Source: Chrysophaeum taylorii
Lineage: Eukaryota > Sar > Pelagophyceae > Pelagomonadales > Pelagomonadaceae
Direction of reading: 5' to 3'
Assembly (NCBI GenBank): GCA_029834535.1
Contig: JAQMWT010000103.1
Coordinates: 1 to 64,000 of the forward strand
DNA length: 64,000 nucleotides
Every line of letters begins with the position of its first letter. The first letter of the stretch is position 1. Shown one piece after another: positions 1 to 64,000 of this stretch. The notes beneath the pieces are model-generated. The model made no database searches. It was not told the DNA's origin and saw only the letters and a program-made list of their open reading frames with translations. The position numbers and the translations under genes are program-made.

Positions 1-146
1 CCGCCACGTAATATGAGGGATGTGCTCCGACGGGCGAGATAAGTACGCGGGACCTAGTCGGGTCATCGCCGAGGCGTGGGGCAGGCGAGAGAGGACGGGC
101 CCCGCCCGTAGGTCGTACACATGCTGCCGCCGACGTATGTGCGACT

Positions 147-3100
147 TTAAGCGTGACGTCCTGCTGGATCGGGCGGCCTCAAGGTTCCCGAGGCGCGACA
201 TGGTGAGGCGGTGAGGGCACAGCGAGCCCGGCCTAATGCGTTGGCGATCCCCCACTCACGGTAGATGTGGCGAGTTTGGGCCGCCTTTGGCTTGTGAAGC
301 TTACGCAGCCGCTTGTCACCCAGGCGGCAGCGATGCGCCTGCGCATGTTTGCGAGAGCGTGGCATGCCGCGCTGGCCTCACCGAAGGCAACGAAAAGACG
401 AGGCCGGCGACGGTGCCGTAGCTACGTACGCTGTTCTGACAGGGCCCGCCAGCCAGGCAGCTGGGCAACCTGGCTGGGGATGATGGCGTCGATGCCGCGG
501 GCGTGAGCGAGGTATTCGGAGTGGACTTGCGCTGCGCGCCGATCGACAGGCGACGGGTGGGAGGGATGGAGGGCGTGGGCGGTGTACAACGAACCCCAAG
601 CGAGGGTTTTGATGTCGTAGAGTTGCTCCTTGTTGTCGAGCGTGGTGAGGATGTCTGGGACGACTTGACGTCGGGCGAGATTGCCTCGGTACCGGCCGTA
701 GAGGCGCGTGCGAATGGTAGGGCGACGACGTCAGCAAAGATGCCGAAAACCTCGGACAGGGCTGGGATGCCGGCCTCTTTGACGCTGCCGTGGACGCAGT
801 CGAGCTGGCCGTCATGCCAGGTGGTCCGCGCTCCTCCGCGGTTGACAAGGTTGGCCTGCGTGAGAAGCACCTTGCCGTGAGCGTCGAGAACGACGTCAGT
901 GCCCAGAATGCGAGCCCCCGAGGCCCAAACAAGCTGGAGAGGGGTAGCCAAAGTACTGGGCACACATCTCAGCCCAGCAGCGGTTGGGGATTTGAAGGCC
1001 AGAGCTGGGCCACGAGCTGATGAACGTGGTCGAGAAGCGATCCCATGAGGACGCCGCTACTCGAAGTGCTTCGGTGATGGGAAGGGTGGCCGCAAGGCGC
1101 TGGAGTGCAGTCCGAGCTGTCTCGCGCTGGGAGGTTAGAGCACGCTGGAGTTGGGGTATCAGCACGGGTGTCGAGATGGTGGGGTCGACGAGGACGCCCA
1201 TGGAGACGAACGTGGGAGAGAGGACCGTCGACGATGAACGTTGGCGGGGTCGCCGGAACCAGCGCCGCCGGGAAGCCAGCGTGGTACGGAGATCAGCCCG
1301 AAGTCCGTCCCACGCAGTCTCGAGTGCCGCCCCAGGCGGCAACCGGATGCGAGGAGGTGGTGCCAACGGTGCAACTCGTTACCTGTGCGAAAAGAAGTGG
1401 CACCCAGGACCGAGGCGAGGCGGGGAGGTAGCCAGGGACCTCCAAGGCACCCGTAGGATCGCGAAGGTCGACGAGGTGTGGAGGGCCTGGGCCGCCGTGC
1501 CAACAAAGGCGGCGGGGCTGTGGTCGGCGCAGGAGCGAATGCCGCCACCCCCACTTCGAGCAGGAAGACGGAGGCGTTGGAGGACGATGCCGGTGGAGTC
1601 AAAAACCTGACGCGGATCTGCGCCAGTGCTGTGGCGACGAAGCTGAGGACGGCAACGTCGAAGCGGCGGAGCGCGCTCAAGGCATGGGGTAGCAGTGTTG
1701 CGCGATGTAGTCCATGCGCGGGGCGATGCAGTAGCGGCCCAACGAGTACATGCAGTGGAGGGAGACGTTCTGGAGCTTGGTGCGAATACGGCTCATGTAG
1801 CTCACCTGAGCGTCAACCTCGCGTTGCAAGGTAGCTTCGACATAGGCATCTCCGGCGTGGCCGGGGAGCCGATGGGCACACCGTAGATTACGAGGCCGTC
1901 GGCGACAACGGGGATACCAGCAAGAGTACGCGTGCCGTCAGGCGCAACTTGGACGTGGTCGTGAACATCGGGGTGGTCGAGAAGCCCCATGCCAAGTGCC
2001 GGACAGAACGCCACGCACTTGTCGAGGCGGAGCTCCTCGCCGCTAGCTTGGATGTCGCGGGCGTACTGCAGGAGGGCGTCGACAACCTCACGAGGGGAAC
2101 CAGAGATGACGCCGTCGTCCATGCCAAATCGGGCGTAGCCGGCACATGAACGTAAGCAAGTCGGAAGTGTGCCTGTGGCGTCATGCGTTGCCAGACAGTA
2201 CGCCGGTGGATAGGTGGGGTCGCCTTGCTGGCCGCCTTCTTGAGAGTCGAAGGGGGCGCGATCGAGGCCCGGGGGCCGGAGGGCCACCCAGGATGCCGGC
2301 CGCAATTGCTTGACATAAAGTGGCCAAAGGCACGCAGCTTAGCGTTGGCGTGGTTTGCGAGTTTGTCCACGACGGTCCGGCGCTTGAGCTCGTTGAAGGC
2401 GTTGCGTTTGTCCAGCTTGATGATGACCTGGTCGGGGTACTGCTCCGCGTGGGTGCGGACGCCAAAGACGAGGCGCGAGGGGCCGCCCTTGACCCCGACG
2501 GCAACGTTGATCGGGTACAGTGCCTCAGAGAGCTCGGAGTGGAGGCTACGCACAAGGCACCGTCCAGTGGCACGGCGGCGGACGGTGCCAATGCCGATAG
2601 GTCGAACGTCAGGTGCTTGGTTAGCGTCAGCGGCGCGTCGTTTTACCAACGGAATGAGGGTTACCGTGGTGGTGATGAAAATACCAGTCAGAAGAGCTCC
2701 ACGAACGAAAACTCAAGGTTGTCGATTTTGTCCATCGCCGCGTGCCTTGACGTTGCTCGGGAAGGGCTGGGCGAAAACGGAGAGGAATTCATTGCGGCAC
2801 TGGTCGGGGCCCACACCAGCCTTCGGCCGGAGCGTGCGGTAAGTTTCACGCAGGGCGACCGAGAGTGTGGCGAGCCCTTGGGGTGTTGGGGAATCCTCCT
2901 TGCAAGCAGGATGTTAGGACACGAGTTGGCGCATGACGTCTGGGTGGCATGGGTCGGCGATGCCCAGGCTGGTGAGAATACGGCACGCCCGAGAGAGGTC
3001 GCCAGATTCAGCGAGTCGCAATGCACGAAGTGCGTCCGCGTCATCGTCGGGGCCGCCCGTGAGCGTACATGGGAGCGCACGCGAGTCACGTCGTGGAGGT

Positions 3101-3420
3101 AGCCGTCAATGAGGAGGTCGTAACGCCCTGCGGCGAAGGCTGTAAAGCGGTCAGTGAGCACGTCGGGCCGACGGGCGCCGCCTCGTGGTGCTCGCCGAAG
3201 AAGTAGGCTGTGAAGGCTCATGTACCAAAGGAGGGCACGGTCACGAGCGTTATCGGAAGTGGCGTCTTCAAACCATGAACACACCTCGGCCATTGCGCTC
3301 GCCCATGCCTCGCGGAATTGGGCGGAATGGTGCGAATGCAGAGCACGGCATATAATGAGGTCTTTGATGGAAACCTCGTCGATCGCAGAGCGCAAATCGC
3401 TCAGGTCACGTGGACGGCGT
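147..3420 (-). pseudogene. RT and restriction-like endonuclease polyprotein (broken)
   Basis: The frame is interrupted but the order of parts is clear. A pre-RT segment (about 3420-2950) contains LLLRRAPRGGARR and a run ending LIDGYLHDV. RT follows: VRPIGIGTVRRR and IIKLDKRNAFNEL (motif A, Asp plus Phe) lie in the frame ending at 2649; after a frameshift near 2310-2330, EGGQQGDP (motif B) and FGMDDGVIS (motif C, the catalytic Asp pair) appear in the frame spanning 2305-1802. A connection domain leads to TTWHDGQLDCVHGSVKEAG and then the nuclease. The C-terminus ends with an Arg-rich stretch containing YREWGIANALGRAR. The protein would nick target DNA and prime reverse transcription from it. 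With multiple frameshifts it is not functional as it stands. Confidence 0.75.
422..720 (-). other. PD-(D/E)xK restriction-like endonuclease domain
   Basis: Translating the minus strand from about 720 down to the TAG at 422-424 gives an uninterrupted stretch of about 98 codons. It contains VVPDILTT (Asp codon near 653-655), 11-12 residues later LYDIKTL (608-619), and then a helical tail with RRAAQVHSEYLAHARGID. The Asp followed by D-x-K is the core of the PD-(D/E)xK nuclease fold. A frame change then leads to YGTVAGLVFS, which resembles the C-terminal segment of such RT proteins. Residue spacing and position after RT support the call; no alignment was run. Confidence 0.7.
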
Positions 3421-4092
3421 GTCGGGAGGAGGGGGCTCCGGATGACGTAGGGTGGGCGGGGGCAACAGACGGTGGCGCCGAATGTGACCGAGGCCCAATG
3501 GGAGAAATGCCAGGAGACGCTCGTGGGGTCAGCCGTGACAGGGGTGTTGCGGTGGGGTGGCAGGGGGCAGGGCGCGGCGGTTGCCGGCGGGCGGCGGCGG
3601 GTGGAGAGTGCTAGTAGGGGGTGGTCCGGTGCCAGCGGGGTGTGGCGGCGGCTGTTGCATTCGCAGTGCGGCTGCCAGACGCAGCGCGGCGGTTGCCAGG
3701 GGAGGGTGGTAGGGGTTGCGGGTGCCAGTGGATCGCGTGCCAATGTGGGAGAGGCGGGCGGCACGGGCAGCTTGAGCAGCGTGGGCGGCAGCGCGATGGG
3801 CGAGGTAAGCGTCGGCGCTGGCAGCAGCGGCGGCGGCCCGTCCCGTGTCGAGTTGGAGTGCCGCAGCAGCGGCAGCAGCAGCGTGCATAGCGGCGAGATG
3901 GCGTTCCGCAGCAGCAGCGGCTCGAGCGGCAAGGGCGGCGTCGCGCATACGCGCTCGAATGCGATATCGGGCGGTAGTGGCGGCAAGGGCTGCAGCAAGT
4001 GGGAAAATGCGGTGGTGCGGCAGCGCGGACCTGGGGAGAGAGTGCACAGACACCCAGCGTTGATGAGGGCGGACCATGCGTATAGGACTGCG

Positions 4093-4263
4093 GCAGTTGG
4101 GGCACGGCGGAAGGCGCGCGCGGTTGGTGGGCGCCACGTCAGGGTCGCCTTGGTCGCCGGCGAGGTTGCTTAGCGCCCACTGACCAACGCAGGCATGGTG
4201 CAGGACCACGCGACAGCAGCGGACTTGGCAACGGGTAAAGCAAGGGCTGGAGCATATAGGACA
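4093..4263 (-). other. RING-like zinc-binding cluster in retrotransposon ORF
   Basis: In the minus frame that opens at 4515, codons 85-141 read CPIC, then RCC, then HHAC, then CPNC. This C-x2-C ... C ... H-x2-C ... C-x2-C order resembles a RING finger, with a long loop before the last pair. It is preceded by an amphipathic, IQ-like segment (LLQHQFRAWKRLRARR). A second similar segment (LLQRRFRAR) occurs about 500 bases upstream in another frame. The cluster sits N-terminal to RT, where many non-LTR elements carry zinc fingers for nucleic-acid binding. A ubiquitin-ligase role would be speculation. Confidence 0.5.
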
Positions 4264-4519
4264 AGCGCGGTCCCGGAGGTAGCTGACATAGCGGCCGGCC
4301 GTGTGGCGCAGGAAGCGGCGGATTATTGCCAGGGATCGACGAGCACGTAATCGCTTCCAGGCTCGAAATTGGTGCTGAAGAAGGGCCGCTGCGTAGTGGA
4401 GTGGCGGGCCAGGAGTCTGGCGCAAGGCCGCGACGCGGTTTTGCCGGGCAGCCGAGCGTGTTGAGCGCGGGTGCGTATGACGCGGGCGACATCCGGATGT
4501 GCAGAGTTGGTGCATGCGC

Positions 4520-5745
4520 GTGAAGGCGAGGCAGATAGCGGCGGCTGAGGGGTAGGTGACGGGCCCGAGGGTGGCGAGGAATTTGGCGTGGGTGTGGCAG
4601 ACGCCGGGGAAGTATTGGTGGCAGTGGGTGTGACGGACTGTGTGGGCGTAGCAGGTGAGCGACGGGCAAGGATGTGCTGCCGAGCGCGAACAAAGCGCTG
4701 AAGACGGAGCGCGGCGGTGTGACGTGGCTGACCAGGAGCGCGGCGCAGGGTCGCAACGAGGTTCTGTCGAGCAGCACGTGCAAGAGTATGATGAGCGCGA
4801 CTTCGGGCAGCACGAGCGGTGGACGAGTAGAGTGCGGGGCAGGGGTCAGAGGCAGAGCCGGTTGTGGTGGCGGAGGGGGAGTTGGCGAGATCTGGGTCGC
4901 GGAGGCGGGCGGCGAGTGAGCCGGTGTGGCCGCAGCAGACGATGGAGGGCTGTCGGTAGCGAGAGCTCCCTGGGGTTGAGTCCGTGCGCGAAACCGGCGC
5001 TGGAGAAGAGTTGCAGCATGGTGGCGAGACTCACCAGGATCGTGGCGCCGAGCTGCGACGAGGCTCACCCGGGCTGCACGCGCCTGGGCGTGTAGATGTT
5101 GGGTGCGTGCAGCGCGGGCGACCGCTGGTAAAGTGGGGTGGGTGCAGGCTCGAGCACGATCGGTAGGCAAGGCGTGGAGACGCGGTTGGGGGGCGTGCGA
5201 CGAGCCAGGAGCCTCGACAGAGGGCGAAGGCGTTGGCGTGGGTGCGGGAGATGGCGGAGAGATGTCAGGGGCAGCGGTGTGCGCGGGAACCGGTGGCGGA
5301 GGATGGTCGACCTCAAGGTCCATGTCCGTGCCGGTGGGAAGAGGGTGTGTGCCAGACGAGGGGAGGTTCTCGGCGGCAATGTGGGTGTACATGAAGGACG
5401 GTTCGAGGTCCATAGGCGCAGGCTCGAGTGGTACGGGGTCATGAACTGTGGCGGAGGACCGCTGGCGGTGTGCGCGGCGGCGACGCGATGCAGGAGAGTT
5501 TTCGGCAGAGGGGCCGGGAGGGTGGGTGGCTGGCGCCGTGGTGGGTATTGGGAGGGGCGCGGTGGTATTGGCGTTCCCCGCGTTCGGTGGAGGCGCGATG
5601 TCCGTAGCAACAGACCCGGATGGTGGCGCGTGGCGGCGGGGGCCATGGCGGCGCGGTGCCGGTGTCGCAGCGGGCGGAGGGGGAGTCGCATTGGTGGGTT
5701 CCCGACGGCGAGGGGGGGAAGTAGCGGACCCTGCCTCCGATGACT
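4520..5745 (-). pseudogene. Proline/alanine-rich N-terminal part of the RLE retrotransposon
   Basis: The minus strand carries overlapping open frames (5413-4139 and 5691-5065) very rich in Pro, Ala, Arg and Thr, as expected from GC-rich low-complexity DNA. Which frame was translated cannot be decided. No fold or catalytic motif is visible. Its position, upstream of the zinc cluster and RT, suggests the N-terminal or ORF1-like part of the element. The terminal 80 bases (5664-5745) are repeated at 6081-6165. Confidence 0.4.
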
Positions 5746-6530
5746 CCTTTGTTTGTTTTGTCTTTAAATGTCGACTGCTAATAAGAGATTACAAGTGCAG
5801 GCCAGTAAGTTCACCTAGTCCCAATCTCTTACCCCAGTAAGTTCGGCGTAAACCCACTCGTGCTCACACCCACTCACCCCACTCTCCTTTGAGCTCGTCG
5901 CTCTCACCCCCGCCAATCCAAGCTGCTTTGATCCGCACGCCCCGCCAACCCTTGAGTTTACTCTAAACACCCCAGTAAGTTCACCTGGTCCCAGTTAGTT
6001 CACCTGGTCCCAGTTAGTTCACCTGGGCACTCAGCTCACCTAGTCCCAATCTCTAACCCCAGTAAGTTCACCTGGTCCCAGTGGGCGGAGGGGGAGTCGC
6101 ATTGGTGGGTTCCCGACGGCGAGGGGGGGGAGTAGCGGACCCTGCCTCCGATGACTCCTTTGTTTGTTTTGTCTTTAAATGTCGACTGCTAATAAGAGAT
6201 TACAAGTGCAGGCCAGTAAGTTCACCTAGTCCCAATCTCTAACCCCAGTAAATTCGGCGTAAACCCAATCTCTAACCCCAGTAAGTTCGGCGTAAACCCA
6301 CACTCACCCCACTCTCCTGCGAGCTCGTCGCTCACCCCCGCCAATCAAAGCTGCTTTGATCCGCACACGCCGCTAAGCTTTGAGTTTACTCTAAAAGCGC
6401 CAGTAAGTTCACACTTGGTCTCAGTAAGTTCACCTGGTCACTAAGTTCTTCTAGTCCCAATCTCTAACCTCAGTAAGTTCACCTGGTTCCAGTAAGTTCA
6501 CCTGGTCCCAGTAAGTTCACCTATAGTGCG
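5664..6530. repeat. GTAAGTTCACC satellite with a 417-bp tandem duplication
   Basis: The region is built from variants of CCCAGTAAGTTCACCTGGT, CCCAATCTCTAACCCC and GTAAGTTCGGCGTAAACCC, plus a spacer with CTCCTTTGAGCTCGTCGCTC and CTGCTTTGATCCGCAC. A block starting at 5664 (the end of the RLE element, a TTTAAATGTCGACTGCTAA tail and the first satellite units) starts again at 6081, a tandem duplication of about 417 bp with few differences. The same satellite follows every helicase remnant in the window, so it is probably the 3' portion of the Helitron-like element rather than an independent array. Confidence 0.8.
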
Positions 6531-7232
6531 CGTAGACGCCGGGAGGGCTTATCGGTATTGCGCAGCACGTGTGGGTAGGGTGGAGTCGTCGACCAAGAAG
6601 AGGATATCCTCGGGGTTGCCGATCGACAGAGAGCCACGTAGAGCTGGACGTGGCAGAAGACGGGCTTCGCCAAGAGGACGCCGACCTCGCGGGGCGTCTG
6701 GCCCTGGCTCTTGGTGATCGTTTGGCGTCGGCGGGCCTTACGGGATACAGGTTGGAGGAGCCTCGGTGACAACGACACGATCGATCATGTATCTGGTACC
6801 GTTGCAGTGGCCGTGCGACGGGTCGAGGTTGCGAAGACATTAAGCTCGCGATCAAAGTCAGCATGCCGTTGGTTGTCAGGGAGTTGAAAACTCTACTGTA
6901 AAGAGCGAGGCGTCGTCTTCCGACCCAGCCTAGTCAGCCGAAAAGAACTCCGACGCCTCGTCTCCGGGAAAAAAAGGCCGCGGTCATGCGCGCGTTGTCA
7001 GCATCGACAACATCGTTTCGACGGGGCGTGAGAATGGCGCGCTGAAAGAGCCGCCGCGGCTCGTGGAAATAGTCTGCGAGGTCGCCGTAGACGGCTTGGA
7101 GGATCACTGTCTGGCTCTCGCGCCGACCTGATCCTTACTCTCGCTCCTACCTGATCCTTACCCTAAATCGAGGGACAAACAAACAGACAGACAGACAGAC
7201 AGACAAACATCTGTCGATTAGTAGTTAGGATT
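5775..7232 (-). mobile_element. Helitron-like remnant, copy 1
   Basis: On the minus strand the order is TCCTAACTACTAATCG (7232-7215), a TGTC/TTTG microsatellite, a conserved leader with TTTAGGGTAAGGATCAGG, the C-terminal part of a Pif1/Helitron helicase, then the satellite, ending at GGCCTGCACTTGT near 5790. The element starts with TC as Helitrons do; a 3' CTRR end with a hairpin could not be placed. The helicase is broken and no Rep/HUH domain is present, so it is a non-autonomous or truncated copy. Its 5' end abuts the LINE at 7234. Confidence 0.6.
6530..7115 (-). pseudogene. Pif1/Helitron-type helicase, C-terminal fragment (broken)
   Basis: Minus-strand frames give, in order, a segment matching the helicase region around AILTPRRNDVVDADN, then NGTRYMIDR, then SQGQTPREVGVLLAKPVF and QLYVALCRSATP. 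The last resembles helicase motif VI of Pif1/Helitron proteins, where the family has QGQTL...VFSHGQLYVALSR. The frame shifts between blocks, so no continuous protein remains. At least five further copies of the same fragment occur in the window, all starting at the same place, so the fragment itself was multiplied. Confidence 0.7.
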
Positions 7233-7233
7233 C

Positions 7234-10200
7234 GTGGACCAAAACGTTCGCGGTCTGCGACGCGACGAGAAGAAGGAAGAGTTGTTCGCATCTTTACGGC
7301 GGCGGGACATCTTCGCGGCCACGTTGCAGGAGACGTGGCTCACCGGCAACGAGTCGCTCGAGCGACACGGCTACGTCGCTGTTTGTTCCGGTTTGGCAGC
7401 CTCCGAGCAGTCTTCCCGCGGCAGCCAGGGTGTGGCCGTGGTGCTGTCCCCTGCGGCGCAACAGGCGTGGCACGCGAGCGGCAGCACCGTTATCCGCGCA
7501 TCTGCGCGAGTTATTGCGCTGCGACTCGATGTCCAGGACGATGACGATCGAGACCTCGGCCTCTTTGTCATGAGCGCTTACGCTCCAGTCGGAACCGCGC
7601 CTGACGAGAAATGGGAGCGTTCTTCGACGACATTGACCTTGCGCTTCAAGCGCGACGGCCGGACGACATCCTCGTCCTGGGGATGGACGGGAACGCGGCT
7701 CTCGGCGTGCGCTCCAAGTACGTCGTCGACGGCCCCTGTGGGCCCTACGGGGCGCCTTACGTCAACAACGCTGGCCGCCGTCTCCACACGTTCCTCGCAA
7801 CACGGCGTCTGGCGTCGGTCGACACGTTCTTCCGCAAGCGCGCCTACGCGTCGTGGCTGCACCCGCGCTCCTGGAAAACGTACCAGCTCGATCACATGAT
7901 CTCACGGCGGCGCGACGTGCACCGGTTCGCTGATGTGGGTTTGACCAGCAGCCTCGTGGACTCGGACCACCGCGCTCTCAAGTGCATCCTGCGCGTCAAA
8001 GTCCGCCTCGCACGGCCTCCTGGCACACGGCCCTCTCTGGCGCGCCTCGACTACGCTCCCCTGCGCTCAGAAAGCACGCGCTTCGGATTCCGGTGCCGGT
8101 GGTGCTCGAGAGTGCTCGACATCTTCGGCTTGGGCCGTGGGTCACATGACAACGCGACCGACGACGCACCGACCGACGCCACGGACGAGATACCCGACGC
8201 CGACCAGGCCGACGCCGACCAGGGCTCGCCGTCCTCGCCGTACTCCCGCCTTGCGCGGGCGGCGGCCTCGGCCTCTGACGCCTTACTGCCGAAGACCCGA
8301 CGCCTCCGACCCGGATGGTTTGAGGACGCGGCGGAAGAGCTCCAGCCTCTGATCGAGCGACGCAACTCCCTCCACGCGTTTGTGCTCTCGCTCGGTGCCC
8401 GGCGCCGTCTTCGCTCGGCGTCCACGATCCTCGACGACCTTCGGGCGATCAAGTCGCGGCTCGCGAAGGCCGTAGCACGGGCGAAAGAGCGATGGATTAC
8501 TCGTCTGTGTGCCGGACTCAACGCGGGAAGCGAGTCGCTCGGCGGCACCTCGAAATACTGGAATACGGTCGAACGGCTCCGACGCGGTCTCACGAAGACC
8601 ACATTGGCTAGGCAGGTGCAGATGACGAAGGCCGACGGTAGCAGGTGCTCGTCGCCACAGGAGAACGCCGACGTGTTCAAGGCGCACTTCAAGCAGCTCT
8701 ACAGTCGACAAGCTCGCTACGACCCCACCGTGATCAACGACGTTGACCAGTTGCCGATCCGTCCGGAACTCGGGGAACCACCGACGCAGGAGGCGATAAA
8801 ACGGGCCGTTGGTCAGCTGAACTGCACCGCGCCCGGCGAATCGGGCCTGCGCGCGGAGGTCTGGAAGGCGCTCGCCACCGACGCTCGCACGCTCCCGCTG
8901 TTGGAGCGTGTAGTCCTCGAGTTCTGGGAGTCCGAAGTCCAGCCGGCCGAGTGGGACGTAGGCCTCCTCGGGATTCTCCCCAAGAAGGGGGACCTCCCCT
9001 GCCGGGCAACTACCGCGGGATCATGATGCTCGAGGTCGCGCAGAAGATCGTTTCGAACATCGTCCGTGCGCGACTCAACGTCATCTGCGAGGCCCTCGAT
9101 CACGAGTCTCAATGTGGCTTTCGACCCGAGCGCGGTACGTCCGACGCCACCTTCTCGCTCAAGCTAGCGCTGAAGAAGCGGCGTGAGCACGGTCAGGACT
9201 CGTGGGTACTGTTCATCGATTTCGTTAAGGCGTTCGACCGCGTCCCGCGAGAGCTTCTCTGGGAGGTGCTCCTGAAGTTCGGCGTCCCGCCGAAGCTCGT
9301 CGCAGTCATCAAGGGCCTCCACCGAATCCAGGTCCACTTCTCGGTCAGCGGTGTCGTCGCCTCGGTTGACTCGATCATCGGCGTCAAGCAGGGCGACGTC
9401 CTGGGCCCCGTCCTGTTCGTGCTGTTCATGGCGGCACTGACGACGTCGTTTCGACGACGCCATGGCCGCACCCCATGTGTCTACCGTACGCGGAAAGACT
9501 TTCAGATGACGAACCGGAGTTGGTCCGCTCGCGGCGACGAGTTTCCCTTCGATGAATCGGCGTACGCCGACGACGTTGCCTTTCTCTTCTGGGACCGCCA
9601 CATCGCCGCCAGCGAGACACCGCGCCTCATCGAACACTGCGACGCCTGGGGCATGGAGGTGCATTGCGGCAACCGACACACGAAAGCGGCGTCCAAAACG
9701 GAGATGCTGTTCGTCGCTCGCCCGGCACACCTGTACGGCGACCCAAAGTCGTTCGACGACACGAACCTCTCGGACATCGAGCTCGGGCGCGGCCGCTTCA
9801 TACCGGTCGTCGACCAGTTTAAGTACCTCGGCTCGGTCCTCTCGCGCGACTGCCGCGACGACTCAGACGTCGACGCGCGGATCAAGAAGGCGTCTCAGGC
9901 CTTCGGTGCCTTGCGGGACTGCATCTTCGCCTCGAAGTCCGTCTCTGCTCGCGCCAAGCGCCTCGTCTATGTCTCGCTCGTCCTGGCCATCCTCCTTCAC
10001 GGTGCGGAATCGTGGTGCCTCACCGAGGTCCTGTTCCGTCGGCTGCGGTGTTTCCACGCGCAGTGCGCCCGCGTCATGTGTCGTGTGACCCGGAAACACA
10101 CCTGGTCCCACCACATCTCAACGGAGATCCTGCGGCGGCGCCTCGGCCTCGAGTCCATCGACGTCTACGTCACGCGCCGCCAGCTCCGCTGGGCCGGTCA

Positions 10201-10429
10201 CGTCGCCCGCATGCCCTTCTCCCGACTCCCTCGCAAGATGCTCTCGTCTTGGGTCCGCTCCAAGCGCCCACTGGGGGCTCCGCAGATGACGTACGGGAGG
10301 TCGCTCGCCAAGGCACTCCGGAAATGCGACATCCCCTTCAACTCGTGGCACGACATCGCACAAGACCGCGCGCAGTGGCGGTCCGCCATCCATGCACTTT
10401 CATCCCAAGCTTCTACCCCAACTGTGTGA
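7234..10429 (+). pseudogene. LINE endonuclease/reverse transcriptase (two frameshifts)
   Basis: The endonuclease (7234-8030) shows NVRGL, the catalytic QET, SAYAPVG, GMDGNAALG, QLDHM and the terminal SDH, all hallmarks of APE-like LINE nucleases. RT (8730-10000) shows NYRGIMM, SQCGFRPERGTSDA, LFIDFVKAFDRVP (motif A), IGVKQGDVLGPVLF (motif B) and the catalytic YADDV (motif C, about 9562). The thumb region reads QFKYLGSVLSRD and ILLHGAESW, with RWAGHVARMP near the C-terminus, as in several animal and protist LINE clades. Frame changes near 7605 and 8990 split the ORF in three (7234-7899, 7611-9026, 8951-10429). Otherwise it is well preserved, so the copy is young or the indels are sequencing errors. 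Confidence 0.85.
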
Positions 10430-10509
10430 TTTTTTGCTCTGTGATCCTGGACCGGCTACTACCGGCCCAGCCTGGCTCCCATGCCCGGGAGAGGTCCGAA
10501 GTTAGTTAG
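7234..10509 (+). mobile_element. APE-type LINE retrotransposon
   Basis: A single-ORF LINE with apurinic/apyrimidinic endonuclease and reverse transcriptase. Its 5' end is cut exactly where the Helitron-like end finishes (7232), a few codons short of the expected endonuclease start. After the stop codon (10427-10429) comes an 80-base 3' UTR ending GGGAGAGGTCCGAAG and a (TTAG)n tail to about 10504. The same 3' tail is found on two short insertions at 44238-44595 and 55078-55445, implying that this LINE family's machinery recognises it. Confidence 0.85.
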
Positions 10510-10773
10510 TTAGTGCTAAGAGGGGGGTCTGTGTGGGGAGCATGAAGGATGTGGGTGGGTTTGTGGGGTATGAGGGATGTGCCTGACGGGCGGAGATAAG
10601 TACGCGGAACCTAGTCGGGGTCATCGCCGAGGCGTGGGGCAGGCGAAGAGAGGACGGGCCCCGCCCGTAGGTCGTACGCATGCTGCCGCCGGACGTATGT
10701 GCGACGAAGGGTGGCGTCCTGCTGGGATCGGGCGGCCTGGGTGGGGTTCCCCGAGGCGGCGACATGTGTGAGG
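10504..10773 (-). mobile_element. 5'-truncated 3' end of the RLE retrotransposon
   Basis: On the minus strand this matches the 3' UTR and last codons of the element at 1-220: the stretches around GTAGGTCGTACGCATGCTG, GGGCGGAGATAAGTACGCGG and GAGCATGAAGGATGTGGGTG are shared almost base for base. It starts at the truncated coding end (GGCGACATGTGTGAG) and ends at CTAAGAGGGG, without the usual TTTAAAG terminus. It lies directly between the LINE tail and a Helitron-like copy. Confidence 0.7.
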
Positions 10774-11756
10774 TTGTCCCTCGATTTAGGGTAAGGATCA
10801 GGTAGGCCCACGAGCCGGCCATTGATCCTCGAAGCCGTCTACGGCGACCCGCAGACTATTTCCACGACCCGCGGCGGCTCTTTCAGCGCGCCATTCTCAC
10901 GCCCCGTCGAAACGATGTTGTCGATGCTGACAACGGGCGCATGACCGCGGCCTTTTTTTTCCGGAGACGAGGCGTCGGAGTTCTTTTCGGCCGACTAGGT
11001 TGGGTCGGAAGACGACGCCTCGCTCTTTACAGTCGAGTTTTCGACTCCCTGACAACCAACGGCATGCTGACTTTGATCGCGAGCTTAAAGTCTTCGCAAC
11101 CTCGACCCGTCGTACGGCCACTGCAATGGTACCAGATACATGATCGATCGTGTTGTGTCACCGAGGCTCCTCCAACCTGTATCCCTTAAGGCCCGCCTAC
11201 GCCAAACGATCAACAAGCACCAGGGCCAGACGCCCCGCGAGGTCGGCGTCCTCTTGCCCAAGCCCGTCTTCTGTCACGTCCAGCTCTACGTGGCTCTCTG
11301 TCGATCGGCAACCCCGAGGATATGCTCTTCTGGGTCGACGACTCCACCCTACCCCACACGTGCTGCGCAATACCGATAAGCACCCTCGCGGCGTCTACAC
11401 GCGCACTGTAGGTGAACTTGCTGGGACCAGGTGAACTTACTGGGGTTAGAGATTGGGACTAGGTGAGCTGAGTGACCAGGTGAACTTACTGGGACCAGGT
11501 GAACTTACTGGGGTTTTAGAGTAAACTCAAGGGTTGGCGGCGCGTGCGGATCAAAGCAGCTTAGATTGGCGGAGGTGAGAGCGACGAGCTCGAAGGAGAG
11601 TGGGGTGAGTGGATGTGAGCACGAGTGGGCTTACGCCGAACTTACTGGGGTTAGAGATTGGGACTAGGTGAACTTACTGGGACCAGGTGAACTTACTGGG
11701 GTTAGAGATTGGGACCAGGTGAACTTACTGGCGAACTTACTGGCCTGCACTTGTAG
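10774..11756 (+). mobile_element. Helitron-like remnant, copy 2
   Basis: Plus strand: the leader TCCCTCGATTTAGGGTAAGG, a helicase C-terminal fragment (about 10830-11400), then the reverse-complement satellite (11405-11750) ending GGCCTGCACTTGT. Readable helicase blocks include LRNLDPSYGHCNGTRYM (about 11091-11141), which is strongly reminiscent of the LLRNLDPxxGLCNGTRL signature of Helitron/Pif1 helicases, and HQGQTPREVGVLLPKPVF. A frame change separates the DSLTTNGM block from the LRNLDP block. The copy lies about 130 bases upstream of the giant gene's start, so it may contribute to its promoter region. Confidence 0.65.
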
Positions 11757-11886
11757 CTGCTAAGATTCGGTCTGTGGCATTCACATCCATGGTTGTAATA
11801 CTTACCCTAGATTTATTCGCGCACCTTCCCGTACCTTGGCCGATCGGCCTCATGCTTTTGCCTGAAGAAGCTTGAGAGAAAAACTG

Positions 11887-14800
11887 ATGCTCCTGACTAC
11901 TCTCTTCGGTCTGATCGCCGTGCCGAACGTGTTATGCGTTATCCTTGGCGAGTCGCAGTGTCGAATCTTGAGTATGAGTAGCCTGACGGCGGCCCCCCTC
12001 GTTTGCAGAGCAAGAGATTGTCTTGACGTCTTCCTTTTCCTATGCCTCACGGACGTCTTCCTACTCGTACTCTTATTCTTTTGACGATAACTGCGTGACA
12101 ACGTTCTCCGACGAAGAAAGTTGCACCGGGACCCTGATCGACTTTGAAATGTACGACACCAACGGCGACGGCTGGAACGGGGCGTGCTTCACGATCCGCA
12201 ACGAGGGATGTTTGGGTTGCGAGGTGGAACAGGGTACACTGTCCGACGAGTCTGAGGGGACGCAGGCGGTGTGCATACATTGTGACGTTTCTGGTTCGTA
12301 CGTGATCATCGTCACCGGAGGGGATTATCCCAGCGAGATATCGTGGAAACTCGGAAACTTGGCAGAAGGCGAGATTATACTCTCTGAGTACTACGTCAAT
12401 GGACAGACAGAAACTTTCTTCACCTGCCAGCCAACGTCTGCGCCCACGGTCGGCCCCTCTTTACTGCCTTCGGTCACACCCAGTGTGGCGCCGGTTGCCT
12501 CGCCGACCTCAGTCCCGCTGCCAGCTCCAACTGTCAATCCCTCTAGTGCGCCAATCACCACCCCCACGGTGCAGCCTACAAGTACTCCATCGGCTGCCCC
12601 GACCAGTGCGCCATCTCAAGGACCATTTCCAGCGCCGTCAGCGTCGCCAATCTCGGCGCCATCGCCAGCTCCGACTATCAGCCCCACTAGTGCGCCATTC
12701 AGCTCGCCTACGGCACAGCCTACGAGTTCTCCATCGGCCGACCCGACCAGTTCGCCATCTCAAGGACCACATCCAATGCCGACAGCCGCGCCAAGCTCGG
12801 CGCCATTGCCTTCTCCGACTGTCAGTCCCTCTAGTGCGCCAATCAACGCGCCGACAACACTGCCAGTTAGCACTCCTTCGGCCGGTCCGACTAGTGCACC
12901 ATCTCAAGGACTGCTTCCGCCTCCGACAGCCACTCCAAGCTCGTCTCCATCGCCAGCTCCGACTTTCAGCCCCTCTGATGCGCCAATCAGCACGCCCACG
13001 GTACAGCCTGCGAGTTCTCCATCCGCCTGCCCGACGAGTGCGCCATCTCAAGGACCGCTTCCAGCGCCGACAGCCTCGCCAAGCTCGGCACCGCTGCCAG
13101 CTCCGACTGTCAGTCCCTCAGCTGTGCCAAATAGCGCGCCCACGGCACTGCCTACGAGTACATCATCGTCGAGCCCCACGAGCGCACCATCGCAAGCACC
13201 GCTGTCGGCGCCGACGGACTCGCCAAGCTCGGCGCCGTCACCAGCTCCGACCGTCAGTCCCTCGTGTGCGCCAACCAGCGCGCCCATGGCACTGCCTACG
13301 AGAACACCATCGTCAAGCCCCACGAGTGTGTCATCGCAAGTACCGCTGCCGGAGCCAACGGCCTCGCCAAGCTCGGCGCCGTCACCAGCTCCGACGTTTA
13401 GTCCCTCGGGTGCGCCAACCAGCGTGCCCTCGGCGCTGCCTACGAGTACGCCATCGTCGAGCCCCACGAGCGCGCCATCTCATGGACCGTTGCCGGCGTC
13501 GACAGCCTCGCCAAGCTCGGCGCCGTCACCAGCTCCGACATTTTGCCCCTCGGGTGCGCCAACCATCGTGCCCACGGCTCTGCCTACGAGTACGCCATCG
13601 TCGAGCCCCACAAGTGCGCCATCCCAAGTACCGCTGCTGGCGCCAACGGCCTCGCCAAGCTCGGCGCCGTCGCCAGCTCCGACATTTAGTCCCTCGGGTG
13701 CGCCAACCAGCGCGCCCATGGCACTGCCTACGAGTACACCATCGTCAAGCCCCACGAGTGCGCCATCTCAAGGACCGCTGCCGGTGCCGACAGCCTCGCC
13801 AAGCTCGGCGCCGTCACCAGCTCCTACTTTAAGTCCCTCGGGTGCGCCAACCAGCGTGCCCTCGGCGCTGCCTACGAGTACGCCATCGTCGAGCCCCACG
13901 AGCGCGCCATCTCATGGACCGCTGCCGGCGTCGACAGCCTCGCCAAGCTCAGCGCCGTCACCAGCTCCGACATTTTGCCCCTCGGGTGCGCCAACCATCG
14001 TGCCCACGGCTCTGCCTACGAGTACGCCATCGTCGAGCCCCACGAGTGCGCCATCTCAAGGACCGCTGCCGGTGCCAACGGCCTCGCCAAGCTCGGCGCC
14101 GTCGCGAGCTCCGACTTTTAGTCCCTCGGTTGCGCCAACCAGCGCGCCCATGGCACTGCCTACGAGTACACCATCGTCAAGCCCCACGAGTGTGCCATCG
14201 CAAGTACCGCTGCCGGCGCCAACGGCCTCGCCGAGCTCGGCGCCGTCACCAGCTCCGACGTTTAGTCCCTCGGGTGCGCCAACCAGCGCGCCCACGGCAC
14301 GGCCTACGAGTACGCCATCGTCGAGCCCCACAAGTGCGTCATCGCAAGTACCGCTGCTGGCGTCGACAGCCTCGCCAAGCTCGGCGCCGTCACCATCTCC
14401 GACTTTAAGTCCTTCGGGTGCGCCAACCAGCGCGCCTATGGCGCTGCCTACGAGTACGCCATCGTCGAGCCCCACAAGTGCGCCATCCCAAGTACCGCTG
14501 CTGGCGCCAACGGCCTCGCCAAGCTCGGCGCCGTCGCCAGCTCCGACATTTAGTTCCTCGGGTGCGCCAACCAGCGAGCCCATGGCACTGCCTACGAGTA
14601 CACCATCGTCAAGCCCCACGAGTGCGCCATCTCAAGGACCGCTGCCGGTGCCGACAGCCTCGCCAAGCTCGGCGCCGTCACCAGCTCCTACTTTAAGTCC
14701 CTCGGGTGCGCCAACCAGCGTGCCCTCGGCGCTGCCTACGAGTACGCCATCGTCGAGCCCCACGAGCGCGCCATCTCATGGACCGCTGCCGGCGTCGACA

Positions 14801-17800
14801 GCCTCGCCAAGCTCAGCGCCGTCACCAGCTCCGACATTTTGCCCCTCGGGTGCGCCAACCATCGTGCCCACGGCTCTGCCTACAAGTACGCCATCGTCGA
14901 GCCCCACGAGTGCGCCATCTCAAGGACCGCTGCCGGTGCCAACGGCCTCGCCAAGCTCGGCGCCGTCGCGAGCTCCGACTTTTAGTCCCTCGGTTGCGCC
15001 AACCAGCGCGCCCATGGCACTGCCTACGAGTACACCATCGTCAAGCCCCACGAGTGTGCCATCGCAAGTATCGCTGCCGGAGCCAACGGCCTCGCCAAGC
15101 TCGGCGCCGTCACCAGCTCCGACGTTTAGTCCCTCGGGTGCGCCAACCAGCGCGCCCACGGCACGGCCTACGAGTACGCCATCGTCGAGCCCCACAAGTA
15201 CGTCATCGCAAGTACCGCTGCTGGCGTCGACAGCCTCGCCAAGCTCGGCGCCGTCACCATCTCCAACTTTAAGTCCTTCGGGTGCGCCAACCAGCGCGCC
15301 TATGGCGCTGCCTACGAGTACGCCATCGTCGAGCCCCACAAGTGCGCCATCCCAAGTACCGCTGCTGGCGCCAACGGCCTCGCCAAGCTCGGCGCCGTCG
15401 CCAGCTCCGACATTTAGTCCCTCGGGTGCGCCAACCAGCGCGCCCATGGCACTGCCTACGAGTACGCCATCGTCGAGGCCCACGAGCGCGCCATCTCATG
15501 GACCGCTGCCGGCGTCGACAGCCTCGCCAAGCTCGGCGCCGTCACCAGCTCCTACTTTAAGTCCCTCGGGTGCGCCAACCAGCGTGCCCTCGGCGCTGCC
15601 TACGAGTACGCCATCGTCGAGCCCCACGAGCGCGCCATCTCATGGACCGCTGCCGGCGTCGACAGCCTCGCCAAGCTCAGCGCCGTCACCAGCTCCGACA
15701 TTTTGCCCCTCGGGTGCGCCAACCATCGTGCCCACGGCTCTGCCTACAAGTACGCCATCGTCGAGCCCCACGAGTGCGCCATCTCAAGGACCGCTGCCGG
15801 TGCCAACGGCCTCGCCAAGCTCGGCGCCGTCGCGAGCTCCGACTTTTAGTCCCTCGGTTGCGCCAACCAGCGCGCCCATGGCACTGCCTACGAGTACACC
15901 ATCGTCAAGCCCCACGAGTGTGCCATCGCAAGTACCGCTGCCGGCGCCAACGGCCTCGCCGAGCTCGGCGCCGTCACCATCTCCGACTTTAAGTCCTTCC
16001 GGTGCGCCAACCAGCGCGCCTATGGCGCTGCCTACGAGTACGCCATCGTCGAGCCCCACAAGTGCGTCATCCCAAGTACCGCTGCTGGCGCCAACGGCCT
16101 CGCCAAGCTCGGCGCCGTCGCCAGCTCCGACATTTAGTCCCTCGGGTGCGCCAACCAGCGCGCCCATGGCACTGCCTACGAGTACACCATCGTCAAGCCC
16201 CACGAGTGCGCCATCTCAAGGACCGCTGCCGGTGCCGACAGCCTCGCCAAGCTCGGCGCCGTCACCAGCTCCTACTTTAAGTCCCTCGGGTGCGCCAACC
16301 AGCGTGCCCTCGGCGCTGCCTACGAGTACGCCATCGTCGAGCCCCACGAGCGCGCCATCTCATGGACCGCTGCCGGCGTCGACAGCCTCGCCAAGCTCAG
16401 CGCCGTCACCAGCTCCGACATTTTGCCCCTCGGGTGCGCCAACCATCGTGCCCACGGCTCTGCCTACAAGTACGCCATCGTCGAGCCCCACAAGTGCGCC
16501 ATCTCAAGGACCGCTGCCGGTGCCAACGGCCTCGCCAAGCTCGGCGCCGTCGCGAGCTCCGACTTTTAGTCCCTCGGTTGCGCCAACCAGCGCGCCCATG
16601 GCACTGCCTACGAGTACACCATCGTCAAGCCCCACGAGTGTGCCATCGCAAGTATCGCTGCCGGCGCCAACGGCCTCGCCGAGCTCGGCGCCGTCACCAG
16701 CTCCGACGTTTAGTCCCTCGGGTGCGCCAACCAGCGCGCCCACGGCACGGCCTACGAGTACGCCATCGTCGAGCCCCACGAGTGCGCCATCTCAAGGACC
16801 GCTGCCGGTGCCACGGCCTCTGCCAACGGCCTCGCCAAGCTCGGCGCCGTCGCGAGCTCCAACTTTTAGTCCCTCGGGTGCGCCAACCAGCGCGCCTATG
16901 GCGCTGCCTACGAGTACGCCATCGTCGAGCCCCACAAGTGCGCCATCCCAAGTACCGCTGCTGGCGCCAACGGCCTCGCCAAGCTCGGCGCCGTCGCCAG
17001 CTCCGACATTTAGTCCCTCGGGTGCGCCAACCAGCGCGCCCATGGCACTGACTACGAGTACACCATCGTCAAGCCCCACGAGTGTGCCATCGCAAGTACC
17101 GCTGCTGGCGCCAACGGCCTCGCCGAGCTCGGCGCCGTCACCAGCTCCGACGTTTAGTCCCTCGGGTGCGCCAACCAGCGCGCCCACGGCACGGCCTACG
17201 AGAACACCATCGTCGAGCCCCACGAGTGTGTCATCGCAAGTACCGCTGCCGGCGCCGACAGCCTCGCCAAGCTCGGCGCCGTCACCAGCTCCGACCGTCA
17301 GTCCCTCGGGTGCGCCAACGAGCGCGCCCACGGTACTGCCTACGAGTACACCATCAGCCGGCCCCACGAGTGCGCCATCTCAAGGACCGCTGCCGGTGCC
17401 GACAGCCTCGCCAAGCACGGAGCCATCGCCAGCTCCGACTTCAAGTCCCTCGGGTGCACCATCCAGCGCGCCCTCGGCACTGCCTACGAGTACACCGTCG
17501 TCGAGCCCCGCGAGTGCGCCATCTCATGGACCGCTTCCGGCACCAACAGCTTCGCCAAGCTCGGAACCATGGCCAGCTCCGACTGTCGGTCTCTCGGAAT
17601 TGCCGATAAGTGCGCCCACGGCACTGCCTACGAGTTCACCATTGTCGAGCCCCACGAGTGCGCCATCTCAAGGACCGCTTCCGGCGCCGACAGCCTCGCC
17701 AAGCTCGGAGCCGTTGCCAGCTCCGACTTTCAGCCTCTCAGAATTGCCGATAAGTGCGCCCACGGCACTGCCTACAAGTTCACCATTGTCGAGCCCCACG

Positions 17801-20800
17801 AGTGCGCCATCTCAAGGACCGCTTCCGGCGCCGACGGCCTCGCCAAGCTCGGCGCCGTCACCAGCTCCGACTGTCAGTCCCTCAAGTTCGCCATTTAGTG
17901 TCCCCAGGGCACAGCCTTCGAGTACGCCATCGGGCAGCCCCACGAGTGCGCCATCTCGTGAACCGCTTCCGGCACCGACAGCATGGCCAAACTCGGCGCC
18001 ATCGCCAGCTCCGATTGTCAGTCCCTCGTCTGCACCAATTAGCGCGCCCACGGCACTGCCTACGAGTACGCCATTGGCCGGCTCCACGAGTGCGCCATCT
18101 CAAGAACCGCTTCCGGCGCCGACGGCCTCGTCAAGCTCGACGCCGTCACCTCCGACTGTCAGTCCCTCAAGTTCGCCATTTAGTGTCCCCAGGGCACAGC
18201 CTACGAGTACGCCATCGGGCAGCCCCACGAGTGCGCCATCTCATGAACCGCTTCCGGCACCGACAGCCTCACCTAGCTCTGATCCGACTGTCAGTCCCTC
18301 AGGATTGCCGATCAGCGCGCCCACGGCAATGCCTACGAGTTCACCGTCGTCGAGCCCCACGAGTGCATCATCTCATCTACCGCTTCCGGCGTCGACGGCC
18401 TCGCCAAGCTCGGTGCCGTCGCCAGCTCGGACTGTCAGTCCCTCGAGTTCGCCATTTAGCGCACCTACGGCACAGCTTACGAGTGAGCCATCGGCGGGCA
18501 CCACGAGTGCGCCGTCTCAACGACCGCGAACGGCGCCGACAGCCTCGCCAAGCTCGGCGCCGTCGCCAGCTCCAACTGTCAGTCCCTCAAGTTCGCCATT
18601 TAGCATGCCCATGGCACAGCCTACGAGTACGCCATCGGCCGGTCCCAGCAGTGCGCCATCTCAAGGACCGCTTCCGGCACCCACAGCTTCGCCAAGCTCG
18701 GCGCCATCGCCAGCTCCGACTCTCAATCCCTCGGCTGCGCAAACTAGCGCGCCCACGGCACTGCCTATGAGTACGCCATCGGCCGGCCCCGCGAGTGCGC
18801 CATCTTATGGACCGCTTCCGGCACCGACGGCCTCGCCTAGCTCTGCGCCATCGCCAGATCCGACCGTCAGTCCTTCGGGTGCGCCAATCAGCGCGCCCAC
18901 GGCAATGCCTACAAGTTCACCATCGTCGAGCCCCACCAGTGTGCCAACTCAAAGACCGCTTCCGGCACCGACGGCCTCGTCAAGCTCGGCGCCGTCGCCA
19001 GCTCAGACTGCCAGTCCCTCAAGTCCGCTAAACAGCACGCCCACGGCGCAGCCTACGAGTGCTCCTTCGGCCGGCCCAACGACTGCGCCGTCTCGTGGAC
19101 CGCTTCCGGCGCCGACAGCCACTTCAAGTTCGGCGCCATCGCCAGCTCCAACTGTCAGCCCCTCTGATGCGCCAATCAGCGCGCCGATGGCTCTGCCAGT
19201 CAGCACTCCTTCGTCCGCCCCTTCTCGTGTGCCATCTTTGGGACCGAGCATTGTGCCGTCATCATATCCGAACGCGGTGCCAACTAGTGCTCCATCATCG
19301 GGGCCGAGTGCGGAACCGATTGCTTCGCCAACACCGCTGCCTTCGTCTTCTCCGTCTGACAGTCCCTCTGGCTCGCCAGTAGGCATGCCCACGGCGCTGC
19401 CAACTATTACTCCATCGGCTGCCCCCACAAGTTTTCCGTCACCTGTACCGAACGATGCGCCGAGTTCCTTGCCAAGCTCAGTGCCAAATAATGCGCCTTC
19501 TGCGAGACCGAGCTTCAAGCCGACTGCCTTGCCGATCCCAGCACCATCGCCGTTTCCGACTGGCGGTCCTTCAAGTTTGCCAGCAAGCATGCCCACGGAG
19601 ATACCGACGCGTACGTCCTCGTCCAGCCCCACTAGTGCACCATTCTCAGGGCCGAATGTGGAGTCTTCTGCCTCGCCAACTTCAGTACCGATGACTGTTC
19701 CGTCTGACGGTCCCTCAGATTCGCCAATGAACGCGCCTTCGGTCATACCAACGAGAAGACCCTTGCCCTACCCAAGCAGTAGTACGTCTTCATTTCCGTC
19801 TTCAGAACCTAACGCGGGGCCGACTGCGGCGCGGACTGCAGCGCCAACCTCGGCGCCAACCTCGGCGCCAACCTCGGCGCCGACTGCAGCCCCAACCTTA
19901 GCGCCGGTTTGGACTACGGCCGTCGGCCTCTCCGGTTCGGCATTGAGCTTGCCCACGGCGCTGCCAGCAAAGAGACCCTCGATAGTTCCAACGTTTGTAC
20001 CCTCGCTTAGACCGAGCGCGACGCCGACTTCCTCGCCCACCTCGCGACCGTCTTTGGCACCGACTTCTACTCCCTCGAGTGCGGTGTGCTCAACCGCATT
20101 GGACACTTTTTCGTGCGCCGATAGCAATGTGTTCAGCAGATTGATTGTCGAATTCCAAAAGTACTCTCTTATCACGCGAGATGATGCGGAAATTACAGGC
20201 TCGGCCTACCGGGCTATTGTTGTCGGTGGAAATCTGTCGCGAACGCTCAAGAATAACAGTATCAGAATTGCCTTGAACTATCAGGATGACGGGCCGAGCT
20301 ACGTTCTCAATGGACTTCCGCTTACCAATGTAAGCTTCAAAAGCGGTGTGAATTCGACGCATCTTCCTGGTTGGTTCAATTGGGAGGACATTGAGACGCT
20401 CGCACTTGCAATTGAGCCATCGGAAAATGTGTACGTCGTCACCCAACAAGAAGGTGACACGTGGAACCTGTTTGACTTCGGCGACGCTCAACCCGACAAC
20501 AACGGGACAACCTTGGCAATCTTCCTCGGAACAGCAGACGTTCAGCTTACCGACGGAGGAGGTCGACAATTCGGACCCTCGGTCCTCGCGCCATTTGCCA
20601 AGGTTGTACTCTTGAATCAAAGCATAGGCTTCGTCGACGGTTTCATTGTCGCCAAGTCATACAACGGAAAAGATTTCGAAGGCATCGAACTCCATGGGCA
20701 AGGCTACAGTGGAGGGTACGAATGCACGTGTGAACCGAGCCCAACGTCGGCCCCTAGCACCGATTTCGGGTCTCAAGTGCCAAATTCAATTCTCACCCCA

Positions 20801-23800
20801 TCCTCCGAGCCCACGTCTGCGCCATCATCTGCACCGTCTCTTGCTCCTTCGTTTGAGCGCTCACATTTACCTACTGCTCCCACGATAAGCCCAGTTGCCG
20901 CTGGCGGCGCATCATCTGTGCAGACTCCGATCAGTGCGCCGAATGCCGCAAGGGATTTATGCGATACCGATGTTGTGAATATTTTGGAATTTGAATCGTC
21001 AAGCATGACGCTAAACAACCTCGGAGACCAGGGTCCGCAAACTGATGTCGACCCAGTTATGCGGTTTGCTGGCATCGTGCCGAATTCGACTGACAGCGTC
21101 AACCCGGTCGATCTTGTTGTTTCAGTGTCTGATACAGCTGCAGAGCCGTATCAGGCAGCGAACGCTTCATTCAACGGCAAAAGGACTGATTTCATGCAAA
21201 TCAATGTTCACGATAACACGCGAGCGTTCCTCGACTTCTCGTTCTATGATAGTGTTACTGGCGCTGCAGTCGAGCTTGAAAGTTTCTTCATTACAATCTA
21301 TGATGTGGACCAAAATGTCAACGCTTCAGTGCAGCGCGAGCGATTTTGTATCGACGGCGATGAGCTCTCCGAGTACATAATGTCTAACACGTCAAGCTTG
21401 TTGGTCGAAGAGCAGTCCGTGACATGCACAGGCGAACCAGGTAGCTCGATAAGATTCAGTTCCACCGAGGCTGGCTTCTTGTGCGACAATCCTACGACAC
21501 CAAAATTGGACGTTGTGACATGCGAAGAATGTCCGCAGTGTCTTCAAGATGAACAGCGCCTCGGTCCATACTTTCCTATTGACCAATCCGGGCGTGCCGT
21601 CACGCTCGCATTCGCTGGCCCGCAATCGAAATTTTCACTCATGCTCGAGGTTGTGTGCGTAGACAGCCATGACAGTCGGGTAAGCCTGCTACTTTCTCAA
21701 ATGTGTGCATGCTCATATTATTATGTTTGTGCAGGCTCGTGGTCGGAACTTTCTGCTAGGCGGAAGTTCGTCACTGTGCGATCTTGTTGTTTGGGATGTT
21801 TGCGATGAAGACGTACAGAACAACCTCGAAATTGAAGGTTCGCCAATCTTCTTTAATAATCTTGGAGGACAAGGTCCGAAATTCGATGACCCTGTAGAAG
21901 TGATCCTATTTGAGAAAGTTGTGCCAGAATCGCCCAATAGCGCGAATCCAGTCGACTTGGTTGTTTCTGTCACGAGTGGAACTGAATATCTTGCGGCCAA
22001 CTCAACTTACAATGGTAAATGGGATGAGTTCATGAAAGTCAACGTACGCGACAACACGCAAGCGTCCCTGGACTTTGAGTTCCACGACAGCGTGACCGGC
22101 GCATTTGTTAATCTGGAGCAGTTCGTCATAACGGTGTACGACATCGATCAGCAAGTTGACCCCACGAGACAGCGCGAACGTGTCTGCATTGATCACGATC
22201 AGTTCTATCAGTATATTCTCTCGGAAGACTCCTCGGTACTTGTTGAAGAACTATCCGAATCGTGTGCTGGGGGTGCTGGTTCTTCTGTTAGGTTTAGTTC
22301 TTCCGAGGCTGGCTTCTTGTGCGACAATCCTGGAACATCGACGCTGGAATCTGTGTCGTGTGATGAGTGCCAACAGTGCATAGATGATTATGAGCGCTTA
22401 AACTCGTACTTTCCCATCGACCAATCTGCGCGTGCGGTGACACTCGCGTTCACCGGGCCGCAAGAGAAGTTCTCTATCATGTTCGAGTCGCTATGCGACC
22501 ATGACTGCCTAACAAATGAAGGACGGGTGAGCTGTGGTTGATTTGTGTTTCGTTTTATGTGAAACGCCTTTCGCTTTGTGCGCAGCCTCGCGGCCGGAAC
22601 TTTTTGTTTGGCGGTCGTTCGTCGCTCTGCGAACCGCGCGTTTGGGACGTTTGCGATGAAGACGTGCAGAACAACCTCGAAATTGAAGGTTCGCCGATCT
22701 TCTTTAATAATCTTGGAGGAAAAGGTCCGAAATTCGATGACCCTGTAGAAGTGATCCTATTCGAAGAAGTGGTGCCAGAAACGCCCAACAGCGCCAACCC
22801 AGTCGACTTGGTTGTTTCTGTCACGAATGGAACCGAATATCTCGCAGCCAACTCAACTTACAATGGTAAATGGGATGAGTTCATGAAAGTCAACGTACGC
22901 GACAACACTCGAGCGTTCCTGGACTTTGAGTTCCACGACAGCGTGACCGGCGCATTTGTTAATCTGGAGCAGTTCGTCATAACGGTGTACGACATCGATC
23001 AGCAAGTTGACCCCACGAGACAGCGCGAGCGTGTCTGCATTGATCACGATCAGTTCTATCAGTACATTCTCTCGGAAGACTCCTCGGTACTTGTTGAAGA
23101 ACTATCCGAATCGTGCGCTGGGGGTGCTGGTTCTTCTGTTAGGTTTAGTTCTTCCGAGGCTGGCTTCTTGTGCGACAATCCTGGAACATCGACGCTGGAA
23201 TCTGTGTCGTGTGATGAGTGCCAACAGTGCATAGATGATTATGAGCGCTTAAACCCGTACTTTCCCATCGACCAATCTGCGCGTGCGGTGACACTCGCGT
23301 TCACCGGGCCGCAAGAGAAGTTCTCTATCATGTTCGAAGCGCTTTGCGACCAGGACTGCTTAACAAACGAAGGATTGGTGAGCTGTTTAACTTATGCCTC
23401 GTTTTATGTGAACCGCTCTTTCTCTGCGTGCGCAGCCTCGCGGCCGGAACTTTTTGTTTGGTGGTCGTTCGTCGCTTTGTGAGCCACGCGTCTGGGACAT
23501 TTGCGAATCCGAGGTTGAGAACGACTTTGACATCGAAGAGGCTGGGATGACACGCAATAACCTCGGAGGAAACGGCCCGAGAAATAATGATGAAGAGGTA
23601 ATCCAATTCGAGGGCATCGTACCCGATTCGCCCAACAGCGAAAATCCCGTCGACCTTGTAGTGTCGGTAACCGAGGGTGCTGAATCATATCAGGTGGCAA
23701 ACGCGTCTTACAACGGAAGATGGCACGACTTCATGAAGGTGAACGTTCGAGACAACACGCGAGCGTTCCTGGACTTTTCGTTCTTCGACAGCGTAACGGG

Positions 23801-26298
23801 CGATGCCGTGGAACTTGAGAAGTTCGTTTTTACCGTGTATGATATCGACCAACAAACGGATCCTTTAGTGCAGCGCGAAAGCTTCTGCATCGACGACGAT
23901 GAATATCACGAATACATTATCTCAGACAGTTCGACGCTGCTCGTCACCGAGCAGGCTGAATCCTGCGCGGGGGGGGAGGGGAGCTCCGTCGTGTTTAGTT
24001 CTACGAGGGCCGGCTTTCTGTGCGACAATCCCACGAGTTCGCGCCTTGGCGTCGTGACGTGTGACCAGTGTCAGCAGTGCCTCGACGACGAGGAGCGCCT
24101 CAGTCAGTACTTTCCAATCAACCGAGCCGACCGCGCCGTGTTAATTGCATTCATTGGTCCCCAGACTAAATTCTCGATCATGCTTGATGTCGAGTGCGAA
24201 AATTGCAACGCCCAAGTGAGTCTAGAATGTTTTTTCGTGTATTATTATAATACCCTTGTGTGTGCAGCCGAGTGGTCGGAACTTTGTGTTCGGCGGCTGG
24301 TCGGAGTTGTGCGACCCTACGAACAGCACTTTAGCACCAGCAAGTCAGCCCACGTCGTCGTTCAACCTCGAGGTCAAACAGATGGCCGTGTTCGGCCCCG
24401 GTGGCACCGAGCTCCACTTCGATTCTGCCGGTACCATGCTTATCGTTGGGAATGAACTTACGCTTTCCTACACGTTTGAATCGACGGTTCCCCTCGAGGT
24501 CGAAACCACAGCATACTTGTGTGCTGCTGGAGATGCAGACAATCCTTGCCTTGAAATCTCTGATCTTATCGTGGCGAATGTGACTCTGCTCGTAGAGGCA
24601 ACTAGTGAAAGAACAATGGCATTGAACTACACGGTCCAAGCACCGACACTGGGGTTGAGCGATGATTACCGCATCGTGACATACATCACCTCAATGCCCA
24701 CGGTAGAACGACGAAATCTGCTGGTCCGCGCACGCGAGTCGCTCTCCCGACGCTTCCTTTCTTCAACAAGTTCTTCGACGAGCGTCAGCATCGAACCTGG
24801 TGCGAGGTACGAGCTTTATACGGGAACGTTTGAGATTGGTCGTTCGCACCCGCCGACCGCGTGCCCAAGTTTGTCACCGACCATCACCCCGGCGCCGTCG
24901 GCCTTACCGACGATGTCACCAGAACCGACGACCTCAATGAGTCCCACGGCCCTCCCGACGGTTTCACCTTCACGAGAACCGACGAGTTCGCTGAGTCCTA
25001 CATCCACACCTCGACCGAGTCCGGGACCGACGCTCGGGCCGACGACGTACGTGCAGCGAATTGATATTGTCCCAGTCGAGTCGTCAGCTGGGTACCACAT
25101 CACAGTCGAAAACCAGGAAGACTGCTTGGTGCTTACTTTGGCGCTCACACTCGTGGGATGGTATGTTATCATTGCCGCGGTTCGCGAGCGGAATCTCATT
25201 TCACGGAAGATCTGCTATCAGCTCAGCGAAAGAGTCTCGACGGTTCCTTTCCTCTTTTTCGCCGTGTTTGATGCCGGATGTGATGGCCTCTTTGTTTGCC
25301 TCCGCAGCGCCGACCGGCGCTGGACGTTCTCGTGGGCAGGTCTCTCAATCATTTTTGTCCGAGTGGTGCTCTCGTTCGCTACAAACCATACGCTGCTGCG
25401 CAGTCGGCATGTTTATAGGTTGGCAGGGTACAGAGCATCTACCAAGAAATTCCTGAACACCACGGCAATGGATGCTCAAGGTGCCGTCTATGGTTCCGTA
25501 CTCTTTGTCAGTGGCATCATGAATCCGTGGCTATTGGTGCTGCTCCCTTGGTACAACTCTTCTCGCGCGAAGCGTCTCAACGGGCTGGCGAATCCACGTT
25601 TGTATTTATGGACTATGGGAGTGACCATCATCTCTTCCGGTTTTCATCTCACAACCAAATTGGTATATCTGCACGAGCCATACGAGCGCGATTACGCGAC
25701 GAATATCGGCGCTCTCACCAACATCATCGTCCTTCTGTACACTGTGACCACACTCTTCGAGGGGGGCGAGGGCGCATTTGAGGAAAGAAACATCAACTTC
25801 AACAACATGGAAGTCGATCTGCAGAACGTTCAGAACTTGAAAGTTCTGGGTGTCGACGAAGACGAGACCATCGAATCTCTCGACCTTGAGCTTCTCGAGA
25901 CGAAGGAGGCACAAAACTTTTTGAGGCAATTATTAAAAGGAGAGGTCGACGACCGCGATTCGTTTCAAACCCTTAGCGGTTTTTCCGACTTTTCTCAGAG
26001 AGGCGACGAGCTTCTACTACGGTGCAATTTCGACGCAGAGGACGTGACGCTCGAGGTCGGGGAGAACACTACTTCAACTGACGAGATCGACACGGTATCT
26101 GCTTTCTTGGGCGAACAAGAGTCGTCTCTTAGCTCGCAGCAGGCTCCTATCACTGGTTTATCCCCCTCGTTGGAACTGATTTCTGCCGTCGACAAATCAC
26201 CTGTTCAAGGTGCCGTCGATGGCGATTCCGAGAATGATGTTGTTAGTCTCCTTTTCGATGTTCGCCAAGCCCCATATCCTCTACCATCACCACCATAG
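11887..26298 (+). CDS. Giant secreted/membrane-anchored PTSAPS-repeat protein, six exons
   Basis: Proposed exons: 11887 to about 11937, about 12011-21679, 21735-22526, 22586-23377, 23436-24215 and 24268-26298 (TAG). That makes about 4,700 residues. Exon 1 encodes the start Met and a hydrophobic MLLTTLFGLIAVPNVLC signal peptide; its donor is uncertain, but the acceptor near 12008-12010 has a pyrimidine tract and an upstream CTGAC. The other four introns (55, 59, 58, 52 nt) begin GTAAGC or GTGAG, end GCAG and are all phase 0. Order of domains: a GDGWNG module, about 2,560 residues of PTxxPSxxPT repeat, a module resembling choice-of-anchor A, four copies of a roughly 260-residue Cys-containing domain, a further extracellular domain, a short PTSAPS stalk, about six membrane spans and an acidic tail. 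It was probably a cell-surface adhesin, sensor or wall protein; that function is inferred from architecture only. Known relatives of the repeat style are stramenopile surface proteins. Confidence 0.85.
12085..12410 (+). other. N-terminal GDGWNG extracellular module
   Basis: Just after the signal peptide the protein has a Cys-containing module reading FEMYDTNGDGWNGACFTI, a GTLSDESEG turn, two nearby Cys pairs and GGDYPSEISWKLG. The DxxGDGWNG ... PSEISW combination is a recurrent module at the start of PTSAPS-type proteins in stramenopiles. The Asp-rich loop suggests Ca2+ binding, which is an inference. It ends where the first PTSAP repeat begins. Confidence 0.6.
12411..20090 (+). repeat. PTSAPS-coding tandem array with 144-bp unit and higher-order repeats
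   Basis: About 7.7 kb of coding DNA encodes tetrapeptide-like PTxx/PSxx repeats. From about 13150 to 19150 the DNA has a 144-bp (48-codon) period; for example ATCGTCGAGCCCCAC recurs every 144 bases. Inside it a larger unit of 864 bp (6 x 144) repeats: the block beginning ATCGTCAAGCCCCACGAGTG at 13741 restarts at 14605. A related 720-bp step (5 units) follows, and the same block restarts again at 16189. All unit lengths are multiples of three, so the frame stays open. The flanking units (12.4-13.1 and 19.2-20.1 kb) are more diverged. The product would be an extended, Ser/Thr-rich, probably O-glycosylated stalk. Confidence 0.9.
20086..20740 (+). other. Extracellular module resembling choice-of-anchor A domain
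   Basis: After the repeat stalk comes a roughly 215-residue globular part within exon 2. It has SAYRAIVVGGNLS near its start and GPSVLAPFAKVVLLNQSIGF followed by GFIVAKSYNG and IELHGQGYSGGYEC near its end. The pattern GG-N ... LAPxAxV ... G ... VAKS ... H resembles the family described in bacteria as choice-of-anchor A. It is followed by another PTSAP linker (20740-20950). The assignment rests on motif memory only. Confidence 0.45.
20956..24315 (+). other. Four tandem copies of a ~260-residue Cys-rich extracellular domain
   Basis: The copies occupy 20956-21679, exon 3, exon 4 and exon 5. Each contains NNLGGxGP near the start, NPVDLVVSV, a DNTRAFLDF-like strand, VYDIDQ, a Cys in the CIDxD context, SSxxAGFLCDNP, CDECQQC and YFPIDQSARAVTLAF. 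Just past each intron the motif GRNFxxGGxSxLC begins the next unit. Exons 3 and 4 are nearly identical (both 792 nt); the first copy and exon 5 are clearly diverged. With every intron in phase 0, units could be added without frame damage. Many Asn-x-Ser/Thr sites are visible. I do not recognise a named family; the pattern suggests a beta-sandwich adhesion or sugar-binding fold. Confidence 0.75.
24268..26298 (+). other. Last exon: extracellular domain, stalk, six-span membrane region, acidic tail
   Basis: Exon 6 begins in the GRNFVFGGWSELC motif, continues with a roughly 170-residue strand-rich domain (24358-24840), a second short PTxSPS stalk (24850-25050), and then hydrophobic segments at about 25120-25185, 25236-25300, 25325-25385, 25475-25550, 25603-25670 and 25700-25760. 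Examples are LVLTLALTLVGWYVIIAAV and IGALTNIIVLLYTVTTLF. A 175-residue tail rich in Glu/Asp and Ser follows and is probably cytoplasmic. Several membrane spans, rather than one anchor, would be unusual for a wall protein and suggest a receptor, channel or transporter-like base. I recognise no family signature. Confidence 0.6.
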
Positions 26299-26624
26299 CT
26301 GGGTGTCTTTTCCTCGCTCTAGACCCACGCGAAAATTTATTTTTTGCTCGCAATGAACACAAAATGCCCGAATAATTCTTCCGTGTGTGAAAGTCGGGCC
26401 CTGCTGCACACGCCGTGTTGAAGAGTCACTTCCGCCGCGAGCGAGCGAGCGAGTCGTCGTGCCTCGCTACGAATCAAGTCCAATCAAACTCTGGACCACA
26501 AAGACCGATGTGAGGAAACTCCTGCTTCTTAGCGCTTACCCTATGTCTTAGGGCGTACCCTACCTCCTACCTTTTCTGTTACATCAATGTGCCGGCTACG
26601 CCACTGTCTCTTTTGTGACAAACA
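26299..26624. other. Downstream flank of the giant gene, nothing recognised
   Basis: About 325 bases between the TAG stop and the next satellite. It would include the 3' UTR. No clear polyadenylation signal, ORF or repeat was recognised, apart from a small GAGCGAGCGAGCGAG run near 26440 and short TTACCCTA-like motifs near 26540. Confidence 0.4.
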
Positions 26625-27277
26625 AGTGCAGGCCAGTAAGTTCACCTAGCCCCAATCTGTAACCCCAGTAAGTTCACCTGGTCCCAGTAAGTTCACCTAG
26701 TCCCAATCTCTAACCCCAGTAAATTCGGCGTAAACCCAATCTCTACCCCCAGTAAGTTCGGCATAAACCCACACCCACTCACCCCACTCTCCTTCGAGCT
26801 CGTCGCTCTCACCCCCGCCAATCTAAGCTGCTTTGATCCGCACACGCCGCTAAGCTTTGAGTTTACTGTGAAAGCCCCAGTAAGTTCACACTTGGTCTCA
26901 GTAAGTTCACCTGGTCACTAAGTTCGCCTAGTCCCAATCTCTAACCCCAGTAAGTTCACCTGGTTCCAGTAAGTTCACCTGGCCCCAGTAAGTTAACCTA
27001 TAGTGCGCGTGTAGACGCCGGGAGGGGGCTTATCGGTATTGCGCAGCACGTGTGGGGTAGGGTGGAGTCGTCGGCTCAGAAGAGCATATCCTTGGGGTTG
27101 CCGATCGACAGAGAGCCACGTAGAGCTGGACGTGGCAGAAGACGGGCTTCGCCAAGAGGACGCCGACCTCGCGGGGCGTCTGGCCCTGGCTCTTGTTGAT
27201 CGTTTGGCGTCGGCGGGCCTTAAGGGATACAGGTTGGAGGAGCCTCGGTGACACGACACGATCGATCATGTATCTGG
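26625..27277 (-). mobile_element. Helitron-like remnant, copy 3, cut by LTR element A
   Basis: Minus strand: helicase C-terminal fragment (27277-27000, with NKSQGQTPREVGVLLAKPVF and QLYVALCRSATP) followed by the satellite (27000-26625), ending ACAAGTGCAGGCC on the plus strand. The helicase breaks off after CATGTATCTGG exactly at the start of an LTR (27278). Other copies continue there with TACCGTTGCAGTGG, so the LTR element inserted into or recombined with this copy. Confidence 0.65.
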
Positions 27278-27764
27278 TGTGGCGTAAGGAGAATTTTAGG
27301 GGCTACCTGGCGTGCCTTCGAATCCTGGCTCGCCGCTCGCGTCCGTGCCCTTGGTGGGGTCACTGGACGAGGATGGCCGTTCTCCTGCCACACGACCACA
27401 AATAACTTCCGTGCCTGGTCATCACAACTTGAGGACCGGCTGTTGCTTTATGATCAAGGATATATCGAAAATCAGAAATCAGGGTGACACATGTCACGGA
27501 AAAGGAAGATGATGTCATAGAGAACACTGACATCATCAGAGCGGAGTAGGGTGCCCCTGATAACGGGGGGCTGTGGCAGTAATGCCCATTTCCCCCCACT
27601 TGCCTGCCTGCCACCTGACTTACCCTGATTGTTGCCCTGGTATTGACCTTGCATTTATGGGGGGTGTCATCTTGACACCTTCACCTGCGCTTCCACTGGA
27701 CCCAATGTACCGGGCATTTGTATTGCTTTCTTGCTGTCTTCTTGATATTACCCTCTTTTGTTTG

Positions 27765-27796
<32 letters not shown>

Positions 27797-28178
27797 AAAA
27801 AAAATATGTATAATATTTTTTTTTTAATTTCTTTTTAATTTTTTTTTTTGACAATCAATAGAGGGTAATATCAAGAAGACAGCAAAAAAAATTAATAATA
27901 ATAAACAATTTTTTTTTTTTTTTTTTTTTTTTTTGACAATCAAAAGAGGGTAATATCAAGAAGACAGCAAGAAAGCAATACAAATGCCCGGTACGTTGGG
28001 TCCAGTGGAAGCGCAGGTGAAGGTGTCACGACGACACCCCCCCATAAATGCAAGGTCAATACCAGGGCCACAATCAGGGTAAGTCAGCTGGCAGGCAGGC
28101 AAGTGGGGGGAAATGGGCATTACTGCCACAGGGCCCTAGAAGAGGGGTAAGCCTTAGGAGACGGGAGTTGCCGCCACA
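27278..28178 (-). repeat. 3' LTR of element A, interrupted by a foldback element
   Basis: Starts TGTGGCGTAAGGAG and ends GAGTTGCCGCCACA on the plus strand. Without the insertion at 27571-28131 it is about 339 bp, like the LTRs at 36994 and 42799. A short purine-rich tract (AGGGGAG, minus strand) adjoins it on the internal side and could be the plus-strand primer. Left flank CTGG and the far right flank do not form a target duplication. Confidence 0.8.
27571..28131. mobile_element. Foldback/MITE-like element with ~200-bp inverted arms
   Basis: The left arm (27571-27767, starting CTGTGGCAGTAATGCCC) and right arm (about 27935-28131, ending GGGCATTACTGCCACAG) are near-perfect inverted repeats. 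The AT-rich centre has long A and T runs and contains a third partial arm (about 27850-27890). It is inserted in the G run of the LTR; comparison with the intact LTR suggests a 2-3 base duplication of G. No transposase is present. A lone left arm occurs at 51707-51907. Confidence 0.75.
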
Positions 28179-28331
28179 GGACTCCCCTGGTAAGAATTCG
28201 AGCTGCCCCAGCGAGGTGCTAGCGCGAGGAGCGCGGCTTCGCCTTACGAGCATCTCGTGAACGAATCTTCTGGTAAACGCGGGTGATGACCGGTTCAGGA
28301 ACTCGGCCACTGCGTAAAGTAAACTTGGGTA

Positions 28332-31300
28332 TCAACACATCAATCTCGTGCGGAGCGAAATCCGTGACATAAGGAGTTGTGTTGGAGGAATTCGGGACTT
28401 GTCGGTGAAACTTCGACCTTCAACGTCCTTGAACTCGGGCTTGAGCTTGCGGTGCGAAAGGTGAGAGGTCGGCTTGAAATAAGCGACATCATCGTTCGGA
28501 CCCAAATCGGAATATAAATGTAGAGCAACACGATCATTCTCATAATCGTAAGGCTCGTCAACTTCAGCAACATAAATCTTCTTGCGCCAATCAGAGCGCT
28601 TCCGGTCGGGAATGCGGAAAACAACAAACTTACCGTGCTGATAATCATCACGGAAGGTTTCTTCGGGTTTGCGGATGGCTTGATCAACAATCGGAGGTAC
28701 CATCACAGGCGTGATCTGACTAACATGAACACGTCGTTCTTCGGGCGGAGAGTCGAGAGACTTAATCCTATAGGTGACCGGGGAAAGCCGTTCCTTGATA
28801 ATAAACGGCCCTCGCCATTCCGGTCGAAGTTTATTCTGAAGGAAAGGAATATAGAGCAAAACGTGCAATCCTTCCTTGTATTCAACATCAACATGATCAG
28901 CATTGTAAGCCAATCGTTGTTTCTTCAAAGCTTTATCACGAGCCTCGCAGACGATCTTTGTATAATATTTCAATCGCTAGCGAGTCTCGGCGACTGCATC
29001 AGAGCGAGTCTTCGGCAATAATCGTGTATCAAAATCTATAAGCGTGTAGTCAGTCGGTAGCATCGGCTGACGGTTCAGGCGCAGCATAAAGGGAGAAATC
29101 TGCGTGCCTGGAATAAACTTGCGGTTGTAGCAAAACGCAATATAATGAGCGAAGTCAGGCCAATCCGTGATGTTCCGGCCCTGAAGGCAAGCACGGAGGA
29201 AGGCCTTGATAAATCGGTTGACGCGCTCAGCCGGGTTCGACTGGGCATGATAAGGAATCGTAGTTTGGTATCGGGTGTTAAAGAGATGGCAGAACTCGCG
29301 CATCAACTTGTTCACGAACTCGTTACCGTTGTCGGTACGAATCATCTGGGGCAAGTAGCCCTTGAGCCCTTGAGGAGAATGTTAATGACAAAAGACTCGA
29401 GGACAGACTCAGCAGTCTTATCATTCAAAACATCCAGAATCAAGAAATGCGAGAACGGATCAAAAAATACTAGAAGATACGTCTCGAGACCAACGCTGGG
29501 CAAGGGTCCAAATAAATCCATGCACAGAACAGCACCATCACCATCGTAGACGGGCTGCTGCAAGAGTCCAGCTCGTTTCGGCTCAGGCGTACGAGCTTTC
29601 TGGCAAACTAAACAATCAGCAATGAAGACTCCAACTTCGTTCGACATGTGAGGCCACCAAAATCGTTCTTGGATAGCCTGGACAGTACTGTGACGTCCCA
29701 TATGACCACCGTTAACCGGAGTGTCATGGTAGAGTCGAATAATGCGCTTGAGCAACGTAGCAGGTGCAACAATCATCGGGTGCAAATCAGCAGAAGTGCG
29801 GTGAAGAACGTCTTTAACGACTTCGAATCGTTCGTTCGCTCGGGAACGTCGCGGCGTCTGACCTTGGGCCATTCGGTAGCGAATATCCTCGCAAGTAGCA
29901 TCAGATTCTTGCTCACGTGCGATCTCAGCGAGCGTCATATTAAAGGGTATCTTATCAATATAATCTTTGTAAGCGGCTGCGCCCTTGAAGATCTGTGGCT
30001 CATCGCGCGCACGGTTCTTCCGACGTTGTCTCGTAGCGTGAGACGTAGCCAATTTCATCGGATCCTTTTCAGGATCTTCGTCCTCGTCTTCCGGCAGTTC
30101 GGTCGTAATAAACGACATTATGAAGTGGCAGCCGGAGGCGGGAATTCCTCGGTCATCAACAGGCCGGGGAAGCTCTTGGAATACCAAGTAAGCGTGATTC
30201 AAAGGTTCTCCAATCTCGTCAGTCTCGATGACATGATCTATCGGATTGCGGGAGAGACAGTCAGGGATACTCATTCCCGGTGACTTTCCCGGCTTGTAAC
30301 CAAGTTCAGGGTCAAAATTGGCGAGGCGCATCGCCCACCGAGCAAGCTGCCCAGACGAGTGCGTCGCCTTACGTAAAAGCGTCAAATTTCGGTGATTTGT
30401 CTCCCAAACAGTACGGTGCCCTTCGATGTAGGCTCGAAAGTGCTCTAGAGAAAGTATAACTGCCAGCAGCTCTAGCCGACGGGGCTCATAATTCCGCATC
30501 TCCTTCGGCACAGCTCGGCTCCAATATTCAATCACTCGTTCTTCTCGAGTTACTCTTCCGGCATCGTCCTTGACTTCAACAATCTGGGAGAGATACGCTC
30601 CAAGTCCATCATTGGAAGCATCGGATCGGATCTGAAAAGGCAGATCGTAATCGGGGTGGTAGACTCCCCGGGAATCAACCAAAGCTTCAATAATCGTATC
30701 CCAAGCTTTCTGACACTCGGGCGTCCACTCGAACTTTACACCTTCGAGGCATAATCGTCTCAGCGGTTCCACAATCTTCGAGTAGCCCTTCACGTATCGC
30801 CGGCAGTAATTACTCATGCCGATGAAAGAGCGCATCTGGGTTTTCGGGGAAGTGTTCGGTAAAGTACCTGGAATCGGCATCTTCTGCAGTGCTTCCAGCG
30901 TCTTTGGATTCGGCTTCAAGCCTTCTGGGGTAGAAATGTGTCCCAGAAATTCTATATCATCGTTGAGAATGTGGAACTTCGCGGTTCGACCGCTGTACCC
31001 TCTCTGTGCCAAATGACACATCACTTCGATCAAAACTCGTAAATGTCGATGAAGATCGTCGGATCCCATCATAATATCGTCAACAAACGCAACCAAGTCT
31101 TGATACATCCATTTCGAAAGGTCGCTCGCCATTTGCTTGCAATAAAGAGCTCCGGCCGTCTTCACACCTAGAGGTAATCGCAAGAAACTATGAGCGCCAA
31201 GTGGGCTAACCATCGTGACAGCGTCCTGCGCTGCCGGATCCAGACGAAGGTTGTGGTATCCCCATCTAATATCGATGCATGTCCGCCGTCGTCTCATGGC

Positions 31301-31639
31301 GAGAAAAGCTAAAGCATCATCTTGTCGAATGTTTGGCCAACTGTCATTGACCAATTGATCGTTGTGCTGACGTAAGTCAACTGCAGCACGGAACGCGTTG
31401 GACGTTCCAATCTCAGCTCCTTTCTTCGGAAGCATCAACACAGGAAAGCCCCAAGGTGAGTTGGCCGGACGAATGACTCCATCCCGGCACCACTCGCTGA
31501 TCTGCTTGCGGAGACAATCGAGCTTCGCAGGCGTCAATCGGTAGGGCGTCATCTTTATCGGTCGCGGATTCGCGTCTTTGAATCGTAGAGACACAGGAGG
31601 CGAGTCCACAGGTCTCATAATCGGGTCGAAAGGGCCCAA
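28332..31639 (-). pseudogene. Element A pol: RT, RNase H and integrase
   Basis: The frame at 31639-29342 gives RT with GVIRPANSPWGFPVLMLPKK and the active site AFVDDIMMG (FVDD at 31076-31087), then RNase H with RSDASNDGLGAYL and YEPRRLELLAVILSLEHF. Next comes the integrase zinc finger (H...H...CLVCQK) and the first catalytic Asp in CMDLFGPLP. An 8-base duplication near 29350 shifts the frame into 29354-28977, with IRTDNGNEF and PAERVNRF (second Asp and Glu). After an in-frame TAG (28974-28976) the integrase tail follows: LRPEWRGPFIIKERLSP is a GPY/F-like module, and a charged domain with GKFVVFRIPDRKRSDW comes last. It would copy and insert the element. Confidence 0.85.
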
Positions 31640-33558
31640 GAATATTGCACACAGTGACGGAGCATCAGTTTCGCCTCGTCATCTAAGTGCGGATTGTCAG
31701 GAATTCCCAGCTCCTGCACAATCTTGTCAACTTCTTCCTTCGTAGGAATTTTAACTTTCATTGCCTCGTTATCCTTGACATGCTTGGGAGTTTGCGGCAG
31801 CGGTGCACCCTGAGCATCGCGCGGCGCATCTTTCCATGGCACATCGAACTTTTTCTCGTAATTTAGTTTCACTTCCGGGTGGCTTTTGTTGATCCTCTCG
31901 CCTTTGACACGAACACTCGGCTCGCTCTTAATCTTCGGTTCCTGATCTCGCTCAGGATCTGGCGGAACGTCTAAATTTGGTTGTCGGGGGGGGGCAGCAG
32001 AAGAAGCATGAGACGTCCCCGGCTCATCTGTTGCAGGCGGAATCAACGGTACCTCTGGAGGTTCCCATTTGGTGCGATCTTGGAGATCATCAGTCGACAC
32101 CCATCTTACGACACGTGTGCGCGTGTTTAACAGCGGAACTTGTACGTGACGAAGGGTGGTTTCATCAATTTGTAAATAATAATCAAACGGTCGGTCTGCA
32201 GGACTCAACGCTGACGGCAAAGCTTCGCCGCTCAGGTGAAATTCCTTGGTCACAGAGTTGTGCAGATCGAGCACTAATAAGGCCATCGTGTCAGGTGGCA
32301 CGACGGACGCCAAGTGTTTTAACGAGGTCGTCCTGGAGAAGCCGGCCCAATCAAAATCCAGGGGCATAGTCAGCAACTCCGAAGTCATTTTCAGATTCAG
32401 AGATCTGTAATCGGAACGGTGCGGTCCTACGCGAAGCGGGACCCGCGTAACGGTGTAAGCTGCTTCTGTCGCGGCTCGTGATGATCCTAGATTGTTCATC
32501 TGAAGTAAATGTCGTTCGTCGGCGTAGCCAAGTGCTTCGGCGAACTCTTGCTGCATATTCTTGCAAGTCTATGGAACTGCGCGCAAATGGAGCGGATGGC
32601 TGGAAACCAACAATCGCGCGCGACAGCTCATCAAACTGGGAGTTATGTCGTAAAAATTGACGACGTACACGTAAGGGTGCAAACCTGCAACGTAAGAAAT
32701 AATCGAAGCCTCCTGCTCTATCAACCACATGAAGAAACCAGCCATCTTGCATAATTTCATCGTCCAGTGGGTAGCGGTGACTCATTTCCCAACATATTTG
32801 GAGGTCAAGTTGCACAGAGCGGAGTGTACGCAGGGTGGCGACGCGACACACATCGACGACGACCATTCCGCGTAGGGTAAATAAGATTCGATCAACCGTA
32901 AGGTTGTAACATAGCGACCACACAGTGTGTGCTGCACCACAGGAAAGTTCGGAAAATTCTTATGGTGGATCTGGTTGGCGGTGTCCGACGTATCGAGTGC
33001 TAGCACGACTCGAAACGACGTCCCACACGTTTCGTTGGCTCGTTGGAGACCTAAAGTACTGCCTCCGGCTCCACTGAACAGCATCACCACCTTGCGAGAA
33101 GTGATTGGAAGCCATTGAGCCTTTTCATATTGGCGGCGGATCTCCGCTTCGGTGATCTCGCGGCATTTCTTTTCATCTTCTTCTGACCTTCGAGCGAAAA
33201 TCAACTGATCTTTGGCCAACTTTTTGACCATTTCTCGGCAAATATAAGAAACATCTGCCATACCATCGACACCGATGGTCGTCGAGAATTTCGATCCGTC
33301 ACGATTCCTGTAGATGTGACAGGCTATAAACGTAAGAGTACCCGTATCTAAACGACTGAGGGTAACCAAATCATCTTCGATCGTCTTGCCGTCTCGCGGC
33401 GTCAACGAAGTGCGAGCACATCGGGCTCTGACTCGCTCATCACCGGGGTTGGGCATCGATACCGCGGCTTGAGCTTTCGTATCATCTGTTGTTGGCGTCT
33501 TCGCCATAATGCTCGCGTCAGCCTTTATCTGGCGGCTTCCGCTCTTCCTCCAAGACAA
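31615..33558 (-). pseudogene. Element A protease-like segment and cytosine-5 DNA methyltransferase
   Basis: One minus frame runs from 33558 to 31615 with two stops (TGA at about 32782, TAG at about 32557). Protease-like residues TTIGVDGMADVSYI (about 33276-33235) precede KVVMLFSGAGGSTLG, which is motif I of C5 methyltransferases (33093-33049). VLALD and NFPNFPVV follow, then VASPPCVHS with the motif IV PPC (32838-32830). Next are LIEQ in place of the usual ENV, CRARLLVSS (motif VIII, QxRxR-like), and MTSELLTMPLDFDW with LASVVPPDTM, matching motifs IX-X (VPP at 32301-32293). The reaction would be transfer of a methyl group from S-adenosylmethionine to cytosine in DNA. The segment after the methyltransferase leads into RT; a one-base loss near 31640 breaks that junction. 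Confidence 0.75.
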
Positions 33559-36529
33559 TCTCCGAGGGAATCAACGCTGGTAGGGAATCCTGGTCTTCGT
33601 AGTTCTTGGAAGCAAATGACCCCTCCCATAAATCATTCATTTCGTCGTTCCATAATGCATCTGTGAATTCATTCGTCGCCTGCTGATCCTCATCAGCGTC
33701 GGCGATCGGTTCCGTGTCAGCTGCGGCTTTGAGTCTGTAGCTGCGCGGTTGTTCTGGTGGCTTCTTTAGCAAGAAATTCTGAGTTCTCGTCCACCAATCC
33801 TGCAGGTTCCACGTCGGCTCGTCTTCGTCCCACTTGAGAACGCTGCTAATCTTCTTCTTAAATCTATCCTTTTCTTCCGGCGGCGTATCCGTGTCTCGAT
33901 CCGTCGTAACCGAAACCGTTTCGGGGGGGTCCGCAGGAAAAGATGGCGTCGTCCCCGACGTCAACTCTATCGTAAAATCGTCGTCTGCATTACTCGCGCT
34001 GGTCATTGTCTCGTCAGTCGAATGCGCGCACGAGCTATCACTGCAGAAATCCATGTCTGGCTCACAGCCAGTTCGGTCGCCAGCGGTCGTCTCTGGAGGG
34101 TCCAAAGATAAGCCGATGGGATCGAGGGCTTCCTCGTCAAACATAAACGGTGGGTCGTCCGTGGACGACTCGTCAAATAACGTTATCGCGGACACTGGTT
34201 CACAAAGTGTAGCTTCTTCATCTTCCGAATCTGAATCGCCTTCCCAGTATCGTGGAGCTTCAAGTTCCTCGCTCGAATCTTCGAGCTCATCGCTCGACAT
34301 CTGCTCATAAATCTGTGCCAAAGACCGACGATTGGTCAGCACGTCGTTGGGTGGCTCGTCCATCGGTGGGCGAGCAAGATCTTCGAATGCGGCCGCGGAA
34401 AGGGCGTCGGCTGCGTCGTCGGTGCAGGTGTCCGTGTTCGGGTACACCGTCACTCCTAATGGTAACTGTTGACCGCAAGGGGTCGTAAATGCGAACGTTG
34501 TAGACGACTGTCCCGAGTCTTCCCGGTAACGACCATCGTCCGAATCGCGATCGCGAGATCTTCGTCGCCGGCGGCGGCGTGCATGTCTGCTAGAGCTCTT
34601 ACTATCTTTCCGTCGGCGCTGACGCGAGCTGCTACGGCTCTTGTCGCGGCGTCGGGTGCTCCGGCTATCTCGACGGCCCGGTCGTGTCGAAGACGATCGG
34701 CCGTGTCCATCTGTTAAGTGCTTCACGGTATCCATAACCGTGGTTAGCTGCGTGCCCATATCATTGAGTCTGCTCTGAATATCGTGAGCAGCGCTCGAAC
34801 CGAGGGTGGCATTAGAACTGCCATCGTCACGCGAGTGATTATCTTTCCTTTGTCGGCTCTCCCATCGTCCTCGCGAAATGGGCTTTCTGCCGTCTTCGAT
34901 GTATTTGCACATCGCTACATAATAGTCGTCGGGCTCGCGGTTGCAAATGACGCGGCTCCCGTGTTCATCCTTGTAGTGGGTCGCTAAGAAAAACCCACAG
35001 TTCTTGCACGTCCTCTCGAACCACTTTTTCGGATTCTCTTCGAGGCGTAAGGCTTCATATTTCGTCGTTTTATCTTTCGTTCCCGAGACGAGAGCTCGTC
35101 CTCCGCGTCCAGGCGGTGGCTTCTGCGGCTTCCCGCTCGATGGGTTCATTGAATTTCGGCTGTTCTTCTCCGCCATGGCTGTTGCGAAGTCGTTCTCGAG
35201 CCGTGTAATCAGCGACAACGTAGACGTAAACGTCTTATACGTCGTCGGGTGTCCGCTGCGCATCGTTCGCACGCGGGATTTCAATTCGCTGGACTCCAGT
35301 CCGCGTATCAAGTAAGATATGATCTCCACATCGTTGAGATCTCGGTTGGCCACGGAACAGCTTGCCATGGCTTCTTGCTGAAATTTAATGCAAGACGTAT
35401 GCACGTGACGTTCTCCAGAGCGTTTCGGAACGGTCGCTTGGGTCGTGCATTGTAACTTTCGTAATGATTCCTCTGCCGTCACCGGCAGCGGACAACTCTC
35501 TCGGAATTACTTCAAAATCTTTAGGCAATACTTCTCGTTCAATCGTCGTATCCGTCGTACCACGGAACCGTACTCCTCATCGTCGATATCCCGACGTAAA
35601 TAGAAAGACGCTGGGTGATCGAGGTCTTTACACAGGTCTTCATACTTCTTTAAGTGTTCTCGAAAAATCGGTGCGACTGTGTCGCGCAGGGTCGCGGGAA
35701 GCAGATATCGGAGTTTCTCCAAGCTGAAATGGTCTTCGACTAACGTATTCATCACCGCGCCCGCATCTAAATCGAACTGGTCCTGATCGCGTCCATCGAG
35801 AACCAGTTTTTAAGTTTCGGTTTTTAATCCAGAGGTTGATCGCCGCTCCTTGTTGCGATCGTGTTTAGCTAACGCGCTGGCGAGTCGATCCGTAAAACCC
35901 ATCAAGAACTCTTGGGTGTCGATCCTTCCGGCGCCACGCGTCTCCTCCTTTTCTTCTTCATCATCGTCTTCATAGCGCGGCTTCCTAGCTTTCGCGCGTG
36001 ATCGTGTAGTCGGCGGCTCTTCCTCAGCTCGGGACTCCGGGCTGCTCGCTCGCCTTGATCGACTCGGCGTACGCAACTCGTCTCTTTCACGTGTCAACGA
36101 GCTTACTTGATCTTGGAAGGCGTCTGCTCGAGCGTTGGCCCGACGCAGTTGCTCTATTAGTTCTTCTTTCTCCTTCCGTTGTAGCCGTTCTTTTCGTTCG
36201 TTCTCTTCCCCTATTTGTTTTAAGAGTCGTTCTTGCGCGCGTTCGTTCTCTTCGCGTAATGCCCGCTAGTGAGCCTCATAGAACTCATTCATTTTCGTTG
36301 CGTCCGGGGTTTCTGCACGCGTTAACGGAGCTGTCGATCGTCCTTCCGTCGGTCTCTCCGTGGGCTTGCCGTCGTTGTAGTCTAGCTCTTCTTCCTCGTC
36401 AGCTTCTGTATCGTGCTCTTCTTCATCGTCATCATTATCATCATCGTCATTCCGCTCGTTTGTCTCATCCTGACGGCTTGGCGGTTCTTCATATCGTAGC
36501 TGCTCGACGGCAGCATCATCGTCTTCCAT
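33518..36529 (-). pseudogene. Element A gag (coiled coil, RS-rich region, zinc knuckle-like motif)
   Basis: A single minus-strand frame from the Met at 36529 to the stop at 33518, interrupted by TAG near 36264 and TAA near 35808 and 35505. The N-terminus is acidic. A strong coiled coil (36260-36060) contains QERLLKQIGEENERKERLQR. Mid-protein are the expected gag helices (about 35755-35200), CKNCGFFLATHYKDEHGSR followed by a Cys (a C-x2-C-H-C knuckle-like motif), and an Arg/Ser-rich run (RRRDKSRSSSRQRRR, near 34600). The C-terminal half is acidic. Gag ends 41 bases after the pol frame opens, and pol lies in the +1 frame, so the two were probably joined by frameshifting. Confidence 0.65.
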
Positions 36530-36966
36530 ATCGGCCCTGGCTCGTTCTAGTCGGCCGAGATCAGAGCGGGTCCAAAATGGTTGAGTCGTCGTCGTTCTCG
36601 TGCTCCTTCGACTCTGGAACTTCTAATCGTCCACGACACGCGTAATATCGTCGTTGCGTGCGTCTTCCACCGACAAATCTATCAGTCCGGTGGGCGGCAG
36701 AACTCGTCTCTGCCCGGCAATCAGTCCTTAACCGTGAGTTGCGATCTCACTCCGCTCGCATGCGGCAGCGGTACCCGGGTTGCGCGTCGGTTAGCACCGA
36801 ATCGCGCGTCGTCACTTCCGACGACTAACGTATCCGGCCGGGGAACTTTCCCACGGCAATGGTCCTTCTGGAATTCCTTGTCGGCGCGCTTGATCAGGGC
36901 GCGCACGGCTTGTCCGGACCGTGTAGAGAATGCAAGATGTACTAGTTCGCTGCGACCGATATAGTC

Positions 36967-36991
36967 CCTCGAATCTCGTATTCCTCCACCA
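36967..36991 (-). promoter_or_regulatory. Putative tRNA primer-binding site of element A
   Basis: Two bases inside the 5' LTR, the minus strand reads TGGTGGAGGAATACGAGATT. Its complement ends in CCA and contains a CGAATC T-loop-like sequence, as expected of the last 20 or more bases of a tRNA. The donor tRNA was not identified. Confidence 0.55.
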
Positions 36992-36993
36992 CC

Positions 36994-37332
36994 TGTGGCG
37001 TAAGGAGAATTTTAGGGGCTACCTGGCGTGCCTTCGACTCCTGGCTCGCCGATCGCGTCCGTGCCCTTGGTGGGATCACTGGACGAGGATGGCCGTTCTC
37101 CCGCCACGCGCGACCACAAACAACTTCCGTGCCTGGTCCTCTCAACTTGAGGACCAGCTGTTGCTTTATCATCAAGGATATATCGAAAATCAGAAATCAG
37201 GGTGACATGCGTCACGGAAAAGGAAGATGATGTCATAGAGAACACTGACATCATCGGAACGGAGTAGGGTGCCCCTGATAAGGGGGGCCCTAGAAGAGGG
37301 GTAAGCCTTAGGAGGCGGAAGTTGCCGCCACA
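36994..37332 (-). repeat. LTR shared by elements A and B
   Basis: A 339-bp repeat with TGTGGC...GCCACA ends, closely matching 42799-43137. It lies between the 5' end of A (primer-binding site at its left) and the 3' end of B's internal region (GGACTCCCCTGGTAAG at its right), so it serves as 5' LTR of A and 3' LTR of B. LTR-LTR recombination of tandem copies would give this structure. Confidence 0.8.
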
Positions 37333-37372
37333 GGACTCCCCTGGTAAGAATTCGAGCTGCCCCAGCGAGGTG

Positions 37373-40300
37373 CTAGCGCGAGGAGCGCGGCTTCGCCTTA
37401 CGAGCATCTCGTGAACAAATCTTCTGGTAAACGCTGGTGATGATCGGCTCAGGAACTCGACCACTGCGTAAAGTAAACTTGGGGATCAACACATCAATCT
37501 CGTGCGGAGCGAAATCCGTGACACAGGGAGTTGTGTTGGAGGAAATTCGGGACTTGTCGGTGAAACTTCGACCTTCAACGTCCTTGAATTCGGGCTTGAG
37601 CTTGCGGTGCGAAAGGTGAGAGGTCGGCTTGAAATAAGCGACATCATCGTTCGGACCCAAATCGGAATAGAAATGTAGAGCAACACGATCATTCTGATAA
37701 TCGTAAGGCTCGTAAACCTCGGCAACATAAATCTTCTTGCGCCAATCAGAGCGCTTCCGGTCAGGAATCCGGAAAACAACAAACTTACCGTGCTGATAAT
37801 CATCACGGAAGGTTTCTTCGGGTTTGCGGATGGTTTGATCAACGATCGGAGGTACCATCACAGGCGTGATCTGACTTACATGAACACGCCGCTCTTCGGG
37901 CGGAGAGTCGAGAGACTCAGTCCTGTAGGTGACCGGGGAGAGGCGTTCCTTGATAAAAAACGGCCCTCGCCATTCCGGTCGAAGTTTATTCTGAAGGAAA
38001 GGAATGTAGAGCAAAACGTGCGATCCTTCCTTGTATTCAACATCAACATGATCAGCATTGTAAGCCAATCGCTGTTTCTTCAAAGCTTTATCACGAGCCT
38101 CGCAGACGATCTTTGTATAATATTTCAATCGTTAGCGAGTCTCGGCGACTGCATCAGAGCGAGTCTTCGGCAATAATCGTGTATCAAAATCTATAAGCGT
38201 GTAGTCAGTCGGCAGCATCGGCTGACGGTTCAGGCGCAGCATAAAGGGAGAAATCTGCGTGCCTGGAATAAACTTGCGGTTGTAGCAAAACGCAATATAA
38301 TGAGCGAAGTCAGGCCAATCCGTGATGTTCCGGCCCTGAAGGCAAGCACGGAGGAAGGCCTTGATAAATCGGTTGACACGCTCAGCCGGGTTCGACTGGG
38401 CATGATAGGGAATCGTAGTTTGGTATCGTGTGTTAAAGAGATGGCAAAACTCGCGCATCAACTTGTTCACGAACTCTTTACCGTTGTCGGTACGAATCAT
38501 CTGGGGCAAGTAGCCCTCGAGGAGAATGTTAATGACAAAAGACTCGAGGACAGACTCAGCGGTCTTATCGTTCAAAACATCCAGAATCAAGAAATGCGAG
38601 AACGGATCAAAAAATACTAGAAGATACGTCTCGAGACCAGCGCTGGGCAAGGGTCCAAATAAATCCATGCACAGAACAGCACCATCACCATCGTAGACGG
38701 GCTGCTGCAAGAGTCCAGCTCGTTTCGGCTCAGGCGTACGAGCTTTCTTGCAAACTAGGCATTCAGCAATGAAGACTCCAACTTCGTTCGACATGTGAGG
38801 CCACCAAAATCGTTCTTGGATAGCCTGGACGGTACTGTGACGTCCCATATGACCACCGTTAACCGGAGTGTCATGGTAGAGTCGAATAATGCGCTTGCGC
38901 AACGTAGCAGGTGCAACAATCATCGGGTGCGAATCAGCAGAAATGCGGTAAAGAATATCTTTAACGACTTCGAATCGTTCGTTCGCTCGGGAACGTCGCG
39001 GCGCCTGACCTTGGGCCATTCGGTAGCGAATATCCTCGCAAGTAGCATCAGATTCTTGCTCACGTGCGATCTCAGCGAGCGTCATATTATCGGGTATCTT
39101 ATCGATATAGTCTTTGTAAGCGGCTGCGTCCTTGAAGATCTGTGGCTCATCACGCGCACGGTTCTTCCGACGTTGTCTCGTAGCGTGAGACGTAGCCAAT
39201 TTTATCGGATCCTTTTCAGGGTCTTCGTCTTCGTCTTCGTCTTCCGGCAGTTCGGTCGTAATAAACGACATTATGAAGTGGCAGCCGGAGGCGGGAATTC
39301 CTCGGTCATCAACAGGCCGGGGAAGCTCTTGGAATACCAAGTAAGCGTGATTCAAAGGTTCTCCAATCTCGTCAGTCTCGATGACATGATCTATCGGATT
39401 GCGGGAGAGACAGTCAGGGATACTCATTCCCGGTGACTTTCCCGGCTTGTAACCAAGTTCAGGGTCAAAATTGGCGAGGCGCATCGCCCACCGAGCAAGC
39501 TGCCCAGACGAGTGCGTCGCCTTACGTAAAAGCGTCAAATTTCGGTGATTTGTCTCCCGAACAGTACGGTGCCCTTCGATGTAGGCTCGAAAGTGCTCTA
39601 GAGAAAGTATAACTGCCAGCAGCTCTAGCCGACGGGGCTCATAATTCCGCATCTCCTTCGGCACAGCTCGGCTCCAATATTCAATCACTCGTTCTTCTCG
39701 AGTTACTCTTCCGGCATCGTCCTTGACTTCAACAATCTGGAAGAGATACGCTCCAAGTCCATCATTGGAAGCATCGGATCGGATCTGAAAAGGCAGATCG
39801 TAATCGGGGTGGTAGACTCCCCGGGAATCAACCAAAGCTTCAATAATCGTATCCCAAGCTTTCTGACACTCGGGCGTCCACTCGAACTTTACACCTTCGA
39901 GGCATAATCGTCTCAGCGGTTCCACAATCTTCGAGTAGCCCTTCACGTATCGCCGGCAGTAATTACTCATGCCGATGAAAGAGCGCATCTGGGTTTTCGG
40001 GGAAGTGTTCGGTAAAGTACCTGGAATCGGCATCTTCTGCAGTGCTTCCAGCGTCTTCGGATTCGGCCTTAAGCCTTCTGGGGTAGAAATGTGTCCCAGA
40101 AATTCTATATCATCCTTGAGAAGGTGGAACTTCGCGGTTCGACCGCTGTACCCTCTCTGTGCTAAATGACACATCACTTCGATCAAAACTTGTAAATGTC
40201 GATGAAGATCGTCGGATCCCATCATAATATCGTCAACAAACGCAACCAAGTCTTGATACATCCATTTCGAAAGGTCGCTCGCCATTTGCTTGCAGAAAAG

Positions 40301-40886
40301 AGCTCCGGCCGTCTTCACACCTAGAGGTAATCGCAAGAAACTATGAGCGCCAAGTGGGCGAACCATCGTGACAGCGTCCTGCGCTGCCGGATCCAGACGA
40401 AGGTTGTGGTATCCCCATCTAATATCAATGCATGTCCGCCATCGTCTCATCGCGAGAAAGGCTAAAGCATCATCTTGTCGAATGTTTGGCCAACTGTCAT
40501 TGACCAATTGATCGTTGAGCTGACGTAAGTCAACTGCAGCACGGAACGCGTTTGACGTTCCAATCTCAGCTCCTTTCTTCGGAAGCATCAACACAGGAAA
40601 GCCCCAAGATGAGTTGGCCGGACGAATGACTCCATCCCGGCACCACTCGCTGATCTGCTTGCGGAGGCAATCGAGCTTCGCAGGCGTCAATCGGTAGGGC
40701 GTCATCTTTATCGGTCGCGGATTCGCGTCTTTGAATCGTAGAGACACAGGAGGCGAGTCCACAGGTCTCATAATCGGGTCGAAAAAGGCCCAAGAATATT
40801 GCACACAGTGACGGAGCATCAATTTCGCCTCGTCATCTAAGTACGGATTGTCAGGAATTCCCAGCTCCTGCACAACCTTGTCACGG
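37373..40886 (-). pseudogene. Element B pol: RT, RNase H and integrase
   Basis: A frame of about 918 codons (40886-38132) carries RT (FVDD at 40229-40240), RNase H, integrase zinc finger (CLVCKK) and the catalytic Asp, Asp and Glu contexts CMDLFGPLP, IRTDNGKEF and PAERVNRF, all without interruption. An in-frame TAA at 38129-38131 separates it from the integrase tail (38128-37373: GPFFIKERLSP and a charged C-terminal domain). Element A has a stop at the same codon, but TAG. The tail is longer here than in A, ending KPRSSR. The start is artificial: upstream codons come from the inversion junction. Confidence 0.85.
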
Positions 40887-42798
40887 CTCGAAGGTCGGAA
40901 GAAGATGAAAAGAAATGCCGCGAGATCACCGAAGCGGAGATCCGCCGCCGATATGAAAAGGTTCAATGGCTTCCAATCACTTATCGCAAGGTTGTGATGC
41001 TGTTCAGTGGAGCCGGAGGCAGTACTTTAGGTCTCCAACGAGCCAACGAAACGTGTGGGACGTCGTTTCGAGTCGTGCTAGCACTCGATGCTTCGGACAC
41101 CGCCAACCAAATCCACCACAAGAACTTTCCGAATATTCCTGTGGTGCAGCACACACTGTGTGGTCGCTATGTTACAACCTTACGGTTGATCGAATCTTAT
41201 TTACCCTACGCGGAATGGTCGTCGTCGATGTGTGTCGCGTCGCCACCCTGCGTACACTCCGCTCTGTGCAACTTGACCTCCAGAGATGTTGGGAAAGGAG
41301 TTACCGCTGCCCACTGGACGATGAAATTATGCAAGATGGCTGGATTCTTCATGTGGTTGATAGAGCAGGGGGCTTCGATTATTTCTTACGTTGCACGTTT
41401 GCACCCTTACGTGTACGTCGTCAACTATTACGACATAACTCCCAGTTTGATGAGCTGTCGCGTGCGCTTGTTGGTTTCGAGCCATCCGCTCCATTTGCGC
41501 GCAGTTCCAAAGACTTGCAAGAATATGCAGCAAAAGTTCGCCGCAGCACTTGGCTACGCCGACGAACGACATTTACTTCAGATGAACAATTTAGGATCAT
41601 CACGAGCCGCGACAGACGCAGCTTATACTGTTACGCGTGTCCCGCTTCGCGTAGGACCGCACCGTTCCGATTACAGATCTCTGAATCTGGAAATGACTTC
41701 GGAGTTGCTGACGATGTCCCCTGATTTTGATTGGGCCGGCCTCTCCAAGACGACCTCGTTGAAACACTTGGCGTCCGTCGTGCCACCTGACACGATGGCC
41801 TTATTAATGCTCGATCTGCACAACTCTGTGACCAGGGAATTTCACCTGAGCGGCGAAGCTTTGCCGTCAGCGTTAAGTCCTGCAGACCGACCGTTTGATT
41901 ATTATTTACAAATTGATGAAACCACCCTTCGTCACGCACAAGTTCCGCTGTTAAACACGCGCACACGTGTCGTAATATGGGTGTCGAATGATGATCTTCA
42001 AGATCTCACCAAATGGAAACCTCCAGAGGTACCGTTGATTCCGCCTGCAACAGATGAGCCGGGGACGTCTCATGCTTCTTCTGCTGCCCCCCCCGACAAC
42101 CAAATTTAGACGTTCCGCCAGACCCTGAGCGAGATCGGGAACCGAAAATTAAGAGCGAGCCGAGTGTTCGTGTCAAAGGCGAGAGGATCAACAAAAGCCA
42201 CCCGGAAGTGAAACTAAAATACGAGAAAAAGTTCGATGTGCCATGGAAAGATGCGCCGCGCGATGCCGAGGGTGCACCACTGCCGCAGACTCCTGAGCAT
42301 GTCAAGGACAACGAAGCAATGAAAGTTAAAATTCCTACGAAGGAAGAAGCTGACAAGGTTGTGCAGGAGCTGGGAATTCCTGACAATCCGCACTTAGATG
42401 ACGAGGCGAAATTGATGCTCCGTCACTGTGTGCAATATTCTTGGGCCTTTTTCGACCCGATTATGAGACCTGTGGACTCGCCTCCTGTGTCTCTACGATT
42501 CAAAGACGCGAATCCGCGACCGATAAAGATGACGCCCTACCGATTGACGCCTGCGAAGCTCGATTGCCTCCGCAAGCAGATCAGCGAGTGGTGCCGGGAT
42601 GGAGTCATTCGTCCGGCCAACTCACCTTGGGGCTTTCCTGTGTTGATACTTCCGAAGAAAGGAGCTGAGATTGGAACGTCAAACGCGTTCCGTGCTGCGG
42701 TCGACTTACGTCAGCTCAACGATCAATTGGTCAATGACAGTTGGCCAAACATTCGACAAGATGATGCTTTAGCCTTTCTCGCGATGAGACGATGGCGC
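40887..42798 (+). pseudogene. Element B methyltransferase and RT N-terminus, inverted
   Basis: The plus strand opens within ARRSEEDEKK, just past the protease-like segment. It carries the whole methyltransferase without interruption (40970-42109): LFSGAGGSTLG (motif I, 41000-41032), ASPPCVHS (PPC at 41243-41251), LIEQ, CRVRLLVSS (motif VIII) and LASVVPPDTM (VPP at 41780-41788). The stops seen in A are absent here (GKGV and VPKTC instead). A one-base loss in a C run near 42093 (8 C against 9 in A) ends the frame; the linker and RT N-terminus continue in another frame (42208-42798) until the LTR. This is the most intact methyltransferase in the window. Confidence 0.75.
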
Positions 42799-43137
42799 TG
42801 TGGCGTAAGGAGAATTTTAGGGGCTACCTGGCGTGCCTTCGAATCCTGGCTCGCCGATCGCGTCCGTGCCCTTGGTGGGATCACTGGACGAGGATAGCCG
42901 TTCTCCCGCCACGCGCGACCACAAACAACTTCCGTGCCTGGTCCTCTCAACTTGAGGACCGGCTGTTGCTTTATGATCAAGGATATATCGAAAATCAGAA
43001 ATCAGGGTGACATGCGTCACGGAAAAGGAAGATGATGTCATAGAGAACACTGACATCATCGGAACGGCGTAGGGTGCCGCTGATAAGGGGGGCCCTAGAA
43101 GAGGGGTAAGCCTTAGGAGGCGGAAGTTGGCGCCACA
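42799..43137 (-). repeat. Third LTR of the A/B tandem
   Basis: 339 bp, TGTGGCGTAAGG...GCGCCACA, very similar to 36994-37332. On its left it is fused directly to an interior RT position (GATGGCG|C), without a primer-binding site. On its right is ACAAACAAACAAACAG microsatellite. Confidence 0.8.
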
Positions 43138-43252
43138 ACAAACAAACAAACAGACAAACAAACAGACAAACATCTGTCTTTAAATGTCGACTGCTAAGAG
43201 GGGGGTGTGAGTGGGGAGCATGAAAACAGGGAGCATGAAAACATCTGTCGGT
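43138..43252. repeat. ACAAACAG microsatellite with RLE 3' tail
   Basis: An ACAAACAGACAAACA run is followed by CTTTAAATGTCGACTGCTAA and GAGCATGAAAAC, the terminal part of the RLE 3' UTR in minus orientation. Confidence 0.6.
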
Positions 43253-43407
43253 TATATCGAAAAACAGAAATCAGGGTTACGCAAGTCACGGAAAAGGAAG
43301 ATGATGTCATAGAAAACACTGACATCATCAGAACGGAGTAGGGTGCCCCTGATAACGGGGGGCCTTAAAAGAGGGGTAAGCCTAAGGAGGCGGGAGTTGC
43401 CGCCACA
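43253..43407 (-). repeat. Partial A/B-type LTR
   Basis: Matches the right half of the A/B LTR from TATATCGAAAAACAG through GAGTTGCCGCCACA. It ends exactly where the next LTR family starts (GAGGCCCCCGGTCC). Confidence 0.7.
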
Positions 43408-43900
43408 GAGGCCCCCGGTCCGGCCAGGAGGGGCGGGTATCTGAGAAAACCACTACAGTGGTCTCAGAAACGGGAATCGATAGTCCAACTCCCGGACTAT
43501 CGATCTCCTGTTTTCCGACGGTGAGTCGGTTCGTAACGGTCGAGTGAGTGCGAAGCCGACGCATTTCTGGGTGAAGATCCAGAGGATCACGGGTACCGCC
43601 GCGAGGTTCATTTTACGTGATTCGGATCGAACGGGGAGCGGAGTCACTACGACTCATTTTGCATACTTTTTGCATATCGTCATATCGTAAGGCATTGTTA
43701 TAAGACCTAACTAGCTCGCGCGAGGCAGACCACCTCCCTGACGGCGAGCGACTACACCGGGAAGACCGTCCATAGTCTTCACGCGCAAGGCTACTGCTTC
43801 CATAAGACCAGCGCACCGGTACAGCGCGCAGTAGTCAGACGGCTGCCGGCAATTGTCGCCTGACGAAAAGAATACAAAAAGTGAATTGAGAACGTCCGGA
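43408..43900 (+). repeat. 5' LTR and leader of element C (right limit uncertain)
   Basis: Begins GAGGCCCCCGGTCCGGCC, and the first 50 bases are repeated at 51991-52040. It contains an inverted pair around GGGAATCGATAGTCC / GGACTATCGATCTCC (43470-43508) that could form a hairpin. The LTR end and primer-binding site could not be placed before gag begins at 43931. Confidence 0.5.
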
Positions 43901-43930
43901 ACAAACCTATTATCCGGGCAAATCGCGATC

Positions 43931-46900
43931 ATGGTAGAGAGGCCAATGACAGAACGATCGCAGCGGTTTCGGGACGCACAGCGGCGTCTGCAACGATTCA
44001 GTGCAGGGACTCCATTTGCGTCTATTGGAAGAACACCGTTCAGTACGCCCTTTCAACGACAGGAAGCCGAGGAAAGCGGCATCGGAAGAGAGGCAAGATC
44101 ATATGATAGCCTCGACAGCCCCCCAAGCGTGGTCATCCTTCCGGATCCACGCGGCGGCGAAGGGGGAACTACGGTTGCGTCAGACGCAACTTCAAGACAA
44201 GGTGAGCCGACGTTCCCGTACGCACAACCCTACGAACTAACTAACTTAACTTCAGACCTCTCCCGAGCATGGGAGCCAGGCCGGACCGACAGGAGCCAGC
44301 CCGGAATCACGGGCCTGTAGACGAGGAGCGCCGAAAGGTCGGTCGGCGGAGAGTGACCATCAAGCTTGTCGCCATGCGACGAGGAGACCGCGATGTGACT
44401 GACAACCAACTCGTCGATAACCTTCCGTATTCGCCCCCCGGCCATACCCCGTCCCACTGCGAACGTTCCGGCTGCCAACCGGCCCGCCCGGGAGGCGAAT
44501 AGGTGCCAACCTACGCCGGGAGGGCGGATGCCCTCGCAAGGCTCAGGATTCATGAGGCACCGTCCTCCATCGCAACCGCAGTCGGCGATCAGGGGACCCT
44601 ACGAACGTGCGATGAATACTACGGAGTCATCTCGAGCGGAACCCGGACCGTTTACGGCGATGCGTGGACCAAAAGAGAGTGCACCTCCTAGGCCACCATC
44701 TGTGAATACGAGAGCGACAGATTTTCGCGGGGATGTCGACCCAGAGGTTCTGCAGACCATCAACGAACGATTCGAGATGTACCAGTCGATGGAGCAAATC
44801 ATACGTGAACTCGAGAGCACCCGCCGCGACGCTCAACAACAACGCTCAGAAGTGGAGCGACAGCGGATCGACAACGATCGACTTCGGCGAATGATGGAGG
44901 AATCCATGCGGGCGCATGCTCGAGAGGCACGGCCAACCTCTCCGAATGCTACGCGTGTTACGCCCGACGACGATGATGACGCTGTATCGGCACTGACCGA
45001 CGATCAGCCACCGCGAAGTCGACCGGAGCCTACCCCGCACCATCATACTGACCCCGGTTCGGCGCGTCCTCGTGACGAAGAAGAGATACTTCGTGTCAAG
45101 AAGTTAGCTGCTGGTATGACACGTATCACATTTTCGAATCTCACGGGGCAAATTACCAAGGACCGTGATGAGGTGGACGCGTGGTGGATGCAATTGCGGC
45201 GTATGATGGAAGGCAAGATTGATAAACCTTCAATAGCGATGAATGTGATTGGAGGCGAGTATCAACTCGCCCCTATGGAAGCTTATCGCAAGTGGGAAGT
45301 TGAACGACCGCAGATGTGGAAACAATACAAGGATGGGACCATCACAATGAAAGAGTTGCTCCAGCATGATGAGGACTGTCTGGATGCTATGCAAGAGGCG
45401 ACGAAGCTTCCTTGTCCACCTCGGGCTACGGTTGAGGAGCTTGAACGTGAATGGTTCAATTTACGGCAAGGGAATTTGTCATTGAATAAGTATATCGCGC
45501 GATGGGTGCAGAAATTCGGCCAGTGAAGAGCAACGTCAGGTCGTGATACTGATCCGGCTGCGTTCCGTTCGCACTTTATTGCTGGTCTCAATTCTGAGCG
45601 CTTGCGGACGAGCGTCGAACTTGCTCAGGCCTCACCGCATATGAAAGCATCTACTCTCACCCTCAACGATGTCATTCAATTGACCATCCAAATTTCCAAG
45701 ATATTGACCATCCAAATTTCCAAGATTCTGGAAGCCAACCCTACTGCCAACATCGAAGATGCGATTAAGAAGGAGAAAGGAAAGGAGCACGCACCACGGA
45801 TGAGGAGAGAGCAGGAGCAGCAAAGGCAGCAGTTGCAGCCAGTCCAACGGGTTGGTTATGTTACTGACTCGGGAGTTGGAACTTGGCTACCACAGGGGAT
45901 AGATAACCATACGCGTCAAGCAATTACGACGTGCCTCAGTTGCGGCCGGCATGGTAGTTTTTACCACGACAACGGTGTATGTCCTGTGCCGGACAATCCC
46001 TCGAGGAAGAGGCGTGCTGCTCAGACGTTGACGGCTGCGGGTTTTCCAGCAACGCCAGAGGGACAGGAGCAATACCGACGGACGCTTTTAGCTGCAGCAG
46101 GACAGGCTTCAGTGACTCAGCTGGCGCCGCGCGTTGTGCAACAGCCGCAGGTGGTCTACACAGCAGCACAGGTGCCAGGTGCAGGTCAACAGCAGCGTTT
46201 GGTTGCAGGCTCTCAACAACAGGTGGTCCGAAGGCAGCCCGCAGTGCAGCGGACCGCTCAGACCTCGGTGCGCCTGGAGGATCTGACTACGGCTCTCAAC
46301 ACGATGAACTTGATTCGTCAGGTACAGCAGACGGCTCCGCCGGGTAGAGGGCGACAGTCTCAGAGAGCGAACCCTAGCCAGCACAATGATGGTGTCGCCG
46401 CTCAGTGGCTTGAAGTGCTTGGCGAAGATCAGGATGACACTAAGCGAGCGGACTACTGCGCTGTGCAGTATTCTGAGCTCATGGAGGGAAACGTGTATGA
46501 CGATGACGAGGTTGGGGGCTATGATGATAGCTTCTCCGCAGAAGGCTATTCCCCTGGTGACCCCATGGAACCTCCTTCCTTTTTGGTCATCACTGAAGAT
46601 GCATGGTTGGAGGAGCAGGAGCAAAGTACCGAAGTGACTGGAGTTGCATCTAGAGTTCTTTCGAAAGACGAAGATAATCGTGACGAATTGGGGTATACGA
46701 TTGTTCGTGTGGGACAAGATACCTTGGTTGCCATGGATATAGTGCTACCGAGGGACGACTGTGCCGAGCGTTATGTTGCTCACCCTTCTATCTCTTCGGA
46801 TTTCGAGAATTTTTGCCCTCAGACTGCGTTGAATATCACTCAGGATCCCGACCATCGTGAAAATAAAGCCGTAAGGTACGATGGCACGAGATCCGCCTCT

Positions 46901-48025
46901 TTGACGTATGTGCCTGTGGCTATCTCTTCGCAAGATGGTTCGAAATATTCCATCATCACTGCCGGCTTGGATGGCATGGCTGATTCCCCCAACATCGATC
47001 GCCGCTTGTATCGCAAACTTGATCGTGACGGCAAAATCATCTATCGTCAGCCACTCCCTACGATTCGTACTCTAAATGGGTCAGGAGGTTCGGGAGCTGC
47101 TATTCGAGAATGGGTCATCCTCCGGATCTCCTAGGTGTCGACGACATCCATGCTGCTCATGTTATTCGTTGGTCAAACGAATGGGCAGTTGCTATTAGGA
47201 GCACGAGAATTACGACTCTTAGGTACGATTTTGGATTATGCGACAGAGAGAGCTATTTTTCGGCGTTCTGAAGTGACCATTGGAGTTCTCACGAATCGGA
47301 CTTCCGCCTCGCCACAAGACCAGCATGGAATTGTCCTTTACAATGATGCATTCGATGCGACTCCGCAGGTAGTGCAGATGTTCACGACAGCTAAGCTTGC
47401 TGTGCAATACGGAAATATCCAAACTTGGACGCCAGTTGGTAAACCGTGGAGTTATGACAGTCTATTGCGTTCTATTCGTATCAGAGCGAGTCACCATCAC
47501 ATTCCTCCCGGTGATCAGACTACTGAAACAGCTGAAGACCAACTTGAATGCCCTGCAGACGAGGAAGATATCATCCCTCATTTCGCGTACGTGACGAGTA
47601 CTCGATTTCTTCTTCAAAACCAACCGTACTTCTTGGAGATGGAGTGCGATGTGCCGCTGGAAAAGAGTCACGTATTCCGACCTTATCGGTCACTCCTCAA
47701 AGATCTCCACCTTGTACCTGGTTCCTATTCATCGTATTGTGCTGATGAGCCCAACGAAGTTCATGTGGCTGTGGAGCACATTGGTGACGAACCCATTGGT
47801 ATCGACCCCGAAGTCCCGGTGGTCGAAGGCGAGATCATGCCGCATAAAGGATGTGTCAACATGCAGCTAGAAGCCACTGATGACGTGTGTCATGCCACTC
47901 TTACGGCTGCTGTTGACGACGATGAAGTCGAGGAGGATGTCTTGAGTGACAGGCCTCCTCCCCAGCCACCTCCAGATGAAGAAGTGAATAAAAGCACCAG
48001 AAATGGAGATGGAGGCGACTGTTAA
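43931..48025 (+). pseudogene. Element C gag and protease-like region, one frame
   Basis: A single frame from ATG 43931 to 48025, interrupted by stops at 45524 (TGA) and 47132 (TAG) and by a retroposon insertion (44238-44595) that keeps frame. Gag has a coiled coil (LESTRRDAQQQRSEVERQRI), then gag-like helices (DEVDAWWMQLRRMM, ELEREWFNLRQG) and CLSCGRHGSFYHDNGVC, a knuckle-like C-x2-C-H-C. Gln-rich and acidic linkers lead to the protease-like YSIITAGLDGMADSPNIDRR (46947-47006) and LLLGARELRLLGTILD (47190-47240), the latter like the LLG segment of retropepsins. About 250 acidic residues follow before the methyltransferase. Confidence 0.65.
44238..44595 (-). mobile_element. Short retroposon with LINE-type 3' tail inside gag of C
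   Basis: Flanked by an 11-bp target duplication ACCCTACGAAC (44227-44237 and 44596-44606). On the minus strand it ends GGCTCCCATGCTCGGGAGAG, then GAAG and a TTAG-type tail, the same 3' end as the LINE at 7234-10509. Insert plus one duplication is 369 bp, so the gag frame reads through. No Pol III promoter boxes were seen, so it could be a 5'-truncated LINE of a related subfamily or a SINE. A sister copy is at 55078-55445. Confidence 0.75.
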
Positions 48026-48085
48026 GGAGCTGCCATCTAAGCACGCCTCCTTGGTTTGGATACCCATCACCTACACCTTCGTCGT

Positions 48086-49100
48086 CGTCTACCTTTACTG
48101 GCGCTGGAGGATCAACGTTGGGTATCCGGCGATGCGATGAGCTATATGGCAGTTCATTTCGCATTGTCCTGGCTTTGGATGCTTGTCCTCAAGCCCGAGC
48201 CACCTTTGAACTCAATTTTCCGAAGATTCCCTATGTTTTGCATGAGTTGGGGAAATCTCATCGTCGTACATACGACTTAGTGTTGTCGTATTTACACTCA
48301 GATTTTTGGAAGCACTCTTATTTTCACGCCTGTCCGCCGTGTATCTATGGATCGAATGCCAATTTGCACTACAGGGACGCACGCAAGGGCGCTACTATTA
48401 CTTCTTGGGTCCTGCGTCATTTCCGCAACGCACCTTATGTGATTGGACGATGGACACTCGAGCAAGAACCATCAGTGATCCCTTTTGTGCATCACCAATT
48501 TTATGTGCCGCGCATTGTTGATTTCTATAGTATCACGCCAGAGCTGCTGTGCTCGCGCACGCGCCTACTTGCTTGCAATGTTCGCTTGGAGCTGCCGTTA
48601 TTATCGCGTGTACCACCGAATTTACGGGACCGTTTTGGGCCAGCGTTGGGATTTACAGGTGGTCACCCGCTCATTATAGTGAACAGTTTCTCATCTACGC
48701 GCCCGGCTATCGGCCCTGCCTTCACAGTGACGCGCAATAAGCTCCACCTAGGACCTCATTTCTCGAACACCCGTCCACTCACGTTGCAGATGCACCAGGA
48801 CATTATGACCGTTCCTGCTACGTGGCAATGGGGTGAGACAGTTTCAGAGACAGCAGCTATGAAGATGCTTGGCAGCATGGTGCCACCCGCGACTATGACG
48901 CGGATTGCGCTAGCAGTGCACAATTCGTTTGAACCTTCACTTCGAAATTTGGGTAAGTTGCGGAATATTGCGACGACTACGCTAGCCCAACCTGATCACC
49001 ATATTCTACGGTTTTCACCTTTTGCTGTAGAGTCGCGCATTCCAACGCTCGACCCTGCCACTCGAAGTGTATCATGGATTGCGCCCGGTGAACTCTATTC
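48086..49100 (+). pseudogene. Element C cytosine-5 DNA methyltransferase domain
   Basis: A frame opening upstream of 48091 reads TFTGAGGSTLG (motif I, 48091-48123), FRIVLALDACPQARATFELN, FHACPPCIYGS (motif IV, PPC at 48334-48342), WTLEQEP (motif VI-like, EQ for EN), LLCSRTRLLACNV (motif VIII-like), TLQMHQDIMTVPATWQW and MLGSMVPPATM (motifs IX-X, VPP at 48880-48888). These follow the same order and spacing as in A and B, although the residues between differ greatly, which argues for one acquisition before the families split and for selection on the motifs. A frameshift near 48030-48060 separates it from the gag-protease frame; RT follows in the same frame. Confidence 0.7.
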
Positions 49101-49299
49101 TCCTGCGAGTCCTGCACCATCAGCTGATGCCACCACCACCCCGCCACCACCTTCAGTTACATCGCCTGGGACGGCTTCCTCTTTTGCAGGGGGCACCGTC
49201 GCCATTGCTGTTATGCAGAGCAACCAAGTTGATAACCAGCCCTCCGCAACTGCTGAAGAAGGAGGCACCGCGAAAGAGCGACCAGCGTATTTCAATACG

Positions 49300-51010
49300 T
49301 ACGGCGTTCCGTGGGCGGACGCGCCTCACGACGAACATGGTCAACCTCCACCGGTGATGCCTCCTCATTTAGCGGATCAGGAGAGCATGCAGGTCATCCC
49401 TCCGACCGTCGCGCAGGTCGAAGAGGTGATGACTGAATTGGATACTACAGAGCATCCTGCTTTAGATGATGACGAGAAGCTGATGATGAAGCATTTAATC
49501 TCGTATTCGTGGGCATTTTTCGATGATGTGATGAGACCTGTGGATTCACCTGAAGTGACGCTCCGGTTTAAAGAAGAGAACCCGACTCCCGTTAAACTCT
49601 CGCCATATCGGTTGTCGAAAGAAAAGATTGAATGTTTGCGGATGCAGATTGAAGCGTGGACCCGAGACGGAGTTATTCGTCCCGCGAATTCTCCATGGGG
49701 GTTCCCTATTTTGATGTTGCCTAAGAAAGGTGCTGAGCCTGGCACTTCCAATGCTTACAGTGCAGCTGTCGATCTACGGCGCCTCAATGCATTGCTCAAG
49801 GATGATAGCTGGCCGAGTGTGAGCATGGCTGACGCGTTGATGTTTCTCATCGACAAGTTTTGTCGTTCCAGTTTGGATATTCGTTGGGGCTATCACAATT
49901 TACGATTGTCGCTAGATGCACAAGATGTGGTCACCTTCACTAGTCCTCTGGGAGCGTACAGCTACATGCGTCTACCTTTTGGAGTCAAACCAGCCGGAAG
50001 TTTGTTTTGCAAGCAGTTGAACACTGACTTGTCTCGACATGGCTATATCGTGATCTCGCGGCATATATCGACGATATTCTCGCCGGTCACGCAGATACAA
50101 AGAATCACTTGCAGTGCCTTGTGCAAGTTATTCCCCATCTCGGCTTGAAGGGGTACAGCGCCAAGATCAAGAAGATTCATTTTATGCAAGAAGTCATTGA
50201 GTTTTTTGGTCATTTATCTACCCCGAATGGACTTCTTCCATCACCAAGATCTTTAGAAGCCATCAGACACATGCCAATTCCTGGCACTTTGTCGGATGCT
50301 GACCCTAAGCAGGTGCGATCTTCCTTGGAATGGGGAGCTTGCCGGCGTTATGTAAGGAATTTTGATAGTTGCAGAGCCATTAAGACAACGGACGTTGCCG
50401 GACGTAAATTCAAGTGGACGAAGAGTGTCAGGAAGCTTGGGGTGCCATCATCGAGGCTATTGTCACGTCGGGGCGTCTACCATCCTGATTACTCGTTGCC
50501 TTTTTACATTCGAACTGACTGCGCGCATGAGGTTGGGTGCTTACCTATTTCAAAAAAGTACCAGTCGTTGACGACGATGGAAGAGAAAGAATCGAAGAGA
50601 GGTTCGAGTACTGGAGTCGAACCGTGCCTAAGTCGATGAGGAAGTATGATCCTCGGCGCTTGGAACTCCTCGCGTACTCTCTGCTCTCGTTTTCCGATTA
50701 AGAAGGTCATCATACGAAGTTAGAGACGGATCATCGTAATTTGACGTTTCTGCGGATTCGATCATCTGGACAGTTAGCACGATGGGCGCGGCTTGCTGCG
50801 TTCGACCGGGAGCTCGGACCAAACCTGGAAGCTCCGGCATGCGCCCGGATTGTCTGTCGCGCAACCCTATCGACAAATTGATCGAGAAAGATGAAGACGG
50901 GGAACCGATCAATGAAGCGATTTTCCAAGATCCCGATGTCCCTGGCACCGCTTGCTTCACCTTCTCTTCGGTGACGATGCCTATGCTGACGGACAGCGGA
51001 CCCACCGCCA
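49300..51010 (+). pseudogene. Element C RT and decayed RNase H
   Basis: RT runs from about 49430 with DDVMRPVDSPEVTLRFKEEN, DGVIRPANSPWGFPILMLPK and SSLDIRWGYHNLRLS. A frame change near 50035 precedes the active site YIDD (50064-50075). EFFGHLSTPNGLLPSPRSLE and MPIPGTL follow in the new frame. RNase H is recognisable only in scraps (IRTDCAHEVG, TDHRNL) and the region ends with DCLSRNPID at about 50855-50880. No integrase motif was found downstream, so the 3' third is lost or unrecognisable. Confidence 0.7.
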
Positions 51011-51706
51011 GGTAGCGGATAGTACGCGACAGAACGCAACCGCCTCAATTCTCGCGAATCTGAGCCAGTTGACTCCGTCGAACGTCTCGCGGATCAAGCG
51101 GAGGATGAGATCACCTCGATGAGATAGCGAAAGAACAAGCACGGCGGTTACTCGGACGTTGAGCGGATTTTGTGCGTCTCAAGACAAAAGCGAGCCCAGG
51201 AGACCACCCACAGTTCGCCGAGAGGCAGAAAGAAGGCCGGAGAGACCAACCATAGTCTTGGAGACCAACCGTGTCGAGCAAGGAAGAGTGCAGAGTAAGT
51301 CCGTCACACCATTAAACCGTCGAACGCATTGTGCGCGAAAGGCGCAAGAATCGAACAGTAGCCGGCAAATTTTGCTGCTCGACGACAAGTTTTGGTGTTC
51401 GAGATAGGTGATATCGAGAAATCGCACCATGGAAACTAGAGAGACTGAGCGTTCTGCGACCGCTGGCTGAGAACGACGCTTTAAGACCAGAAGACAAGAT
51501 CGACGGAGTAGCTTCCATGCCTACGACCAAACATGAAGGCTGAACCCTGTGTGATGATTTCCCCGGATGATCGATGTGAAATCACTAACTTCGGTCCCCA
51601 CAGCAACAAAGTTCCTGCTGATGTAGCTGGACAGGCTTATCGCCATCGTGTGCGTGACCTTCGTCACCCTTGAGTCGAGGACGACTTCATCTCAAGTAGG
51701 GGGCTC
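51010..51706 (+). other. Degenerate 3' part of element C, no clear coding motif
   Basis: About 700 bases with only short frames. It lies where integrase should be, but no zinc finger or catalytic triad could be read in any frame. A frame around 51420-51540 (VLRPLAENDALRPEDK) may be a remnant of the integrase tail or another host piece. Confidence 0.35.
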
Positions 51707-51907
51707 CTGTGGCAGTAATGCCCATTTGCCCCCACTTGCCTGCCTGCCACCTGACTTACCCTGATTGTTGCCCTGGTACTGACCTTGCATTTATGGGGGG
51801 GGGGGTGTCATCTCGACACCTTCACCTGCGCTTCCACTGGACCCAATGTACCGGGCATTTGTATTGCTTTCTTGCTGTCTTCTTGATATTACCCTCTTTT
51901 GATTGTC
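51707..51907 (+). mobile_element. Single arm of the foldback element
   Basis: Nearly identical to the left arm at 27571-27767, from CTGTGGCAGTAATGCCC to CTCTTTTGATTGTC, with no matching right arm. It may be a deletion derivative or the original monomer. Confidence 0.7.
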
Positions 51908-51989
51908 CGATTTCGTGATGGCGTGAGGTATTACGCTGAGATCGGGCGTGTGGTGGTTTCACCCGCGGTTCGCGTAGGGAGAAAGGGTT

Positions 51990-52040
51990 GTTGAGGCCCC
52001 CGGTCCGGCCAGGAGGGGCGGGTATCTGAGAAAACCACTA
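51990..52040 (+). repeat. Truncated 3' LTR of element C
   Basis: Repeats the first 50 bases of the LTR at 43408 (GAGGCCCCCGGTCC...GAAAACCACTACA) and is then replaced by RLE-type 3' UTR sequence. Just upstream it reads TTGTT, suggesting that the full LTR starts TGTTGAGG. Confidence 0.6.
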
Positions 52041-52500
52041 CACCGCCCGATCACAGCAGGACGTCACCCTTCGTCGCACATACGTCCGGCGGCAACATGC
52101 GTACGACCTACGGGCGGGGCCCGTCCTCTCTTCGCCTGCCCCACGACTCGGCGATGACCCCGACTAGGTCCCGCGTACTTATCTCCGCCCGTCAGGCACA
52201 TCCTCATACCCACAAACCCACACGTCCTTCATGCTCCCCCACACCCCTTTCTGCAGTCGACATTTAAAGACAAACAAGACATTTGCCTGCCCACGACTCG
52301 CGATGACCCCTACTAGGCCCCGCGTAGCAGTGCCATAAATCAGGCATCTACACCTAAACCCACCCGTCATCATGCTCCCACACACCCTTAGCTGGCAGTC
52401 GTTTTAAGACAAACAGAACTCGGCGACCCCGACTAGGTCCCGCGTCATGCCGCCGTCAGGCATGTAACCCCACAAACCCACCCACATCCGTGAAAGCTCA
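52041..52500 (+). mobile_element. Three head-to-tail 3' ends of the RLE retrotransposon
   Basis: Plus-oriented 3' UTR copies: the first runs from CAGCAGGACGTCACCC to GCAGTCGACATTTAAAGACA (about 52265). Two more follow, each shorter and more diverged, each beginning around ACGACTCGCGATGACCCC or ACTCGGCGACCCC and separated by ACAAACA-type bases. Repeated insertion into its own tail-adjacent target would give this pattern. Confidence 0.65.
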
Positions 52501-53671
52501 CCACACCCCCCTAGGTGCCGGTGTGCCTAGGTGAAACACCCCTGAGCAGAGGTCCGGCCCGCCTTACTGCCATAAGCCCACAAAGTTCAAAGTTACCCCT
52601 GACTTAAACGTCCATACTATCTTACTCACATCCCCCATCTCGGCGGGGGCAACAGTCTCAAACATGCCGCGGCGGCGGCGGCGGCGCGTGTAGCACGAAT
52701 GGCAACCATAATAACCTTCGATAGGTGGCTGAATCGTTAAGAGGGAACACGGAGGGCAGCGTCCTTTCTCGAAAGGGGGTGCTTGTAACAGCCTCATCCT
52801 TGTGTAGCGCAAATTGTATGGGCATTCGGACAGATACGGAGAAGCCACTCATCTTTTTTTCCCCTGCTATAACCACATTATTGCCAGAAAAAAAAAATTA
52901 CTGCGACAAAACACCTGACGAAATTGATGAAAATCTAGGTTGTGTACTTGGGTTCTCACTCGCCAGCGCCTGCGGCTGTCGGTGACTTCCTTGCCAGCGA
53001 CGTAGGTCCTCGTATGACCAGCGTAGGTCCGATCCTCCTTTCGTGAAGTCGCCACGTTCCCACGAAATACGCGCGAGCCGAATTAAGGTAATTCAATAAG
53101 GGTACAGCCCTTTGAAAAGACAATAACACGAGCGCACGCACGTACGGAAGCCCGGAGGCCCTTGAGGCAAGAAGCAGAAGTTTCCAGAAGCTGGCAACCC
53201 GCGAGGTCTCCTAGGCGGAGTCGCCGCAGAGCCGGGGGTAAAGGAGCAAACTCCGAAGGGCAGAGCGGCCGTGCAAAGGTGGTGGACAGCTCGATCAGAA
53301 TGGCTGAGGGTTGGACCTGCGAAGAAGGGGAACAGGACAGAGCGGTGAACGAGGCGAGAATGTAGCGGGGCGCGCGCGGTAGGACACGTGGCTGATGATG
53401 TGGCGGTCTCAAAGGGCTTATTACCCTACTCCTATTCCTTACCCATTCATTGGCCACCACGTCACACCTTTTCTGTGACGACACTACTACGTCACAACAT
53501 CATGATAATAAGGGTTATCTTTTCATCCCGGGCTTCAGAAATGGGCAAGTTTATAAAGCTTTACCCTTACCCCGAACACGTCACATACATACTAAACTTT
53601 TCGCGTGAGAAATATGCAGGTTTATTGTGCCTTACCCTCTATAGTACCACGTCACAGCATCTTAGATACAT
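52500..53671. other. 1.2 kb with no recognised gene
   Basis: Open frames here are short (the longest, minus 53484-53083, is 133 codons) and show no motif or codon pattern that I trust. A GGC-repeat run lies at 52666-52685, and several TTACCC-containing stretches (TTACCCTACTCC, TTACCCTTACCCC) lie at 53420-53640, rich in CACGTCAC. This may be old intergenic sequence. Confidence 0.4.
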
Positions 53672-54655
53672 AGTCCTAACTACTAATCGACAGATGTTTG
53701 TCTGTCTGTTTGTCTGTCTGTCCCCCGCTTTAGGGTAAGGATCAGGTAGGCGCGAGAGCCAGACAGTGATCCTTAGCAGTCGACATTTAAAGACAGACAG
53801 TGATCCTCCAAGCCGTCTACGGCGACCTCGCAGACTATTTCCACGACCCGCGGCGGCTCTTTCAGCGCGCCATTCTCACGCCCCGTCGAAACGATGTTGT
53901 CGATGCTGACAACGCGCGCATGACCGCGGCCTTTTTTTCCCGGAGACGAGGCGTTGGAGTTCTTTTCGGCTGACTAGGCTGGGTCGGAAGACGACGCCTC
54001 GCTCTTTACAGTAGAGTTTTCAACTCCCTGGCAACCGACAGCATGCGTACTTTGATCGCGAGCTTAATGTCTTCGCAACCTCGACCCGTCGCACGGCCAC
54101 TGCAACGGTACCAGATACATGATCGATCGTGTTGTTGTCACCGAGGCTCCTCCAACCTGTATCCCTTAAGGCCCGCCTACGCCAAACGATCAACAAGTGC
54201 CAGGGCCAGACGCCCCGCGAGGTCGGCGTCCTCTTTCCCAAGCCCGTCTTCTGCCACGTCCAGCTCTACGTGGCTCTCTGTCGATCGGCATCCCCGAGGA
54301 GATACTCCATCTGGTCGACACGACCCACCCCGTGCTGCGCAAACCCGATAAGCCCCCCGGCGTCTACACGCGCACTGGTGAACTCTGGGACCATGAACTT
54401 TGGGGTTTGAGATTGGGACTAGGTGAACTGAGTCACCAGGTGAAACTGGGACCAGGTGAACATACTGGGGTTTTCGTGAAAGAGTAAATAAAGATTTGGC
54501 GGCGCAGTGTGCGGATCGCAGCTTAGGTTGGCAGGCAGAGCGACAGGCTCGGTTGGCGTGAGCTGGGAGCGGGCACGACCAGAGCAGGGCATGGCTGCAG
54601 GACTGGAGTGGTTGCGATTTAGAGGTGGGGACTAGGTGAACTTTACTGGCCTGCA
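53672..54655 (+). mobile_element. Helitron-like remnant, copy 4
   Basis: Plus strand: TCCTAACTACTAATCGACAG, TGTC/TTTG microsatellite, leader TTTAGGGTAAGGATCAGG, helicase fragment (53812-54385), then satellite ending GGCCTGCAC at about 54655. The helicase is readable as VYGDLADYFHDPRRLFQRA, AILTPRRNDVVDADNAR, then NGTRYMIDRVV, CQGQTPREVGVLFPKPVF and QLYVALCRSA, the order of the C-terminal part of Pif1/Helitron helicases. A 20-base RLE 3' end is inserted near 53770. Confidence 0.7.
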
Positions 54656-55077
54656 CAAAACAAGACAGACAAACTCAAGGTGAGGGCGGATGCCGGTCTG
54701 GTGGTGCAGTGCCCGGGGCTATGCCAGTGCTTCCATATAGTAAACGTGAACATCGGGGCGAGGCAAGCGTATGCGAGACGGGGACCAACAGACGACGACG
54801 CCATCGCTTAGATGAACATCTGCGTCGGAGATGAACACCCGTCCGGTAATGCGGCCCAGGATGGGGGGTCTAGTGGTGTGCTAGACGACGGGGCTCCAGC
54901 AGTTGGCGATGGCAACTGCTTCGAAGGCACTCACACACTCCTTGCGGCGCAGCGGTGGGGCGGATTCGAACGCGCGATCCACCTCGAGCGCTGCAAGGGC
55001 CCATAACCAAAAGGAGAGGGTAAGAATGCCGGTCCTGGTGTGAGCGAGTGCCCGGGGCTATATAGACCCCTGTGAAA
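54656..55077. other. Unassigned segment bounded by a direct repeat
   Basis: A motif ATGCCGGTC(C)TGGTG ... GTGCCCGGGGCTAT occurs at about 54689-54721 and again at 55026-55063, with 300 bases of unrecognised sequence between. On the minus strand the centre contains GCGCGTTCGAATCC, reminiscent of a tRNA T-loop or Pol III B box, but no tRNA cloverleaf could be drawn. Confidence 0.3.
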
Positions 55078-55445
55078 CTAACTAACTAACAAACTAACTT
55101 CAGACCTCTCCCGAGCATGGGAGCCAGGCCGGACCGACAGGAGCCAGTCCGGAATCACGGGCCTGTAGACGAGGAGCGCCGAAAGGTCGGTCGGCGGAGA
55201 GTGACCATCAAGCTTGTCGCAATGCGACGAGGAGACCGCGATGTGACTGACAACCAACTCGCCGATAACCTTCCGTCTTCGCCCCCCGGCCATACCCCGT
55301 CCCACTGCGAACGTTCCGGCTGCCAACTGGCCCGCCCGGGAGGCGAATAGGTGCCAACCTACGCCGGGAGGGCGGATGCCCTCGCAAGGCTCAGGATTCA
55401 TGAGGTACCATCCTCCATCGTAACCGCAGTCGGCGATCAGGGTAA
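55078..55445 (-). mobile_element. Short retroposon with LINE-type 3' tail, second copy
   Basis: Nearly identical to the insertion at 44238-44595, with the same 3' end and an AACTAACTAACTAAC tail on the plus strand. The 5' end is at CCCTGATCGCCGACTGCGG. The flanks do not give a clean target duplication. Confidence 0.7.
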
Positions 55446-55521
55446 GGGTATAGACAAACATCTGTCGATTAGTAGTTAGGATGTCGACTGCTAAGAGGGG
55501 TGTGTGTGGGGGGAGCACGAA

Positions 55522-55800
55522 GGAGGTAGATGTCCTCTCTGCTTACATACAAGCCCCTGTCTGGCGTTGCTGTTCACGACTGGGATTTGCATAAGCTGGA
55601 TGTCAGCTCCGCTTTTATCCAAGCTCCCATTGACGAAGACATCTATGTCTGGCCACCCGACGGTTATGCTCCTCGCCAACCCACCGATGGTTTCAAAATC
55701 ATTTACACGCTCTGTCGCTCTTGGTACGGCTGCCCGCAAGCATGTCCCCACTGGTGGCTTTACTTAGAACGCTTCCTTGTTGTAGCTCTGTCCGCGATTC
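55522..55800 (+). pseudogene. Ty1/copia reverse transcriptase fragment
   Basis: An 80-90 codon piece reads DWDLHKLDVSSAFIQAPIDE, IYVWPPDGYAP and SWYGCPQACPHWWLYLERFL. These match the Copia RT pattern of lhqlDVxxAFLxaplxexiYvxxPxGy followed by slYGLkQAPrxW. It is cut on both sides by RLE 3' tails (from about 55480 and 55820), so only this piece survives. It is the sole Copia-type sequence in the window. Confidence 0.75.
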
Positions 55801-55819
55801 TGGTGCCACTTGCAGCTAC

Positions 55820-56334
55820 ACACTGTCACTGTCTGTTTGTCTTTAAATGTCGACTGCTAAGAGGGGGTTGTGTGTGGGGAGCATGAGGGATGTGGGTGGG
55901 TTGTGGGGTGTTTGTCTTAAATGTCGACTGCTAAGAGAGGGGTGTGGGGGGGGAGCATGAAGGATGTGGGGTGTTTGTCTTTAAATGTCGACTGCTGAAG
56001 GATTGTGTGGGGAGCATGAAGGATGAGTGGGTTTGTGGGCAGAGATGGGATTAGTCTTTAAGTGTCGACTGCTTGAAGGGGGTGTGGGGAGCTTGGGATG
56101 TGGTGGGTTGTAAATTATGAGGGGTGTCCTGACGGGCGGAGATAGTGCGCCGCAGGACCCAAGTCGGGTCATCGCCGGGCGTGGGGCAGGCGAAGAGGAC
56201 GGGCCCGCCGTAGGTCGTGCGCTGCCGCCGGGCGTGCGACGAGGGTGACGTCGCGCTGGGATCGGGCGCCTGGGTGGGGTTCCCCGAGGCGGCGACATGG
56301 GTGAGGGCGGTGAGGCACAGCGAGCCAGCCTAAT
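55820..56334 (-). mobile_element. Tandem RLE 3' ends, four copies
   Basis: GTCTTTAAATGTCGACTGCT followed by a G-rich stretch and GGGGAGCATGAAGGATG occurs four times in a row (55833, 55915, 55977, 56056). The last copy continues through the whole 3' UTR to GAGGCACAGCGAGCC (56333), i.e. the final codons of the element. Orientation is minus. Stacked, progressively truncated 3' ends point to repeated insertion at the same target. Confidence 0.7.
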
Positions 56335-57245
56335 GGGCAAGGTTGTGCCCCGATTTAGAGTAAGGATCAGGTAGGCCCGCGAGCCAGGCAGGCACGATCC
56401 TCAAGCCGTCTACGGCGACCTCCACCAGACTGACGACCCGCGGCGGCTCTTTCAGCGCGCCATTCTCACGCCCCGTCGAAACGATGTTTGTCGATGCTGA
56501 CAACGCGCGCATGACCGCGGCCTTTTTCCCGGAGACGAGGCGTCGGAGTTCTTTTCGGCCGACTAGGTTGGGTCGGAAGACGACGCCTCGCTCTCAGAGT
56601 CGGAGTTTTGAACTCCCTGACAACCAACGGCATGCTGACTTTGATCGCGAGCTTAAAGTCTTCGCAACCTCAACCGTCGCACGGCCACTGCAACGGCACC
56701 GATACATCATCGATAGTGTCGTGTCACCAAGGCTCCTCCAACCTGTATCCCCAGCCCGCCGACGCCAAACGATCAACAAGAGCCAGAGGCAGACGCCCGC
56801 AGGTCGGCGTCCTCTTGCCCAAGCCGTCTTCTGCCACGTCCAGCTCTACGTAGCTCTGTCGATCGGCAACCCGAGAGTGGCCTTCTGAGGTCGACGACTC
56901 CACCCTACCCCACACGTGCTGCAAAGCCCTCAGCCCTACACGCTACACAGTGCTTCACTGGCAGGTGAACTTACTGGAGAATGAACTTACTAGGGTTGGA
57001 TGGGACAATGTGAACTAGAACCAGTGACTAACTGGGACAAGCTGAACTTGCTGAGGTTTTACAGTAAACTCAGAAGGGCTGCGGCAGTGCGGATCACAGC
57101 TTCGATTAGGGTAGAAACGACGATTCAAGTGAGGTAGTGGATGACTGGACCCCGCCAATTGCAGTTGAGAATTAGGACTGGGCGAACTGCTGGGATGCTA
57201 AGGTGAACTGCGGGTGGATGAGATAAGTGAACTTTCGGCTGCGTT
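56335..57245 (+). mobile_element. Helitron-like remnant, copy 6, heavily eroded
   Basis: Plus strand: CCCCGATTTAGAGTAAGGAT leader, helicase fragment (56400-56945), then a poorly preserved satellite (56950-57240). Compared with the copies at 53.8 and 10.8 kb it has many one- to three-base deletions outside homopolymers. ILTPRRNDVCRC-type frames break quickly, and CQLYVAL-like motifs need several frame changes. Confidence 0.55.
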
Positions 57246-57249
57246 TTAA

Positions 57250-57400
57250 AGACAAACAGGCAGACACCCCGCTTGTGAGTGGGCATTTTGAAAGACAAAC
57301 AGACAGACAAACAAACAGACAAACAAACAGACAAAGAGACAAACATCTGTCACACACCTCTTAGCAGTCGACATTTAAAAACAAACATCTGTCGATTAGT
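57250..57400. repeat. (ACAGACAAACAA)n microsatellite and RLE tail
   Basis: A purine-rich run of GACA/AACA units (57290-57345) is followed by CCTCTTAGCAGTCGACATTT and ACAAACATCTGTCGATTAG. This is the composite site type that flanks most RLE and Helitron-like copies. Confidence 0.7.
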
Positions 57401-57500
57401 AGTTAGGAAGGACGTGATCAAAGCTAAGCAAGGCTCAGGGTTAGCATCGGGTTGTCATGCTGCTCTTCGTGTTTGCCGCGAGCAGCGCTCTCAGCACCTG

Positions 57501-58137
57501 ATGTTGGCTCCAATGGCGAGTTCGTTGGAGTGCGACGTGATTCGGTTCGTCACGGGGAACGGACAGAAAATAGCCGAAGTCGAGGAGATTTTGGACGAGC
57601 TCGGACTGCCCTTGCCGTTGGTGCGAACGAATCTCGACTTGGACGAGCTCAGGCGGAGCCTCGACGCATCGCCGCTGAGAAGTGTGAGGTGGCCGCCAGG
57701 ACGACGCTTGGCCCGACGATGGTCGACGACACCTCGCTGTGTCTCGGGCGCTTGGTGACATGCCGCCGTTCATCAAGTGGTTCCAAACGAGAGACGACGT
57801 GCTGCCTCGGATGTTGGACGGCTTCGAGCAAGAGGGCTGTCGCGCTGTGTTGCGTCGCCTTTTCCAACGGAGGCCCTCCCGTTGTCTTCGAGGGCCGATG
57901 CGAGGGCACCATCGTCGAGCCGAGGGGGGAGAGGGGGTTTGGCTGGGACCGTTGCTTCCAGCCGGACGGCTCCGATCTCACTTTCGCCGAAATGCCTGTG
58001 CGACACAAAACAAGATCAGCCACCGCGCCAACGCCCTCCGCAGTCTCGCCGCCTACCTTCGGGCTAACCCCGACCTCCTCGACGACATCTGCGACATCTC
58101 AAAAATCGTGACCGCGTTATATGCTCGAGACTTATAA
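57501..58137 (+). pseudogene. ITPA: Inosine triphosphate pyrophosphatase-like (ITPA/HAM1), frameshifted
   Basis: From ATG 57501: FVTGNGQKIAEVEEIL (substrate-binding start of the family), LVRTNLDLDELR, then after a frame change EPRRIAAEKCEVAARTTLGP and MVDDTSLCL (the family has EDTSLCF). Another change gives GDMPPFIKWF, then FEGRCEGTIVEPRGERGFGW and FQPDGSDLTFAEM, and finally NKISHRANALRSLAAYL, ending at TAA 58137. Every hallmark block of ITPA is present in order, at normal total length (about 210 residues). At least four frame changes prevent translation unless they are sequencing errors or tiny introns. The enzyme would hydrolyse ITP/dITP/XTP to monophosphates. Confidence 0.8.
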
Positions 58138-58348
58138 AGATGATGAAGGAACCCGTCTCGATGCGGATAAATAGGTAAAGAACTTCTCAGTACTAGTGAT
58201 GTCGGTCCAACGCGAATCTCCGGAAAGACCCTGAAAGAAATGGAACCTTCCACGATGTAATGGGGTCGATCAAGAAGGACATGGCTGCTGCTTCCGGGTT
58301 CATAGAGAACTAATGATGCTCCTTGCGTGATCTTACTGAATGGGTTGT

Positions 58349-58603
58349 TGTTAAATGTCGACTGCGAATAGGGGAGGGTGCGAGCGAGGAGAGGCTTCGG
58401 TGGTGGATATTCTAAAGTCGTCTGCTGCTAAAGGGGTGCACGAGCGTTGGGTGGCTTTGGGTTGTGTGGAGACGCGAGGGTGCCTGGAAGCTATGGTGGC
58501 TTGCGTAGAGACGTGAGAAATAGGGGTTTTGCTAAGGAGGGTGTGTGACGGGGTTTTTTAATTCGAATTTAATTAAGGCAGGCGCGGCGCCTTTGGATGA
58601 AAA
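58349..58603 (-). other. Old RLE-like tail and AT-rich stretch inside the left arm
   Basis: TGTTAAATGTCGACTGCGAA and the G-rich bases after it resemble a diverged RLE 3' terminus. AATTCGAATTTAATTAAGG near 58560 is locally AT-rich. No gene is seen. Confidence 0.4.
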
Positions 58604-59200
58604 TTAAAAAAGGTTAGATGGGGAGCGCTGCTGGTGACTACGACGAGCTCGTTTAGCTTCCCTGCAGCTCTTGCAGCATACGGCGTGGCGCAGACGATGA
58701 CTCTCGCGTTCGTCCTCGAGCGCGCGCATCGCGTCCTCCTCGCCGGCGTGCGCTTCTTCTAGACGATCATCATGCCGCTCTGCAATTGCAATACGCTTGG
58801 CCTCGCGTTGACGCTCAAGCAACATCGCCGCATCGTCGCCGGCGGCAAGAGCTTCACGACGAGCGGTCCGCAATCGCCATCTTGTCGCGACGGACCGCAC
58901 GTTCGCGCTCGATAAAACGATCGTCTCGAACACGCCACAAGCGCTTCCACGCATCAACAGCGCGCTTGTACACTTTCTTTTCGCCATTCCACTCCTGGGC
59001 GAGGACACACTCGAGGGTGCGTCAGATCAGGCAGAAAGACGAGCAACGAACTCCAGCGGTGGTACAATGCCAAGCAGACTTGCATACTCCGATGACGAAC
59101 TTGTTGAGAAGTTCGCCTTCGCGATCCCCACGGCTTATGTAGACATCGGCAACGCGCTTGTAAAAGTCGCGTGAAGTCATGACGCGGTTGACATGTCGTT
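58604..59200 (-). pseudogene. Unidentified charged coiled-coil reading frame, left arm
   Basis: Minus strand: a frame near 59180 gives MTSRDFYKRVADVYISRGDR and ELLNKFVIGVCKSAW. After stops it continues GEKKVYKRAVDAWKRLWRV and DDRFIERERAVRRDKMAIA, and in another frame MLLERQREAKRIAIAERHDD with HRLRHAVCCKSC (to 58604). The strong Arg/Glu/Ala heptad-like composition and its conservation in the other arm show it once coded for protein. I recognise no family. Confidence 0.45.
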
Positions 59201-59691
59201 CGCGAGAAGTTCAGAATCGCGGATTTCAGGATATCAACGTTGTTGCTTGACGCGAAAGACTTCTTCAGAGCAGCGAGATGCAGAGATGCCCCAGTCAAGG
59301 AGCGACAGACAGAGATAATGAGGACCTGCAGAGAAATGATCGAGAGAGCCAGGCGCCAGGTCCATGGAGAAAAAGATGAGCTCACCACTGAAAGCATCGA
59401 GTTTTGCGAAAGCTTGCTATCCAGAAGACGATCGAGGACATGAGAAACAGAGAACAGAACCGAACACGAAGCAGATGAACCAGAAGCCGAGAGGAGACGC
59501 CACGAAGACAAGCTCAGGACAGACGACGACGAGCACCAGCTTACCATGAGACGGAGCCAGAGGCGAGAGACTAGCGATAAAGAAGAAAGACAGTAAGGAG
59601 ACAGGATACGTGGTGCAGGGGTAAGAGACAGAGCTTCCTCACAAGAGAGGAGAGAGAGACGAATTGGGGGGTTCCTAACCCGAAATGGAAG

Positions 59692-59800
59692 TTTCTATCT
59701 CCGCCCGTCAGGCACATCCCTCATACCCCACAAACCCACCCACATCCTTCATGCTCCCCACGCACCCCCTCTTAGCAGTCGACATTTAAAGACAGACAGA
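59692..59800 (+). mobile_element. RLE 3' end fragment
   Basis: A plus-oriented copy from TCTCCGCCCGTCAGGCACAT to GCAGTCGACATTTAAAGACA, followed by GACAGACAGT. The left junction coincides with the inner edge of the inverted repeat. Confidence 0.65.
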
Positions 59801-59854
59801 CAGTACGTGACGCACATTGAACTTCCCGTTTTCTTTCGATTCGTTTAGTATGCA

Positions 59855-61073
59855 ACAAGTGCAACAGTAAGTTCACCTAGTTCCAATCTCTAACTTAGTA
59901 AGTTCACTAGTCCCAATCTCTAACCCCAGCAAGTTCACCTGGTCCCAGTAAGTTTCATATAAGTTCACCTGGTCAGTAAGTTCACCTAGCTCACACCAAC
60001 TCCTTTTGAGCTCGTCGCTCTCGCCTCCGCCAATCTAAGCTGCTTTGATCCGCACGCGCCGCCAACCTTTGAGTTTACTCTAAAAACCCTTTACTCTAAA
60101 AACCCCAGTATTAGTTCACCTGGTCCCAGTTTCACCTGGTCACTCAGTTCACCTAGTCCCAATCTCAAACAGTTAGTTCACGTGGTCCCAGTAAGTTCAC
60201 CTATAGTGCGCGTGTAGACGCCGGGAGGGCTTATCGGTATTGCAGCACGTGTGGAGTAGGGTGGAGTCGTCGACCTAGAAGAGCATATTCTCGGGGTTGC
60301 CGATCGACAGAGAGCCACGTAGAGCTGGACGTGGCAGAAGACGGGCTTGGGAAGAGGACGCCGACCTCGCGGGGCGTCTGGCCCTGGCTCTTGTTGATCG
60401 TTTGGCGTAGGCGGGCCCTTCAGGGATACAGGTTGGAGGAGCCTCGGTGACAACGACACGATCGATCATGTATCTGGTACCGTTGCAGTGGCCGTGCGAC
60501 GGGTCGAGGTTCGAGACCTTAAGCTCGCGATCAAAGTCAGCATGCCGTTGGTTGTCAGGAGTTGAAAACTCTACTGTAAAGAGCGAGGCGTCGTCTTCCG
60601 ACCAACCTAGTCAGCCGAAAAGAACTCCGACGCCTCGTCTCCGGAAAAAAGGCCGCGGTCATGCGCGCGTTGTCAGCATCGACAACATCGTTTCGACGGG
60701 GCGTGAGAATGGCGCGCTGAAGAGCCGCCGCGGGTCGTGGAAATAGTCTGCGAGGTCGCCGTAGACGGCTTGGAGGATCACTGTCTGGCTCTCGCGCCTA
60801 CCTGATCCTTACTCTCCCGCCTACCTGATCCTTACTCTAAATCGAGGGACAAACAAACAGACAGACGGGCCCGTCCTCTCTTCGCCACCCCACGCCTCGG
60901 CGATGACCCCGACTAGGTCCCGCGTACTTATCTCCGCCCGTCAGGCACATCCCTCATACCCCACAAACCCACCCACATCCTTCATGCTCCCACACACACC
61001 CCCTCTTAGCAGTCAGCATTTAAAGACAAACAAACAGACAAACAAACAAACATCTGTCGATTAGTAGTTAGGA
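59855..61073 (-). mobile_element. Helitron-like remnant, copy 7, with RLE insertion
   Basis: Minus strand: 5' end TCCTAACTACTAATCGACAG at 61073, TTTG microsatellite, leader, helicase fragment (60850-60205, with RARRPARSASS and QLYVALCRSATP frames) and satellite (60205-59860). An RLE 3' end (60868-61030, plus-oriented) is inserted in the ACAAACAGACAGAC microsatellite near the 5' end, so the microsatellite appears on both sides of it. It fills the spacer of the inverted repeat. Confidence 0.7.
60868..61030 (+). mobile_element. RLE 3' end inserted in Helitron-like microsatellite
   Basis: Begins GGGCCCGTCCTCTCTTCGCC and ends GCATTTAAAG, with ACAAACAAACAGACAGAC before and ACAAACAAACAGACAAAC after it. 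It is a clear example of a 5'-truncated copy in an ACAAACAG repeat. Confidence 0.7.
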
Positions 61074-61299
61074 TGTACTGATATACTGAGGTGGCGACGA
61101 CGGTTTTGGGCACGCATTAATCACCCGAAGAGCTTTCATTGAGAAAGAGGGTTATTAGACGCGAAATCCAAAAACAATCAACTTTTCAAATTGAAATTTT
61201 ACATTTTCCAAACAAACATGACTCGACATCCGAAATTTGATTCTGGTTGTATGCGCAACGCTGGCGGTAACCGCATCGCTGTAGCGGCAACTCCCACTG
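61074..61299. other. Unassigned 226 bases, AT-richer than surroundings
   Basis: Contains no frame or repeat that I recognise. AACAATCAACTTTTCAAATT and nearby AT-rich bases stand out against the GC-rich context. Confidence 0.35.
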
Positions 61300-61810
61300 T
61301 TCGTAGAGATAGAAAATTCCATTTAGGGTTAGGAACCCCCCACTCCGACACTCACACCTAACTTGTGAGGAAGCTATGACACTTACCCCTGCACCACATC
61401 AGTATCCTTACGTCTTTCTCTTATCGCTAGTCTAACGCCTCGCCACCATTCGTAACATGGTAAGCAGGTGATCGTCGACGACGACCTGAGCTTGACTTCA
61501 TGGCGACTCCTCATCGGCTTCGGTTCATTGCGCGTGTTCGGTTCGTTATCGTTTATCATGTCCTCGATCGAAATTAAGGATAGCAAGCTTTCGCAAACTC
61601 GATGCTTTCAGTGGTGAGCGACATCTTTTCACCAATGGACCCGGCGCCTGGAAAACACGATCATTTCCACCGGTGACCACATTATCTCGACCGATCCTTG
61701 GACTAGCATCTCAGCATCTCGCTGCTCTGAAAGACTTTCGCGTCAAGCAACAACGTTGATATCCATGAAAACCGCGACATGAACTTCACGCGAACGACAT
61801 GACAACCGCG

Positions 61811-62420
61811 ACATGAACTTCACGCGACTTTACAAGCGCATTACCGATGGCTACATGGGCCGTGGGGATCGCGTAGCGAACTTCCTCAACAAGTTCATCA
61901 TCGGAGTATACGGTTAGCAGCATTGTACCAATCACCGGGTTCAAGTTGCTCGACATTCTACCTGATCTGACGCACCCTCGAGTGTGTCCTCGCCCAGGTG
62001 GATGGCGAAAAGAAAGTGTACAAGCGCGCTGTTGATGCGTGGAAGCGCTTGTGGCGTTTCCCGAGACGATCGTTTTATCGAGCGCGAACGTGCGGTCCGT
62101 CGCGACAAGATGGGGCGATTGGGACCGCTCGTCGACAACCTTGCCGCCGGCGACGAGATGCGGCGATGTTTAGCGAGCGTCAACGCGAGGCCGTGCGTAA
62201 CGCAATTGCAGAGCGGCATGATGATCGTCACAAAGCGCACGCCGGCGAGGAGGACGCGAGCCGCGCGCTCGGACGAACGCGAGAGTCATCGTCTGCGCCA
62301 CGCCGTATGCTGCAAGAGCTGCCGGCGCTAAACGAGCTCGTCGTAGTCGCCAGCAGCGCCCCCCCTATCAACCTTTTTTGGGAATTTTCATCCAAAGCGC
62401 TGCCACATACCTTAGTAAAT
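61811..62420 (+). pseudogene. Unidentified coiled-coil reading frame, right arm
   Basis: Counterpart of 59200-58604. Frames give NFTRLYKRITDGYMGRGDR and FLNKFIIGV, then GEKKVYKRAVDAWKRLWR, an ERERAVRRDKM stretch and HRLRHAVCCKSCRR in another frame. It is decayed differently from the left arm, so comparing both arms would recover much of the ancestral frame. No family is recognised. Confidence 0.45.
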
Positions 62421-62825
62421 TCGAATTAAAAAAACCCTAATTCTCGCACCACTCCCTTAACCAAAACTATTTCTCACGTCTCTACGCAAACCACCATAGC
62501 CTTCAGCACCTCGCGATCTCCTATTAAAGCCGCAACGCTCATGCCCTCTTAGCAGCAGACGACTTTAGAATATCCACCACGAAAGCCTCTCCCTCGCTCG
62601 CAGGGCTCCCCCCTATTCGCAGTCGACATTTAACGACAACCTTCCGTACGATCACGCAAGGAGCATCGTAGTTCTCTATGAACCACGGAAGCAGCAACCG
62701 TTTGCTTGAGTCGACCCCGATCATCGTGGAAGGTTCCATTTCTTTCAGGGTCTTTCCAGAGTTCGCGTTGGACCGACATCACTAGTACTGAGAAGTTCTT
62801 TACCTATTGTCCCCATCAGACGGGT

Positions 62826-63480
62826 TCCTTCATCATCTTATAAGTCTCGAGCATATTAACCTGGTCACGACCCTTTGCGAGATGTCGCAGATGTCGTCGA
62901 GGAGGTCGGGGTTAGCCCGAAGGTAGCGGCGAGACTGCGGAGGGCGTTGGCGCAGTGGCTGATCTTGTTTCGTGTGTCGCACAGGCATTTCGGCGAAGTG
63001 AGATCCGAGACCGTCCGGCTCAGGCAACGGTCACAGCCAAACCCCCTCCCCCCTCGGCTCGACGATGGTGCCCTCGCATCGGCCCTCGAAGACAACAGGA
63101 ACTCGTTGGAAAGCACGACGCAACACAGCGCGACAGCCTCACTCTCGAAGCCGTCAACATCGAGGCAGCGCGTCGTCTCGTTGGAACCACTTGATGACGG
63201 GCCAGGCATGTCGCAAGCGCCTCGAGACACAGCGGAGTGTCGTCGACCATCGTCGGGCCAAGCGTCGTCCTGGCGGCCACCTCACACTTCTCAGCGGCGA
63301 TGCGTCGAGGCTCGCCTGGGCTCGTCCAAGTCGAGATTCGTTCGCACCAACGGCAAGGGCAGTCGAGCTCGTCCAAAATCTCGCTTCGGCTATTTTCTGT
63401 CCGTTCCCCGTGACGAACCCGAATCACGTCGCACTCAACGAACTCGCCATTGGAGCCAACAATCTGGTGCTGAGAGCGCT
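62826..63480 (-). pseudogene. ITPA: ITPA/HAM1-like, right-arm copy, more decayed
   Basis: On the minus strand, blocks matching the left-arm copy are visible: the FVTGNGQKIAE coding bases (near 63420), EPRRIAAEKCEVAARTTLGP with MVDDTPLCLEAL (63320-63200), the HFAEMPVRHTKQDQ block, and YLRANPDLLDDICDIS near 62900. Single-base losses are more frequent than in the left arm. The Ser of the EDTS-like motif is Pro here (DDTP). Confidence 0.7.
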
Positions 63481-63576
63481 GCTCGCGGCAAACACGAAGA
63501 GCAGCATGACAACCTCGATACTAACTGAGCTTGTAGCTTTGATCAGTCCTTCTAACTACTAATCGACAGATGTTTG

Positions 63577-63711
63577 TCTTTAAATGTCGACTGCTAAGAG
63601 GGGTGTGCGGACAGATGTTTGTCTCTTTGTCTGTTTGTTTGTCTGTTTGTTTGTCTGTCTGTTTGACTTTAAATATCAGACAGCAAGGGGTGTCTGCCTG
63701 TTGTCTTTAAC
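63577..63711. repeat. RLE tail and TTTGTCTG microsatellite
   Basis: GTCTTTAAATGTCGACTGCT with GAGGGGTGTGCGGA is followed by a TTTGTCTGTTTGTTTGTCTG run and another short CTTTAAATATCAG. It is the same composite arrangement as at 57250-57400, mirrored. Confidence 0.65.
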
Positions 63712-64000
63712 AAGTGCAGGCCAGTAAGTTCCACTAGTCCCAATCTCTAACCCCAAGTAAGTTCACCTGATCCCGTTAAGTTCACCTAGTCCCAATCTCT
63801 AACCCCAGTAGTTCGGCGTAAATCACTCGTGCTCACATCCACTCACCCCACTCTCCTTTGAACTCGTCGCTCTCACCCCCGCTAATCCAAGCTGCTTTGA
63901 TCCGCACGCGCCGCCAGCCCTTGAGTTTACTGTAAAAACCCCAGTAAGTTCACTTGGTCCCAGTTAGGTCACCTGGTCACTTAGTTCACATTGTCCCAAT
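63712..64000 (-). repeat. GTAAGTTCACC satellite, end of window
   Basis: Begins ACAAGTGCAGGCCAGTAAG, as in the other Helitron-like copies, and continues through CTGCTTTGATCCGCACGCG and GAGTTTACTGTAAAAACCCC to the window edge. The helicase part of this copy would lie beyond the window. Confidence 0.7.

Follow-up and report, generated by a model that had tools for sequence, protein, structure and literature searches.

Has a DNA cytosine methyltransferase (MTase) become part of a retrotransposon in Chrysophaeum taylorii, does it belong to a working family of elements rather than to a single copy, and what would such an enzyme do there? The analysis of the window, by which we mean the whole 64,000-nucleotide stretch of contig JAQMWT010000103.1, concerned positions 40970-42109 of the plus strand, where the translation (P0001) comprises 379 residues without an inner stop. 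A sequence-only reading of this DNA had noticed C5-cytosine MTase motifs in this frame, and that observation is confirmed, since LFSGAGGSTLG, VLALD, ASPPC, IEQ, CRVR and SVVPP follow one another in C5-MTase order in a single frame. We take the peptides of this frame to represent motifs I, II, IV, VI, VIII, IX and X. The claimed order from I to X stood for the SAM motif FxGxG, for PPC, for the motif VI glutamate and for RxR, whereas motifs VI, VIII and X are degenerate. The canonical C5-MTase forms of these three are ENV, QxRxR and NxVPP; the P0001 family has EQ, CxRxR or SxRxR, and SxVPP in their place, replacing the Asn of motif VI, the Gln of motif VIII and the Asn of motif X. The features of the domain, together with those of a neighbouring relative termed element C, are as follows.

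40841 to 42109, plus strand: open frame holding the MTase domain, from stop to stop; it contains P0001 (40970-42109).
40988 to 41839, plus strand: predicted MTase core (P0001 residues 7 to about 290), running from motif I through motif X and placed by the PF00145 match at residues 7-62 and the alignment with element C, the end of the core being approximate.
41243 to 41251, plus strand: PPC with the putative catalytic cysteine C94, placed by the motif and the alignment with element C.
41363 to 41365, plus strand: E132, the motif VI-type glutamate, placed by the alignment with element C.
41459 to 41467, plus strand: R164-x-R166, the motif VIII-type arginines, placed by the alignment with element C.
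47992 to 50148, plus strand: element C frame, with an MTase (about 48091-48990; PF00145 36 bits) and then a reverse transcriptase (RT).

Taken singly, P0001 appears as a borderline MTase match by profile comparison. Its PF00145 score is 21.9 bits (E = 1.4e-4), 0.1 bit below the curated cut-off of 22 bits and covering residues 7-62 at the N-terminus only, and its match to the NCBIfam dcm profile has E = 0.0019. Recognition by PF00145, which the sequence-only reading had put forward as a check, thus just fails for P0001 itself but holds for several relatives. Element C, a diverged relative 7 kb away whose MTase is 34.8% identical to that of P0001, reaches 36.0 bits (E = 6.9e-9) in two matched stretches, the better being the C-terminal end of the profile. 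Scores above the cut-off were also obtained for genomic loci L054 (25.4), L055 (26.2), L058-L060 (24.1-25.2) and L051 (25.3), the last scored as a long polyprotein, as were L042 and L053, which stay under the cut-off at 18.9 and 13.8 bits.

This was further strengthened by an alignment, A1, of 25 rows (P0001, 13 of the 29 other loci L010-L038, L053, the three subfamily 1b members L054-L056 and seven element C-lineage rows). All 25 members match PF00145 at E <= 0.01, and C94, E132, R164 and R166 are invariant across them. Nine key residues chosen from general knowledge of the MTase family (F12, G14, G16, D40, P93, C94, E132, R164 and R166) are all identical between P0001 and element C, which would occur by chance with a probability of about 7e-5 given their overall identity and independent sites; after removal of the frame-shifted L024, all 33 family copies retain them, except that one differs at F12. 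Of the A1 rows, the 18 of gypsy B/1b and six of the seven of element C have SPPC as motif IV, the element C of the window having CPPC. Structural comparison gave less: the A1 profile matched no solved structure at E <= 1, P0001 alone matched two DNMT2-type chains at E of about 0.05, element C matched one MTase at E = 1, and an AlphaFold model from an alignment of the three window rows only had a pLDDT of 30.5, too low to speak for or against the Rossmann MTase fold that the sequence-only reading had put forward as a further check. A search of 5.8 billion proteins, which excluded those longer than 1.75 times the query and hence most polyproteins, returned no relative at the set limits among the 7,998 candidates scored for P0001 and the 7,997 scored for A1. 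No homolog of the domain was confirmed in viral contigs (75 pattern matches), and none was found in phages.

The position of the domain is seen most completely in L042, a single frame of 3026 residues that runs off the end of its stretch (the genome search with P0001 lists open frames 3063 and 3067 aa long), with DTG at residue 987, PF00145 at 1405, RVT_1 at 1960, FVDD at 2074, RNaseH at 2219, H2C2 at 2515 and rve at 2591. The DTG is followed by an LLG...VLG segment of the kind typical of retropepsins, and the protease is identified by motif alone, without a Pfam match. This single-frame order bears out the earlier claim that the MTase-type domain sits in Ty3/gypsy pol between a protease-like segment and the RT. 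The long terminal repeats (LTRs) of the family are direct, 336-339 bp long and of the form TGTGGCG...CGCCACA; those of L051 show zero substitutions across 336 positions, with one gap column, and this copy has the 5-bp target duplication GCACA. The protease-RT-RNaseH-integrase order, the LTRs and the short target duplication of L051 place the elements with Ty3/gypsy (Metaviridae-type). We conclude that a Ty3/gypsy lineage carries the MTase as a standing part, in the arrangement Gag - protease - MTase - RT - RNaseH - integrase; the presence of the domain, its order from the protease-like motif onward and its catalytic-type residues are direct observations, as are the copy number and purifying selection described below. 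The domain is very probably a C5-MTase-derived part of gypsy pol.

Two features of these loci are recorded separately. L051 (C477) keeps the MTase and has no RNaseH or integrase match in frame; it may have moved in trans, or may have lost RNaseH and integrase after insertion. Between MTase and RT lies a poly-C tract (window 42087-42094; 5-12 C in 30 loci, L010-L038 included), beyond which the RT continues in the frame of the MTase at 14 of 28 loci. Programmed slippage at this tract was considered, but the pattern is accounted for equally well by assembly error or by indels in copies that are decaying; the tract may be a frameshift site, an indel hot spot or an assembly error.

The copy in the window has a different history. 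Comparison with L042, L044, L051 and L052 reveals two minus-strand elements, A and B, arranged in tandem with one common LTR:

27278 to 28175, minus strand: left LTR of element A, interrupted at 27571-28131 by a palindromic insert; the right end of the LTR is estimated from LTR length.
29342 to 31639, minus strand: RT-RNaseH-H2C2 frame of element A, from domain matches.
31984 to 33111, minus strand: MTase copy of element A, 93% identical, with two in-frame stops.
36994 to 37332, minus strand: LTR common to elements A and B, serving as the 5' LTR of A (primer-site flank on the left) and the 3' LTR of B (3'-internal flank on the right).
38132 to 40966, minus strand: RT-RNaseH-H2C2-rve frame of element B, on the opposite strand to the MTase segment.
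40884 to 40885, no strand: junction at which 40883 meets the inverted segment 40886-42797, from the locus comparison.
42058 to 42897, plus strand: linker and RT start in a frame other than that of the MTase; RT similarity breaks off at 42797.
42799 to 43137, minus strand: right LTR of element B, 97.9% identical to 36994-37332.

Segment 40886-42797 of element B, which runs from the MTase into the first part of the RT, has the opposite orientation to the element's own LTRs and RT-integrase frame, and the MTase of P0001 is therefore separated from the polyprotein to which it belonged. The MTase frame stops four codons past the poly-C tract, ahead of the RT, which lies in another frame. Positions 40437-40883 and 42351-42797 are inverted duplicates (98.9% identical) that place 447 bp of linker and RT on both arms. 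Element B cannot, then, count as preserved: what lies at 36994-43137 is a remnant between two LTRs with an inversion inside. Its description as the best-preserved copy applies to the MTase reading frame within the window, but the surrounding element is inverted and broken, and 87 of the 108 genomic places listed for P0001 are stop-free in the matched stretch, some matches being partial. At 40970-42109 the family is represented by a rearranged fossil, not by a working element. In element B an LTR end is joined directly to internal RT sequence, which looks like an inversion product, and autointegration might yield such a structure.

Other parts of the window were noted in passing. The palindromic insert at 27571-28131 in the LTR of element A is MITE-like, with the ends CTGTGGCAGTAATG...CATTACTGCCACAG, and about 200 bp of it recurs at 51701-51907. 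Positions 12023-21808 hold an open frame of 3261 aa with a long array of 144-bp repeats (PF04886, PT repeat), which is either a giant repeat protein or a repeat array, and 21705-26298 holds frames of 278-680 aa with internal repeats 67-82% identical and without a Pfam match.

The HSP90 of the genome searched points to a stramenopile host among the best 120 of 7996 hits (94% to an MMETSP transcript, 83% to Dictyocha), the two rows of highest bit score being plant proteins at 71-72%; a dinoflagellate or Perkinsus host was rejected, as the spliced-leader pattern gave 0 matches. The family to which this fossil belongs is abundant. In the genome searched (70.8 Mb, 697 contigs), P0001 matches at least 108 places, the two of the window included, at 77-100% identity (108 scored of 1120 candidates), and the RT matches at least 150 listed places from 894 candidates. 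The element C domain gave at least 135 rows (128 scored of 859 candidates), some of them pieces of one copy, and element C represents a second MTase-bearing gypsy lineage. Between elements B and C the RTs are 65% identical over 177 residues and the MTases 35%. By the Nei-Gojobori method, the dN/dS of the MTase was 0.186 (435 pairs of 30 copies; 0.43 over 465 pairs when the frame-shifted L024 was included). Between subfamilies 1 and 1b (three copies of 1b, 93 pairs, L024 included), the median dS was 1.81, near saturation, with a dN of 0.123 and a ratio of sums of 0.077, and between the subfamilies of the element C lineage dS was 1.37-1.53 and dN 0.105-0.127. For the young element C pair L058/L059, dN/dS was near 1. 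The RT was found by its anchor in 28 of 30 loci, 21 of which were kept, and gave a dN/dS of 0.070 (210 pairs); over the same 190 pairs the values were 0.167 for the MTase and 0.072 for the RT, about twofold apart, the RT ratio being biased low because seven RTs were excluded for stops, frame or length. These comparisons of coding sequence indicate that the C5-MTase-type domain in pol is under purifying selection (dN/dS 0.186; subfamily ratio about 0.08), less tight than that on the RT.

What kind of MTase the family carries was examined by profile-profile comparison (hhalign) of A1 with host DNMT2, one phage dcm-type enzyme, host DNMT5 and a copia-type MTase. Host DNMT2, the best of these four, scored 34 (E = 6.7e-4) over 144 columns through motif VIII, against 24.4 for the best of 16 shuffles; the phage enzyme scored 24.6 (best of 16 shuffles 16.5) and host DNMT5 14.5. 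Element C rows alone scored 21.7 with DNMT2, below their best shuffle of 23.5. The gypsy MTase shares the SPPC form of motif IV with DNMT2, the enzyme that methylates C38 of tRNA, but it is part of a retroelement polyprotein, and the C-terminus of the element C MTase resembles generic PF00145. DNMT2 has a CFT block between motifs VIII and IX; it is present in host DNMT2 and absent from P0001, L054, L058 and element C. We would call the gypsy MTase an orphan PF00145 lineage, judged by these four enzymes and by the protein candidates scored, among which it has no relative.

When the genome was searched with PF00145, 57 places emerged, among them host DNMT2 (C634; best solved-structure match DNMT2, E = 3.9e-39) and L047 (C621), a DNMT5-like host gene with MTase and SNF2 domains, whose presence makes CG maintenance methylation possible in the host. 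Nine of the other 55 places were examined (L003-L008, L050 and L057 by translation, L049 by Pfam scan), and since each recurs in the list of a copia-domain search, they are treated as one family. In L006, L007 and L057 an aspartic-protease motif, DGGAS, precedes the MTase; in L050 a weak rve match (16.5 bits, E = 0.01, cut-off 32.6) follows it; and in L049 the copia-type RT (RVT_2; 98.9 and 134.1 bits) lies downstream on the same strand. We read this as the order of a Ty1/copia element whose MTase sits after the protease and before the integrase, the order and common strand suggesting a single element. The four full copia-type domains compared have LPCQ and ENV, the domain gave at least 138 rows (129 scored of 670 candidates), and dS among four copies was 0.24-0.92 with dN of 0.04-0.11. 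A1 had no match to the copia-type MTase (hhalign 12.8), which makes two origins likely; the gypsy and copia-type MTases thus probably arose separately, with very old common descent as a possible alternative.

The capture of MTases by eukaryotic retrotransposons was, as the sequence-only reading acknowledged, already reported: de Mendoza et al. (2018, PMC5890265) describe MTases in LINE and DIRS elements of Symbiodinium and in a gypsy Pol of Klebsormidium nitens. The suggestion that the position inside pol might be new has to be given up, as KnitGypsy-Dnmt3 already has a DNMT in gypsy Pol (PMC5890265). It resembles the family described here in carrying a C5-MTase in a Ty3/gypsy-type Pol frame with key residues kept and under purifying selection, and differs in that its MTase is Dnmt3-type, whereas ours is divergent with relatives not found among the candidates scored, and in that its repeats are DIRS-like, whereas ours are ordinary direct LTRs (336-339 bp) accompanied, in L051, by a target duplication of 5 bp; its copies are fewer than those in Symbiodinium (PMC5890265). 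SymbioDIRS-Dnmt3 and SymbioLINE-Dnmt are likewise high-copy retrotransposon MTases, the LINE type also being an orphan MTase lineage, but they belong to LINE and tyrosine-recombinase elements of a dinoflagellate, whereas here LTR elements with an rve integrase are concerned (PMC5890265). In further sources, DNMT3 is reported in LTR Copia and DIRS elements (PMC12344493), a likeness in that the MTase lies within a copia-class element; methylase-bearing gypsy/DIRS elements are said to occur in stramenopiles among others (PMC6338049); DNMT5 and DNMT6 are reported in pelagophytes and dictyochophytes (PMC9998398) and RID-type genes in fungi (PMC11105155); and a giant virus of Aureococcus is predicted to encode six MTases (PMC12700378). 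The copia-type MTase of this genome differs from the Copia case in having no match to the gypsy MTase. In the titles and abstract openings listed by the literature searches, which mostly excluded subscription papers and bioRxiv, no description was found of this gypsy lineage, in line with the earlier view that the lineage may be new, or of both LTR superfamilies with MTases in one stramenopile. What is new is this lineage, its orphan MTase type and the use of MTases by both LTR superfamilies in one genome, an MTase in gypsy Pol having been published.

As to function, the MTase would be made as part of Gag-Pol, upstream of the RT, and, from retroelement biology, would be packed into the particle beside RNA, primer and nascent cDNA. 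Released there by the protease, it would methylate cytosines of the element's own cDNA before integration, and the new copy would arrive marked, guarded against nucleases or foreign-DNA sensing or passing as host DNA. We consider methylation of element cDNA in the particle probable, if far from assured. A precedent for the activity of a Pol-borne MTase is that SymbioDIRS-Dnmt3 domains methylate CG in yeast, while the KnitGypsy MTase showed no activity in yeast, a result its authors call inconclusive (PMC5890265). That result counts against cDNA methylation, as do the sub-threshold PF00145 scores of P0001, L042 and L053, the A1 profile's lack of a solved-structure match, the outcome of the protein search, the MTase ratio of twice that of the RT and the ratio near 1 in the young element C pair. 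A CpG deamination scar was also not found: across 30 copies the C/T difference rate was 0.019 in CG, 0.042 in CHG and 0.044 in CHH (0.034, 0.057 and 0.068 at third positions), CpG o/e in family copies was 1.26, and 5 of the 12 transitions between the LTRs of element A fell in CpG (p = 0.30, with hand-estimated denominators). Maintained CpG marks would leave extra CpG transitions, so the mark may be transient or non-CpG, the target may be RNA, or the copies may be too young.

An RNA target leads to the alternative that survives best, an RNA cytosine MTase of DNMT2 type that would modify primer tRNA or genomic RNA in the particle, aiding priming or hiding the RNA; we regard it as unlikely but deserving serious attention. 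The shared SPPC motif, the DNMT2 score of 34 against 24.6, 14.5 and 12.8 for the phage, DNMT5 and copia-type enzymes, and the DNMT2 type of both solved-structure matches of P0001 point towards it, but the phage enzyme too beats its own shuffles, element C falls below its best shuffle with DNMT2, and the CFT block is missing while the C-terminus of element C matches generic PF00145. Somewhat less probable is that the MTase changes silencing by acting on the chromatin of the host, either at insertion sites and their surroundings or, in trans, across the whole genome: hundreds of matching stretches in a 71-Mb genome and a DNMT5-like gene that could maintain the marks are consistent with it, and the copies, with neither CpG depletion nor an excess of CpG transitions, argue against it. 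That the domain no longer catalyses and is retained in the polyprotein for structure or for binding nucleic acid would agree with the degenerate motifs VI, VIII and X and the poor profile scores, yet it is very improbable in view of a catalytic-type Cys, Glu and both Arg that are invariant in the 25 aligned members at 35% identity and in 33 of 33 copies. Chance resemblance without MTase homology, for which the borderline P0001 score and the unmatched A1 profile might speak, is scarcely credible against the two PF00145 stretches of element C and the nine shared key residues.

A bolder reading takes in both superfamilies. We offer, as a speculation with rather little chance of being right in full, that gypsy and copia elements took up different MTases separately, that their common slot after the protease points to one recurrent function, the marking of cDNA in the particle before integration, as a phage-like anti-restriction step directed at a nuclease, of the host or of a giant virus, to which methylated DNA is immune, and that the gypsy MTase is a new class and not Dnmt3. 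Since no relative of the gypsy enzyme was found in the collections searched, it may have a new substrate.

Transposons are more commonly found on the receiving end of cytosine methylation. The elements described here extend retroelement MTases beyond the dinoflagellate and charophyte cases of PMC5890265, and that a second type of mobile element in this genome has an MTase of its own is a hint that marking nucleic acid while it is being copied has been of advantage more than once. With two LTR superfamilies holding different conserved MTases in the same polyprotein slot, the question of what a retroelement gains from methylating would become testable by comparison.
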